From NCBI GenBank assembly GCA_014843695.1, contig CM026395.1, positions 51,504,557-51,568,556 of the forward strand: a DNA stretch of 64,000 bases. Direction: 5' to 3'. The DNA is from Archivesica marissinica (taxonomy: Eukaryota; Mollusca; Bivalvia; Venerida; Vesicomyidae). Of the stretch, positions 1 to 64,000 are shown piece after piece. The position numbers and the translations under genes are program-made. Each line of letters starts with the position of its first letter. Positions within the stretch are counted from its first letter, which is position 1. The notes beneath the pieces are model-generated. The model did not search any database and had not been told where the DNA came from. It saw only the letters and a list, made by a program, of their open reading frames with translations.

Positions 1-604
1 CTACCTTTGATCATATTTGTGAAAAACAACGCCAATACTTATTACCTAATTATGTACACAAGTTACAACTTACAGTCATTCGGTCATCCGATCATGTTTA
101 CATAATCTTCAAACAATGTCATCATTTCACCAATCAAGTACTGCCGTTTTCATAAAGGACCTCAATTATCAAATCAATTCCCATTATACAACACTGTAAA
201 TGTGTGATCATATACCGCTAATTTACAAGTTTGTTTTGATTGCAATTTATGATGGGAATATTCCATGCCTCCAGCACATGTACACAGCTGTTTTGACTGT
301 GAATCGATTGTTTCGCCAAACGATAGCGTATATCAGAGCAAAAAAATTGTAACCAGTCAAAGATACAATGAACACAGACTGTGTATCGAATTTTCTTTAA
401 CTGGAAAGCGCCGTAGTCAATTGTAAATAAAACCAGTCGAGTATGAAAGGTTAAAATATGGCACAAACGTTATTTATGCCGATTTTTTGTGTAATTTTCT
501 GAAAATCGCCAAATTGAAATTTTAGGAGCCATTTCTATCGCAAAATCGCCATTTGGCTCTTGTGGCGACTGACAGCGTGGCCCCTGGCTCCAGGCATCAC
601 ATGT
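1..604. other. no gene recognised
   Basis: AT-rich DNA without a usable reading frame. No kinase Gly-loop or VAIK exon was found, so the 5' exons of the RIPK1-like gene must lie to the left. Around 485-600 a short motif on GCCATTT and ATCGCAAAATCGCC is echoed, probably old repeat. Confidence 0.5.
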
Positions 605-690
605 TCGATCCCCCTCCTGACCCTAAGTAATAATATTAACAATCTTTCAGACGGGACTTTAAACCAATGTCTTGTGTCAGTGCTTTAATA
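605..690 (+). repeat. SINE fragment (family C)
   Basis: CTTTCAGACGGGACTTTAAA and the GTGTCAGTGCTTTA box match the middle of the family C SINE seen in full at 13450, 41535, 43195 and 62970. It is cut by the family B SINE at 701. Confidence 0.6.
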
Positions 691-967
691 CTGCACTTAA
701 GCTGTCCGATTAGCACAGTGGTTAGCACACTCGATTCTCACCAATGCAACCCGGGTTCAATCCTCGGACCGGGAAGTATGTGAGATGGTACGGTGGTCGC
801 AAGATCGGACAGGTGGGTTTTCTACAGGTACTCTGGTTTCCTCCCACACGAATGACCATATTTACGCTTTCATCTGCGCCAACGAGAGGGATTAATATAA
901 CTTGTTAAAACTTGCTTCGCAAACGTTAGAAAAGTAAATAAAGTTATAAAAAAAATACTGCGCTTAA
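688..967 (+). mobile_element. tRNA-derived SINE (family B) with target-site duplication
   Basis: The head has pol III boxes TAGCACAGTGG and GGGTTCAATCC. The body runs through GTATGTGAGATGGTACGGTG to an A-rich tail at 930-954. A 13-base direct repeat (ATACTGCRCTTAA, 688-700 and 955-967, one mismatch) flanks it. Other copies are at 42826 and 59521. Confidence 0.85.
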
Positions 968-1160
968 TGGCAGGGTTAACACAATATGACCGTTAAATAC
1001 AATGTTAGAATAGGTAGAGTGTTTTACAATGGCCAGTGTAATTTACTGAACAAGATTTTGCATGAAAATTCTAAAAAATAAAACAATATTAAGGGAGAAG
1101 TCATGGTGTTTAGTGTGATTATTTCGCCCATGTCGCACCATATGATGAGACATGAAGGGG
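960..1160 (+). repeat. CAGGG element copy, degenerate
   Basis: It shares ACAATATGACCGTTAAATAC, the AATGGCCAGTGTA block and GGGAGAAGT...TTTCGCCCATGTCGC with 46690-46935 and 63411-63695. Its ends are decayed. Confidence 0.6.
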
Positions 1161-1204
1161 AAACATTGGATATTTTTCATTTTTGCATACGTTTGATTTC
1201 ACAG

Positions 1205-1368
1205 TGAAAGACATAATTTGAAAAAAGAGGCACGGCGATTGAGGGCATCATCTCAGCACCCTAACATTATAGACTTACTGGGAGTGATGATGGAAACTGA
1301 CAATTATAGTCTCGTTCTTGAATACATGCACTTCGGCACATCTATTTCTTTTATCAAGGAATTTGATG
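1205..1368 (+). CDS. RIPK1: RIPK1-like exon: kinase helix C to hinge
   Basis: Acceptor TTTCACAG before 1205, donor GTGAGC after 1368. It enters with one base completing a codon and leaves in phase 1. The translation reads [15 protein letters not shown], then [12 protein letters not shown] and [11 protein letters not shown]: helix C with its Glu (KKEAR), the beta-4 HPNII motif and the hinge. This is the N-lobe back half of a Ser/Thr or tyrosine-kinase-like domain. The 50-bp satellite starts about 16 bases after the donor. Confidence 0.88.
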
Positions 1369-4300
1369 GTGAGCTTATTTAGTTTATACAAATGTACTAA
1401 TTTCCTTTCGCTAGATTGTGTAGCTTGTTCGTGCCATACAAATGTACTCATTTCCTTTCGCTAGATTGTGTAGCTAGTTTGTGCCATACAAATGTACTAA
1501 TTTCCTTTCGCTAGATTGTGTAGCTACTTTGTGCCATACAAATGTACTCATTTCCTTTCGCTAGATTGTGAAGCTAGTTCTTGCCATACAAATGTACTCA
1601 TTTCCTTTCGCTAGATTGTGTAGCTAGTTTGTGCCATACAAATGTACTCATTTCCTTTCGCTAGATTATGAAGCTAGTTTGTGCCATACAAATGTACTAA
1701 TTTCCTTTAGCTAGATTGTGTAGCTAGTTCGTGCCATACAAATGTACTCATTTCCTTTCGCTAGATTGTGAAACTAGTTTGTGCCATACAAATGTACTAA
1801 TTTCCTTTCGCTAGATTGTGAAACTAGTTTGTGCCATACAAATGTACTAATTTCCTTTAGCTAGATTGTGTAGCTAGTTCGTGCCATACAAATGTACTCA
1901 TTTCCTTTAGCTAGATTGTGTAGCTAGTTTGTGCCATACAAATGTACTAATTTCCTTTCGCTAGATTGTGAAACTAGTTTGTGTCATACAAATGTACTAA
2001 TTTCCTTTCGCTAGATTGTGTAGCTAGTTCGTGCCATACAAATGTACTCATTTCCTTTAGCTAGATTGTGAAGCTAGTTTGTGCCATACAAATGTACTAA
2101 TTTCCTTTAGCTAGATTGTGAAACTAGTTCTTGCCACACAAATGTACTAATTTTCTTTAGCTAGATCTTGAAACTAGTTCTTGCCATACAAATGTACTAA
2201 TTTCCTTTAGCTATATCTTGAAACTAGTTCTTGCCATACAAATGTACTAATTTCCTTTAGCTAGATTGTGAAACTAGTTCTTGCCAAACAAATGTACTAA
2301 TTTCCTTTAGCTAGATTGTGTAGCTAGTTCTTGCCATACAAATGTACTAATTTCCTTTAGCTAGATTGTGAAACTAGTTCTTGCCACACAAATGTACTAA
2401 TTTTCTTTAGCTAGATCTTGAAACTAGTTCTTGCCATACAAATGTACTAATTTCCTTTAGCTATATCTTGAAACTAGTTCTTGCCATACAAATGTACTAA
2501 TTTCCTTTAGCTAGATTGTGAAACTAGTTCTTGCCAAACAAATGTACTAATTTCCTTTAGCTAGATTGTGTAGCTAGTTCTTGCCATACAAATGTACTAA
2601 TTTCCTTTAGCTAGATTATGAAACTAGTTCTTGCCACACAAATGTACTAGTTTCCTTTAGCTAGATTGTGAAACTAGTTCTTGCCAAACAAATGTACCAG
2701 TTTCCTTTAGCTAGATTGTGAAACTAGTTCTTGCAATACAAATGTACTAATTTTCTTTAGCTAGATTGTGAAACTAGTTCTTGCCACACACATGTACTAA
2801 TTACCGTTAGCTAGATCGTGAAACTAGTTCTTGCCAAACAAATGTACTAATTTCTTTTAGCTAGATTGTGAAACTAGTTCTTGCCACATTAGCGTACGCA
2901 TTCCTGACTGCATGTGAGAGAAGAATCGAAGAGAGAAGAATCAATGTGGATTTAACCCATTCAACACCTAGTAACTGACATGGACTTGTACATGATATTT
3001 TTAGACCAATAAATTAATAATAAAATTACATTTGGACCAGTTCATTTATCAAAATGGGTAATTTTGTCTGAAAATAGTAATATTACTGGCAAACAGTGCA
3101 GATCCTGATGAGACGGCTCGTCACGAATCTGGATCTACACTTTTTGTAAGCCTATTCAGAGGTATGTGGTGTTGAATGGGTTATGTGTCTTGCCTGATGA
3201 GATTCAATCTCGCAATCCCTCGGTAACGACGGATGGAATACGTATTCGTTACACAGCCGTGTACTTATGAATCTCAATATAGCCCAATTCAGTAGTCAAG
3301 TTACAGCAATATTATTAAATTAACATTCTATCAGGGCTTGGCATTTTCTCTGTATACGCAAAGAAGAAATTTACCGTGTTTAAATCTTGATGTGAAACGT
3401 GACATCATTTTACTAACATATTTGTAGTTTTGCGACATCATTTATGGATCCTAAAAAAAATATCACCAACTAGTTTTGGGCTATTTAGCTCATGTTAGAA
3501 TCAAAATAATATTTGTATTTGCGTTATTTATTGACCCCCGGTGCCCTTTTGAGCAGTAATTCAGACATGGACTGGCACCCGGATAGAAGCATTAACCTTT
3601 CACTAGCCAGCTTGATCACATCTTCATGTGAAAGAGTTTATAAACCCCTATGCGATTCGAACGTACAGTGGTGTGTGTCAAGTGGTTTGAAGTCAGCGAC
3701 CTTTACCGCTCGGCCACGGAAGCCCCTCATACACTCCGTGCACAGTATTTATTGTATGCTTGCTTTGCTCTTCAGTTGGTGTCCCGTTGCGAGTACAGTT
3801 TGTGAAGCAGATAATATCAGCAATGGCGTGGCTCCATTCGCAGCAACCTCCTGTAAAACATCTTGATTTAAAGGCAGATAATGTTCTCATAAACAACTAC
3901 TTCAATGCCAAGGTATTACCAGAGTCTTATATAGCCCTGCCCCCAAGGGCTAGGGTAGGGCAAGGAATTACCCAATTAGATGTAGCCCCGCCCCCAAGGG
4001 CCAGGGAAGAGCAAGATATTACCAGAGTCATATGTAGCCCCACCCCTAAGCGTCAGGGAAGGTTTACCGTAGTCATATGTGGCGCCGGGCAATGTATTAC
4101 CCAAGTCATTTGTAGTCCCGCCTCAAGGGCCAGGTATAAACCCGAGTTATTTGTAGTCCTGTCCCCTGTTGCCAGGTAGGGCTATGTATTACCCTAGTCA
4201 TTTGTAGTCCCGCCTCAACCAACTATATTTGTGGTTGGTTACCTTCTACATTTGTGGTTGGTTACCAACTATATTTCTGGTTGGTTACCGGATAGATTTG

Positions 4301-7300
4301 TGGTTAGTTACTGGCTATATTTGTGGTTGGTTACTGGCTATATTTGTGGTTGGTTACTGGCTATATTTGTGGCTGGTTACCAACTATATTTGTTGTTGGT
4401 TACCGGCTACATTTGTGGTTAGTTACCAGCTATATTTGTTGTTGGTTACCGGCTATATTTGTGGCTGGTTACCTGCTATATTTGTGGTTTGTTACCGGCT
4501 ACATTTGTGGTTAGTTACTGGCTATATCTGTGGCTAGTTACCTGCTATATTTGTGGTTGGTTACCAACTATATTTGTTGTTGGTTACCGGCTATATTTGT
4601 GGTTAGTTACTGGCTATATTTGTGGTTGGTTACCAACTACATTTGTGGTTAGTTACCGGCTACATTTATTGTTGGTTACTGGCTATATTTGTGGTTGGTT
4701 ACTGGTTATATTTGTAGAGTAGACACGTATTTTAGAAAATTATTGATGGTGAACTTCAGTTAGCCCATTACTGCAGAGAGATAGTCATTATGCTGTGGAT
4801 CTTTGTACACTCAGCAATCCGTATCAATGCGCAATCAGCATATCTATCCCCCCCCCCCCCCGTTACCAGGGCGATTATGGTCTCTTTCCACTATTTACTG
4901 TCAGTATTTTGTTTGACTGTTACCGTATTTTCTCCACTATAAGACGATCTCCCCTAACTTTAAATCAGTGGTATTTTGCATAGACCCGCGTATATCACTG
5001 GTTGAGAATGTGGAAATCACTCAGCTGTAAAGATCAAACTAATTGTACTGTAAAAGCACTGTAAATTATGTCAAATCATTAAAAAAATACACTGATGTAC
5101 AACAATAAATTTGATTTGCTAAAATGCTATTGACAAGTTCAGTTTACAAGTTTTATAGTTTTGTTACAACATTTCAGTTATTTCAAAGGTCATCAATTAT
5201 TGAGTTGGAACAAACTGATTAAAAATAATTACTGTGTCTTGTGCCTGTGCATAAAATAGATAGAAATATGACCTGATATATATAAATTACAGTTTATTTA
5301 ACGTCACTACTGGTTGCTAATATAAACAACACCTTTCCTGGACAGGCTCCTGCAGTTAACCAGTACTTGGTGCACCAACCTCTGTATGAAACTTCCAACT
5401 TTTTCATTTAAATGAGACACGGCCTGAGTGGGGCTCGAACCTGTGACCATCAGTGATGATAGGTTACAGTGGTATTTTGTAACATTTATTGTGACCATTT
5501 ATATCACAGATAAGTGACTTTGGACTGTCAGAATGGAGAACGATTACGATGGCATATAGCAAGACCCCGCTGGTTCAAGGCCCACGTTGTGGTACAATCA
5601 CCCACGTACCCCCAGAAGTTTTCGAAGACATCAACCAGAAAGGAAAAGTTGAAGAGGATGTGTATTCATTTGGGATAACTGTGTGGGAAATCTTCACAGG
5701 GAAGTCTCCATTTAAAGGTATACAGAACAGAACAAACAGTACAGAACATATGTGACCCACCATGACAAAATCAGTCTTAAGTCGGAAAAAATAAATAATG
5801 AGTTAACTATGCCATCATATAGGTATAAATATAAGCTTTCTAGTGATATCAGTTCATTCATGTAGCTCGTTTCAGTCCAAAGTTATGACCATTTGAATAA
5901 TGGACTTCGCGTGATTAATATTCCGAGAAAACGGCTGTCAAAGATTTTCAGAAATTCTGACTTATCTTAACAAAATTTGGAGACGCAGTGAAATCAAAAC
6001 ACCATAGCAACCAATATGTTCCACATGACACAACTAGTCATGTTTGGTATCAAATTAAAGGTAAATGTCCATTCTTTAAAATGCCACTTTGCCGAACTTA
6101 GTAGTATCCATAGTGGTTCAGCTGTTCTAGCATAAATACAATAGTAATAATTAATAATAATAAAAAAATTTAAAATATTTTTTATTGACTTAAATTTTAT
6201 TTACTTAACCCATACCCTGATATATACGTATTTCTACGTGTTATCAGGCTCCTGATATATACGTATGTCTACGTGTTATCGGGCACCTGATATATACGTA
6301 TTTCTCCCTGTTATCGGGCACCTGATATAATACGTATATATACGACCACACCAGTCACCTGATAAATACGTGTTTTTACGTGTCCGTTTTAAATCCATCA
6401 TTTTCGCTAATTAAATACGACAGAAAAGCGGTCAAAATATGTTTCAATAAATGTCTGAAGTTAAAATGAAAATAAATCTAAAAATAGCAATTACTCATAA
6501 TTAGCTTGCATAAAAATATCTATGTATTTAGTAAATTTCCACTGTGAAGGCCAATTGACCTTTCTGCCGATTTTGATTGACAGCTGGCGTTAGCCAATCG
6601 CATCGCACCATTCGCGCACACCCCCGGCAACGGTTTATCGCCGCCATCTTGTTAGACAAAGATGGCAGCGATAAACCGTTGCCGGGGGTGTGCGCGAATG
6701 GTGCGATGTGATTGGCTAACGCCAGCTGTCAATCAAAATCGGCAGAAAGGTCAATTCATGCGTATGGTCTAAAATCAGAATTAAAAAGTATTTGTTGACA
6801 GAAAAAGGTCTTCCGGTCGGGACCACGAGGGCATATCAGTGATCTGGTCGATTTTACCTAGTTTCTCGTCGATGTTTCTGCATGCATGTTTCAATTTCGT
6901 TGGTTGCCTTTATTATATATTACTTACTATATGACCATAGGCCAAAAATAAAAATAAATGTTTGTGTCTGGTGCCTGTGGCTACACGCAACACAGGTACA
7001 GATAACGGTGTGTTAAAATTTCACACAACAAATCAGCAGATAAAGGTTCTACACTCGTCTAGGTTTACCATTTACCTATATATGACTGATTTGCATCGAA
7101 ATGAATCTAAATATTAACCTATATAATGAATAATCGTCATGAAATCACACCGAAAATCGTTTTGTTTCTATCCAATCGTCTGTGAACATAGGAACAGGTG
7201 CGCACTTGCAGATCACGTGGTCTTTATCGGCCAATGGATGAGTGGGAATCACGTTTACGTCGCAACCGAAGAGATTTTTGAAAAAATTCGATTGATTTAA

Positions 7301-10300
7301 AGTCGTTGATTAGATGGAAGCATATAAGATCTTACTTCAAAAATAGCATCAGCTGAAAATACGTCATCTCTAGATTATTTCGGTACCAAATACATGGGGC
7401 CAAACCGCGGGACTGTATCATTGAAGGCCATCGGAAAACACCGCCTACACGGCTTAGATCTTTTGTTTCACTGCGATTAATAACAATGGCAATTAACACC
7501 AAGCTAATTAAAATGTGTTTTTAATGCCTTAAATTACACAAATACGTGCTTCTATCACATTTATTATAAAGATAAATGATTATAAAATGCCATTATACAA
7601 TAATCTGAAAATTGTTAAAATACCATTTTGTTGACTTATAATGTAATTATCTGCCTTACGATAATCCCGACTTACGACTGATTTTGATATGGCGGGTCAC
7701 ATATTGTTTATTAGACTTAAAGCAGCATTACATCGTAATAAAGGATGTTTTGGGTAAAATATAATACTAATGTGTGTGTGTTTACAAAAATCGAAATAGT
7801 CGCTCAGAAACGATAAAATTCCAATAAATTTAAACCGTCGTATACGCGAATTTGTTTATCAACACACGAAATGTCAACACGCACAGCGCGCATGCGTGAA
7901 ACAACAGAGGATGTAGAAAACGTATATTTTGAACATGAAAGACTATCTATCTATCTTGGGGATGTAGAAATGTCCCTAAAAGACTTAGCTAACAGAGGTA
8001 TGAATCAACATATCAAGTAATTTAATTAAAAGACAACGTGGGACAAATGTGGACGATGCGTTCCAGATGTAAAAAAGTGCGGATAATGTGTTCCGGTTGT
8101 AAACAAGTGCGTGACCGATCGACTCGGAAAGTCCTACTTTTCGGTTTCGAGTTTGTTTTATCGCAAAAAAACACTGTTTACCAAATGAACATAAGCATAC
8201 AAAGTATGTTAGAATGTGTAGCAGCATTGCTACCCATACGTAAAATCTTAATTTTTCAAATATCTTTTATTTCATACGATGTAATGCTGCTTTAAGCATT
8301 ACATAGCTCATCATCATAATAATACATATACAATTTACATGCAATGAATAAAAAAGTCATAAATATATGAAGAGTGTAAAGCCTGGTTTCCATGAAGCAT
8401 AGTTTATACGCGTCAATTTTGTGAGCGCTACTTTTGTCGGCGCATACGTGCGGTGAAAATCGTTTCCATGTAAACGGATATTACTTGCAGCTTTTATTAT
8501 TATACGTGAGTGGATTTCGGTCATAAATTCAAAATGGCGATGTCTAAACATGCACTCACGTTGAAGCTCGTACTTTCACAGTTAATAGAACAGCTAGATG
8601 CGGACGATATGTTGCTTGCCTTAGTCCGCCTCCATGGTCAAGTGGTTAAGGTCGCTGACTTGGCCGTGTCTCATTTATATGAAAAAGTTGGCAGTTTCTT
8701 ACGGAGGTTGGTGCACCCAAGTACTGGTTAACCGCTGGAGCCTGTCCAGGAAAGGTGTTATTAGGTAAACTGCCTCATATTTGGCCAGTGCAAGTTGAAG
8801 ACATATTCTGTTTCAGAGCGATTTCTTTTCTAAAACTTAATTATGGATGGCATTAAATTTTAAACACATTTTTAAAAAAAAAAAGTAAAAATGTTTTAGC
8901 ACTCGTTTATAAGACGGTGAAAAAATAGCGGTATCAAATTTGGCAACAAATCCATACAATATCATCTATTCAAAGTGATCACTATAAACACCGGGCCAGA
9001 ATAAATGTCAAAAGCGTACGTAAGAAACTAACCTAACATACACCCTTCTACAGTCTACATCCGTTATGTCAGTCATTTTATATATAACTGGCTCCGTTTA
9101 TATTGAATTTCGTTAAGTCAAACTATGGTTGTGTCGAAGTATTTTGTTCGGTCCAACGGAATTCGACATAACGGATGTAGACTGTAGATATGTCTATTTA
9201 TAGACAGTGAACTTAATCAAACAATCCCAATGTTTTGATATCGTCTGATGACACAGATTGAATGGGACACAACTCTGATTTTGATTTTGTAAACAAATGA
9301 TTTGAATAGTGCCAAAAATTAAGAGGACATCACTCCGTCGCATTCAATATTGCTGAGGTTCTGGAAGTGATTCTAGTGTTTTAACAATCTTGGGGGGGGG
9401 GGGGGGGCTTTTTTAAATGGATTTTCATGTCAAATAGTTTTGTTCAAGGTATGAATGTAGGTCCTCCAAGACACTATTATATGGCCAATCTAAGATTAGC
9501 CTATGGTGCTTATCAAAATGGAATGACAATATTCATAAAAATGTTGTTTGTTGTTGAATCATAACACCATCCAGGGCACCGTAGCAATACCTCAAGAATA
9601 GGGTAACCTCAAATGAATATTGTAAACAAACATGGCTGTCTGCCGAGGATTGTCACTTGGAAAATCATCGATGTTGTCTAAACAAAATTAACTGTAAGCA
9701 TATCTTTTGCTTTTGATGAATGAGCTAATGCTGATTAAAGTCTTAGTACCTCGAGAACTAGGAACACCAGTGTCTATACTGTTAATTTCGGTAAAAATAC
9801 ACAGGAATCATTCGTACATGTTTTTTCATAGTTATTGCGGCATCCAGAGATAATCCACATGTTCGGACTAGTCGTGAATACATTACAATGTACCAGGCAT
9901 ATAGCGGTCAGCATATGAAACAATCGTAAAAAATTATATTCCATTTACATATTCCAGGTTGCCATAATAATATTGAACTGATACGCAGTGCTGTTCTTTG
10001 TAACCAGCGCCCTGATTTGTCAGATTTAGTGAGTCCGTGTCCAAAGCTGATAGTCGACATGATAAAATGTTCGTGGGACAAACAACCAAGGAAGAGGCCG
10101 ACTTTTAAGGGTATGTCACTAGGCCTTTCCCCGGAAAAAAAAATCAGTGCATTTGTTTCGTGGCAATTTCTATGGAGGGAGAATTCTGCAATTTCAGAGT
10201 AAAATGTTTACAGGGTAAAATAATAATGCTTATTTTACTATTATTTCGATACATTCAATTAAGACGCTAAGTATTTGTTGATCTCAGGAGCACTAATACA

Positions 10301-13300
10301 GGTTTTATGATTTCTTAATTATTAACTCAATTAACTTAATTCAACCGCTGTAATTTGGACATTTTGAAATTCAAGTACTGTATATTTTACCGGTAGTACT
10401 TAAAGGGCTTGGAAAATCCCTGTATCATGTTTAGAGAGTAAAAAATTGTCAGTGTTACAAGTGGTTGACTCACTCGGACGAGATGTTAAACCGAGTTATC
10501 GTTTCGGTGCTTTGCACCGTGCCTGTAAAAGAACCATAGAACCAGAGGAGACTCTGCAATGGGTCTCTGTCAGTACCATTGCACTATCCCACAAAACCTA
10601 AAATGACTAATCTCCTCAGGCATCATTCAGACAACTGGTAGTAATGATATTGTCAAACGAGGGATCAAACATGCGATCCTTGGATTCACATTTCAACATG
10701 TTTCAACCACAGGACCACAGGATCACTGACCCATCATCAATCAATGTTAGTTGTAGATCTAATTTCAGGCTTTTACCACCTATAGACAAATCAATTGTCA
10801 AATTTATTATACTAGTAAATCATTTTCCATGGATCGTTCACTTCTCACAGATGATATAAATTACACTGTCACCAGTGGTGCTCCATTATAAACACGTTTC
10901 GTGATTTCTGCAAATAATTTGTTAATGTCTACAAGAAAAACATAATTGTATCTCTCTTTATTTTATGCTTTGCATTGAAAAATAGAAATCAGTGAAATAA
11001 ATGAAAGGAATAGCACATTTTATTCTCACTGCTTTACACGTGTGGTACCTAGCCACTGCATGTTGAAATGTTGTCAACACGAACATTTTCGGATTCAAGC
11101 CGTCAGTGATATCATTTGTGATGTCTATTATGACTTTTTGGTCCTTTAGACACGACATTCTAGCACCATTTAGTGCACAGTTCTTCTTCTTGTCTGTTAA
11201 TGGCTACCAGTCAACAATTGAGCTATTATGGCCAAGCGTGGGGGGTTGGAAAAGTGAGCTACCAGGCCTCCTCAGCTACTATAATTCCACCAAAGAGGAC
11301 ACTGGTAGTGTGATAAAAAAAGGTGCAAAAACCTAACACCTTAAACCTTAAAAGCCCTTAAGCCTACAATATGTATATACTAGAAGTGTGCAAAGAGAGG
11401 TTAGTAATTGTTAAGAACAAGATAAAAACAAGTGTGTTTCCTTTTATGGCTTCATCATCGATGCAGCCAGCGCTGACTTAAATCCTGCGATAGAGTCAGC
11501 GCTGACTACACGAGATGGCAGTATGTTCCATTGAACAACTGTTCTCGAAAAGTATGAGCACTTGAAATAGTCAACTATTGTGAATGGAATGTGATGTGCC
11601 AAATGGTGGCAATGTCGTGACTGTCAGTTGTAAGGTGTGAGATATTGTGATGGATTGACAGCCACATGATTATTTACCATTTTATAGAGCAGAGTAAGCC
11701 GGTTTGTTTTTCGTCTACATTCTAAGGAGTTCCATTTCAGATCATTCATTATATTAGTGACTGTGCCCGGGGTGTTGCTGTATGTGTTGGTGACAAAGCA
11801 TGCAGCCTGTTTTTGAATATTTTCAACTCTGTCATTGTCTTTCTGTGTATGTGGATCCCATACTGATGAGCAATATTCTAATGTAGGTCTGACAATAGAG
11901 TTATAAGCAGCATATTTAGTTATTTGCGTCCTGAATGAAAATTCCTTTTTAAGAAGCCTAAGCTCTGACTGGATTTACTGGTTATTTTATTTATGTGCGG
12001 AGGAGTCCATGAGAGATTGGATGAAATTTCTACACCAAGATAAGTTGCTTGGGATACGGTAGATAAAGTTTGTTTGTGATCTTTCGTTTTGATCTTGTGA
12101 CATGCATGATATGGTATTTACTGATGTTGAAGCTCATCTTCCATTTCTGCTCCCATGCTGCTAGCTTGTTTAGATCATACTGTAATTACATGGAGTCTTG
12201 GGCAGAATGAATAGCTCTATAAATAACGCAGTCATCAGCAAAGAGTCTGACATGGGACTTTACAGTTGCAGGAAGGTCATTTATGTAGAGCAGAAACAGA
12301 AGAGGCCCCAACACCGACCCTTGGGGGACTCCTGATAGGTTGCATCATTTTCTATCATAATTTTCAGCCTAAATTAACATGAATATTTGTTTGCTTAAAG
12401 CGCCATTACATCATAAAAGGAAAACAAAATGCATTTTTTACGTATACATTTAAATAGCATTTCTACTACAAATACTTCAGAAATAATTCAAACACATTCA
12501 ATCAAACTCTTAAAAGTGAAAGTCGGATTTCATATAACGGTCAGCCACGATCCTGAATTGACATTAGTTTATTATTGGAGTCTTTGCAAAATGCATGATA
12601 CTGTCGTTTAGAGAAAATTTAAATATGATTAATCTAAAACTAAATATGCATAAGCACAAATGTGAGATATAACAGTAAATCTGGACCATAAATGTTGTTA
12701 TTCTTGATACACGCGTTGCATTACGCATCGATATTGACCCTATTTACATTATTTTGTTGTGTCAAAGATTAAATAATCTGTTTCTGTGGCAAATATTTGG
12801 GGAAATATGTTACCATATAATAGGAAATTACATTCTGAAGAAATTTGTGTTTTTCACCTATGTAGTGTCTGTCGCTTTAAGTGAATGATCGAATAATGTT
12901 TCACTTATGAACATAGAAAGCTATTATTCTACTATTATCATCATACACTGAAACAAACACATATCCTCTTAATCTTCCTTAGATGTTAAACCTTTCACTG
13001 GGGATGTAGTCATATTCCTTCTATAATGTCTATTTCAGTAATTGATTTTGACTAACCCGTTATTGATTTATGGATTTTTTGACCACATATATGTACAAAA
13101 ATGTTCCACATATAGGAATTATGTGCAGTTCATTTTGCTGCCCAGCCTGGTCTCACAGTTTTGTGACGTCAGTTACGTACTCCATCCAACAACACCAACT
13201 ATTTCTTTGTTTTTTTTATATATTTCAGTCATGTTAGATTCGAAAGAATATTTGTAATTGCGTTATTCATAGTCGAATAAAACATGGTCTGCGTGATTAA

Positions 13301-16300
13301 TTCCTACGCATCAGAACTACAAACCATGTTTTATTCGCCACTAAATAACCGAAATACAAACGTTACTTCTTAAATAATTCTTTCAAGCGAGGAAGCTATC
13401 CAACTGGTTTGCGGTTGGTCGGTGGTTCAGACTGTGCCTGATAAACTGATGGATCTGTAGTCTAGTGGTTAACATGTTGGACTGGTAATCCGTCTGGCCC
13501 TAATAAAATTAAGAGTCTTTCAGATGGAACTTTAAACCAAGGTCTCGTGTCGGTGCTTTACACCATGCACATAAAAGAACCAGAGGAGACTCTGGAATGG
13601 GTCTCTGTCTGTATCATTGCACTATCCTCCAAAAATCTAAAATGACTAATCTCTTCAGGAGACGTAACTCATATGGGCAACCGGTAGCGACAATAAATAA
13701 ACGAAAAACACATAACACACACATCCAGGGTCTTCCTTCACCAATAACAGCTAGGGTGTAGCCATATACCCTAAGCTGTTGGTGCTACTTTAAACCCCAA
13801 AAACAAATAAACATCGGCCCTTTAACCCTTTGTATTAGTTTAATCATATTTTATTGCTTGATTCGTTTTACATATACATGTGAATACAAAATATAACAAA
13901 TTAAATAAAGGCAAACGGATCGGGCCACTAGTTCTAGCCACATTAGTTACAGCCCCCCCTTTAAAAATTTGTATTATAGATATGGAGAAGCAGATCAATC
14001 CAGAGTATCTGGCCCTGCAGCATATACTACCAGACTCAATTCGGTACATCAGACAAGAGATTCTGAGTAAATATGTAAGTATGATATAGCCAAGACAGGA
14101 AATTGTGAGTAAATATGTAAGTATGATATAGCCAAGACAAGAGATTCTGAGTTAATATGTAAGTATGATATAGCCAAGACAGGAAATTGTGAGTAAATAT
14201 GTAAGTATGATATAGCCAAGACAAGAGATTCTGAGTTAATATGTAAGTATGATATAGCCATAGCAAGAGATTCTGAGTGAATATGTAAGTATGATATAGC
14301 CAAGACAAGAGATTCTGAGTGAATATGTAAGTATGATATAGCCATAGCAAGAGATTGTGAGTGAATATGTTAGTATGATATAGCAATAGCAAGAGATTCT
14401 GAGTTAATATGTAAGTATGATATAGCCAAGACAAGAGATTCTGAGTTAATATGTTAGTATGATATAGCCAAGACAAGAGATTCTGAGTGAATATGTAAGT
14501 ATGATATAGCCATAGCAAGAGATTCTGAGTGAATATGTAAGTATGATATAGCCATAGCAAGAGATTCTGAGTTAATATGTAAGTATGATATAGCAATGGC
14601 AAGAGATTCTGAGTTAATATGTAAGTATGATATAGCCATAGCAAGAGATTCTGAGTGAATATGTTAGTATGATATAGCCATAGCAAGAGATTCTGAGTTA
14701 ATATGTAAGTATGATATAGCAATGGCAAGAGATTCTGAGTTAATATGTAAGTATGATATAGCCATAGCAAGAGATTCTGAGTGAATATGTAAGTATGATA
14801 TAGCCAAGACAAGAGATTCTGAGTGAATATGTAAGTATGATATAGCCATAGCAAGAGATTCTGAGTGAATATGTAAGTATGATATAGCCAAGACAAGAGA
14901 TTCTGAGTTAATATGTTAGTATGATATAGCCAAGACAAGAGATTCTGAGTGAATATGTAAGTATGATATAGCCATAGCAAGAGATTCTGAGTTAATATGT
15001 AAGTATGATATAGCCAAGACAAGAGATTCTGAGTTAATATGTAAGTATGATATAGCCAAGACAAGAGATTCTGAGTTAATATGTAAGTATGATATAGCCA
15101 TAGCAAGATATTCTGAGTGAATATGTAAGTATGATATAGCCATAGCAAGAGATTCTGAGTGAATATGTAAGTATGATATAGCCAAGATAAGAGATTCTGA
15201 GTGAATATGTAAGTATGATATAGCCATAGCAAGAGATTCTGAGTGAATATGTAAGTATGATATAGCCAAGACAAGAGATTCTGAGTGAATATGTAAGTAT
15301 GATATAGCAATAGCAAGAGATTCTGAGTGAATATGTAAGTATGATATAGCCATAGCAAGAGATTCTGCGTGAATATGTAAGTATGATATAGCCATAGCAA
15401 GAGATTCTGAGTGAATATGTAAGTATAATATAGCCATAGCAAGAGATTATGATTGAATATGTAAGTATGATATAGCCAAAGCAAGAGATTCTGAGTTAAT
15501 ATGTAAGTATGATATAGCCATAGCAAGAGATTCTGAGTTAATATGTAAGTATGATATAGCCAAGACAAGAGATTCTGAGTTAATATGTAAGTATGATATA
15601 GCCATAGCAAGAGATTCTGAGTAAATATGTAAGTATGATATAGCCATAGCAAGAGATTCTGAGTTAATATGTAAGTATGATATAGCCAAGACAAGAGATT
15701 CTGAGTTAATATGTAAGTATGATATAGCCAAGACAAGAGATTCTGAGTTAATATGTAAGTATGATATAGCTAAGACAAGAGATTCTGAGTTAATATGTAA
15801 GTATGATATAGCAATAGCAAGAGATTCTGAGTGAATATGTAAGTATGATATAGCCATAGCAAGAGATTCTGAGTGAATATGTAAGTATGATATAGCCAAG
15901 ACAAGAGATTCTGAGTTAATATGTTAGTATGATATAGCTAAGACAAGAGATTCTGAGTGAATATGTAAGTATGATATAGCCAAGACAAGAGATTCTGAGT
16001 GAATATGTAAGTATGATACAGCTAAGACAAGAGATTCTGAGTGAATATGTTAGTATGATATAGCTAAGACAAGAGATTCTGAGTGAATATGTTAGTATGA
16101 TATAGCCATAGCAAGATATTCTGAGTGAATATGTAAGTATGATATAGCCATAGCAAGCGATTCTGAGTGAATATGTAAGTATGATATAGCCAAGACAAGA
16201 GATTCTGAGTTAATATGTAAGTATGATATAGCCATAGCAAGAGATTCTGAGTGAGATTCTGAGTGAATATGTAAGTATGATATAGCCACACCTAGAGATT

Positions 16301-19300
16301 CTGAGTGAATATGTAAGTATGATATAGCCAAGACAAGAGATTCTGAGTTACTATGTAAGTATGATATAGCCATAGTAAGAGATTCTGAGTGAGATTCTGA
16401 GTGAATATGTAAGTATGATATAGCCACACCTAGAGATTCTGAGTGAATATGTAAGTATGATATAACCACACCTAGAGATTCTGAGTGAATATGTAAGTAT
16501 GATATAGCCACACCTAGAGATTCTGAGTGAATATGTAAGTATGATACAGCCAAAGCAAGAGATTCTGAGTGAATATGTAAGTATGATATAACCAAGACAA
16601 GAGATTCTGAGTGAATATGTAAGTATGATATAGCCAAGACAAGAGATTCTGAGTTAATATGTAAGTATGATATAGCCATAGCAACAGATTCTGAGTTAAT
16701 ATGTAAGTATGATATAACCATAGCAAGAGATTCTGAGTTAATATGTTAGTATGATATAGCCATAGCAAGAGATTCTGAGTTAATATGTAAGTATGATATA
16801 GCCATAGCAAGAGATTCTGAGTTAATATGTAAGTATGATATAGCCATAGCAAGAGATTCTGAGTGAATATGTAAGTATGATATAGCCAAGACAAGAGATT
16901 CTGAGTTAATATGTAAGTATGATATAGCTAAGACAAGAGATTCTGAGTTAATATGTAAGTATGATATAGCCAAGACAAGAGATTCTGAGTTAATATGTAA
17001 GTATGATATAGCTAAGACAAGAGATTCTGAGTTAATATGTAAGTATGATATAGCCATAGCAAGAGATTCTGAGTGAATATGTAAGTATGATATAGCCATA
17101 GCAAGAGATTCTGAGTGAATATGTTAGTATGATATAGCAATAGCAAGAGATTATGAGTGAATATGTAAGTATGATATAGCCATAGCAAGAGATTCTGAGT
17201 GAATATGTAAGTATGATATAGCCATAGCAAGAGATTCTGAGTTAATATGTAAGTATGATATAGCCAAAGCAAGAGATTCTGAGTTAATATGTAAGTATGA
17301 TATAGCCATAGCAAGAGATTCTGAGTTAATATGTAAGTATGATATAGCCAAGACAAGAGATTCTGAGTTAATATGTAAGTATGATATAGCCAAGACAAGA
17401 GATTCTGAGTGAATATGTTAGTATGATATAGCCACACCTAGAGATTCTGAGTGAATATGTAAGTATGATATAGCCATAGCAAGAGATTCTGAGTGAGGTT
17501 CTGAGTGAATATGTAAGTATGATATAGCCAAGACAAGAGATTCTGAGTGAATATGTAAGTATGATATAGCCATAGCAAGAGATTCTGAGTGAATATGTAA
17601 GTATGATATAGCCATAGCAAGAGATTCTGAGTTAATATGTAAGTATGATATAGCCATAGCAAGAGATTCTGAGTGAGATTCTGAGTGAATATGTAAGTAT
17701 GATAGAGCCACACCTAGAGATTCTGAGTGAATATGTAAGTATGATATAGCCAAGACAAAATATTCTGAGTGAATATGTTAGTATGATATAACCAAGACAA
17801 GAGATTCTGAGTGAATATGTAAGTATGATATAGCCATAGCAAGAGATTCTGAGTTAATATGTAAGTATGATATAGCCACACCTAGAGATTCTGAGTGAAT
17901 ATGTAAGTATGATATAGCCAAGACAAGAGATTCTGAGTGAATATGTTAGTATGATATAGCCACACCTAGAGATTCTGAGTGAATATGTAAGTATGATATA
18001 GCCATAGCAAGAGATTCTGAGTTAATATGTAAGTATGATATAGCCATAGCAAGAGATTCTGAGTGCATATGTAAGTATGATATAGCCACACCTAGAGATT
18101 CTGAGTGAATATGTAAGTATGATATAGCCATAGCAAGAGATTCTGAGTGAATACGTAAGTATGATATAGCCATAGCAAGAGATTCTGAGTGCATATGTAA
18201 GTATGATATAGCCACACCTAGAGATTCTGAGTGAATATGTAAGTATGATATAGCCATAGCAAGAGATTCTGAGTGCATATGTAAGTATGATATAGCCACA
18301 CCTAGAGATTCTGAGTTAATATGTTAGTATGATATAGCTAAGACAAGAGATTCTGAGTGAATATGTAAGTATGATATAGCCAAGACAAGAGATTCTGAGT
18401 GAATATGTAAGTATGATACAGCTAAGACAAGAGATTCTGAGTGAATATGTTAGTATGATATAGCTAAGACAAGAGATTCTGAGTGAATATGTTAGTATGA
18501 TATAGCCATAGCAAGATATTCTGAGTGAATATGTAAGTATGATATAGCCATAGCAAGCGATTCTGAGTGAATATGTAAGTATGATATAGCCAAGACAAGA
18601 GATTCTGAGTTAATATGTAAGTATGATATAGCCATAGCAAGAGATTCTGAGTGAGATTCTGAGTGAATATGTAAGTATGATATAGCCACACCTAGAGATT
18701 CTGAGTGAATATGTAAGTATGATATAGCCAAGACAAGAGATTCTGAGTTAATATGTAAGTATGATATAGCCATAGTAAGAGATTCTGAGTGAGATTCTGA
18801 GTGAATATGTAAGTATGATATAGCCACACCTAGAGATTCTGAGTGAATATGTAAGTATGATATAACCACACCTAGAGATTCTGAGTGAATATGTAAGTAT
18901 GATATAGCCACACCTAGAGATTCTGAGTGAATATGTAAGTATGATACAGCCAAAGCAAGAGATTCTGAGTGAATATGTAAGTATGATATAACCAAGACAA
19001 GAGATTCTGAGTGAATATGTAAGTATGATATAGCCAAGACAAGAGATTCTGAGTTAATATGTAAGTATGATATAGCCATAGCAACAGATTCTGAGTTAAT
19101 ATGTAAGTATGATATAACCATAGCAAGAGATTCTGAGTTAATATGTTAGTATGATATAGCCATAGCAAGAGATTCTGAGTTAATATGTAAGTATGATATA
19201 GCCATAGCAAGAGATTCTGAGTTAATATGTAAGTATGATATAGCCATAGCAAGAGATTCTGAGTGAATATGTAAGTATGATATAGCCAAGACAAGAGATT

Positions 19301-22300
19301 CTGAGTTAATATGTAAGTATGATATAGCTAAGACAAGAGATTCTGAGTTAATATGTAAGTATGATATAGCCAAGACAAGAGATTCTGAGTTAATATGTAA
19401 GTATGATATAGCTAAGACAAGAGATTCTGAGTTAATATGTAAGTATGATATAGCCATAGCAAGAGATTCTGAGTGAATATGTAAGTATGATATAGCCATA
19501 GCAAGAGATTCTGAGTGAATATGTTAGTATGATATAGCAATAGCAAGAGATTATGAGTGAATATGTAAGTATGATATAGCCATAGCAAGAGATTCTGAGT
19601 GAATATGTAAGTATGATATAGCCATAGCAAGAGATTCTGAGTTAATATGTAAGTATGATATAGCCAAAGCAAGAGATTCTGAGTTAATATGTAAGTATGA
19701 TATAGCCATAGCAAGAGATTCTGAGTTAATATGTAAGTATGATATAGCCAAGACAAGAGATTCTGAGTTAATATGTAAGTATGATATAGCCAAGACAAGA
19801 GATTCTGAGTGAATATGTTAGTATGATATAGCCACACCTAGAGATTCTGAGTGAATATGTAAGTATGATATAGCCATAGCAAGAGATTCTGAGTGAGGTT
19901 CTGAGTGAATATGTAAGTATGATATAGCCACACCTAGAGATTCTGAGTGAATATGTAAGTATGATATAGCCAAAATAAGAGATTCTGAGTGAATATGTTA
20001 GTATGATATAGCTAAGACAAGAGATTCTGAGTGAATATGTTAGTATGATATAGCTAAGACAAGAGATTCTGAGTGAGATTCTGAGTTAATATGTAAGTAT
20101 GATATAGCCAAGACAAAATATTCTGAGTGAATATGTTAGTATGATATAACCAAGACAAGAGATTCTGAGTGAATATGTAAGTATGATATAGCCATAGCAA
20201 GAGATTCTGAGTTAATATGTAAGTATGATATAGCCAAGACAAGAGATTCTGAGTGAATATGTTAGTATGCTATAGCCACACCTAGAGATTCTGAGTGAAT
20301 ATGTAAGTATGATATAGCCAAGACAAGAGATTCTGAGTGAATATGTAAGTATGATATAGCCATAGCAAGAGATTCTGAGTGAATATGTAAGTATGATATA
20401 GCCATAGCAAGAGATTCTGAGTTAATATGTAAGTATGATATAGCCATAGCAAGAGATTCTGAGTGAGATTCTGAGTGAATATGTAAGTATGATAGAGCCA
20501 CACCTAGAGATTCTGAGTGAATATGTAAGTATGATATAGCCAAGACAAAATATTCTGAGTGAATATGTTAGTATGATATAACCAAGACAAGAGATTCTGA
20601 GTGAATATGTAAGTATGATATAGCCATAGCAAGAGATTCTGAGTTAATATGTAAGTATGATATAGCCACACCTAGAGATTCTGAGTGAATATGTAAGTAT
20701 GATATAGCCAAGACAAGAGATTCTGAGTGAATATGTTAGTATGATATAGCCACACCTAGAGATTCTGAGTGAATATGTAAGTATGATATAGCCATAGCAA
20801 GAGATTCTGAGTTAATATGTAAGTATGATATAGCCATAGCAAGAGATTCTGAGTGCATATGTAAGTATGATATAGCCACACCTAGAGATTCTGAGTGAAT
20901 ATGTAAGTATGATATAGCCATAGCAAGAGATTCTGAGTGAATACGTAAGTATGATATAGCCATAGCAAGAGATTCTGAGTGCATATGTAAGTATGATATA
21001 GCCACACCTAGAGATTCTGAGTGAATATGTAAGTATGATATAGCCATAGCAAGAGATTCTGAGTGAATATGTAAGTATGATATAGCCACACCTAGAGATT
21101 CTGAGTGAATATGTAAGTATGATATAGCCAAAATAAGAGATTCTTAGTGAATATGTTAGTATGATATAGCTAAGACAAGAGATTCTGAGTGAATATGTTA
21201 GTATGATATAGCTAAGACAAGAGATTCTGAGTGAGATTCTGAGTTAATATGTAAGTATGATATAGCCAAGACAAAATATTCTGAGTGAATATGTTAGTAT
21301 GATATAACCAAGACAAGAGATTCTGAGTGAATATGTAAGTATGATATAGCCATAGCAAGAGATTCTGAGTTAATATGTAAGTATGATATAGCCAAGACAA
21401 GAGATTCTGAGTTAATATGTAAGTATGATATAGCCATAGCAAGAGATTCTGAGTTAATATGTAAGTATGATATAGCCAAGACAAGAGATTCTGAGTGAAT
21501 ATGTAAGTATGATATAGCCAAGACAAGAGATTCTGAGTGAATATGTAAGTATGATATAGCCAAGACAAGAGATTCTGAGTTAATATGTAAGTATGATATA
21601 GCCATAGCAAGAGATTCTGAGTTAATATGTAAGTATGATATAGCCATAGCAAGAGATTCTGAGTGAATATGTTAGTATGATATAGCCATAGCAAGAGATT
21701 CTGAGTTAATATGTAAGTATGATATAGCCAAGACAAGAGATTCTGAGTTAATATGTAAGTATGATATAGCCAAGACAAGAGATTCTGAGTGAATATGTAA
21801 GTATGATATAGACCTAGCAAGAGATTCTGAGTGAATATGTAAGTATGATATAGCCATAGCAAGAGATTCTGAGTTAATATGTAAGTATGATATAGCCATA
21901 GCAAGAGATTCTGAGTGAATATGTAAGTATGATATAGCCAAGACAAGAGATTCTGAGTTAATATGTAAGTATGATATAGCCATAGCAAGAGATTCTGAGT
22001 GAATATGTAAGTATGATATAGCCAAGACAAGAGATTTTGAGTGAATATGTAAGTATGATATAGCCAGAGCAAGAGATTCTGAGTTAATATGTAAGTATGA
22101 TATAGACCTAGCAAGAGATTCTGAGTGAATATGTAAGTATGATATAGCCATAGCAAGAGATTCTGAGTGAATATGTAAGTATGATATAGCCAAGACAAGA
22201 GATTCTGAGTTAATATGTTAGTATGATATAGCCATAGCAAGAGATTCTGAGTGAATATGTAAGTATGATATAGCCAAGACAAGAGATTCTGAGTGAATAT

Positions 22301-25300
22301 GTAAGTATGATATAGCCATAGCAAGAGATTCTGAGTGAATATGTAAGTATGATATAGCCAAGACAAGAGATTCTGAGTGAATATGTAAGTATGATATAGC
22401 CATAGCAAGCGATTCTGAGTGAATATGTAAGTATGATATAGCCATAGCAAGAGATTCTGAGTTAATATGTAAGTATGATATAGCCAAGACAAGAGATTCT
22501 GAGTTAATATGTTAGTATGATATAGCCATAGCAAGAGATTCTGAATGAATATGTAAGTATGATATAGCCATAGCAAGAGATTCTGAGTGAATATGTAAGT
22601 ATGATATAGCCATAGCAAGAGATTCTGAGTGAATATGTAAGTATGATATAGCCAAGACAAGAGATTCTGAGTAAATATGTAAGTATGATATAGCCATAGC
22701 AAGAGATTCTGAGTTAATATGTAAGTATGATATAGCCAAGACAAGAGATTCTGAGTAAATATGTAAGTATGATATAACCATAGCAAGAGATTCTGAGTTA
22801 ATATGTTAGTATGATATAGCCATAGCAAGAGATTCTGAGTGAATATGTAAGTATGATATAGCCAAGACAAGAGATTCTGAGTTAATATGTTAGTATGATA
22901 TAGCCATAGCAAGAGATTCTGAATGAATATGTAAGTATGATATAGCCATAGCAAGAGATTCTGAGTGAATATGTAAGTATGATATAGCCATAGCAAGAGA
23001 TTCTGAGTGAATATGTAAGTATGATATAGCCAAGACAAGAGATTCTGAGTAAATATGTAAGTATGATATAGCCATAGCAAGAGATTCTGAGTTAATATGT
23101 AAGTATGATATAGCCAAGACCAGAGATTCTGAGTGAATATGTAAGTATGATATAGCCAATACAAGAGATTCTGAGTAAATATGTAAGTATGATATAGCCA
23201 TAGCAAGAGATTTTGAGTTAATATGTTAGTATGATATAGCCATAGCAAGAGATTCTGAGTGAATATGTAAGTATGATATAGCCAAGACAAGAGATTCTGA
23301 GTGAATATGTAAGTATGATATAGCCAAGACAAGAGATTCTGAGTGAATATGTTAGTATGATATAGCCAAGACAAGATATTCTGAGTGAATATGTAAGTAT
23401 GATATAGCCATAGCAAGAGATTCTGAGTTAATATGTAAGTATGATATAGCCATAGCAAGAGATTCTGAGTTAATATGTAAGTATGATATAGCCAAGACAA
23501 GAGATTCTGAGTTAATATGTTAGTATGATATAGCCATAGCAAGAGATTCTGAGTTAATATGTAAGTATGATATAGCCATAGCAAGAGATTCTGAGTTAAT
23601 ATGTAAGTATGATATAGTCATAGCAAGAGATTCTGAGTTAATATGTAAGTATGATATAGCCATAGCAAGAGATTCTGAGTTAATATGTAAGTATGATATA
23701 GCCATAGCAAGAGATTCTGAGTTAATATGTAAGTATGATATAGCCATAGCAAGAGATTCTGAGTGAGATTCTGAGTGAATATGTTAGTATGATATAGTCA
23801 TAGCAAGAGATTCTGAGTGCATATGTTAGTATGATATAGTCATAGCAAGAGATTCTGAGTGAATATGTAAGTATGATATAGCCATAGCAAGAGATTCTGA
23901 GTGAGATTCTGAGTTAATATGTTAGTATGATATAGTCATAGCAAGAGATTCTGAGTGAATATGTAAGTATGATATAGCCATAGCAAGAGATTCTGAGTTA
24001 ATATGTAAGTATGATATAGCCATAGCAAGAGATTCTGAGTGAGATTCTGAGTTAATATGTTAGTATGATATAGTCATAGCAAGAGATTCTGAGTGAATAT
24101 GTAAGTATGATATAGCTAAGACAAGAGATTCTGAGTGAATATGTAAGTATGATATAGCCATAGCAAGAGATTCTGAGTGAATATGTAAGTATGATATAGC
24201 CATAGCAAGAGATTCTGAGTTAATATGTAAGTATGATATAGCCATAGCAAGAGATTCTGAGTTAATATGTAAGTATGATATAGCCATAGCAAGAGATTCT
24301 GAGTTAATATGTAAGTATGATATAGCCATAGCAAGAGATTCTGAGTGAATATGTAAGTATGATATAGCCATAGCAAGAGATTCTGAGTTAATATGTAAGT
24401 ATGATATAGCCATAGCAAGAGATTCTGAGTTAATATGTAAGTATGATATAGCTAAGACAAGAGATTCTGAGTGAGATTATGAGTGAATATGTAAGTATGA
24501 TATAGCCAAGACAAGAGATTCTGAGTTAATATGTAAGTATGATATAGCTAAGACAAGAGATTCTGAGTGAGATTATGAGTGAATATGTAAGTATGATATA
24601 GCCAAGACAAGATATTCTGAGTGAATATGTAAGTATGATATAGCCAAGACAAGAGATTCTGAGTGAATATGTAAGTATGATATAGCCAAGACAAGAGATT
24701 CTGAGTGAATATGTTAGTACATGTATGATTTAGCCAAGATATGAGATTCTTAGTTAATTTGTAAGTACATCTATGATTTAGCCAAGGCCTAAGATTCTTA
24801 GTTAATTTGTAAGTACATGTATGATTTAGCCAAGGCCTGAGATTCTTAGTTAATATCTAAGTACATGTATGATTTAGCCAAGGCCTGCAGTTCTTAGTTA
24901 ATTTGTAAGTACATGTATGATTTAGCCAAGGCCTGAGATTTTGAGTGAATATGTAATTAAGATGGAGTCAAATCAAGAGATTCTTATCGAATATTGTAGT
25001 ATGATGTAGACAATACAATTCTATTCATTAACATTCTGCCTTAAATCATGCATACTTACCTGCCCATTAGCCAATGTCATAGATTGATTCAAATCACATT
25101 GTCATTAATTAAGGGGACATAACTTCCCAAATTGTTTCCATGTATGTGTAACCTAGAGGGTAGAATTACGGAAAAACGACTTTGAATGACATCTCCTTTG
25201 ACAGCTGTCGACAGAATTTAATCAAACTTAGCCTCAAATTCCATAGCAAAGACCTCTACCAGTTATGTTCAAATAAGGTCAAACTGTCAAAAACTTGGGG

Positions 25301-28300
25301 TCAAAATAACAAAAATCTTTATTCCACATTACCGCCATACAATACCATTATTGCTTCACACATATAGCCTCGTTCCATGCTGTTATTTATTCCCATAGAT
25401 ATTAAGTATATAGTACAGTGTACCTATTGCTTATCAGCAGTATGGAGATACAATGGGTATGTAGTACAGTGTGCCTATTGCTTATCAGCAGTATGGAGAT
25501 ACAATGGGTCTGTAGTACAGTGTACCTATTGCTTATCAGCAGTATGGAGATACAATGGGTATGTAGTACAGTGTGCCCATTGCTTATCAGCAGTATGGAG
25601 ATACAATGGGTATGTAGTACAGTGTACCTATTGCTTATCAGCAGTATGGAGATACAATGGGTATGTAGTACAGTGTGCCTATTGCTTATCAGCAGTATGG
25701 AGATACAATGGACAATGGGTATGTAGTACAGTGTCCCTATTGCTTATCAGCAGAATGTAGATACAATGGGTATGTAGTACAGTGTGCCTATTGCTTATCA
25801 GCAGTATGGATATACAATGGGTATGTAGTACAGTGTACCTATTGCTTATCAGCAGAATGTAGATACAATGGGTATGTAGTACAGTGTGCCTATTGCTTAT
25901 CAGCAGTATGGAGATACAATGGGTATGTAGTACAGTGTGCCTATTGCTTATCAGCAGTGTGGAGATACAATGGGTATGTAGTACAGTGTCCCTATTGCTT
26001 ATCAGCAGAATGTAGATACAATGGACAATGGGTATGTAGTACAGTGTCCCTATTGCTTATCAGCAGAATGTAGATACAATGGACAATGGGTATGTAGTAC
26101 AGTGTGCCTATTGCTTATCAGCAGAATGTAGATACAATGGACAATGGGTATGTAGTACAGTGTGCCTATTGCTTATCAGCAGTATGGAGATACAATGGGT
26201 ATGTAGTACAGTGTGCCTATTGCTTATCAGCAGTGTGGAGATACAATGGGTATGTAGTACAGTGTCCCTATTGCTTATCAGCAGAATGTAGATACAATGG
26301 ACAATGGGTATGTAGTACAGTGTCCCTATTGCTTATCAGCAGAATGTAGATACAATGGACAATGGGTATGTAGTACAGTGTGCCTATTGCTTATCAGCAG
26401 AATGTAGATACAATGGACAATGGGTATGTAGTACAGTGTGCCTATTGCTTATCAGCAGAATGGAGATAAGATGAGTAAATGGCCTCGTCTGTTGTGGGGT
26501 AAATGGTTAAACAACATCTGGATAAAATATGACGAAACTTGTCAAGTAGCATCATGTTTATTATTTATTTTAAAAAGAAATATCCTCAGAAGCTATTTTT
26601 TAGAATTTGATAAAACTAGGTCATTGTGACAAACTAATGAAAAACTGTCCAACATCATTTGATCACACATTATGCAAGTACTCCTGGTAATTACCTCTGT
26701 CCCAAAACCAGGTCATAAAAAAGATATATTAATGTAAAATCTTTCTCTCAAGGTCAGTAATGAATCAAACTTAAGTGTTAAGCATTCTTGTAATTACCTC
26801 TACCAAGTCTTACCGGTCCCTAAGTTAAGCATTCTTGTAATTACCTCTACCAAGTCTTACCGGTCCCTAAGTTAAGCATTCTTGTAATTACCTCTACCAA
26901 GTCTTACCGGTCCCTAAGTTAAGCATTCTTGTAATTACCTCTACCAAGTCTTACCGGTCCCTAAGCTAAGTCTTAAAAGAACATATTAAGTAAAACCTTT
27001 AAAATGGTACATCGTCGCAAGGGCAAAATGTAATCAAACTGGATCTTACATTCTGGTAATTACCTCTACCAAGTTTTATCTTTAATAGAATTTGGTCACA
27101 TTAATCCACCTCCCTGCGTTTATGCTATTATATTGTCATATTAACCCGCCTCCCTACATTTATGCTATTATATTGTCACATTAACCCGCCTCCCTACGTT
27201 TATGCTATTATATTGTCACATTAACCCCCCTCCCTACGTTTATGCTATTATATTGTCATATTAACCTGCCTCCCTACGTTTATGCTATTATATTGTCACA
27301 TTAACCTGCCTCCCTACGTTTATGCTATTATATTGTCACATTTATGCTATTATATTGTCATATTAACCTGCCTCCCTATGTTTATGCTATTATATTGTCA
27401 CATTAACCTGCCTCCCTATGTTTATGCTATTATATTGTCACATTAACCTGCCTCCCTATGTTTATGCTATTATATTGTCACATTTATGCTATTATATTGT
27501 CATATTAACCCGCCTCCCTACGTTTATGCTATTATATTGTCATATTAACCCCCCTCCCTACGTTTATACTATTATATTGTCACATTAACCTGCCTCCCTA
27601 CGTTTATGCTATTATATTGTCACATTAACCTGCCTCCCTACGTTTATGCTATATTGTCACATTAACCTGCCTCCCTACGTTTATGCTATTATATTGTCAT
27701 ATTAACCTGCCTCCCTACGTTTATGCTATTATATTGTCATATTTATGCTATTATATTGTCACATTAACCCCCCTCCCTACGTTTATGCTATTATATTGTC
27801 ATATTAACCTGCCTCCCTACGTTTATGCTATTATATTGTCACATTAACCTGCCTCCCTACGTTTATGCTATTAACACACAACAAAACCCCCCCAAAACTA
27901 TTATATTGTCATATTAACCCGCCTCCCTAGTTTATGCTATATACAAAACCCCCCCACACTATTATATTGTCACATTAACCTGCCTCCCTACGTTTATGCT
28001 ATTATATTGTCATATTAACCTGCCTCCCTACGTTTATGCTATTATATTGTCATATTTATGCTATTATATGTCACATTAACCCCCTCCCTACGTTTATGCT
28101 ATTATATTGTCATATTAACCTGCCTCCCTACGTTTATGCTATTATATTGTCACATTAACCTGCCTCCCTACGTTTATGCTATTATATTGTCACATTTATG
28201 CTATTATATTGTCATATTAACCTGCCTCCCTATGTTTATGCTATTATATTGTCATATTAACCCGCCTCCCTACGTTTATGCTATTATATTGTCATATTAA

Positions 28301-31300
28301 CCCCCCTCCCTATGTTTATGCTATTATATTGTCATATTAACCTGCCTCCCTACGTTTATGCTATTATATTGTCACATTAACCTGCCTCCCTACGTTTATG
28401 CTATTATATTGTCACATTAACCTGCCTCCCTACGTTTATGCTATTATATTGTCATATTAACCTGCCTCCCTACGTTTATGCTATTATATTGTCATATTTA
28501 TGCTATTATATTGTCACATTAACCCCCCTCCCTACGTTTATGCTATTATATTGTCATATTAACCTGCCTCCCTACGTTTATGCTATTATATTGTCATATT
28601 AACCTGCCTCCCTACGTTTATGCTATTATATTGTCATATCTATGCTATTATATTGTCATATTAACCTGCCTCCCTATGTTTATGCTATTATATTGTCACA
28701 TTAACCCCCCTCCCTATGTTTATGCTATTATATTGTCACATTAACCCCCCTCCCTACGTTTATACTATTGTATTGTCATATTAACCCACCTCCCTACGTT
28801 TATGCTATTATATTGTATCACGTATTTTCAGAATGAGACTCATGAAAAATACGAATGTACCAAGCATTTTGACAATCAGCCCGAATCGCCTGTAAAAATG
28901 GACGGCACTGCAACAAATTACATGCCAGAGGCACGACCACAAGTGAATGATCAAGTTGCTGAAGTTACTGCTGACACTTCAAGAGAACTTGGTGCAGAAA
29001 CCTGTAGTCATACGCAAACTAATGCAGAAAGTGTAGAGAACAGGCTTAATGTGATGTCTCTTAATGCACCTGATTCACCAACTAACCAACAGAGTACGGT
29101 TGTGCACTCAGAGAGAGTAGCGACTAATCCTGGAGCATCAAGAAAGATTGTTCTTGTCCATGTGCCTATCAATGAGACTGAACAAAATAGAGAAGATAAT
29201 TCTGATTCTACACGTGGAAAGGAAGAATCTGGAATAGGTTTATCTGGATTTGTCTCACTGAAGGATAAGCAGTATGTTCCAGGCAGTGAAATCAGTCATC
29301 CGCATGGACCTTTTGCTCAACCAGCGGCCACACTTGTAGGAGAACCAGGTGTTGATGAGTATCTGGGTCAAAATACAAGAGCAGAATTAAATGATGTTTC
29401 CGGAGCGGAAGCTGTCAACATGTTTGTGACCAACTTGAGCGCTACCAATCCAGAGACTTTGTTACAAAATCCAGAAACACTCCAGAATATGTTACGGTAA
29501 GCAGTCAATGACTACCTGTAGGAATGGTCAAAAATGGTCTTGTTGACATCTTTTCTCCAAACTCAGGTTCAGCTGAGTGTAATTCTCAGACTCACCCAAT
29601 CTAATCACTTGAGCTCAAATTTGATATCTGAGAACAGTTCTATAACCTCAAGCTCTTTAATCTTTAACTAGTGCCCTTTTGAGACTGGTTTATAATTGGT
29701 GATTTTTATTCTGAGATGGGGATTAGTGCAGTGCAAGCTGTATTTGTAGCTGACTAGGGTACATGACTCGTGAATGCTATTGGTTCATTTCTATAACCAG
29801 TAATTTCCATTCATAAATGAGATCATTCAAGGCATTTAAATTTCACGTTGCCTCGTCTCTCTCCCTCGTGGCGATGAATTCCATCAGGAATGAGGTCTCG
29901 AGAGTGATTAATAGAAGATGTAAGAACTTGTTTCACAATCGAACTAAAATAAATTTGTATAAACTAAGCGAAAACAAGAGAGCTAGGATGGTACTGGATC
30001 ACTCACCGAAGTCCATACAAGAGTGTCAGGATGGTACTGGATCACTCACCCTGGTATACACAAGAGTGTCAGGATGGTACTAGATCACTCACCCTAGTAT
30101 ATACAAGAGTGTCAGGGTGGTACTAGATCACTCACCCTAGTATATACAAGAGTGTCAGGATGGTACTAGATCACTCACCCTAGTCTATACAAGAGTGTCA
30201 GGATGGTACTAGATCACTCACCCTAGTCTATACAAGAGTGTCAGGGTGGTACTGGATCACTCACCCTAGTATATACAAGAGTGTCAGGATGGTACTGGGT
30301 CACTCACCCTGGTATATACAAGAGTGTCAGGATGGTACTAGATCACTCACCCTAGTACATACAAGAGTGTCAGGATGGTACTAGATCACTCACCCTAGTA
30401 TATACAAGAGTGTCAGGATGGTACTAGATCACTCACCCTAGTATATACAAGAGTGTCAGGATGGTACTAGATCACTCACCCTAGTATATACAAGAGTGTC
30501 AGGATGGTACTAGATCACTCACCCTAGTATATACAAGAGTGTCAGGATGGTACTAGATCACTCACCCTAGTATATACAAGAGTGTCAGGATGGTACTAGA
30601 TCACTCACCCTAGTATATACAAGAGTGTCAGGATGGTACTAGATCACTCACCCTAGTATATACAAGAGTGTCAGGATGGTACTAGATCACTCACCCTAGT
30701 ATATACAAGAGTGTCAGGATGGTACTAGATCACTCACCCTAGTATATACAAGAGTGTCAGGATGGTACTAGATCACTCACCCTAGTATATACAAGAGTGT
30801 CAGGATGGTACTAGATCACTCACCCTGGTATATACAAGAGTGTCAGGGTGGTACTGGATCACTCACCCTAGTATATACAAGAGTGTCAGGGTGGTACTAG
30901 ATCACTCACCCTAGTATATACAAGAGTGTCAGGGTGGTACTGGATCACTCACCCTAGTATATACAAGAGTGTCAGGGTGGTACTGGATCACTCACCCTAG
31001 TATATACAAGAGTGTCAGGGTGGTACTGGATCACTCACCCTAGTATATACAAGAGTGTCAGGGTGGTACTAGATCACTCACCCTAGTATATACAAGTGTG
31101 TCAAGGTGGTACTGGATCACTCACCCTAGTATATACAAGAGTGTCAGGATGGTACTGGATCACTCACCCTAGTCTATACAAGAGTGTCAGGGTGGTACTA
31201 GATCACTCACCCTAGTATATACAAGAGTGTCAGGGTGGTACTAGATCACTCACCCTGGTATATACAAGTGTGTCAGGGTGGTACTGGATCACTCACCCTA

Positions 31301-34300
31301 GTATATACAAGAGTGTCAGGGTGGTACTAGATCACTCACCGAAGTCCATACAAGAGTGTCAGGGTGGTACTGGATCACTCACCCTGGTATATACAAGAGT
31401 GTCAGGGTGGTACTGGATCACTCACCCTAGTATATACAAGAGTGTCAGGGTGGTACTGGATCACTCACCCTAGTATATACAAGAGTGTCAGGGTGGTACT
31501 GGATCACTCACCCTAGTCTATACAAGAGTGTCAGGGTGGTACTGGATCACTCACCCTGGTCTATACAAGAGTGTCAGGGTGGTACTGGATCACTCACCCT
31601 GGTATATACAAGAGTGTCAGGGTGGTACTGGGTCACTCACCCTGGTATATTCAAGTGTGTCAGGGTGGTACTGGATCACTCACCCTGGTATATACAAGAG
31701 TGTCAGGATGGTACTAGATCACTCACCCTGGTATATACAAGAGTGTCAGGGTGGTACTAGATCACTCACCCTGGTATATACAAGAGTGTCAGGGTGGTAC
31801 TGGATCACTCACCCTGGGATATACAAGTGTGTCAGGGTGGTACTGGGTCACTCACCCTAGTATATACAAGAGTGTCAGGGTGGTACTGGGTCACTCACCC
31901 TAGTATATACAAGTGTGTCAGGGTGGTACTAGGTCACTCACCCTGGTATATACAAGAGTGTCAGGGTGGTACTGGATCACTCACCCTGGTATATACAAGT
32001 GTGTCAGGGTGGTACTAGATCACTCACCCTAGTATATACAATTGTGTCAGGGTGGTACTGGATCACTCACCCTGGTATATACAAGTGTGTCAGGGTGGTA
32101 CTGGATCACTCACCCTAGTATATACAAGTGTGTCAGGGTGGTACTTGATCACTCACCCTGGTATATACAAGTGTGTCAGGGTGGTACTGGATCACTCACC
32201 CTAGTATATACAAGAGTGTTAGGGTGGTACTGGGTCACTCACCCTAGTATATACAAGAGTGTTAGGGTGGTACTTGATCACTAACCCTAGTATATACAAG
32301 AGTGTCAGGGTGGTACTGGATCATTACTAACTTTATGCCTGTAACGAAGGCTGTCTATGCCAATCTTATGCTCTATGTTTAATATTTTCCTACTGGCTTA
32401 CGATTGTATTTCAGTTTGATCCAATCACCTACTGCAGAAAGAGATGGTCAGCTGGTATTCAACTCTCGGCTCTCGGAGTTGACTCGGCCTCTTTCAGGAG
32501 CTATCCCCCGATTTGCTAACACTTGCAGTAGAGAAATACTTGAAGGGTGAGATATTGTCATGTATGATATGGTCCATTTAATATATTATATTTATCACAC
32601 AGCTTTGTTTGTATTCAGTGTAATACAGTCATATCACAATTTCTTATGTGAACACACGTGTAATAACACCTGGAAGGATTCTGATTGGTTGAGAGAATAA
32701 TACATATAATTTGTAAATTAATCTTTAAAGTATGCACATTTCTATTTTAATGGGTACATAACGTTAATGGTAAGACAAACTACAATTTAAAAGAAGACTC
32801 GACGCAATTATAATGTTGTTTAAAACAAAAATATAAGGCAATTTAGTGACGTCGTGACAATTTGCGCTGACAGTTGGCGCCAAAATGAACGTAGCAACGT
32901 TATTTTGTGGAAAAATAAAATTAAAACCCAATATTTAATGTTATAAAAAGGATCTTACATCTATCTATCTTCACCTCACGGGGATGTAAACATGTAAGCC
33001 AAAAGACTCGCTTAATAGCAAAATTCCAAACTCGTTTCATAAGATATTATATGTAAGATCCAATATATATCGATTTAAGCTGGAATTATGAGGTAAGATA
33101 ATTAAGCACTGTGATAAGCGTAGTGTCAAGAGTATGGCTAAGTTTGTTCTGATTAATTATATGTAATATATAGCTTGCATCAGAGATAAGAAAACCACAC
33201 CCTAAAATATAATGTATAGTTTGTATTAGAGAAAACCACACCCTAAAATATAATGTATAGTTTGTATTAGAGAAAACCACACCATAAAATATAATGTATA
33301 GTTTGTATTAGAGAAAACCACACCATAAAATGTAATGTATAGTTTGTATTAGAGAAAACCACACCATAAAATATAATGTATAGTTGTATTAGAGAAAACC
33401 ACACCATAAAATGTAATGTATAGTTTGTATTAGAGAAAACCACACCATAAAATGTAATGTATAGTTTGTATTAGAGAAAACCACACCATAAAATATAATG
33501 TATAGTTTGTATTAGAGAAAACCACACCATAAAATATAATGTATAGCTTGTATTAGAGAAAACCACACCATAAAATGTAATGTATAGTTTGTATTAGAGA
33601 AAACCACACCATAAAATATAATGTATAGTTTGTATCAAAGAAAACCACACCATAAAATGTAATGTATAGTTTGTATCAAAGGAAACTACACCATAAAATA
33701 TAATGTATAGTTTGTATTAGAGAAAACCACACCATAAAATATAATGTATAGTTTGTATCAAAGAAAACCACACCATAAAATGTAATGTATAGTTTGTATC
33801 AAAGAAAACCACACCATAAAATATAATGTATAGTTTGTATTAGAGAAAACCACACCATAAAATATAATGTATAGTTTGTATTAGAGAAAACCACACCATA
33901 AAATATAATGTATAGTTTGTATCAGAGAAAACCACACCCTAAAATGTAATGTATAGCTTGTATCAGAGATCGTGTTGTATAGCTGGTATCAGAGATAAAA
34001 AGACCACACCCTTTGATCTAATCAATGTAAATTTGTTTTCAGAACTGATTCAAATATTGTGTCTGTGGATGAGCTCAGAGGTCAGACTTTGAACAGCAGC
34101 AGGCAGACGGCAATACCTGTACCATCAGGACAGCAGGTTATGGGTTCCAGCCAAGCAGCAGACACAGTTAGAATGCTCCCTGCACCTGACCAGACAGCTC
34201 AGACTTTGAACAGCAGCAGGCAGACGGCAGTACCTGTACCATCAGGACAGCAGGTTATGGGTTCCAACCAAGCAGCAGACACAGTTAGAATGCTCCCTGC

Positions 34301-37300
34301 ACCTGACCAGACAGCTCAGACTTTGAACAGCAGCAGGCAGACGGCAGTACCTGTACCATCAGGACAGCAGGTTATGGGTTCCAGCCAAGCAGCAGACACA
34401 GTTAGAATGCTCCCTGCACCTGACCAGACAGCTCAGACTTTGAACAGCAGCAGGCAGACGGCAGTACCTGTACCATCAGGACAGCAGGTTATGGGTTCCA
34501 GCCAAGCAGCAGACACAGTTAGAATGCTCCCTGCACCTGACCAGACAGCTCAGACTTTGAACAGCAGCAGGCAGACGGCAGTACCTGTACCATCAGGACA
34601 GCAGGTTATGGGTTCCAGCCAAGCAGCAGACACAGTTAGAATGCTCCCTGCACCTGACCAGACACAAACTGGTAGTCAACATTCAAACACCCTTGCTGTC
34701 AATGGCATCCGGAGGATTGCAGCTCCAGTTGCAACAACAGGTCAAGAACAACAAAATCAACAATCTGTGATCATTGGCCAGCCATCGCAGATGGCAGGAA
34801 GCTCGCAGCAAGCCCGGTTTATTACACCTACTGTCACAGGAAGCTCGCAGCAAGCCCGGTTTATTACACCTACTGTCCCACAAACATCAATGCAAACTGC
34901 GATGCCAAATGTTAGACCTCAATCACAACAGCCCTTCCAGTTAGGACAACGATTTATCATGCCTGCAGTTGGAGATTTCCGACATGGACGAGCTACAATA
35001 TTTGGACAGCCAATTGCAAGTAATCTGGGTACTAACCTAGGTCAGGCTTCAATGCGACCATCAGCAGCTGGTGCAGCAGCGGGTCAGCAGCAGCAGCAGA
35101 CAGTAACACGACAGACGACAGTACCGCAACCAGTGGTAAATAAGGTTTATCAACAGATACCACAAGTGTTAGATCCATCTCAAAGACAGCAACAGACAGG
35201 CAACCAACAATTAGCACAGGCTAATCCAGAGGTTTTTCAGCCACAAGGGCAAGCCAGATCCCCTGTTCATGTGCAACCATCTGCAGAAACAAGTAATAGT
35301 CAGACAAACTCTCGACCAGCAGGAAACCAGGTATACGACATGATATAATTGATGTTGTAATATTCTTCAGCAAATATTGGTTATTTTAGTATGATATTGT
35401 CGGACTCGGTTATTGGTTATCTCCCTTACGCCATTATTATAGTATGATATTGTCAGACTCGGTTATTGATTATCTCCCTTACACCATTATTTTAGTGTGA
35501 TATTGTTGGAATCGGTTATTGGTTATCTCCCTTACACCATTATTTTAGTGTGATATTGTCGGAATCGGTAATTGATTATCTCCCTTACACCATTACTTTA
35601 TCATGATATTGTCAGACTCGGTTATTGGTTATCTCCCTTATAGTGCGATATAGACATACATTATTGGTTATCTCCCTTACACCATTATTTCAGTGGAATA
35701 TTGGTAATCCGAAAGACTGTTGAAATATATAATACTTGTAACTGTACAACTGTAAACATTTAAAATTGCAATTGTGAAACGTCGGGTCTTGTACAATTTC
35801 AGGAATATACCGGAATAAGACAACAGGCCCCAGCGTCAGATCCTGCTGGAACACAAAAACAGACATTTACCATATCCCATAAACATGGTAGGTGGGTCTA
35901 TGTAGCCTAGAACATGTATTTTGTTTGAAATGTCAGACGTAATGTTGCTAGGCGATGTTGTCTTGGTGATAATGGTTTAAATCATATATTATTGCATATA
36001 TTATTAATATGGAGAATATGCCATAGCAGTGAAAAGCAGTTATTTACAGAAATATGGTTTATTATAGAGTGGAAAAATGGTCAGGATGGGTCAGAAAAGA
36101 GGCAGGGTGGGTCAGAAAAGAGGCAGGGTGGATTTTGAGCTGTGGAGGGGTATTTGGGGTTACCCGCCCCTAAAATTACGATGATTGACAGCTAATTATG
36201 CTTGATCAAAGGCAATAGGGCGGCGCACGAGTTCAAGTTATAGCTAGATAGATTGCCAGCCCGAAGGCACTCACCTGTTGGTCAACAGGGCGGCGCACAA
36301 GTTCTAGTTATAGCTAGATAGGTCTGCCAGCCCGAAGGCACTCACATGTTGGTCAACAGGGCGGCGCACAAGTTCTAGTTAGATAGATTGCCAGCCAGAA
36401 GGCACTCACCTGTTGGTCAACAGGGCGGCGCACGAGTTATAGCTAGATAGGTCTGCCAACCGAAGGCACTCACCTGTTGGTCAACAGGGCGGCACACCAG
36501 TTCTAGCTAGATAGGTCTGCCAGCCAGAAGGCACTCACCTGTTGGTCAACAGGGCGGCACACCAGTTCTAGTTAGATAGGTCTGCCAACCGAAGGTACTC
36601 ACCTGTTGAGACTTAAATAAAAAACCATTGAAAAAAAGACATTTAAAAAAAATTCCTACAGAAATGTACAATTGTATTGATTTATTTCAAGCTTAGTTGC
36701 ACTATACAACAAGATCAATCCGAGACAGCATACGTTCGCCACGTTGCTAAATGTACATCTTTACCCTATCTCACAATGGTAAAGAATCTCTGATCCAGAT
36801 CACCTACAATGCCAGGTGTGTCCTTCACCTGAATGGGTGTGTCCTTCACCTGAATAGGTGTGTCCTTCACCTGAATGGGTGTGTCCTGAATGGGTGTGTC
36901 CTTCACCTGAATGAGTGTGTCCTTCACCTGAATGGGTGTGTCCTTCACCTGAATGGGTGTGTCCTTCACCTGAATGGGTGTGTCCTTCACCTGAATGGGT
37001 GTGTCCTTCACCACCTGAATGGGTGTGTCCTTCACCTGAATGGGTGTGTCCTTCACCTGAATGGGTGTGTCCTTCACCTGAATGGGTGTGTCCTTCACCT
37101 GAATGGGTGTGTCCTTCACCTGAATGGGTGTGTCCTTCACCTGAATGGGTGTGTCCTTCACCTGAATGGATGTGTCCTTCACCTGAATGGGTGTGTCCTT
37201 CACCTGAATGGGTGTGTCCTTCACCTGAATGGGTGTGTCCTTCACCTGAATGGGTGTGTCCTTCACCTGAATGGGTGTGTCCTTCACCTGAATGGGTGTG

Positions 37301-40300
37301 TCCTTCACTTGAATGGGTGTGTCCTTCACCTGAATGGGTGTGTCCTTCACTTGAATGGGTGTGTCCTTCACCTGAATGGGTGTGTCCTTCACCTGAATGA
37401 GTGTGTCCTTCACATGATTGGGTGTGTCCTTCACTTGAATGGGTGTGTCCTTCACCTGAATGGGTGTGTCCTTCACTTGAATGGGTGTGTCCTTCACTTG
37501 GATGGGTGTGTCCTTCACTTGAATGGGTGTGCCCTTCACCTGAATGGGTGTGTCCTTCACTTGAATGGGTGTGTCCTTCACTTGAAATGGGTTTGTCCTT
37601 CACTTGAATGGGTGTGTCCTCCACTTGAATGGGTGTGTCCTTCACCTGAATGGGTGTGTCCTTCACTTGAATGGGTGTGTCCTTCACTTGAAATGGGTTT
37701 GTCCTTCACTTGAATGGGTGTGTCCTCCACTTGAATGGGTGTGTCCTTCACCTGAATGGGTGTGTCCTTCACTTGAATGGGTGTGTCCTTCACTTGAAAT
37801 GGGTTTGTCCTTCACTTGAAATGGGTTTGTTCTTCACTTGAATGGGTGTGTCCTCCACTTGAATCGGTGTGTCCTCCACTTGAATCGGTGTGTCCTCCAC
37901 TTGAATTGGTGTGTGTCCTCCACTTGAATTGGTGTGTCCTTCATTGTTGCAATGGTTTTTTCAATTTTTATAGTCCGATTCAGATATATATCATGCTAAT
38001 TGATGGTGCCATTGCTGACACCTGAAAATAAAGTATTTTAATTTGCAGGACTCGCTTTGCAGAATGATATCATTATTATCATAGGACACAATAGTGTATC
38101 CTCCAATACCCTAAACTCCCGATCACCCTTGTTTCGTGATCACCCTTGTTTCATGATCACCCTTGTTCCGCGAATTCCCTTGTTTCGAGATCACCCTTAT
38201 TTCGTGATCACCCTTATTTCGTGATCATCCTTGTTCTGCGATTTCCATTGTTTTGCGATCACCCTTGTTTCGCGACCACTTTTGTTTATCGTCCGTTTTC
38301 TCGAGATTATGACATCACAGCACGTGAATTACTTCACATTTAACTACCGAGTATATTAATTTCTATGCAGTTGTGTAGTTTTGATCTGTCAACAATACTT
38401 CACATCTTAAACTGGGTCAATTCTATGTAAACCTTACAGGTGTGGTCCTCTACAAAAATAGGTCAAATAAGCTTGATTTATAAAGGGCAATGCAGGGTTC
38501 ATTCTAAGTCAGAATTTTTGGGAGAAGTGACAGGGAACCCTTTCCCTCATAGAAGCACCTCTTGACCTCATTATCAATACACCATACATTGACAATGTAG
38601 TAGCCAAACCAATATTCATAATTAAGGCCAGAATCTCATGTAGTCCCAGTAATGTCTATGGAGGTGGGATATATATGGCGACTACTTATCCACTGCATGA
38701 TAGCTAAATGACTGTCGTTCGTATGGAGATATAATAGTATATTAACCTAAATCTCTATGAAGGAAAGGGTTAAATGACTGTCGTTTGTATGGAGATATAA
38801 TAGTATATTAACCTAAATCTCTATGAAGGAAAGGGTTAAATGGCTGTCGTTTGTATGGAGATATAATAGTATATTAACCTAAATCTCTATGAAGGAAAGG
38901 GTTAAATGGCTGTCGTTTGTATGGAGATATAATAGTATATTAACCTAAATCTCTATGAAGGAAAGGGTTAAATGGCTGTCGTTTGTATGGAGATATAATA
39001 GTATATTAACCTAAATCTCTATGAAGGAAAGGGTTAAATGGCTGTCGTTTGTATGGAGATATAATAGTATATTAACCTAAATCTCTATGAAGGAAAGGGT
39101 TAAATGGCTGTCGTTTGTATGGAGATATAATAGTATATTAACCTAAATCTCTATGAAGGAAAGGGTTAAATGGCTGTCGTTTGTATGGAGATATAATAGT
39201 ATATTAACCTAAATCTCTATGAGGGAAAGGGTTAAATGGCTGTCGTTTGTATGGAGATATAATAGTATATTAACCTAAATCTCTATGAAGGAAAGGGTTA
39301 AAGGCTGTCGTTTGTATGGAGATATAATAGTATATTAACCTAAATCTCTATGAAGGAAAGGGTTAAATGGCTGTCGTTTGTATGGAGATATAATAGTATA
39401 TTAACCTAAATCTCTATGAAGGAAAGGGTTAAAGGCTGTCGTTTGTATGGAGATATAATAGTATATTAACCTAAATCTCTATGAAGGAAAGGGTTAAAGG
39501 CTGTCGTTTGTATGGAGATATAATAGTATATTAACCTAAATCTCTATGAAGGAAAGGGTTAAATGGCTGTCGTTTGTATGGAGATATAATAGTATATTAA
39601 CCTAAATCTCTATGAAGGAAAGGGTTAAAGGCTGTCGTTTGTATGGAGATATAATAGTATATTAACCTAAATCTCTATGAAGGAAAGGGTTTAATGGCTG
39701 TCGTTTGTATGGAGATATAATAGTATATTAACCTAAATCTCTATGAAGGAAAGGGTTAAATGGCTGTCGTTTGTATGGAGATATAATAGTATATTAACCT
39801 AAATCTCTATGAAGGAAAGGGTTAAAGGCTGTCGTTTGTATGGAGATATAATAGTATATTAACCTAAATCTCTATGAAGGAAAGGGTTAAATGGCTGTCG
39901 TTCGTATGGAGATATAATAGTATATTAACCTAAATCTCTATGAAGGAATGGGTTAAATGGCTGTCGTTTGTATGGAGATATAATAGTATATTAACCTAAA
40001 TCTCTATGAAGGAAAGGGTTAAATGGCTGTGGTTTCTATGGAGATATAACAGTATATTAACCTAAATCTCTATGAAGGAAAGGGTTAAATGGCCGTCGTT
40101 TGTATGGAGATATAATAGTATATTAACCTAAATCTCTATGAAGGAAAGGGTTAAATGGCTGTGGTTTGTATGGAGATATAATAGTATATTAACCTAAATC
40201 TCTATGAAGGAAAGGGTTAAATGGCTGTCGTTTCTATGGAGATATAATAGTATATTAACCTAAATCTCTGAAGGAAAGGGTTAAATGGCTGTCGTTTCTA

Positions 40301-42420
40301 TGGAGATATAATAGTATATTAACCTAAATCTCTATGAAGGAAAGGGTTAAATGGCTGTCGTTTCTATGGAGATATAATAGTATATTAACCTAAATCTCTG
40401 AAGGAAAGGGTTAAATGGCTGTCGTTTCTATGGAGATATAATAGTATATTAACCTAAATCTCTATGAAGGAAAGGGTTAAATGGCTGTCGTTTCTATGGA
40501 GATATAATAGTATATTAACCTAAATCTCTATGAAGGAAAGGGTTAAATGGTGTTATTTTAATAAATTTCAACAAAATATGGTTAAAATGCACAGTATGAC
40601 CATTAAATACAACATTTGAATAGAAGGAGTGCCAGTGTATCTTACGTTGTTATTGTTATCGTGGTATTATTATCATAGTATTGTGATATCATGATCGTAG
40701 TATTGTGATATCGTGATCGTAGTCTTGTGATATCGTGATCGTAGTCTTGTGATATCGTGATCGTAGTCTTGTGATATCGTGATCATAGTGTTGTGATATC
40801 GTGATCGTAGTCTTGTGATATCGTGATCGTAGTATTGTGATATCGTGATCGTAGTATTGTGATATCGTGATAATAGTATTGTGATATCGTGATCATAGTC
40901 TTGTGATATCGTGATCGTAGTCTTGTGATATCGTGATCGTAGTCTTGTGATATCGTGATCGTAGTCTTGTGATATCGTGATTGTAGTCTCATGATATCGT
41001 TATTGCGGTATCATGCTGTCTTAGTATCGACCCAATAGCGACATTACGATGGCTTAGCGAAACACCGTAGCCAATGGAGCACCAGGGTTACAAATGACTG
41101 GTGCATTATCCCGTTATCTTTCCAGCTGGCGGAGGTTTTACTACAATGATAATGAACCCGGACATGGATTTCCCGCCCAATATGCAAATAGGAAACAACA
41201 ATTTCATGGTTGTAGGGGATAGTAAGAGGAAAGCAGCAAAGAAGCCGAAATGCGGAAAATCTCAACTCACGAGTAAGTCTTTCATTTAACCTTTCCCCAC
41301 ATAGAGGTTCCTCTTAACACCATTTATATCACATAACTTTGCATGTTGTGGAAGTCGTGATAGCACGTTCACTTCAGGTGCGAAAAGCACAAAGTCTGAG
41401 CCCTTAGGCAAGGTCAGGGCTTCAACAAGTGGATAGCCCGAGGCACTGGGCCTGTCAAAATCAAGTTCGGGCTTGTGATATTTTCAATCGGGCTGGTCTA
41501 AAAAAATGTCGCTGAAAATGACTGAAATAATGTGTGTTTTTACGTTTATTTATCGTCGCTACCGGTTGCCCATATGAGCGACGCCTCCTGAAGAGATTAG
41601 TTATTTTAGATTTTGGAGGATAGTGCATGATACAGACATTTCAGAATCTCCTCTGGTTCTTTTACGTGCACGGTGTAAAGCACCGACACGAGACCTCGGT
41701 TTAACATCCCATCTGAAAGACTGTTAAGTTTATTAGGTTAAGACGGGGGATCGAACCTGCGATCCCTGGATTACCAGTCCAGCGTGTTACCACTGGACTA
41801 CATATCCGCCTGAAATAATGACATTTTGTAATACCTTAAAAGCTGTGCCGTGCAAAATGTGTGAAGATTCCAACCCCTGACACTTGCTAATTACAGAAGA
41901 TACGATTTGTTATTGTCATGTTAATTGGATGACGGTAAATTTAGCTTTTCAGACGTTACTTTTGATTAGATAATCCAATTAGGAAATGCTCCACCCCCTA
42001 ACTGCATGGGTGGCTGTTTTGTCACCATTGAACTAACAATTAACAGTTTGGCTTGTCACACTTTAATTATGATGGATTTAATTGGCAATCAGCATTGTTA
42101 TAATCAATTATGTATATCATACCAGCTTTTGATGAATCTTCAAAGGGAAGCGATATCCTTTTATCCGTTTATCGGTACGTTTCAATGCGTTTGAAGAGCG
42201 ATGGGTGGGGTTCATCGAATATCGCTCATGCGACAGTAGCGAGTCAACAAATCTCTTATCTACTTGTCAGATAATGTACCAAGGCATTCAACGTTGGATC
42301 CAGAGAAACGGGCGACTAGCAAATGTGCACAAGATGGCGCTGGCCTTGTGGGAGATCGACAGAGATGACATTGCTCATGTTACTGACTTAACCCTTTCAA
42401 CACTACAGACCTCTAAATAG
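1205..42420 (+). CDS. RIPK1: RIPK1-like kinase (kinase, RHIM, death domain), 11 exons, 5' partial
   Basis: Spliced gene: exons 1205-1368, 3776-3912, 5510-5717, 9958-10110, 13980-14074, 28832-29496, 32415-32546, 34043-35330, 35803-35887, 41126-41272 and 42146-42420. All introns are GT-AG, and the phases match at every junction, giving 1,115 residues plus a stop without an internal stop. Seen: helix-C Glu (KKEAR), HLDLKADN catalytic loop, DFG, RPTF box, RHIM core MQIG..N, and a C-terminal death-domain pattern. This domain order is that of RIPK1, which relays death-receptor and innate-immune signals in the cytosol: kinase activity, RHIM amyloid contact with RIPK3-like partners, and death-domain contact with TRADD/FADD-like adaptors. 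The Gly-rich loop and the ATP-binding Lys lie in exons left of the window. The middle region is much longer than in vertebrate RIPK1 and repeat-expanded. The kinase-RHIM-DD order argues against other RIPKs; strict orthology needs a tree. Confidence 0.87.
1384..2887. repeat. 50-bp tandem array, about 30 copies
   Basis: Unit contains ATACAAATGTACTAATTTCC and CTAGATTGTG. It begins about 16 bases after the exon donor at 1368. A five-unit (250-bp) higher-order copy is visible: 2131-2340 recurs at 2381-2590. Units gain divergence toward the 3' end. Confidence 0.95.
2952..3184. mobile_element. piggyBac-like MITE, copy 1
   Basis: It begins TTAACCCATTCAACACC and ends GGTGTTGAATGGGTTAT: an inverted terminal repeat with CCC/GGG ends and TTAA (one side decayed) targets, the signature of piggyBac elements. 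Inverted relative to the copy at 42388. Confidence 0.75.
3185..3520. other. intronic, nothing recognised
   Basis: AT-rich intron without repeats, open frames or transposon ends that I can identify. Confidence 0.4.
3525..3727 (-). mobile_element. tRNA-derived SINE (family E), reverse
   Basis: On the - strand the head reads CTTCCGTGGCCGAGCGGTAA and later CGTTCGAATCGCA, a Leu/Ser-type tRNA likeness with long variable arm and both pol III boxes. The body follows toward 3525. It ends about 50 bases before the catalytic-loop exon. Confidence 0.65.
3776..3912 (+). CDS. RIPK1: RIPK1-like exon: catalytic loop
   Basis: Acceptor GCTCTTCAG, donor AAG|GTATTA. Phase 1 in, phase 0 out, 45 whole codons. 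It reads [19 protein letters not shown] followed by [13 protein letters not shown] at 3856-3894. The catalytic Asp and Asn and the Lys of DLKxxN are present. The Arg of HRD is Leu, so this is a non-RD kinase, as in RIPK and IRAK relatives. A degenerate tandem repeat begins at the donor itself, and the frame stays open through it to 4179, so intron retention would add about 89 unrelated residues. Confidence 0.9.
3913..4217. repeat. degenerate 50-60 bp array starting at a splice donor
   Basis: Five to six diverged units on (CAAG)GTATTACCAGAGTCAT and GCCCCGCCCCCAAGGGCCAG. The first unit begins exactly at the donor AAG|GTATTACC of the 3776-3912 exon, and later units keep GYATTACC. Confidence 0.8.
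4218..4716. repeat. 23-bp tandem array, about 21 copies
   Basis: Unit on GGTTGGTTACYGGCTATATT. Because 23 is not a multiple of 3, all three + frames are open in a 23-residue cycle ([13 protein letters not shown]). Not judged coding. Confidence 0.93.
4717..5320. other. intronic, a C-run and little else
   Basis: Contains a 13-base C run near 4849-4861. The rest is AT-rich without recognised elements. Confidence 0.4.
5321..5476 (-). mobile_element. SINE (family D), reverse, truncated
   Basis: AACACCTTTCCTGGACAGGC, GGTTAACCAGTACTTGG-like and GTGCACCAACCTC blocks match 8626-8778 and 51481-51674 in opposite or same sense. The B box is visible as GGTTCGAGCCCC on the - strand; the A box end is missing. 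Confidence 0.7.
5510..5717 (+). CDS. RIPK1: RIPK1-like exon: DFG to subdomain IX
   Basis: Acceptor ATATCACAG, donor AAAG|GTATAC. Phase 0 in, phase 1 out. It begins ISDFGLSEW (DFG at 5516-5524), runs through an activation loop, has PPE in place of APE, then [21 protein letters not shown], matching subdomains VIII-IX (DVYSFGxxxWE). The Mg-binding Asp and the structural Asp are kept, so nothing visible here suggests a pseudokinase. A 1.95 kb inverted-repeat element starts 33 bases after the donor. Confidence 0.92.
6217..6380. repeat. 34-36 bp tandem array, about 5 copies
   Basis: Units on CCTGATATATACGTATTTCT and ACGTGTTATCGGGCA, rich in the self-complementary TACGTA. Confidence 0.85.
6553..6756. 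repeat. near-perfect foldback, 98-bp arms
   Basis: Arms 6553-6650 and 6659-6756 pair with two mismatches around an 8-base loop (GTTAGACA). Both mismatches are CpG to TpG or CpA changes in the right arm, consistent with methyl-C decay of a once perfect palindrome. The arms are GC-rich beside an AT-rich setting. Confidence 0.92.
7717..8296. mobile_element. TTAAAGC-ended MITE, copy 1
   Basis: CTTAAAGCAGCATTACATCG at the left and its inverse CGATGTAATGCTGCTTTAAG at the right. Related copies: 12394-12881, 47728-48306 and a partial at 51952. Internal frames are short and not credited. Confidence 0.78.
8297..8625. other. intronic, unassigned
   Basis: Unique-looking sequence with CpG-rich spots near 8400-8470 (TATACGCGTCAATTTTGTGA). 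No gene feature supported. Confidence 0.35.
8626..8778 (+). mobile_element. tRNA-derived SINE (family D)
   Basis: Head CGCCTCCATGGTCAAGTGG (A box) then AAGGTCGCTGACTTGGCCG. The B-box segment is deleted. Body GGAGGTTGGTGCACCCAAG to CCAGGAAAGGTGTTA. Confidence 0.7.
9048..9187. mobile_element. mariner-type MITE, 140 bp
   Basis: 23-base perfect inverted ends beginning CTACAGTCTACATCC (9048-9070 and 9165-9187). The TA followed by CAGT at both ends is typical of Tc1/mariner-derived MITEs. Confidence 0.8.
9188..9957. other. intronic, poly-G run only
   Basis: Contains 16 consecutive G at 9392-9407. No other element recognised before the exon acceptor at 9957. Confidence 0.4.
9958..10110 (+). CDS. 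RIPK1: RIPK1-like exon: kinase subdomains X-XI
   Basis: Acceptor ATATTCCAG, donor AAGG|GTATGT. Phase 1 in, phase 1 out, 50 whole codons. It reads [18 protein letters not shown], then [19 protein letters not shown] and RPTF. The NQRPD and CW-x4-RPTF signatures are typical of the RIPK family C-lobe end. Invariant Arg of subdomain XI is present (KRPTF). Confidence 0.9.
10111..10475. other. intronic, nothing recognised
   Basis: AT-rich sequence after the subdomain XI donor; no repeats or frames credited. Confidence 0.35.
10478..10650 (+). repeat. SINE (family C) 3' half
   Basis: GGTGCTTTGCACCGTGCC, AGAGGAGACTCTGCAATGG and CTAAAATGACTAATCTCCTC match the family C body. The tRNA-like head is absent (5' truncation). 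Confidence 0.65.
10651..11339. other. intronic, unassigned
   Basis: No repeat family or coding signal that I can support. Short open frames here lack codon or motif support. Confidence 0.35.
11340..12345 (-). pseudogene. non-LTR retrotransposon reverse transcriptase fragment (Jockey/CR1-like), dead
   Basis: On the - strand the frame reads [20 protein letters not shown] (from 12333 down), then [11 protein letters not shown] with the catalytic FADD at 12242-12231. Further on come [32 protein letters not shown], and a tail with [11 protein letters not shown]. These are RT palm motifs and the typical C-terminal region of Jockey/CR1-clade ORF2. Several stops and frame breaks are present (for example TAA soon after FADD), and the endonuclease half is missing, so it is a 5'-truncated dead copy in an intron. 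Confidence 0.85.
12394..12881. mobile_element. TTAAAGC-ended MITE, copy 2
   Basis: CTTAAAGCGCCATTACATCA at the left, GTCGCTTTAAG at the right, with the internal TAGGAAATTACATTCTG block shared with 47728-48306. Confidence 0.68.
13255..13375. repeat. foldback element, related to 55708-55862
   Basis: GAATAAAACATGGT and its inverse ACCATGTTTTATTC flank a small inner stem (TGCGT..ACGCA). The right half aligns with the 55790-55862 arm (CTACGCATMAGAAC). Confidence 0.6.
13450..13712 (+). mobile_element. tRNA-derived SINE (family C)
   Basis: Head GATCTGTAGTCTAGTGGTTA and GGACTGGTAATCC. The B box is deleted. The body contains GTCTCGTGTCGGTGCTTTAC and ends ATATGGGCAACCGGTAGCGA. Confidence 0.75.
13738..13784. 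repeat. short imperfect hairpin
   Basis: CACCAATAACAGCTAGGGT pairs with ACCCTAAGCTGTTGGTG around an 8-10 base loop. Function unknown. Confidence 0.5.
13980..14074 (+). CDS. RIPK1: RIPK1-like exon: post-kinase helix; donor is the seed of the 42-bp satellite
   Basis: Acceptor GTATTATAG, donor TAT|GTAAGTATG. Phase 1 in, phase 0 out, 31 whole codons. It reads [15 protein letters not shown] and ends IRQEILSKY, a charged amphipathic segment in the place where RIPK1 has its helix just after the RPTF box. The last 24 bases of the exon plus the first 18 of the intron make one 42-bp unit, which then repeats for almost 11 kb. Reading on past the donor gives V-S-M-I and TAG, so only this first donor keeps the downstream frame. 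Confidence 0.82.
14051..24960 (+). repeat. 42-bp satellite of exon end plus splice donor, about 250 copies
   Basis: Each unit is roughly GAGATTCTGAGTNAATAT|GT AAGTATGATATAGCC plus a short variable joint (ATAGCAA, AAGACAA or ACACCTA). The first unit is the real exon 3' end and donor at 14051-14092. Most units keep GTAAGTATG; a minority have GTTAGT. Units with an extra 12 bases (GAGATTCTGAGT doubled) recur. The last 240 bases are 48-bp decayed units. Long - strand frames (14-residue cycle) are by-products of the 42-base period. Confidence 0.97.
15905..19930. repeat. 2.4-kb-period duplication inside the satellite
   Basis: 15905-17530 recurs at 18305-19930 with one mismatch seen (16352 C versus 18752 A). 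17521-18270 recurs at 20311-21060 (offset 2,790). A nine-unit, 378-bp echo also occurs at 22501 and 22879. Confidence 0.9.
24961..25400. other. intronic spacer between arrays
   Basis: No element recognised between the 42-bp and 51-bp arrays. Confidence 0.35.
25405..26463. repeat. 51-bp tandem array, about 20 copies
   Basis: Unit on GGGTATGTAGTACAGTGTGC and CTATTGCTTATCAGCAG. A 58-bp variant doubles ACAATGG. As 51 is 17 codons, several frames stay open with 17-residue cycles. Not judged coding. Confidence 0.94.
26464..26776. other. intronic spacer, nothing recognised
   Basis: AT-rich, no element supported. Confidence 0.35.
26777..26965. repeat. 47-bp tandem array, 4 copies
   Basis: Unit GTTAAGCATTCTTGTAATTA continuing CCTCTACCAAGTCTTACCGG, almost identical copies. 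Confidence 0.9.
27090..28815. repeat. 38-bp tandem array, about 45 copies
   Basis: Unit on CATTAACCTGCCTCCCTACG followed by TTTATGCTATTATATTGT, with 20-base short forms lacking the C-rich half. It stops about 15 bases before the acceptor at 28831, and its pyrimidine-rich units give many CTGCCTCCCTACG tracts upstream of that acceptor. Confidence 0.94.
28832..29496 (+). CDS. RIPK1: RIPK1-like exon: acidic low-complexity intermediate domain
   Basis: Acceptor CGTATTTTCAG, donor TTACG|GTAAGC. Phase 0 in, phase 2 out, 221 whole codons. The start [13 protein letters not shown] continues the frame of the 13980-14074 exon. The protein is polar and probably disordered, rich in Glu, Asn, Thr and Ser, with no domain I recognise. 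It ends with a small internal echo ([17 protein letters not shown]). In RIPK1 the matching region recruits signalling partners and is ubiquitinated; no specific site is claimed here. Confidence 0.85.
29540..29662 (-). repeat. degenerate MITE related to 58118-58246
   Basis: On the - strand TGAGGTTATAGAACTGTTCT and GATATCAAATTTGAGCTCAA follow the order of the 58118 element, ending GAGTTTGGAGAAAAG. Diverged. Confidence 0.55.
29822..29972 (+). repeat. SINE (family A) 3' half
   Basis: AAGGCATTTAAATTTCACG, CTCCCTCGTGGCGATG and TGAGGTCTCGAGAGTGATTA match the 61423 SINE body. Head absent. The 43-bp array follows directly. Confidence 0.75.
29985..32322. repeat. 43-bp tandem array, about 54 copies
   Basis: Unit on GGTACTGGATCACTCACCCT and GTATATACAAGAGTGTCAGG. 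Block-wise variants (ACTAGATC in the first third, ACTGGATC later) show that it grew by multi-unit copying. It ends about 90 bases before the acceptor at 32414. Confidence 0.95.
32415..32546 (+). CDS. RIPK1: RIPK1-like exon: intermediate domain, small
   Basis: Acceptor GTATTTCAG, donor GAAGG|GTGAGA. Phase 2 in and out, 43 whole codons. It reads [19 protein letters not shown] and ends [10 protein letters not shown]. No domain recognised. It is accepted because the phase fits both neighbours, the splice sites are good and no stop occurs in this frame. Confidence 0.72.
32620..33065. repeat. dispersed element, copy 1
   Basis: ACACGTGTAATAACACCTGG, ACATAACGTTAATGG, AGTGACGTCGTGACAATTTG and CCAAACTCGTTTCATAA are shared in order with 47050-47480. 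An inverted partial copy is at 55590-55675. Confidence 0.7.
33165..33985. repeat. 41-bp tandem array, about 20 copies
   Basis: Unit on TAATGTATAGTTTGTATTAG then AGAAAACCACACC. It ends about 60 bases before the acceptor of the 34043 exon. Confidence 0.93.
34043..35330 (+). CDS. RIPK1: RIPK1-like exon: 39-residue repeats and Gln-rich region
   Basis: Acceptor TTTGTTTTCAG, donor AACCAG|GTATAC. Phase 2 in, phase 0 out, 429 whole codons. After [13 protein letters not shown] come five near-identical 39-residue repeats (117 bp, 34083-34667; each begins [10 protein letters not shown]). Then follow a double [13 protein letters not shown] repeat (39 bp, about 34799-34876) and a Gln-rich, prion-like stretch ([19 protein letters not shown]). 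No enzyme domain. The almost unchanged nucleotide repeats point to recent expansion. It precedes the RHIM exons, so it is a flexible low-complexity linker next to an amyloid motif. Confidence 0.9.
35360..35695. repeat. 53-bp degenerate array, about 6 copies
   Basis: Unit on GGTTATCTCCCTTACACCAT then TATTTTAGTGTGATATTG. It fills most of the 472-base intron between the repeat exon and the next exon. Confidence 0.85.
35803..35887 (+). CDS. RIPK1: RIPK1-like exon: short linker
   Basis: Acceptor ACAATTTCAG, donor CATG|GTAGGT. Phase 0 in, phase 1 out, 28 whole codons: [15 protein letters not shown] and then QTFTISHKH. No domain recognised. Supported by phase agreement with both neighbours and continued Gln/Ala/Pro composition. 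Confidence 0.75.
35888..36209. other. intronic spacer with a short triplicate
   Basis: Only GGTCAGAAAAGAGGCAGGGT direct repeats near 36075-36130 are recognised. Confidence 0.4.
36210..36610. repeat. 64-71 bp tandem array, about 6 copies
   Basis: Unit on GGTCAACAGGGCGGCGCAC, GCTAGATAGGTCTGCCA and GAAGGCACTCACCTGTT. GC-rich. Confidence 0.88.
36812..37945. repeat. 21-bp tandem array, about 53 copies
   Basis: Unit GAATGGGTGTGTCCTTCACCT (split as GAATGGGTGTGTCCTTCACC plus T). The period is seven codons, so long frames are open on both strands. The 3' third shows TTCACTTG variants and a higher-order copy near 37585-37815. Confidence 0.95.
38115..38290. repeat. 18-bp array, about 10 copies
   Basis: Unit on GATCACCCTTGTTTCGT, diverging at its edges. 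Confidence 0.88.
38494..38720. mobile_element. dispersed element copy, source of the 66-bp array
   Basis: AGAATCTCATGTAGTCCCAG, GGCGACTACTTATCCACTGC and ATGATAGCTAAATG match 63185-63400 in inverse. It begins CAGGGTTCATTCTAAG, the CAGGG-element end. Confidence 0.72.
38709..40550. repeat. 66-bp tandem array, about 28 copies
   Basis: Unit on GGCTGTCGTTTGTATGGAGA, TATAATAGTATATTAACC and AAATCTCTATGAAGG. Several units lack two bases (TTAAAGGC), and two lack TA near CTCTGAAGG. Very uniform, hence young. Confidence 0.95.
40555..40645 (+). repeat. CAGGG element fragment
   Basis: GCACAGTATGACCATTAAAT and AACATTTGAATAGAAGGAGT match 63490-63550. Confidence 0.65.
40665..41000. repeat. 22-bp tandem array, about 15 copies
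   Basis: Unit on GTGATATCGTGATCGTAGTC, rich in GATATC and GATC palindromes. The array ends about 125 bases before the RHIM exon. Confidence 0.92.
41126..41272 (+). CDS. RIPK1: RIPK1-like exon: RHIM motif
   Basis: Acceptor ATCTTTCCAG, donor ACGA|GTAAGT. Phase 1 in and out, 48 whole codons. It contains [13 protein letters not shown]. The RHIM core (I/V-Q-I/V-G-x-x-N) is at 41182-41214, with Met in the first position and aromatic Phe after the Asn run, as in the RHIMs of RIPK1, RIPK3 and ZBP1. The RHIM makes functional amyloid and joins RHIM proteins in necroptosis and NF-kB signalling. A basic tail (KRKAAKKPK) follows. Confidence 0.87.
41344..41420 (+). repeat. SINE (family A) head fragment
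   Basis: GGAAGTCGTGATAGC, GTTCACTTCAGGTGCGAAAA and CCCTTAGGCAAGG match the head of the 61423 SINE. Confidence 0.6.
41535..41815 (-). mobile_element. tRNA-derived SINE (family C), reverse, near full length
   Basis: The - strand head has the A box TAGTCCAGTGG and the B box GGTTCGATCCCC, with CTGGACTGGTAATCC between. The body ends in TCGCTCATATGGGCAACCGG and an AT-rich tail. It lies between the RHIM and death-domain exons. Confidence 0.8.
42146..42420 (+). CDS. RIPK1: RIPK1-like last exon: death domain
   Basis: Acceptor ATCTTCAAAG is weak but is the one whose phase (1 in) fits the RHIM exon; the frame is closed just upstream by a TGA. It reads [18 protein letters not shown], a variable loop, then [20 protein letters not shown] and [16 protein letters not shown]. 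This is the death-domain pattern: W in helix 2, hydrophobic-W in helix 4, G-x-ANV before helix 5 and RDDIA in helix 6. About six residues are missing between helices 2 and 4 compared with human RIPK1. The last ten codons and TAG (42388-42420) lie in a MITE. Confidence 0.78.
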
Positions 42421-42598
42421 GCTTACAAAAAGTGTAGATCCAGTTCATGACGAGCCGTCTCATCAGGATCTGCACTTTCCCCCAGTAATATTACTATTTT
42501 TAGACAAAAACTGGTCCAAATGTAATTTTCTTATTAATTTATTGGTCTAAAAATAGCATATCCAGTCCATGTCAGTTACTTGGTGTTGAATGGGTTAA
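42388..42598. mobile_element. piggyBac-like MITE, copy 2, ending the RIPK1-like ORF
   Basis: TTAACCCTTTCAACA at the left and GGTGTTGAATGGGTTAA at the right, with intact TTAA on both sides. The middle (TGACGAGCCGTCTCATCAGG) is shared in inverse with 2952-3184. Its first 33 bases are read as the last ten codons and TAG of the gene. Confidence 0.8.
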
Positions 42599-42599
42599 A

Positions 42600-42825
42600 G
42601 GATAGGTCCTTGTAATTAGTTTTCTCTGTTTTTATCGTTGTTTCCTAATATCAATGAGAGACATCAGTCAGTTACTTCCCCTGAATACTACTTACAAGTA
42701 GATAGGTCCTTTCAAGTAGTTTCCTCTGTTTTTATCGTTGTTTCCTTTGCACAACATGCTATCAATTTTCATCCACTTTCTCATGTTACAATTATTAAAT
42801 TCCAACAGAAATAAATCACAAAAGA
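42600..42825. repeat. short direct repeat in 3' flank
   Basis: TAGGTCCTT, then CTCTGTTTTTATCGTTGTTT, occurs twice (about 42604 and 42702). Possibly 3' UTR. Confidence 0.5.
42810..42815 (+). terminator. candidate poly(A) signal of the RIPK1-like gene
   Basis: AATAAA about 390 bases after the stop, beyond the MITE and just before a SINE. It is the first clear match seen, in AT-rich sequence where chance matches are common. Confidence 0.3.
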
Positions 42826-43056
42826 TTAGCAGTGGTTAGCGCTCTCGCTTCTCACCAATGCAACCCGGGTTCGATCCACAGACCGGGAAGTATGTGAGAT
42901 GGTACGGTGGTCGCCAGATCGGATAGGTGGGTTTTCTCCGGGTACTCCGGTTTCCTCCCACACGAATGACCACACTTACACCTGCGCCAATGAGAGTGAT
43001 TAATATAAGTTGTTAAAATTTGCTTCGCAATCGTAAAATAAAGTTTAAAAAAAAAA
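42826..43056 (+). mobile_element. tRNA-derived SINE (family B)
   Basis: GATTAGCAGTGGTTAGCGC (A box) and CCCGGGTTCGATCC (B box), the same body as 701-954, ending CGCAATCGTAAAATAAAG plus an A run. Confidence 0.83.
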
Positions 43057-43194
43057 GTGCTAAAATAATTTAAAACAAAAAGAGATTAATTATTTTTTTA
43101 ATGTGTTAAAATTTAATGGTATCCATAATTATCTTTTAGAAAATAAAACTCTCTGACACTGAACATTTCTTCAACTGGCAAAACATGCAGTTTA

Positions 43195-43422
43195 TGCGCG
43201 CGTGTGTTTTACGTTTATCTATCGTCGCTATCGGTTGCCCATATGAGCGACGCCTCCTGAAGAGATCAGTCAATTTAGATTTTTGGAGGATAGTGCAATG
43301 ATACAGACAGAGACCCATTCCATAACTGTTAATTTTATTTGGGTCAGACGGGAGATCGAACCTGTGATCGCTGGATTACCAGTCCAACGTGTTAACCACT
43401 GGATTACAGATCCGTCCATTTG
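43195..43422 (-). mobile_element. tRNA-derived SINE (family C), reverse, internally deleted
   Basis: - strand head CGGATCTGTAATCCAGTGG, B box GGTTCGATCTCC. About 60 bases of the GTCTCGTGTCGG body part are missing. Confidence 0.78.
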
Positions 43423-43637
43423 ATCTACTCATCTTATATAATATATGCACGTGCTGCCAAAACCCACATATTTCAGGACCAAAGTATGGAGGTCATCGTA
43501 TAGTCGAGTATAGATGCTACTGTAAAACATGATTTTAATAAGATCACATTTTATCAGACCGCAGCAGCATCCAGTTAGAGAACAACGGAGAAAACAAAGG
43601 ATTCCAAATAATAGGACATATATATATATTCTTGTAG

Positions 43638-43798
43638 TGTTATGCAAGTCATAGTGCATTCTATGGTATATGCTATGCCAGTCATAGTGCATTCTATGGT
43701 ATATGCTATGCAAGTCATTGTGCATTCTATGTATATGTTATGCCAGTCATAGTGCATTCTATGTATATGTTATGCCAGTCATAGTGTATTCTATTTTA
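43638..43798. repeat. 32-33 bp array, 5 copies
   Basis: Unit on GCCAGTCATAGTGCATTCTA then TGTATATGTTAT. Confidence 0.88.
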
Positions 43799-43862
43799 TT
43801 ATCGTGTAAATTGAGCTATTTCTGAAGGATTAAAGTCCAAAACATGATTGTACTATTATAGT

Positions 43863-45707
43863 TTGTGCTAATATTGATGTTGTGCCTACAAGACTGCACA
43901 GATAGAGCAGCCACCACATGCTCTGCTGACATCTGTTTGTGCTAATATTGATGTTGTGCCTACAAGACTGCGCAGATAGAGCAGCCACCACATGCTCTGC
44001 TGACATCTGTTTGTGCTAATATTGATGTTGTGCCTACAAGACTGCGCAGATAGAGCAGCCACCACATGCTCTGCTGACATCTGTTTGTGCTAATATTGAT
44101 GTTGTGCCTACAAGACTGCGCAGATAGAGCAGCCACCACATGCTCTGCTGACATCTGTTTGTGCTAATATTGATGTTGTGCCTACAAGACTGCGCAGATA
44201 GAGCAGCCACCACATGCTCTGCTGACATCTGTTTGTGCTAATATTGATGTTGTGCCTACAAGACTGCGCAGATAGAGCAGCCACCACATGCTCTGCTGAC
44301 ATCTGTTTGTGCTAATATTGATGTTGTGCCTACAAGACTGCGCAGATAGAGCAGCCACCACATGCTCTGCTGACATCTGTTTGTGCTAATATTGATGTTG
44401 TGCCTACAAGACTGCGCAGATAGAGCAGCCACCACATGCTCTGCTGACATCTATTTGTGCTAATATTGATGTTGTGCCTACAAGAATGCGCAGATAGAGC
44501 AGCCACCACATGCTCTGCTGACATCTATTTGTGCTAATATTGATGTTGTGCCTACAAGACTGCACAGATAGAGCAGCCACCACATGCTCTGCTGACATCT
44601 ATTTGTGCTAATATTGATGTTGTGCCTACAAGAATGCGCAGATAGAGCAACCAACACATGCTCTGCTGACATCTATTTGTGCTAATATTGATGTTGTGCC
44701 TACAAGAATGCGCAGATAGAGCAACCAACACATGCTCTGCTGACATCTATTTGTGCTAATATTGATGTTGTGCCTACAAGACTGCACAGATAGAGCAGCC
44801 ACCACATGCTCTGCTGACATCTATTTGTGCTAATATTGATGTTGTGCCTACAAGACTGCACAGATAGAGCAACCACCACATGCTCTGCTGACATCTATTT
44901 GTGCTAATATTGATGTTGTGCCTACAAGACTGCACAGATAGAGCAACCACCACATGCTCTGCTGACATCTGTTTGTGCTAATATTGATGTTGTGCCTACA
45001 AGAATGCGCAGATAGAGCAACCACCACATGCTCTGCTGACATCTGTTTGTGCTAATATTGATGTTGTGCCTACAAGACTGCACAGATAGAGCAACCACCA
45101 CATGCTCTGCTGACATCTATTTGTGCTAATATTGATGTTGTGCCTACAAGACTGCACAGATAGAGCAACCACCACATGCTCTGCTGACATCTATTTGTGC
45201 TAATATTGATGTTGTGCCTACAAGACTGCGCAGATAGAGCAACCACCACATGCTCTGCTGACATCTATTTGTGCTAATATTGATGTTGTGCCTACAAGAC
45301 TGCACAGATAGAGCAGCCACCACATGCTCTGCTGACATCTGTTTGTGCTAATATTGATGTTGTGCCTACAAGAATGCGCAGATAGAGCAGCCAACACATG
45401 CTCTGCTGACATCTGTTTGTGCTAATATTGATGTTGTGCCTACAAGACTGCACAGATAGAGCAGCCACCACATGCTCTGCTGACATCTGTTTGTGCTAAT
45501 ATTGATGTTGTGCCTACAAGACTGCGCAGATAGAGCAGCCACCACATGCTCTGCTGACATCTGTTTGTGCTAATATTGATGTTGTGCCTACAAGACTGCA
45601 CAGATAGAGCAACCACCACATGCTCTGCTGACATCTATTTGTGCTAATATTGATGTTGTGCCTACAAGAATGCACAGATAGAGCAGCCACCACATGCTCT
45701 GCTGACA
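43863..45707. repeat. 74-bp tandem array, 25 copies
   Basis: Unit on TTTGTGCTAATATTGATGTT, GTGCCTACAAGACTGCG and CAGCCACCACATGCTCTGCT. AGAGCA...TGCTCT forms a hairpin. CTGCGCAG alternates with CTGCACAG (CpG decay). The first eight units are nearly identical, the rest mixed. Confidence 0.96.
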
Positions 45708-45718
45708 AGTGTTTGACC

Positions 45719-45741
45719 ATGTGTGTGTGTGTGTGTGTGTG
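45719..45741. repeat. (TG)n microsatellite
   Basis: About ten TG dinucleotides immediately after the 74-bp array. Confidence 0.9.
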
Positions 45742-45836
45742 TTACGTTTATTTAGCGTCGCTACCGGTTACCCATATGAGCAACGCCTCTTGAAGAGATT
45801 AGTCATTTTAGATTTTAACCACTCGACCACAGAGGC
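45742..45836 (-). mobile_element. chimeric SINE, family C tail with family D-like head
   Basis: GTTACGTTTATTTAGCGTCG to TTAGTCATTTTAGATTTT is family C tail, but the head on the - strand reads GCCTCTGTGGTCGAGTGGTT, as in family D. Confidence 0.55.
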
Positions 45837-46300
45837 GGTCTCCAGTCATTCATTACAATTATTAAATACACATATTATCGGATTAGCACAGGTCCACACA
45901 AGAGGACACTTGTGCATAAATGTTCAAGACTCCAACACTCTTTCGAAAATGCTTCAAAGTTAATTGTGCTTGTGTGGTTGAGTCTTACATGCCCAAGAGC
46001 AAACAACAATTGTTCCACAAAAACAGCCACAATACATACACAAAAGGTGCTTTGTGCTTAAAAGCCCAAGAGCAAACAACAATTCTTTTGCAAAATATGT
46101 ATTATGCACATATAGGTAATTGTGATCCCAGTGTTTATGACCATAATGCCCATGACAAACAGCAAATAACCCACAAAACAGTTGCAGTGTTTCTAAGGGT
46201 AAAGTTGCTAAAATGTTTAAGACATAAATGACCAAGAACAAGCAATAACAATATTTGGCAACACAGGTACAGTAAACATACATTGGTAAATAAATTCTAG
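45837..46300. other. intergenic, old direct repeats
   Basis: AGAGCAAACAACAATT with CCCAAG occurs twice (about 45992 and 46068) amid CACAAA-rich sequence. No gene supported on either strand. Confidence 0.45.
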
Positions 46301-46302
46301 TA

Positions 46303-46662
46303 CAGTAAAATCTCTCTAAACCGAACTGCCACCGGACCAGAAGTAAAGTTCAGTTTGTAGGGTATTCAGTTTAGAGGTTTTCATAGTAGGGTAGAGTCTC
46401 CTAAATGAACAGATCTCTGTAATGCTTAGAAGGTTGGAGACATGTATATAGTTCGGCAGTTAGTAAATCACTGATTCATTTTAAGTGTACAATACAATAT
46501 TCTGAAAAGTATATGTGAAAGTTGTTTGTTTAAAAGTTTCTTATTTAATTAAGACTAGTTGTTGTTCAGTTTACAGTGGTAAATTACAGTTGAAAATGCA
46601 CATATTTTTTAAAAATCTGTTCGGTATTCAAGTTATGGTTTACAGAGGTTTTTGTACAATGA
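46303..46662. mobile_element. mariner-type MITE, decayed
   Basis: Left end GTACAGTAAAATCTCTCTAA, right end (inverse) GTACAAAAACCTCTGTAAAC. TA-CAGT start as in mariner MITEs. Confidence 0.6.
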
Positions 46663-46689
46663 ACAAAGGGAAAAATTCGGGACCAAGAA

Positions 46690-46935
46690 TTGGGAATTCC
46701 AGTTGAATTTTTGGGAGAAGTGAGAAAGTGCAAGATTGTGTCATATAATGGTATTATTTAATAAATAACATATGGTTAATACACACAATATGACCATTAA
46801 ATACAATATTTGAATAGAAGGAATGCTTTACAATGGCCAATGTATCATACTAAACAATATTTTGTGGTGCCCCCAGGGGACGAAGTCAGGGTCCCAAGGG
46901 CAATAACTTCGCCCATGTCGCCCTCTAGAATAAGC
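46690..46935 (+). mobile_element. CAGGG element copy
   Basis: GAATTTTTGGGAGAAGTGAG to GCCCATGTCGCCCTCTAGAA, colinear with 63430-63690. Confidence 0.7.
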
Positions 46936-47049
46936 GAACGTCAATTACCACCACGTGTCCGTGTATATTGACTAGAAAATGATAACATTTTGTACTTCTA
47001 TCATGAAATACGAAAATTTGTTTATTACAAAACTTTGCCTCTATAATAT

Positions 47050-47480
47050 CTCTGTAATATAGTTATATCATAATTTCTTATATGTACACACGTGTAATAA
47101 CACCTGGAATGATTCTGATTGGTTAAAGTATGCATATTTCTATTTGAATTGGTACATAACGTTAATGGCAAGACAAACTATGACATAAAACAAGTATTGA
47201 CGCAATTAAAACGCTGTTTAAAACATAAATGTAACGCTGCTTTGCGTAGTGACGTCATGACAATTTAGTGACGTCATGCAACAATTTAGTGACGTCATGC
47301 AACAATTTAGTGACATCATGCAACAATTTACAGTTGGCTCCAACATGGAAGCAGCAGCGTCAGTTTGTGAAAAACAAAATGATTAAAACCAGATATGGTA
47401 ATGACAAAAGGCTCGTTAATACCAAAACTCCAAAACTCGTTTCATAATATATGAAATCACCACTCATGTAAGATGCTATA
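47050..47480. repeat. dispersed element, copy 2, with CRE-like triplicate
   Basis: Colinear with 32620-33065. At 47250-47332 a 21-22 bp unit repeats, giving three TGACGTCA palindromes and a fourth decayed to TGACATCA. Confidence 0.72.
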
Positions 47481-47727
47481 TATAAGTTCCACTATACATG
47501 ATGTTGAATTGTAAAACTTAGCGTTAAACTTTCTGTAAATCCTGTTTTGTCAGAAACGTATCATTTTCTATTTATGTATGATTTACAGAAACAGATTTAT
47601 GCATATTTCGAGAATTAATAATCCATTTATAGCATGTCATTCAATTCCCATTGAATACGCTTTCATAATTCCCAGCTTCTTTCTTCAATCCAGACATTCC
47701 CAGAAACACCTGTAATAAAGAAATCAT

Positions 47728-48306
47728 TTAAAGCGACACTACATCAGTGAAAACGCAAATTTATACAGAAAGTAATTTCCTATTATATGGTATAATTTTG
47801 TCCAAATATTTGCCTCAAAAACTGAGTATTTCAACTAATAAACAAGTGTCGTATACGCGGTTTATTGACATAACAAAATAATGTAAACATGGTCGACATA
47901 CATGCGCAATACAACCTGTGTATCCCGAATAACGAGATTTATGGTACATATGTACCGTTATATCTCACATTTGTACCTATGCATATTTATTTGTAGACTA
48001 ATCTTAGTTAAATTTATTATCAGTAAGCGACGTATCAATCGTTTTGTATTGACTACAATGACAAAGAAATGTCAATTCAGGAACGTGAATGACCGGTATA
48101 TGAAATCTTACATTCACTTTTGAAAGTTTGTAGACCGCAAACACTGTTTATTGATTGAATATATGTGTTCGAATGTATTCGGAATAATTTGCAGTAGCAA
48201 TGCATTTATACGTGAACAATGCATTTATACGTGAACAATGCATTTATATGTGAACAATGCATTTATACGTGAACAATGCATTTTTTTGCGATGTAATGTT
48301 GCTTTA
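47728..48306. mobile_element. TTAAAGC-ended MITE, copy 3
   Basis: TTAAAGCGACACTACATC at the left and GATGTAATGTTGCTTTAA at the right. A 19-bp array (AACAATGCATTTATACGTG, about 5 copies) sits at 48197-48285. Confidence 0.72.
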
Positions 48307-48460
48307 ACATTAATGTCATATAAATTTAACAGTAAAAATCTAAATTTCTGAAACAGTTATAGAAAGTGAAACATGTTTTATGAAGTACACCCGAATGGTT
48401 GCTTATAAGCTAGAATGGACCGACAAATGGACTCTTTGAAAAATATATTTTACCTCGATT

Positions 48461-48660
48461 GCGAAACGAGTTCTAACTACATTAGTTTAATCGCTCTCGA
48501 GACCTCATCCCTGATGGAATCCATCGCCATGAGGGAGCGAGAAGAGGCAAAGTGGATTTAAGTGTCATCGCCACCAAGGTTCTGGCAGGGCTCGAACTCA
48601 CAACCTCTCTGTTACAAGGCGGACACTGTATCCATTAAACCATGATGGCTCCACGAGTAG
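48461..48660 (-). mobile_element. SINE (family A body) with a different, Thr-like tRNA head
   Basis: - strand body CGATTGCGAAACGAG back to GGCGATGACACTTAAATCC. The head reads GGAGCCATCATGGTTTAATG, GCCTTGTAACAGAGAGG and GAGTTCGAGCCC, a cloverleaf-like order with A and B boxes. Confidence 0.72.
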
Positions 48661-49012
48661 CATACCTCTACCTCTTTGTTACAAGGTGGACACTGTATCC
48701 ATTAAACCATGATGGCTCCACGAGTAGCATACCTCTACCTCTCTGTTACAAGGCGGACACCGTATCCATTAAACCATGATGGCTCCACAAGTAGCATACC
48801 TCTATCTCTCTGTTACAAGGCGGACACTGTATCCATTAAACCATGATGGCTCCACGAGTAGCATACCTCTATCTCTCTGTTACAAGGCGGACACCGTATC
48901 CATTAAACCATGATGGCTCCACAAGTAGCATACCTCTACCTCTCTGTTACAAGGCGGACACTATATCCATTAAACCATGATGGCTCCACGAGTAGCATAC
49001 CTCTACCTCTCT
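48594..49012. repeat. 67-bp tandem array of a SINE tRNA head, 6 copies
   Basis: The unit (TCTGTTACAAGGCGGACACT, GTATCCATTAAACCATGATG and GCTCCACGAGTAGCATACC) is the acceptor-arm to anticodon part of the adjoining SINE head plus 13 new bases; the B box is lost in the copies. Confidence 0.88.
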
Positions 49013-49029
49013 TAATTCTTTGAATAAAC

Positions 49030-51160
49030 AAGACACCGCAGCACCTCGACAACAATTGATAATTACCTGCTATACACCTCGACAACAATTGATAATTACC
49101 TGCTATACACTGCAGCACCTCGACAACAATTGATAATTACCTGCTATACACTGCAGCACCTCGACAACAATTGATAATTACCTGCTATACACCGCAGCAC
49201 CTCGACAACAATTGATAATTACTTGCTATACACTGCAGCATCTCGACAACAATTGATAATTACTTGCTATACACTGCAGCACCTCGACAACAATTGATAA
49301 TTACCTGCTATACACTGCAGCACCTCAACAACAATTAATAATTACCTGCTATGCACTGCAATACCTCGACAACAATTGATAATTACCTGCTATACACTGC
49401 AGCACCTCGACAACAATTGATAATTACTTGCTATAAACTGCAGCACCTTGACAACAATTGATAATTACCCGCTATACACTGCAGCACCTCGACAACAATT
49501 GATAATTACCTGCTATACACTGCAGCACCTCGACAACAATTGATAATTACCTGCTATACACCTCAGCACCTTGACAACAATTGATAATTACCTGCTATAC
49601 ACTGCAGCACCTCGACAACAATTGATAATTACTTGCTATACACTGCAGCACCTCGACAACAATTGATAATTACCTGCTATACACTGCAGCACCTCAACAA
49701 CAATTAATAATTACCTGCTATGCACTGCAATACCTCGACAACAATTGATAATTACCTGCTATACACTGCAGCACCTCGACAACAATTGATAATTACTTGC
49801 TATAAACTGCAGCACCTTGACAACAATTGATAATTACCCGCTATACACTGCAGCACCTCGACAACAATTGATAATTACCTGCTATACACTGCAGCACCTC
49901 GACAACAATTGATAATTACCTGCTATACACCTCAGCACCTTGACAACAATTGATAATTACCTGCTATACACTGCAGCACCTCGACAACAATTGATAATTA
50001 CTTGCTATACACTGCAGCACCTCGACAACAATTGATAATTACCTGCTATACACTGCAGCACCTCAACAACAATTAATAATTACCTGCTATGCACTGCAAT
50101 ACCTCGACAACAATTGATAATTACCTGCTATACACTGCAGCACCTCAACAACAATTGATAATTACCCGCTATACACTGCAGCACCTCGACAACAATTGAT
50201 AATTACTTGCTATACATTGCAGCACCTCGACAACAATTGATAATTACTTGCTATACACCGCAGCACCTTGACAACAATTGATAATTACTTGCTATACACC
50301 GCAGCACCTTGACAACAATTGATAATTACTTGCTATACACCGCAGCACCTCGACAACAATTGATAATTACCTGCTATACACTGCAGCACCTCAACAACAA
50401 TTGATAATTACTTGCTATATACTGCAGCACCTCAACAACAATTGATAATTACCTGCTATACACGGCAGCACCTCGACAACAATTGATAATTACCTGCTAT
50501 ACACCGCAGCACCTCGACAACAATTGATAATTACCTGCTATACACTGCAGCACCTCAACAACAATTGATAATTACTTGCTATATACTGCAGCACCTCGAC
50601 AACAATTGATAATTACTTGCTATACACTGCAGCACCTCAACAACAATTGATAATTACTTGCTATATACTGCAGCACCTCAACAACAATTGATAATTACCT
50701 GCTATACACCTCAGCACCTCAACAACAATTGATAATTACCTGCTATACACGGCAGCACCTCGACAACAATTGATAATTACCTGCTATACACTGCAGCACC
50801 TCGACAACAATTGATAATTACCTGCTATACACTGCAGCACCTCGACAACAATTGATAATTACCTGTTATACACCGCAGCACCTCGACAACAATTGATAAT
50901 TACCTGCTATACACTGCAGCACCTCGACAACAATTGATAATTACCCGCTATACACTGCAGCACCTCAACAACAATTGATAATTACCTGCTATACACTGCA
51001 GCACCTCGACAACAATTGATAATTACCTGCTATACACTGCAGCACCTCGACAACAATTGATAATTACCTGCTATACACTGCAGCACCTCGACACCAATTG
51101 ATAATTACCCGCTATACACTGCAGCACCTCGACAACAATTCATAATTACCTGCTATATGT
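49030..51160. repeat. 41-bp tandem array, about 51 copies
   Basis: Unit on CAGCACCTCGACAACAATTG then ATAATTACCTGCTATACACTG. A nine-unit (369-bp) higher-order repeat is seen at 49321, 49690 and 50059. On the - strand each unit has TATAGCAG|GTAATTAT, a donor-like site. Confidence 0.96.
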
Positions 51161-51260
51161 ATGGTCGATTGCTTTGTAAAGGAATCCACCGACTCTCGTT
51201 CCTTAACGGATGTAGCACTGGAGGCGGGAGACATCTTGAGTTGAGGCTATGATTGCGCAC
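51150..51260 (-). pseudogene. candidate terminal-exon copy, broken
   Basis: On the - strand CATTCTAG|GTGCGCAATC with a stop after four codons, then an ATG frame (MSPASSATSVKERES) ending at GCAG|GTAATT. It is similar to 51802-51896. The 41-bp array starts at its 3' edge. Confidence 0.3.
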
Positions 51261-51480
51261 CTAGAATGCTGAGAAACAATTTTTTACGACTCCGAAACAA
51301 CATACAAGAGAGAATGATATTAGAGTTATATAGAGGAATTGCTTTGGACCAAATTTTTATCTAGAACATTCTTCCAACAACTCTGTACTATAGTATAACA
51401 GTTAATGCATATAGTTATATTTCGGGTTTTACGCCTGCATCAGCACCATTTTGGGCTATATCGCCGGCGGGCAGTTTACC

Positions 51481-51674
51481 TAACAACACCTTTCCTGGGC
51501 AGGCTCCAGCGGTTAACCAGTACTTGGGTGCACCAACCTCCGTAAGATACTGCCAACTTTTTCATATAAATGAGACACGGTCTGAGCGGGGCTCGAACCC
51601 GTGACCATCAGTGATGATAGGTTACAGTGGTATACAAGTCAGCGACCGTAACCACTCGACCAAGGAGGCGGACT
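51481..51674 (-). mobile_element. tRNA-derived SINE (family D), reverse, near full length
   Basis: - strand head CCGCCTCCTTGGTCGAGTGG (A box), B box GGGTTCGAGCCCC, body to AACACCTTTCC. Confidence 0.82.
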
Positions 51675-51685
51675 TAATGCATATA

Positions 51686-51766
51686 GCAATACAATATATC
51701 GTTCAATAATACAATATATCGTTCAATAATACAATATATCGTTCAATAATACAATATATCGTTCAA
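51686..51766. repeat. 20-bp array, 4 copies
   Basis: AATACAATATATCGTTCAAT repeated exactly. Confidence 0.92.
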
Positions 51767-51801
51767 CCACCAAATGTCCGGTAAGCATTAATGATAAATA
51801 C

Positions 51802-51896
51802 CTGCTATATAATTGACTGCTCTGTAACGTAGGTCACATTGACATATGTAGCACTGCACGTAGGAGACACCTCGGGTTGAGGCTCTGACTGCGCAC
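51802..51896 (-). CDS. candidate alternative terminal exon of the CARF-like gene
   Basis: Acceptor (minus) GCATTTTAG with phase 1, as needed after the 55005 exon end. It reads GAQSEPQPEVSPTCSAT and ends VTEQSII plus TAG at 51805-51807. Composition resembles the 53816 terminal exon (SQPKP..VTIV), but the match is weak and short. Confidence 0.27.
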
Positions 51897-51951
51897 CTAA
51901 AATGCCGAGATACCATTACATTTTATTATAAAGAAACATATCAACAGTCTA

Positions 51952-52260
51952 TAAAGCAACACTACATCGGTGAAAAAAGCAAGTTCCTACACAATGCAAT
52001 TTCCTTTTATGCCGTATAAAATATTTGCCACAGAACCAGAGTATTTAAACTAATAAACAAGCGTTGTATACGACATTTGTTTACCGTCAAACCTGTGTTA
52101 GTGGTCACCTCTATTAAGCAGCCAACCTGCATTAAGCAGCCAGTTTTCAGATTCCCAATATGGTACCTTATTATACATTTGACCTCTATTAAGCAGCTGT
52201 GATTCCCTTGGCTGACTTCTTACGACAGGTTTGACTGAACATAACAAACTAATGTCAATC
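51952..52260. mobile_element. nested MITEs: TTAAAGC element cut by a GTCAAACCTGT element
   Basis: TATAAAGCAACACTACATCG opens like the TTAAAGC family. At 52086-52237 a MITE with ends GTCAAACCTGT / ACAGGTTTGAC and ATTAAGCAGCCA repeats is inserted. Confidence 0.7.
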
Positions 52261-52479
52261 CAGCAACTGAATAACCTGATTTATTGTTATTTATTATTAT
52301 TATTTATAGATTTACAAGCCAGCATGGTTAAATATAATTATTAATATGTTCCCTGTTCACAGAAGGTTAAATTTCCTTCAGTTATGTAAGCCACATACTT
52401 GTGCAACTTCTATTATTAAATTAACTCTTTGCATGCTGGTGATGAAAATAACAGTAAAATATGTCATGCAATTTTATTA

Positions 52480-53700
52480 GGCGTAAAAAAAAGGTTTGTT
52501 TCCGGTTACCCGACCGACTGTCTAGTTTTACCCCCGACTGTAATTTTTTATTGCCAATTTTACATCGGTCCCGGAAAATGTTGTCGTGACCGCGTTTTTT
52601 ACCTGTCCAGTATCCAACATGGCCGGCGACAGCAACTGTTTGATTGCTGTGCGATGTTTTGGGTGCAAGATAAGGGTGGTAGACCATGGCTTTTCGATCA
52701 ATGGAATTTACATGTTGCACACCAAATATACTCCATTTAAGGCCACTTGCACTGTAAATATTGGCGACTTACAGCGTTAGAATTGTGTGTCATGTGTTTT
52801 CGCGGCATGAAATTGTTGAAGGGAAAATATTACATTATTTCGTAATATGACATGAAATTTAAAAAAATAGCTGTTACTTTTGTGTAATTGTTTACTTTAG
52901 TGTGTCTAACAATTGATTCTAGATACACAATGATGTGACTATTTTTCCTGTAAAATAATAATGCTTGAATATTGGACTATTCCAGTAAACATACATACTC
53001 CCCTGTGGAAGAGATACCGGTATTCATGTGACGCAGTCCATCCCCTACATTTCTTTTGTTCAGCACCCTCCCTACATTTTGTGGTGATCACGCCCCAAAC
53101 CACCCCCTACATTTATTTCTCATCCACAGGGCAGTAACAGTTTAATACATTGATATTGGCATAATGCGGTTTGTTTGAAATCAACTCTTGCATCAAGCCT
53201 TACACATGTTTACACATATATTAAACATTGGCAGGCTCTTCATTTCCTAAAAAATATCAAGAAATTTCAAGCCTGACATTGAACATACATGTAACCATTT
53301 TCTGATACACAACCTATCGTCAATGTTACATCACATACTTTTCAGACCGATATGGAAGGCACCAGTCCATGCAGTTATAATATTGACAACATGCTGTTTG
53401 GCAATTCGTGGTGTGTCACATATATGTGTGTGAAATTAGGATCTATAAAAACTATTCAGACAAATAGTTTACCTTCATCTAATACATGTATATGTGTGTG
53501 CTGAGGTGGCATTAACAAACAACCAACATGTATATGTGAAAGTGTGCTGTGGTGGCATTAACAAACAACTAATATGTTTTTGAGTAAAACACAATTGATA
53601 ATGATCTATTAAAAAATAGTAAAAAAAAAATCCCTACCTACCAACCCTATATTTTTCGGGCCGGTAACAGGAAACAAACTTCTTTTTTTATGCCTTAGAA
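52480..53700. mobile_element. 1.2 kb element with TTTGTTTCCGGTTACC inverted ends
   Basis: Left GGTTTGTTTCCGGTTACCC, right inverse AGTTTGTTTCCTGTTACCGG, each preceded by an A run and GGCGT/GGCAT. Internal short frames (for example from ATGGCCGGCGAC at 52618) show no motif. Two direct repeats with GGTGGCATTAACAAACAAC lie at about 53502 and 53550. Confidence 0.65.
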
Positions 53701-53789
53701 TTGTGTCGCTTCACAAGTTTTCAGCTACAAATAAGAAAAACACATTAATGAATTGTCGTCGGCTACAATTATTTGAACTATTTATAACC

Positions 53790-53795
53790 TTTATT
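53790..53795 (-). terminator. poly(A) signal of the CARF-like gene
   Basis: TTTATT on the + strand is AATAAA on the - strand, 20 bases after the TAG of the terminal exon. Position and sequence fit a canonical cleavage signal. Confidence 0.5.
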
Positions 53796-53815
53796 GTACC
53801 CAGCATGCAAAGTGT

Positions 53816-53913
53816 CTACAATGTACCAATTCCATCCTGAACTGTAATCATGTTGTCTAGAGGCACAATTGTTACCGCCGGTTTGGGCTGAGAATTTGCA
53901 GCATCACTCATAA
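53816..53913 (-). CDS. CARF-like terminal exon
   Basis: Acceptor (minus) TGTTTCACTTTCAG. Two bases complete a split codon, then MSDAANSQPKPAVTIVPLD and QDGIGTL, and TAG at 53816-53818. AATAAA lies 20 bases further. The acceptor is the first of three tandem copies (58-bp unit). Confidence 0.62.
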
Positions 53914-56900
53914 CTGAAAGTAAAACAAGTGAATGAAGTATTGCCATACAATACATAGTCCCCTATCATAACTGAAAGTGAAACAAGTGAATGAAGTATT
54001 GCCATACAATACATAGTCCCATATCATAACTGAAAGTGAAACAAGTGAATGAAGTGTTGCCATGCAATACATAGTCCCCTATCGGATGGCAGCACAAAAA
54101 TGAAAAACAATGTTGGGGGAGAGGTGGTGTGGTAAGAATGTTGGGGAGGGGGGGTAAGAATGTTGGGGGAGGGGGGTAAGAATGTGGTGGGGGGTAGGGG
54201 TAAGAATGTTGGGGGGAAGAATGTTGGGGGGTAGGGGTAAGAATGTATGGTGGGGGGGTTAAAATGGGGGTAGGGGTGGTGGGGTAAGAATGTGGGGGGG
54301 GGGTAAGAATAGGGGTAGGGGTGGGGGGTAAGAATGTTAGGGAGGAGGGTGGTAAGAATGGCGGGTAAGAATGTTGGGGGTAGGGGTAAGAATGGTGGGG
54401 GAAGAATGTTGGGGGGTAGGGGTAAGAATGTTGGGGGGGTAGGGGTAAGAATGTTGGGGGGGGTAAGAATGGGGGGTTAAAATGGGGGTAGGGGTGGTGG
54501 GGTAAGAATGTTGGCGGGGGTAAGAATAGGGGTAGGGGTGGTGGGGTAAGAATGTTGGGGAGGAGGGTGGTAAGAATGGCGGGTAAGAATGTTGGGGGGG
54601 AAGAATGTTGGGGGGTAGGGGTAAGAATGTTGGGGGGGTAAGAATGGGGGTAGGGGTGGTGGGGTAAGAATGTTGGAGGGTTAGAATGGGGGGTGGGTAA
54701 GAATGTTGGGTGGTTGGGTAAGAATGTTGGGGGGGTAGGGGTGGTGGGGTAAGAATGTTGGGGGTCGGGTAAGAATTCCTTTGATCTCTATAGCCACGTA
54801 AACGTTTTTATAGCCACATATCCCATAACCCTAGACCATTACTAGATAGTAAACCTATTCTGCCAGCCACACAAGTACCATTTTATGAGCACAAAACGAT
54901 GAGCACAATCATATAGTCACATAAGCCACTAAAATAACTGCAATCAACACAATTACAAAAGATCATAGTTTGAAAAGACAATTTACGAAAGTAAACATCA
55001 CTACCTGCTTTTCCTCTTCCTGTTTTACTTTTCAATTTCAACTGTCCGTGTTGTAAAGTTGTGCATCCTCTCCCTCCCTGTATAAATATTGCAGACTTGG
55101 TCGAGATCTTGGCAGACACTTTTCTATGAAGAGTCAGAAGGTCACCATATATGTCTTCATAATCAGCTGCCTCTCTGACCCTGAACATCATGTTTCTGAT
55201 GGACGTGGCCAACATCTTACATTTAGAAGCTGTAGCCACCGTTTTCTTCTTGCTTACGCCTCTGGTCATTGGCTGATGTTTCGTGGAAGTTATATTCGTG
55301 GTCGTGGCGTCTGGAGGCATTATGATCTGTTCAGCAGGACTTTCTGACATTTCGTTAGACTGTTCATTCCTCCATTGATTGCACTGTTGCAGTACGTTCT
55401 CTGGTTCGTCTGGAGGCATTATGATCTGTTCAGCAGGACTTTCTGACATTTCGTTAGACTGTTCATTCCTCCATTGATTGCCCTGTTGCAGTACGTTCTC
55501 TGGTTCGTCGCTTGGAAACCTAGGAATATCAATATGCTATTAAATTCAAATGGAAATATGCATAGATTTAAGTTTAATTTACAAATTATAAGGATTATTC
55601 TCTCAACCAATCAAAATCCTTCCAGGTGTTATTACACATGTGTACATATAAGAAATTATGAGATGGCGTTATTACACAGAATACAAGCAAAGTTATATGA
55701 TAATTAAGAAATAATAAGTATCAACCGTGGTATATCGCAGAATAACCCTCGTTTGAAGTTCTTATGCGTAGAAATATATCGGCCTTCGTGATATATTTCT
55801 ACGCATAAGAACGACAAACGAGGGTTATTCTGCGATATACCACGGTTGATACTTATTATTTCGATTCTAACACGACTTACTTCTAATAATTTTAGACGAG
55901 AATCAAAGGAGTATTTTCTTCAAACGCAGTGCTACTCCGCTACATTTGGCTTTCGAAATTTTATCCCGCGTAAGTGGTGATGACGTTATTTTTTATGGAA
56001 AATATCAATCTAGTGCATAAATGAACAAAAGTTGTAACTGATCAATAATTTTATTTATTTTGTCAAATAAAACTGTACAGAATAGTAACTGAAATGTTAC
56101 TTAACAGAAAAACAAGACGGACAAGAGATTATCTGATTCTAAAAATAGCTCACTTCCGCGAATTCCCACGGTAGTATTTACAAACATCACTTGACTTTCA
56201 TTCATAAAACTTTACACGCATTGTATAAATGGAATAGCCAAAACACGGTGCGCGCGCAGCATAGTTCAAGGTACCGGTAGGTATATCGCAGAATAACCCG
56301 AGGTAGATTTTACTCTACAAGTATGTATGTTATTAGCTGGGTCGTGTTAGAATTCTAAATATTAGGACATACATTCCAATATCTCAACCGAAAGTAAACT
56401 TATCAATATGAACACATTTCCTATGTTCGGTCACATTGATCAAGGAATCTCATCAATCATTTTCATATAGGCTTCCAATATACCAAGTTTCATAAAAATA
56501 ATTTCAATGTCTCAACCGTTATACAACAATAACATGCGACATCCAAAATACGCTGGTCAATCGAATAATCAATATTTTCTGCTTAAAATCCTGGTTAAAC
56601 AAAGTATTGCTCCATCTGTTTACATAAAACATAATTCTTCTATATGTGTACTATGCTTGCATGTACTGTCCATACGCGCCTATAAGACAAGTTTTTTACC
56701 ACCAGATCATGGCCTGAAAGTGGCGTTCCGCTTAGCATGAGTGCACAAAAAAAACATTAACAAAATTTTTTAAAAATAAATAATTTTTTTTAAATGTGTT
56801 AAAATGGTATCCATAATTATGTTTTATAAAAGAAAGCGTTCTGACACGCTCTGATGGTAATAAAATATGTTTACGCTAGTACTAGCCTGACACGCTCTGA

Positions 56901-59900
56901 TGGTAATAAAATATGTTTACGTTAGTACTAGCCTATGTACCAGCACTAGCCTATGTACTAGCACTAGCTCTGACACGCTCTGATGGTAATAAAATATGTT
57001 TACGCTAGTACTAGTCTATGTACTAGCACTAGCTCTGACACGCTCTGATGGTAATAAAATATGTTTACGCTAGTACTAGCCTATGTACTAGCACTAGCTC
57101 TGACACGCTCTGATGGTAATAAAATATGTTTACGCTAGTACTAGCCTATGTACCAGCACTAGCTCTGACACGCTCTGATGGTAATAAAATATGTTTACGC
57201 TAGTACTAGCCTATGTACCAGCACTAGCTCTGACACGCTCTGATGGCAATAAAATATGTTTACGCTAGTACTAGCCTATGTACTAGCACTAGCTCTGACC
57301 CGCTCTGATGGTAATAAAATATGTTTACGCTAGTACTAGCCTATGTACTAGCACTAGCTCTGACACGCTCTGATGGCAATAAAATATGTTTATGCTAGTA
57401 CTAGCCTATGTACTAGCACTAGCTCTGACACGCTCTGATGGCAATAAAATATGTTTACGCTAGTACTAGCCTATGTACTAGCACTAGCTCTGACACGCTC
57501 TGATGGTAATAAAATATGTTTACGCTAGTACTAGCCTATGTACTAGTACTAGCCTATGAACTAGTACTAGCCTATGTACTAGTACTAGCCTATGTACTAG
57601 TACTAGCCTATGTACTAGCACTAGCCTATGTACCAGCACTAGCCTATGTACTAGCACTAGCCTATGTACTAGCACTAGCCTATGTACCAGCACTAGCCTA
57701 TGTACTAGTACTAGCCTATGTACCAGCACTAGCCTATGTACCAGTACTAGCCTATGTACTAGTACTAGCCTATGTACCAGCACTAGCCTATGTACTAGCA
57801 CTAGCCTATGTACTAGTACTAGCCTATGTTACTAGCCTATGTACGTACTGATCAGTGCAGAGTGCTGTATACATGTGATTTCGGAGTGCTGTATGCATGT
57901 GGTTCCGAACGTCCTTAGCTGAAGGATAGAACCGATTGCTGAGCTCCGACACCTCCGGATAATTCTGCTGGGTAAATATCTTGAGGTGCTGCTGCATTTC
58001 CGGAACACTCCTAACACCTTCGGCTACAAGTGAGTGAGTCTTTGAAATTATGACTTTGTCCACCCGCTGTGACATTGACCCAAACTGAAGTAGTAAGCAA
58101 AATGGTATGCTAAACCAGAGGTTATAAAACTTTTCTCAGATATCAAGCTCAAGTAATCTGATTGGTTGATTCTGATTGTTACTGTCAGCTGAACCAATCA
58201 GATGATTGACATGAGTTTTGAGATTGGAGAAAAGTTTTATAACCTCCAGGCCAGGGATCGACAAATCCTATTCCCTGACGCCCAGGACAAGTCTATATCA
58301 TGTTCTGGCAAGAGGCCGTAATCAAGAATTTAGTCCCGTAGAAGTCAAAATTTGATGGGTGTAATAATCGGACAAGTGTCCAATAAACATCAATTAAATA
58401 GACAAACTAATCAAACGTGTTCTGTCATGCACACGGCAGGCCAATTATCAATCATAACCCCCACCTTCTACATGTTATTAATGACCAGCATCACGATAAA
58501 CTGTTGCCGATTCAAAGCTCTTTTTACGCTTCATTGGTTTCATTTCCTCTAATCAAATTAATCCTATTAAATAGACGTCAGTGTTAAGAAAATCATTCAA
58601 CATTTAGCATAATTACTTGGACCATGGATCAGATGAACATTGGGACAAGTTACTTTTGCCAGTGTCACGTGTCCCGGACAAGTCACTTTTGCCAGTGTCA
58701 CGTGCCCCGGACAAGTCACTTTTGCCAGTGTCACGTGTCCCAGACAAGCCACTTTTGCCAGTGTCACGTGTCCCGGACAAGTCACTTTTGCCAGTGTCAC
58801 GTGTCCCGGACAAGTCACTATTGCCAGTGTCACGTGTCCCGGACAAGTCACTTTTGCCAGTGTACCGGACATGTCAGTTTGAAAACAAATTGCCGAACCC
58901 TGGCTAAACACACGAAAAACCAGAAACTTGTAGTGCAAAAGTTCAACACCAGAAAATTGACTTCCATATATTTCAACTTAATGTTCACTTATTGTCATAC
59001 ATTCGAATTCTGTCCAACATGGGTAAAGGTGGAGCTGAAAGCAACGTGTCTGTATTAGTGTAGTGGTTAGTACGCTCATTTATCACCACTGCATCACAGT
59101 TTCATTCTCCGGCAAGGGAAGTATGTGACATGATCATGGATCATTTTAGAGGGTGATGTGGGCGAAATAGTCGCCCTAGTGACCCTGACTTCGTCCTCTG
59201 GGGGCCCCACTTCTCCCTAAAAATTTTTTTTTACAATTTTCATGCAACATTTTGGCCAGTAAAATACACTGGCCCATTATTAAGCACTCCTTCTATTTAA
59301 ATGTTGTATTTAGTGCTCATACTTTGCATTTTAACTATATATTGTTTAAGGACGCAATCACACACTTTCTCACTTCTCCCAAATATTCTGACCAGTTAGT
59401 ATGCTCATTTAAATCACAAATGCATCACAGTTTCACTCTCCGTCCAGGGGAAGTATGTGATGTGGTATGGTAGTGCCCAGATTGGACAGGTAGGTTTTCT
59501 CCGGCTACCTAAAAAAAATGACTGTCCGATTAGCGCAGTGGTTAGCACGCTCGCTTCTCACCAATGCAACCCGGGTTCGATCCTCGGACCGGGAAGTATG
59601 TGAGATGGTATGGTGGTCGCCAGATCAGATCGGACAGGTGGGTTTTCTCCAGGTACTCCCACACGAATGACCACATATACGCTTTCATCTGCGCCAACAA
59701 TAGTGATTAACACTTGCTTCGCAATTGTAAAATATATCAAGTTTAAACTAATCACAAATGACCACATATATATATCCTTTCATGTTTTAAGAGTGTTCAA
59801 CTGTAAAACAGTCAAGGATAAATATAGAAGACACAGAGAGTACAAAATGTTTAAATGATAGACATTGGTTGTCAGATGGTTGTAAAGTAAAAACTGTCGA

Positions 59901-60577
59901 AATAGGGACTATATGTCTTTGTTATTTGACATGTGTTTTTGAGTGTATCTTTTTTATGTAGTGATTAATAAAGGAGTATTTTGGCCGAGATGTGCAACCC
60001 CCCTCCCCCGTGCATTGGGAAACACAACGCTGTCAACCTAACACTTGCTGTAGTATAGACCTGTACACATTATATGTAATAGATGAACATTGTAATTAAA
60101 CAAATCGTAGCATTCTATGTGTGTTGCTAAACATATTTTGCATAGCATAGTTTAGTTTATACAAATTTAGTTCAGCTCGCTTGTGAAACAAGTTTTTACA
60201 ATGTTAAGATTAATCGCTCTCGAGACATCATGTCTGATGGAATCCATGGCCATGAGAGGCAATGTGGAATTTAAGTGCCTTGCCTAAGAGCACAATCATA
60301 ACGGCTACAACTGGGCGTAAACTCCAGGTCTTTTGCACATGAAGCGAAAGCGCTACCACGACTTCCACAGTCTGAAATCTGTGTCTGAAATAAATGGATG
60401 ATCCACTAAAAAGACTAAACGTTCTCTTACTTCTGAGGTTAAATGATATGATTCGTGATCTCCCTCTTCTGGGGTCGAGATATACACACGATGTTGAAAC
60501 AGCGGGTGGCCAGCTACCAGATCTTTTCTCAGTTGTTTAACCTGTTTTTTCTTCTGGTAGCTGGAGTTTGAGCGGAC
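53816..60577 (-). CDS. CARF-like (calcium-responsive transcription factor-like) gene, four exons, 5' partial
   Basis: Four - strand exons join in frame: 60577-60431, 58066-57849, 55510-55005 and 53913-53816. Phases match at each junction (0/0, 2/2, 1/1), and AATAAA follows the stop by 20 bases. Exon one has a basic block with RKDL and a step to H..Y.L; exon two has VDKVIISKTHSLVAEGV and NRFYPSAKDVRNHMH. From memory this matches the DNA-binding region of CARF/ALS2CR8-like proteins (basic RKDL, then N-R-x-F-x-P-x-x-K-D-x-x-N-H). Exon three has a CKMLATSIRNMMF helix seen near the C end of such proteins. A nuclear DNA-binding role is inferred. Bivalves have many CARF-like paralogues and transposon-linked relatives, so a domesticated or mobile copy cannot be excluded. 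Confidence 0.6.
53914..54087. repeat. 58-bp array, 3 copies, each with a splice acceptor copy
   Basis: Units carry (minus) GTTTCACTTTCAG|TTATGA at 53914, 53972 and 54030. The first is the acceptor of the terminal exon. Confidence 0.85.
54100..54775. repeat. G-rich minisatellite, + strand
   Basis: Irregular units on GGGGTAAGAATGTTGGGGG. Many closely spaced runs of 3-9 G; in an intron of the - strand gene, so the G-rich strand is the template. GGGGTAAGAAT also looks like a + strand donor core. Confidence 0.92.
55005..55510 (-). CDS. CARF-like exon with 33-residue tandem duplication
   Basis: Acceptor (minus) GTTTCCAAG, donor AAGCAG|GTAGTG. Phase 2 in, phase 1 out, 168 whole codons. The first 66 residues are two copies of a 33-residue unit (DEPENVLQQ..., ...AEQIIMPP) from 99-bp copies at 55410-55508 and 55311-55409, differing at one codon (Gly/Cys). 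Then come a Thr-rich linker, KKKTVATASK, the helix CKMLATSIRNMMFRVREAAD and a basic tail (KLKSKTGRGKA). The duplication begins at the exon's 5' edge. Confidence 0.68.
55311..55508 (-). repeat. 99-bp coding tandem duplication
   Basis: Two 99-base copies inside the CARF-like exon, identical except near the Cys/Gly codon (GCACTG versus GCCCTG). Confidence 0.95.
55590..55675 (-). repeat. partial inverted copy of the 47050 element
   Basis: AACCAATCAAAATCCTTCCA, GGTGTTATTACACATGTGT and AAGAAATTATGAGATGGCG in inverse order to 32620 and 47050. Confidence 0.6.
55708..55862. repeat. foldback with 73-bp arms
   Basis: 55708-55780 pairs with 55790-55862 with two mismatches, loop GGCCTTCGT. A further TATATCGCAGAATAACCC at 56281 and TCGTGTTAGAATTC at 56346 (inverse at 55863) suggest that it is part of a larger, 640-base element. 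Confidence 0.9.
56360..56836. other. intronic, nothing recognised
   Basis: No element or coding exon supported here on either strand. Confidence 0.35.
56838..57530. repeat. 65-bp tandem array, about 10 copies
   Basis: Unit on TCTGACACGCTCTGATGGTA, ATAAAATATGTTTACGC and TAGTACTAGCCTATGTA. It grades into the 18-bp array. Confidence 0.93.
57531..57840. repeat. 18-bp tandem array next to a splice donor
   Basis: Unit CTAGCCTATGTACTAGTA. On the - strand it follows directly after the donor GATCA|GTACGTACATAGG, whose GTACATAGG is repeated in the units. Confidence 0.92.
57849..58066 (-). CDS. CARF-like exon: NRFYP..KDVRNH motif
   Basis: Acceptor (minus) AATGTCACAG, donor GATCA|GTACGT. Phase 0 in, phase 2 out. 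It reads VDKVIISKTHSLVAEGVRSV, then EMQQHLKIFTQQNYPE and NRFYPSAKDVRNHMHTAL. The RNHMHTAL octet is repeated as RNHMYTAL by a 24-bp duplication at the exon's 3' end. The 18-bp array starts directly after the donor. Confidence 0.65.
58118..58246. mobile_element. foldback MITE, 129 bp
   Basis: 20-base perfect inverted ends GAGGTTATAAAACTTTTCTC. Inner TGATTGGTT/AACCAATCA also pair, so most of it can fold. Confidence 0.82.
58640..58872. repeat. 33-bp tandem array with six CACGTG boxes
   Basis: Unit on TTTTGCCAGTGTCACGTGTC then CCGGACAAGTCAC. The E-box CACGTG lies in GTCACGTGTCC context. Located in a CARF-like intron. Confidence 0.92.
59058..59140 (+). repeat. degenerate SINE (family B) head
   Basis: GTAGTGGTTAGTACGCTCAT and GGGAAGTATGTGACATG recall family B; the B box is decayed. 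Another remnant lies at 59395-59515. Confidence 0.5.
59140..59380 (-). mobile_element. CAGGG element copy, reverse
   Basis: GATGTGGGCGAAATAGTCGC, GGGGGCCCCACTTCTCCCTA and CACTCCTTCTATTTAAATGT are inverse to 63490-63680. Confidence 0.7.
59521..59745 (+). mobile_element. tRNA-derived SINE (family B)
   Basis: TGTCCGATTAGCGCAGTGG (A box), CCCGGGTTCGATCC (B box). Body as 701-954 with a short deletion. Confidence 0.84.
59746..60180. other. intronic, nothing recognised
   Basis: AT-rich; no element supported. Confidence 0.35.
60181..60372 (-). mobile_element. SINE (family A), reverse
   Basis: TTAATCGCTCTCGAGACATC, GATGGAATCCATGGCC and GCGCTACCACGACTTCC-like head, inverse of 61423-61665. Confidence 0.75.
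60431..60577 (-). CDS. CARF-like exon: basic segment
   Basis: Acceptor (minus) GAATTATTTCAG, donor TCAGAA|GTAAGA. Phase 0 in and out, 49 codons. It reads SSYQKKKQVKQLRKDLVAGH, then HRVYISTPEEGDH. Lys/Arg-rich, as in the first half of CARF domains. Upstream exons were not found between 60578 and 64000. Confidence 0.62.
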
Positions 60578-60649
60578 CTGAAATAATTCACTACATATGA
60601 ATGAATACATACCTGTAAGTTACATATTTGCTATTTTGCACCAATATAT

Positions 60650-60750
60650 CAGGGCTCATTCTAGAGGGCGACTTGGGCGAAATAGTCACCCTAGGAACCC
60701 TGACTTCGCCCACTTCTCCCTTAAAAAATTGTTTTGTTTTTTACAATTTA
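60650..60750 (-). repeat. CAGGG element end, reverse
   Basis: CAGGGCTCATTCTAGAGGGC then GTCACCCTAGGAACCCTGAC. It runs into the 36-bp array, whose TTTTACAATTT is the element's own sequence. Confidence 0.65.
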
Positions 60751-61052
60751 TACAAATATTATATATGACATATTTTACAATTTATACAAATATTATATAT
60801 CACATATATTTTACAATTTATACAAATATTATATATCACATATATTTTACAATTTATACAAATATTATATACCACATATATTTTACAATTTATACAAATA
60901 TTATATACCACATATATTTTACAATTTATACAAATATTATATATCACATATATTTTACAATTTATACAAATATTATATATCACATATATTTTACAATTTA
61001 TACAAATATTATATATCACATATATTTTACAATTTATACAAATATTATATAT
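60745..61052. repeat. 36-bp tandem array, about 8 copies
   Basis: Unit on TTTACAATTTATACAAATAT then TATATATCACATATA. Twelve-codon period keeps frames open on both strands. Confidence 0.93.
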
Positions 61053-61269
61053 CTCGACAGATCTCCTACAGTATTATGCAATGGGTACTTATTTGTAAAA
61101 TAATATTATAACTTAATTAACACGTTTTTGATAAAATCGCATTTATCATACCGCAATACAACAGTAAAACCAAAGGATTCTAACTAAAAGGACCTATTCA
61201 TATTTTGGAATAAATCAGACTTTATTTGCCAAGGGAGGTAATAGAAAATTACAGATGTCTCTCATTACT

Positions 61270-61697
61270 GTCAATCCTGTCTTAAGCAGCCAGCCAAGGG
61301 AATCGACGAAAGTGGCTGCTTAGCACAGGTAGTTCTTAATAGGTCAAATTTATAGCAAAACAGCATATTTTGAATCTGGAAACTGGCTGCTTAATACAGA
61401 CTGGCTGCTTAATTGAGGTGACAGCTAGTGAGTGGAAGTCGTGATAGCGCTGTGGATGCGCGTTCGCTTCAGGTGCAAAAGGTCCAGAGTTTGAGCCCCA
61501 CTGGAGCCGTTACGATTGTGCCCTTAGGCAAGGCATTTAAATTCCACATTGCCTCTTCTCTCTCCCTCGTGGCGATGGATTCCACCAGGAATGAGGTCTC
61601 GAGAGTGATTTATATAAGTTGAAATAACTTGTTTCGCAATCGAGCTAAAATAAATTTGTATAAACTAATTGAGGTGACCACTAACACAGGTTTGATT
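61270..61697. mobile_element. GTCAA(A/T)CCTGT MITE interrupted by a SINE
   Basis: Left end GTCAATCCTGTCTTAAGCAG, inner CTGGCTGCTTAAT repeats, right end ACACAGGTTTGATTG. Same family as 52086-52237. Split by the 61423-61665 SINE. Confidence 0.8.
61410..61678 (+). mobile_element. tRNA-derived SINE (family A), full length with 13-bp target duplication
   Basis: SINE 61423-61665 between two copies of TAATTGAGGTGAC (61410-61422, 61666-61678). Head GTGATAGCGCTGTGGATGCG, CGTTCGCTTCAGG and GAGTTTGAGCCCC; body TGAGGTCTCGAGAGTGATTT; end AATAAATTTGTATAAAC. Confidence 0.9.
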
Positions 61698-62046
61698 GTA
61701 TGCTTATTTGCACACTTGTTTATTAAGAACAACATCAGACAGATACTTGCTGCTCCCTCTGTAGGTCGGACTCAACCAAATTGGACATACATATGTACTA
61801 AAACCTCTATTCTACTCTATACAGTACTGGGGAGTCCTAAGACAGGATGCATAAATGAAGTAGTTAGGTAACGAGTCTACTGCATGTGGCTAAATATATA
61901 ATCTGTTTCATGTCGGGCCATTTGATGTAGAATTCAGAATGTATACTGTTATTTGTTTTGGGCTTTTTTAGGCCCAAAAGTGGGTAACCCAGTTTATTTT
62001 TTTGCAATGTAACATATACATAGGAAATCACATTCAATACATATCA

Positions 62047-62822
62047 ATTATGGACAATCCTAATATGAACTTAATATAGGAGTAGTTGTCTCCCTTTATC
62101 ATCAAAGATAGATAACAAGTATGGTCAATCCTAATATGAACTTAATATAGGAGTAGTTGTCTCCCTTTATGACCAAAGATAGATAACAATTATGGACAAT
62201 CCTAATATGAACTTAATATAGGAGTAGTTGTCTCCCTTTATCATCAAAGATAGATAACAATGATGGACAATCCTAATATGAACTTAATATATGAGTAGTT
62301 GTCTCCCTTTATCATCAAAGATAGATAACAATGATGGACAATCCTAATATGAACTTAATATAGGAGTAGTTGTCTCCCTTTATCATCAAAGATAGATAAC
62401 AATGATGGACAATCCTAATATGAACTTAATATAGGAGTAGTTGTCTCCCTTTATCATCAAAGATAGATAACAATGATGGACAATCCTAATATGAACTTAA
62501 TATAGGAGTAGTTGTCTCCCTTTATCATCAAAGATAGATAACAAGTATGGTCAATCCTAATATGAACTTAATATAGGAGTAGTTGTCTCCCTTTATCAAC
62601 AAAGATAGATAACAAGTATGGTCAATCCTAATATGAACTTAATATAGGAGTAGTTGTCTCCCTTTATCATCAAAGATAGATAACAATGATGGACAATCCT
62701 AATATGAACTTAATATAGGAGTAGTTGTCTCCCTTTATCATCAAAGATAGATAACAATTATGGACAATCCTAATATGAACTTAATATAGGAGTAGTTGTC
62801 TCCCTTTATCAACAAAGAAAAA
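62047..62822. repeat. 71-bp tandem array, about 11 copies
   Basis: Unit on GGACAATCCTAATATGAACT, TAATATAGGAGTAGTTG and TCATCAAAGATAGATAACAA. Nearly uniform. Confidence 0.94.
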
Positions 62823-62967
62823 ACAACAAAACAATGTAATATTTTGACATGAAATTTTACAGAATTAGTATTGCTAATAAAATAAGTCTTGTCCGAATGA
62901 AAAGACAAGACTAGAAACTTGGTTTTATATCAGGCACTTTGTACAATAGCCTTTTTTTGGTCTATTT

Positions 62968-63182
62968 ACCGTAGATTTTGGAGGATAGTGCAATGATACA
63001 GACACAGACTCATTCAGAGTCTCCTCTGTTTCTTTTACGTGTACGGTGTAAAGCACCGACACGAGACCTCGGTTTAAAGTCCCATGAAAGACTGTTCATT
63101 TTAATAGGGTCAGACGGGGGGTTGAACCTGCGATCCCTTGATTACCAGTCCAACATATTAACCACTGGACTACAGATCCATC
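62968..63182 (-). mobile_element. tRNA-derived SINE (family C), reverse
   Basis: - strand head GGATCTGTAGTCCAGTGG, GGACTGGTAATCAAGG and GGTTCAACCCCC, body GTCTCGTGTCGGTGCTTTAC. The 3' tail is truncated. Confidence 0.8.
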
Positions 63183-63184
63183 TG

Positions 63185-63400
63185 TTACAACAGCCTAATT
63201 TAGGTTAATATACTACTATATCTCCATACAAACGACAGCCATTTAGCTATCATGCAGTGGATAAGTAGTCGCCATATCTATCCCACCATAGATATTACTG
63301 GGACTACATGAGATTCTGGCCTTTATTATGAACATTGGTTTTGGTGTTGAGAGGTGCTTCTATGAGGGAAAGGGTTAAGAGACTTTATGAATACATATTT
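63185..63400. mobile_element. dispersed element sharing the 66-bp array unit
   Basis: TAGGTTAATATACTACTATA, CTCCATACAAACGACAGCC and GCAGTGGATAAGTAGTCGCC are the inverse of 38640-38740. Single-copy form of the sequence amplified at 38709. Confidence 0.72.
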
Positions 63401-63410
63401 GTTGTACTTT

Positions 63411-63695
63411 CAGGGTTCATTCTAGGTCAGAATTTTTGGGAGAAGTGAGAAAGCGCGCTTCCTTAAATGGTGTTTAATATACTTCTGCAAAATAGGGTTA
63501 AAATGCACAGTACAACCATTATATACAACATTTGAATAGAAGGAGTGTTTTATAATGGGCCAGTTTACAATTTTGTTTGAAAATCGTAAAAACCAATTTT
63601 ATTTTATTTTTAGGGAGAAGTGGGGCCCCCAGAGGGCGAAGTCAGGGTCCCTAGGGCGACAATTTCGCCCACATCGCCCTCTAGAATGATCCCTG
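63411..63695 (+). mobile_element. CAGGG element, full copy with 5-bp target repeat
   Basis: 15-base inverted ends CAGGGTTCATTCTAG / CTAGAATGATCCCTG with one mismatch, flanked by ACTTT on both sides (63406-63410, 63696-63700). Non-autonomous; no frame inside. Confidence 0.78.
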
Positions 63696-63779
63696 ACTTT
63701 AGAAGAGACATACTGTCTGCATCCTCAATCTGATTAGTGTTGTTCATAAATGAAATTGTTGCATACCTTGTATTCAGGG

Positions 63780-64000
63780 AACCTAATAATATAGCGGAGA
63801 GTTATTGAGGCCGGACAATTCAACTTTTGCGTCGGTTGTATACGCTTCCGTCCCTTTTCCGCACGTGCAGGGTCAGCCTAAAATATGGTTAATTCCGGCG
63901 CTCAGAACGACCAAACAATGTTTTATTTGACTATTATATAAATAATGCAAACATTCTAAAATGAACAAAATATCTAAAAAGCAAACAAATTTGGTGTTAT
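63780..64000. repeat. foldback-family fragment at window end
   Basis: GCTCAGAACGACCAAACAAT then GTTTTATTTGACTATTATAT resemble the 13300 and 55800 foldback arms. Truncated by the window. Confidence 0.4.

Follow-up and report, generated by a model that had tools for sequence, protein, structure and literature searches.

One intron of a predicted kinase gene in the bivalve Archivesica marissinica opens with some 250 tandem copies of a 42-bp sequence that spans its own 5' exon-intron boundary. We consider it highly probable that this array is a mirage minisatellite of the kind known from amphioxus, that is, that the boundary between exon d and the following intron (intron d-e) was duplicated in tandem and expanded by turnover, with the first donor remaining the productive one. 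The stretch of DNA analyzed (the window) is 64,000 nt of assembly GCA_014843695.1 (CM026395.1, positions 51,504,557 to 51,568,556 of the forward strand), and all coordinates below are positions within it. The array and its first donor are as follows.

14051 to 25009, + strand: 42-bp minisatellite of about 256 units, with 253 GT[A/T]AGTA donor copies (TRF, alignment and counts)
14075 to 14082, + strand: 5' splice site of intron d-e, GTAAGTAT, supported by homologs (homolog alignment; U1 pairing of -7.3 kcal/mol)

TRF placed the array at 14051 to 24767 (period 42, 251.7 copies, score 13640, with the length as assembled), and a wraparound alignment extended it to 25009, giving 256 units with 69 distinct unit sequences. 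A preliminary description of this DNA had proposed about 250 tandem copies of an exon-intron boundary, which agrees with the roughly 252 to 256 units found by the two methods, and its further statement that a single intron carries hundreds of tandem 5' splice-site copies was borne out at about 250. Unit 1 is composed of 24 bases of exon d, AGACAAGAGATTCTGAGTAAATAT, which encode RQEILSKY, and 18 bases of intron d-e; the sequence thereby confirmed the earlier reading of the first copy as the last 24 coding bases (ending in SKY) plus the first 18 intron bases.

The gene in the window is, judged from protein matches, a bivalve RIPK1-like kinase gene of the cell-death type. The best PDB matches of its kinase part were RIPK1 chains (E = 1.8e-30); RIPK2 followed closely (1e-29). 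Among the best 120 of 199 matches in a protein search, the nearest relative was a protein of Ruditapes philippinarum (62% over 87% of the query), followed by a match of 54% over the whole query, then by two Branchiostoma proteins in order of E-value and, after these, by Mactra antiquata (52% over 87% of the query). The following coding pieces were recognized.

1205 to 1368, + strand: exon for the kinase N-lobe (tblastn of protein P0001, 67% identical at 1203 to 1364; splice signals)
3776 to 3912, + strand: exon a, with the catalytic loop HLDLKADN (homologs, splice signals)
5510 to 5717, + strand: exon b, DFG region of the kinase (homologs, splice signals)
9958 to 10110, + strand: exon c, kinase (homologs, splice signals)
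13980 to 14074, + strand: exon d, end of the kinase C-lobe and start of the linker (homologs, splice signals)
28832 to 29496, + strand: exon e, joined to exon d (homologs, splice signals)
34043 to 35330, + strand: exon f, with an in-frame 117-bp coding repeat
35803 to 35887, + strand: exon g (homolog alignment)
41126 to 41272, + strand: exon h, with an RHIM-like core (homolog alignment)
42268 to 42420, + strand: second half of a death domain (PF00531, E = 7.6e-4, 20 bits, below the cut-off of 22.6)

The putative RHIM core in exon h, recognized by its motif and aligned to homologs, sits between the kinase and the death-domain piece, and the homologs carry [LM]Q[IV]G plus a later M at this place. 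At 42268 to 42375 the second half of the death domain is 86% identical to residues 1014 to 1049 of P0001. Even a sensitive search of the window failed to find the first half, which relatives have, so completeness of the gene cannot be asserted; this half may have diverged, been lost or lie in a missed exon. Within exon f, five in-frame copies of 117 bp (39 residues) occupy 34082 to 34664 and may differ in length between individuals.

Exon d is bounded upstream by an acceptor AG ending at 13979 and joins 28832 in phase 0. Six homologous proteins, including those of Ruditapes, Mactra, Sinanodonta and Mytilus, align through the 14074/28832 junction, across which the Ruditapes sequence reads YFKYIRTQIEAFWQEDPESTDHYECTMH; the six were taken from the 199 matches, and the Branchiostoma proteins P0003 and P0004 were omitted though they rank above four of the six by E-value. 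From these alignments we infer that the first donor, at 14075, is in productive use. Identity at SKY itself is low across the homologs. Two of the eight repeated codons, R190 and I193, are invariant in all seven sequences, the other repeated codons vary, and T207, beyond the d/e junction, is likewise invariant in seven of seven. The invariance of R190 and I193 argues that the exon came first and that the array grew from its donor, which would make the coding sequence of exon d older than the array that grew out of it. Local birth of the 42-bp unit at this locus is not proved by this.

Large arrays are usual in this region, since 33 tandem arrays, 32 of them besides the 42-bp array, make up 50.5% of the window (the 33 arrays are a manual merge of 105 TRF rows, from which overlapping sub-rows, 6180 to 6208 and 43034 to 43086 were dropped). 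Intron d-e, 14,757 bases long, is 94% tandem repeat. The repeats that concern splice sites, apart from the 42-bp array, are these.

25406 to 26468, + strand: 51-bp array with a different unit, in intron d-e (TRF)
27095 to 28816, + strand: 40-bp array whose end lies 15 bases short of exon e (TRF and counts)
3909 to 4207, + strand: small degenerate tandem repeat, unit about 52 bp, with the exon a donor in its first unit (TRF at 3909 to 4061; degenerate units to 4207)

The 40-bp array contains a single AG in 1722 bases, where base composition would predict 37, and 20 TATTAAC words. An expectation from base composition misleads here because a tandem array repeats one unit; by our own estimate the expectation per unit is about 0.86 AG and the chance of its absence about 0.4, and we therefore make no claim of mirrored signals on the acceptor side of the intron. 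The array at 36815 to 37943 is similarly poor in AG (3 against 46 expected), and branch-point-like words occur in other arrays as well (75, 28 and 21 in three of these). The 40-bp array could provide the branch site, and chance acting on one unit can explain its composition. At exon a, the donor within the degenerate repeat has CAAG at the exon end followed by GTATTACC, and GTATTACC is kept in some copies; with four exon bases in the unit, this placement may be coincidence. Elsewhere in the window, 54114 to 54776 is a G-rich irregular array of GGGGTAAGAATG units and a possible G-quadruplex-forming stretch.

Two of the eight scored donors lie in the terminal unit of an array (circular-shift P of 0.05, in a test run without the exon at 1205 to 1368, which was found later). 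At least one does so in 34% of circular shifts, and we accordingly make no claim of a special placement of arrays at donors. That frequency would also suit a satellite that came first, spread from elsewhere and supplied the end of exon d by capture. We regard this order of events as extremely unlikely: bivalves reaching to Mytilus and Sinanodonta keep the R and I among the repeated codons, and the array opens inside exon d with no repeat found just upstream, either by TRF or on reading the sequence.

The internal structure of the 42-bp array bears on how it grew, and two parts of it stand out.

24737 to 25009, + strand: six diverged units at the 3' edge of the array, 14 to 21% off consensus
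16380 to 21047, + strand: recent long duplications inside the array

Mean divergence is 3.0 to 5.8% in 15 of 16 blocks, compared with 14 to 21% in the last six units, most of which carry a 6-base insert. At a lag of 56 units, 27 consecutive units are identical (16380 to 17530 and 18780 to 19930), and at a lag of 65 units, 17 are (17531 to 18257 and 20321 to 21047). The diverged edge, the 69 distinct sequences among 256 units and the identical blocks at these two lags make the array fit concerted turnover. Under the mirage reading, a 42-bp stretch spanning the end of exon d and the start of its intron would have been duplicated in tandem and then expanded to about 256 units by ordinary minisatellite turnover, probably through unequal exchange or replication slippage and with recent one-step duplications of 17 to 27 units, and the donor copies would have ridden along as part of the unit. 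The identical runs of 27 and 17 consecutive units could also be taken as signs that a shorter true array was inflated during assembly, and the 27-unit block could be a product of assembly. Inflation, which would be compatible with the mirage explanation, appears very unlikely: against it stand the 69 distinct units together with the structured, diverged 3' edge, the absence of any N in the window and the 32 other arrays found there.

A minus-strand open frame of 801 codons at 21212 to 23617 is a side effect of the stop-free frame of the 42-bp unit, and no gene. Just beyond the array, on the minus strand at 25045 to 25065, GCAGGTAAGTATGC forms a textbook donor with GTAAGTAT; outside the array GTAAGTAT is present nowhere else in the window, with none on the + strand and this one on the minus strand (at 25052).

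Exact counts on the + strand over 14051 to 24960 gave 210 GTAAGTAT, 213 GTAAGT and 40 GTTAGT, and 253 GT[A/T]AGTA donors lie inside the array, the first included. Counting and scoring the donor of each unit had been suggested in the preliminary description. When this was done, 208 of 256 scored donor-like sites read TAT followed by GTAAGTAT, with a predicted U1 duplex of -7.3 kcal/mol, the same as that of the homolog-supported donor; the commonest variant, GTTAGT (40 copies), fell short of this, at -3.4 or -2.9 kcal/mol. Pairing of -7.3 kcal/mol is reached by 2.8% of the 3461 GTs outside the array, and the eight scored donors of the gene, 14075 included, range from -5.6 to -9.9 kcal/mol. The earlier proposal that the donor is kept in most units stands as regards the 210 exact copies and is not supported as regards any special retention, GTAAGTAT ranking 13th among 35 8-mer windows of the unit by exact retention and 40 copies carrying the weakening GTTAGT. 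(The ranking comes from an alignment in which six-base inserts smear a few units at the edge: there all 256 units appear with GT, yet at least one edge unit has CT; the direct count is 210 GTAAGTAT.) When alternative states are counted per column, the total for the donor window is 4, which puts it in the quietest three out of 42 cyclic windows; this hints weakly at constraint and is suggestive only. Because these two measures disagree, we make no claim of selection on the donor: we read the donor copies as reflecting the general likeness among units, and selection for the donor is not supported.

The consequence of using a later donor is set by a stop codon near the start of the array.

14087 to 14089, + strand: TAG in frame within the intronic bases of unit 1; it stops every later-donor reading

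When the 253 donors were joined in silico to exon e, one (14075) left the frame open, and all 252 later ones ended in SKY-VSMI followed by a stop, because unit 1 carries the in-frame TAG 12 bases past the start of the intron. Since the 252 later donors share this early stop, only the first donor yields the full protein. Retention of intron d-e is predicted to give the same product. With a later donor the protein would be cut off past the kinase domain, after the added residues VSMI. Messages with an early stop and several exons downstream are expected to decay, and mRNA from a later donor would probably be marked for this fate. Productive splicing would join the first donor, 14075, to the acceptor before 28832, and this donor probably wins through exon definition of the 95-base exon. 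Spliced at the first six in-register donors, exon d would measure 95, 137, 179, 221, 263 or 305 bases, two GTGAGT sites would make it 125 or 209 bases, and exon size could restrict donor choice to the first few.

The equal U1 pairing of 208 of the 256 scored sites, the one identical truncated product from all 252 later donors and the few alternative states in the donor columns would all suit a regulatory decoy, in which array donors bind U1 and tune productive splicing and the length of the array sets the ratio of full-length to kinase-only or decayed products. We judge this quite improbable, given that 40 sites carry the weakening GTTAGT and that retention of GTAAGTAT is not top-ranked. A database search for the truncated, kinase-only form returned 18 proteins at E<=1e-20, of which 13 came from Saccoglossus or Branchiostoma, with no bivalve among these named sources (13 of the 18 matches); in addition, the available parts of the amphioxus reports describe mirages without disturbance of regular splicing. 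A role of decoy donors in isoform control is possible but, on the sequence, unsupported. The stronger proposal, of the array as a splicing dial of variable length whose U1-binding donors set the share of kinase-only (lacking the RHIM and death domain) or decayed products and so tune signaling, is in our estimation very improbable. Were it true, array length, altered by minisatellite mutation, would tune innate immune or cell-death signaling between clams, and the 27095 to 28816 array, with its branch-point-like words and near-zero AG content, would mean that both ends of the intron consist of repeated splice signals.

The mirage reading places the clam array among systems already described. 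Canestro et al. (2002) is a work cited for amphioxus mirages, and Turri, Cuin and Porter are said to have found in 1995 that a minisatellite of human IFI6 (6-16, G1P3) gives multiple splice donor sites. In the available parts of the amphioxus reports, mirages are tandem exon-intron boundary repeats, many of them carrying splice signals, in the Adh3, globin and TnC genes, with imperfect repeats akin to them in PGBD5; their units undergo concerted turnover that leaves out the edges, regular splicing continues, Adh3 units measure 10 to 72 bp, and BflGb6 haplotypes have 3 and 6 units (PMC3087553, PMC3902484). A further report describes the use of two downstream repeat units of the IFI6 minisatellite as donors (PMC4526556), and in human segmental duplications exon-intron boundary repeats, with units of about 30 bp repeated four times on average, are described as altering splicing and as able to create introns (PMC2812944). 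The preliminary description knew of no such array in print; beside the amphioxus mirages and the IFI6 minisatellite, as far as these sources go, the clam array is not new in kind. The open-licence literature searched, as partly available, yielded no mollusc mirage, which is weak evidence of absence.

Like the mirages of amphioxus Adh3, BflGb6, BflGb9 and TnC, as these sources present them, the clam unit spans the exon-intron boundary of a real gene (24 + 18 bases, with six homologs), carries splice signals in its copies (253 GT[A/T]AGTA, with 213 GTAAGT and 40 GTTAGT) and shows turnover with the edge spared, seen at the 3' side; the 5' edge is exon and cannot show it. Unlike BflGb6, with its reported 3 and 6 units, the clam array has about 256 units over 10.9 kb, and it is found in a bivalve, so that the mirage kind, on the sources available, is carried from lancelets to a bivalve at far larger copy number. 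The repeats of human segmental duplications share the position at an exon-intron boundary, with the 30-bp units repeated four times on average. IFI6 resembles the clam in that a minisatellite supplies several donor sites (in the clam, predicted donor-like sites); the downstream donors of IFI6 reportedly serve in splicing and yield isoforms, whereas the later clam donors are predicted to stop after four codons, keeping no open frame in 252 of 252 cases. The clam array would show a minisatellite growing from the edge of an exon with the reading frame of that exon intact, and it offers a natural test of how one donor is chosen when some 200 equal predicted U1 pairings follow, mostly at 42-base steps, with a clean read-out because the full protein comes only from the first donor. 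Judged against the known systems as partly available, its kind is already known as mirages, and the clam array is striking for its size and for its clean reading-frame consequence.
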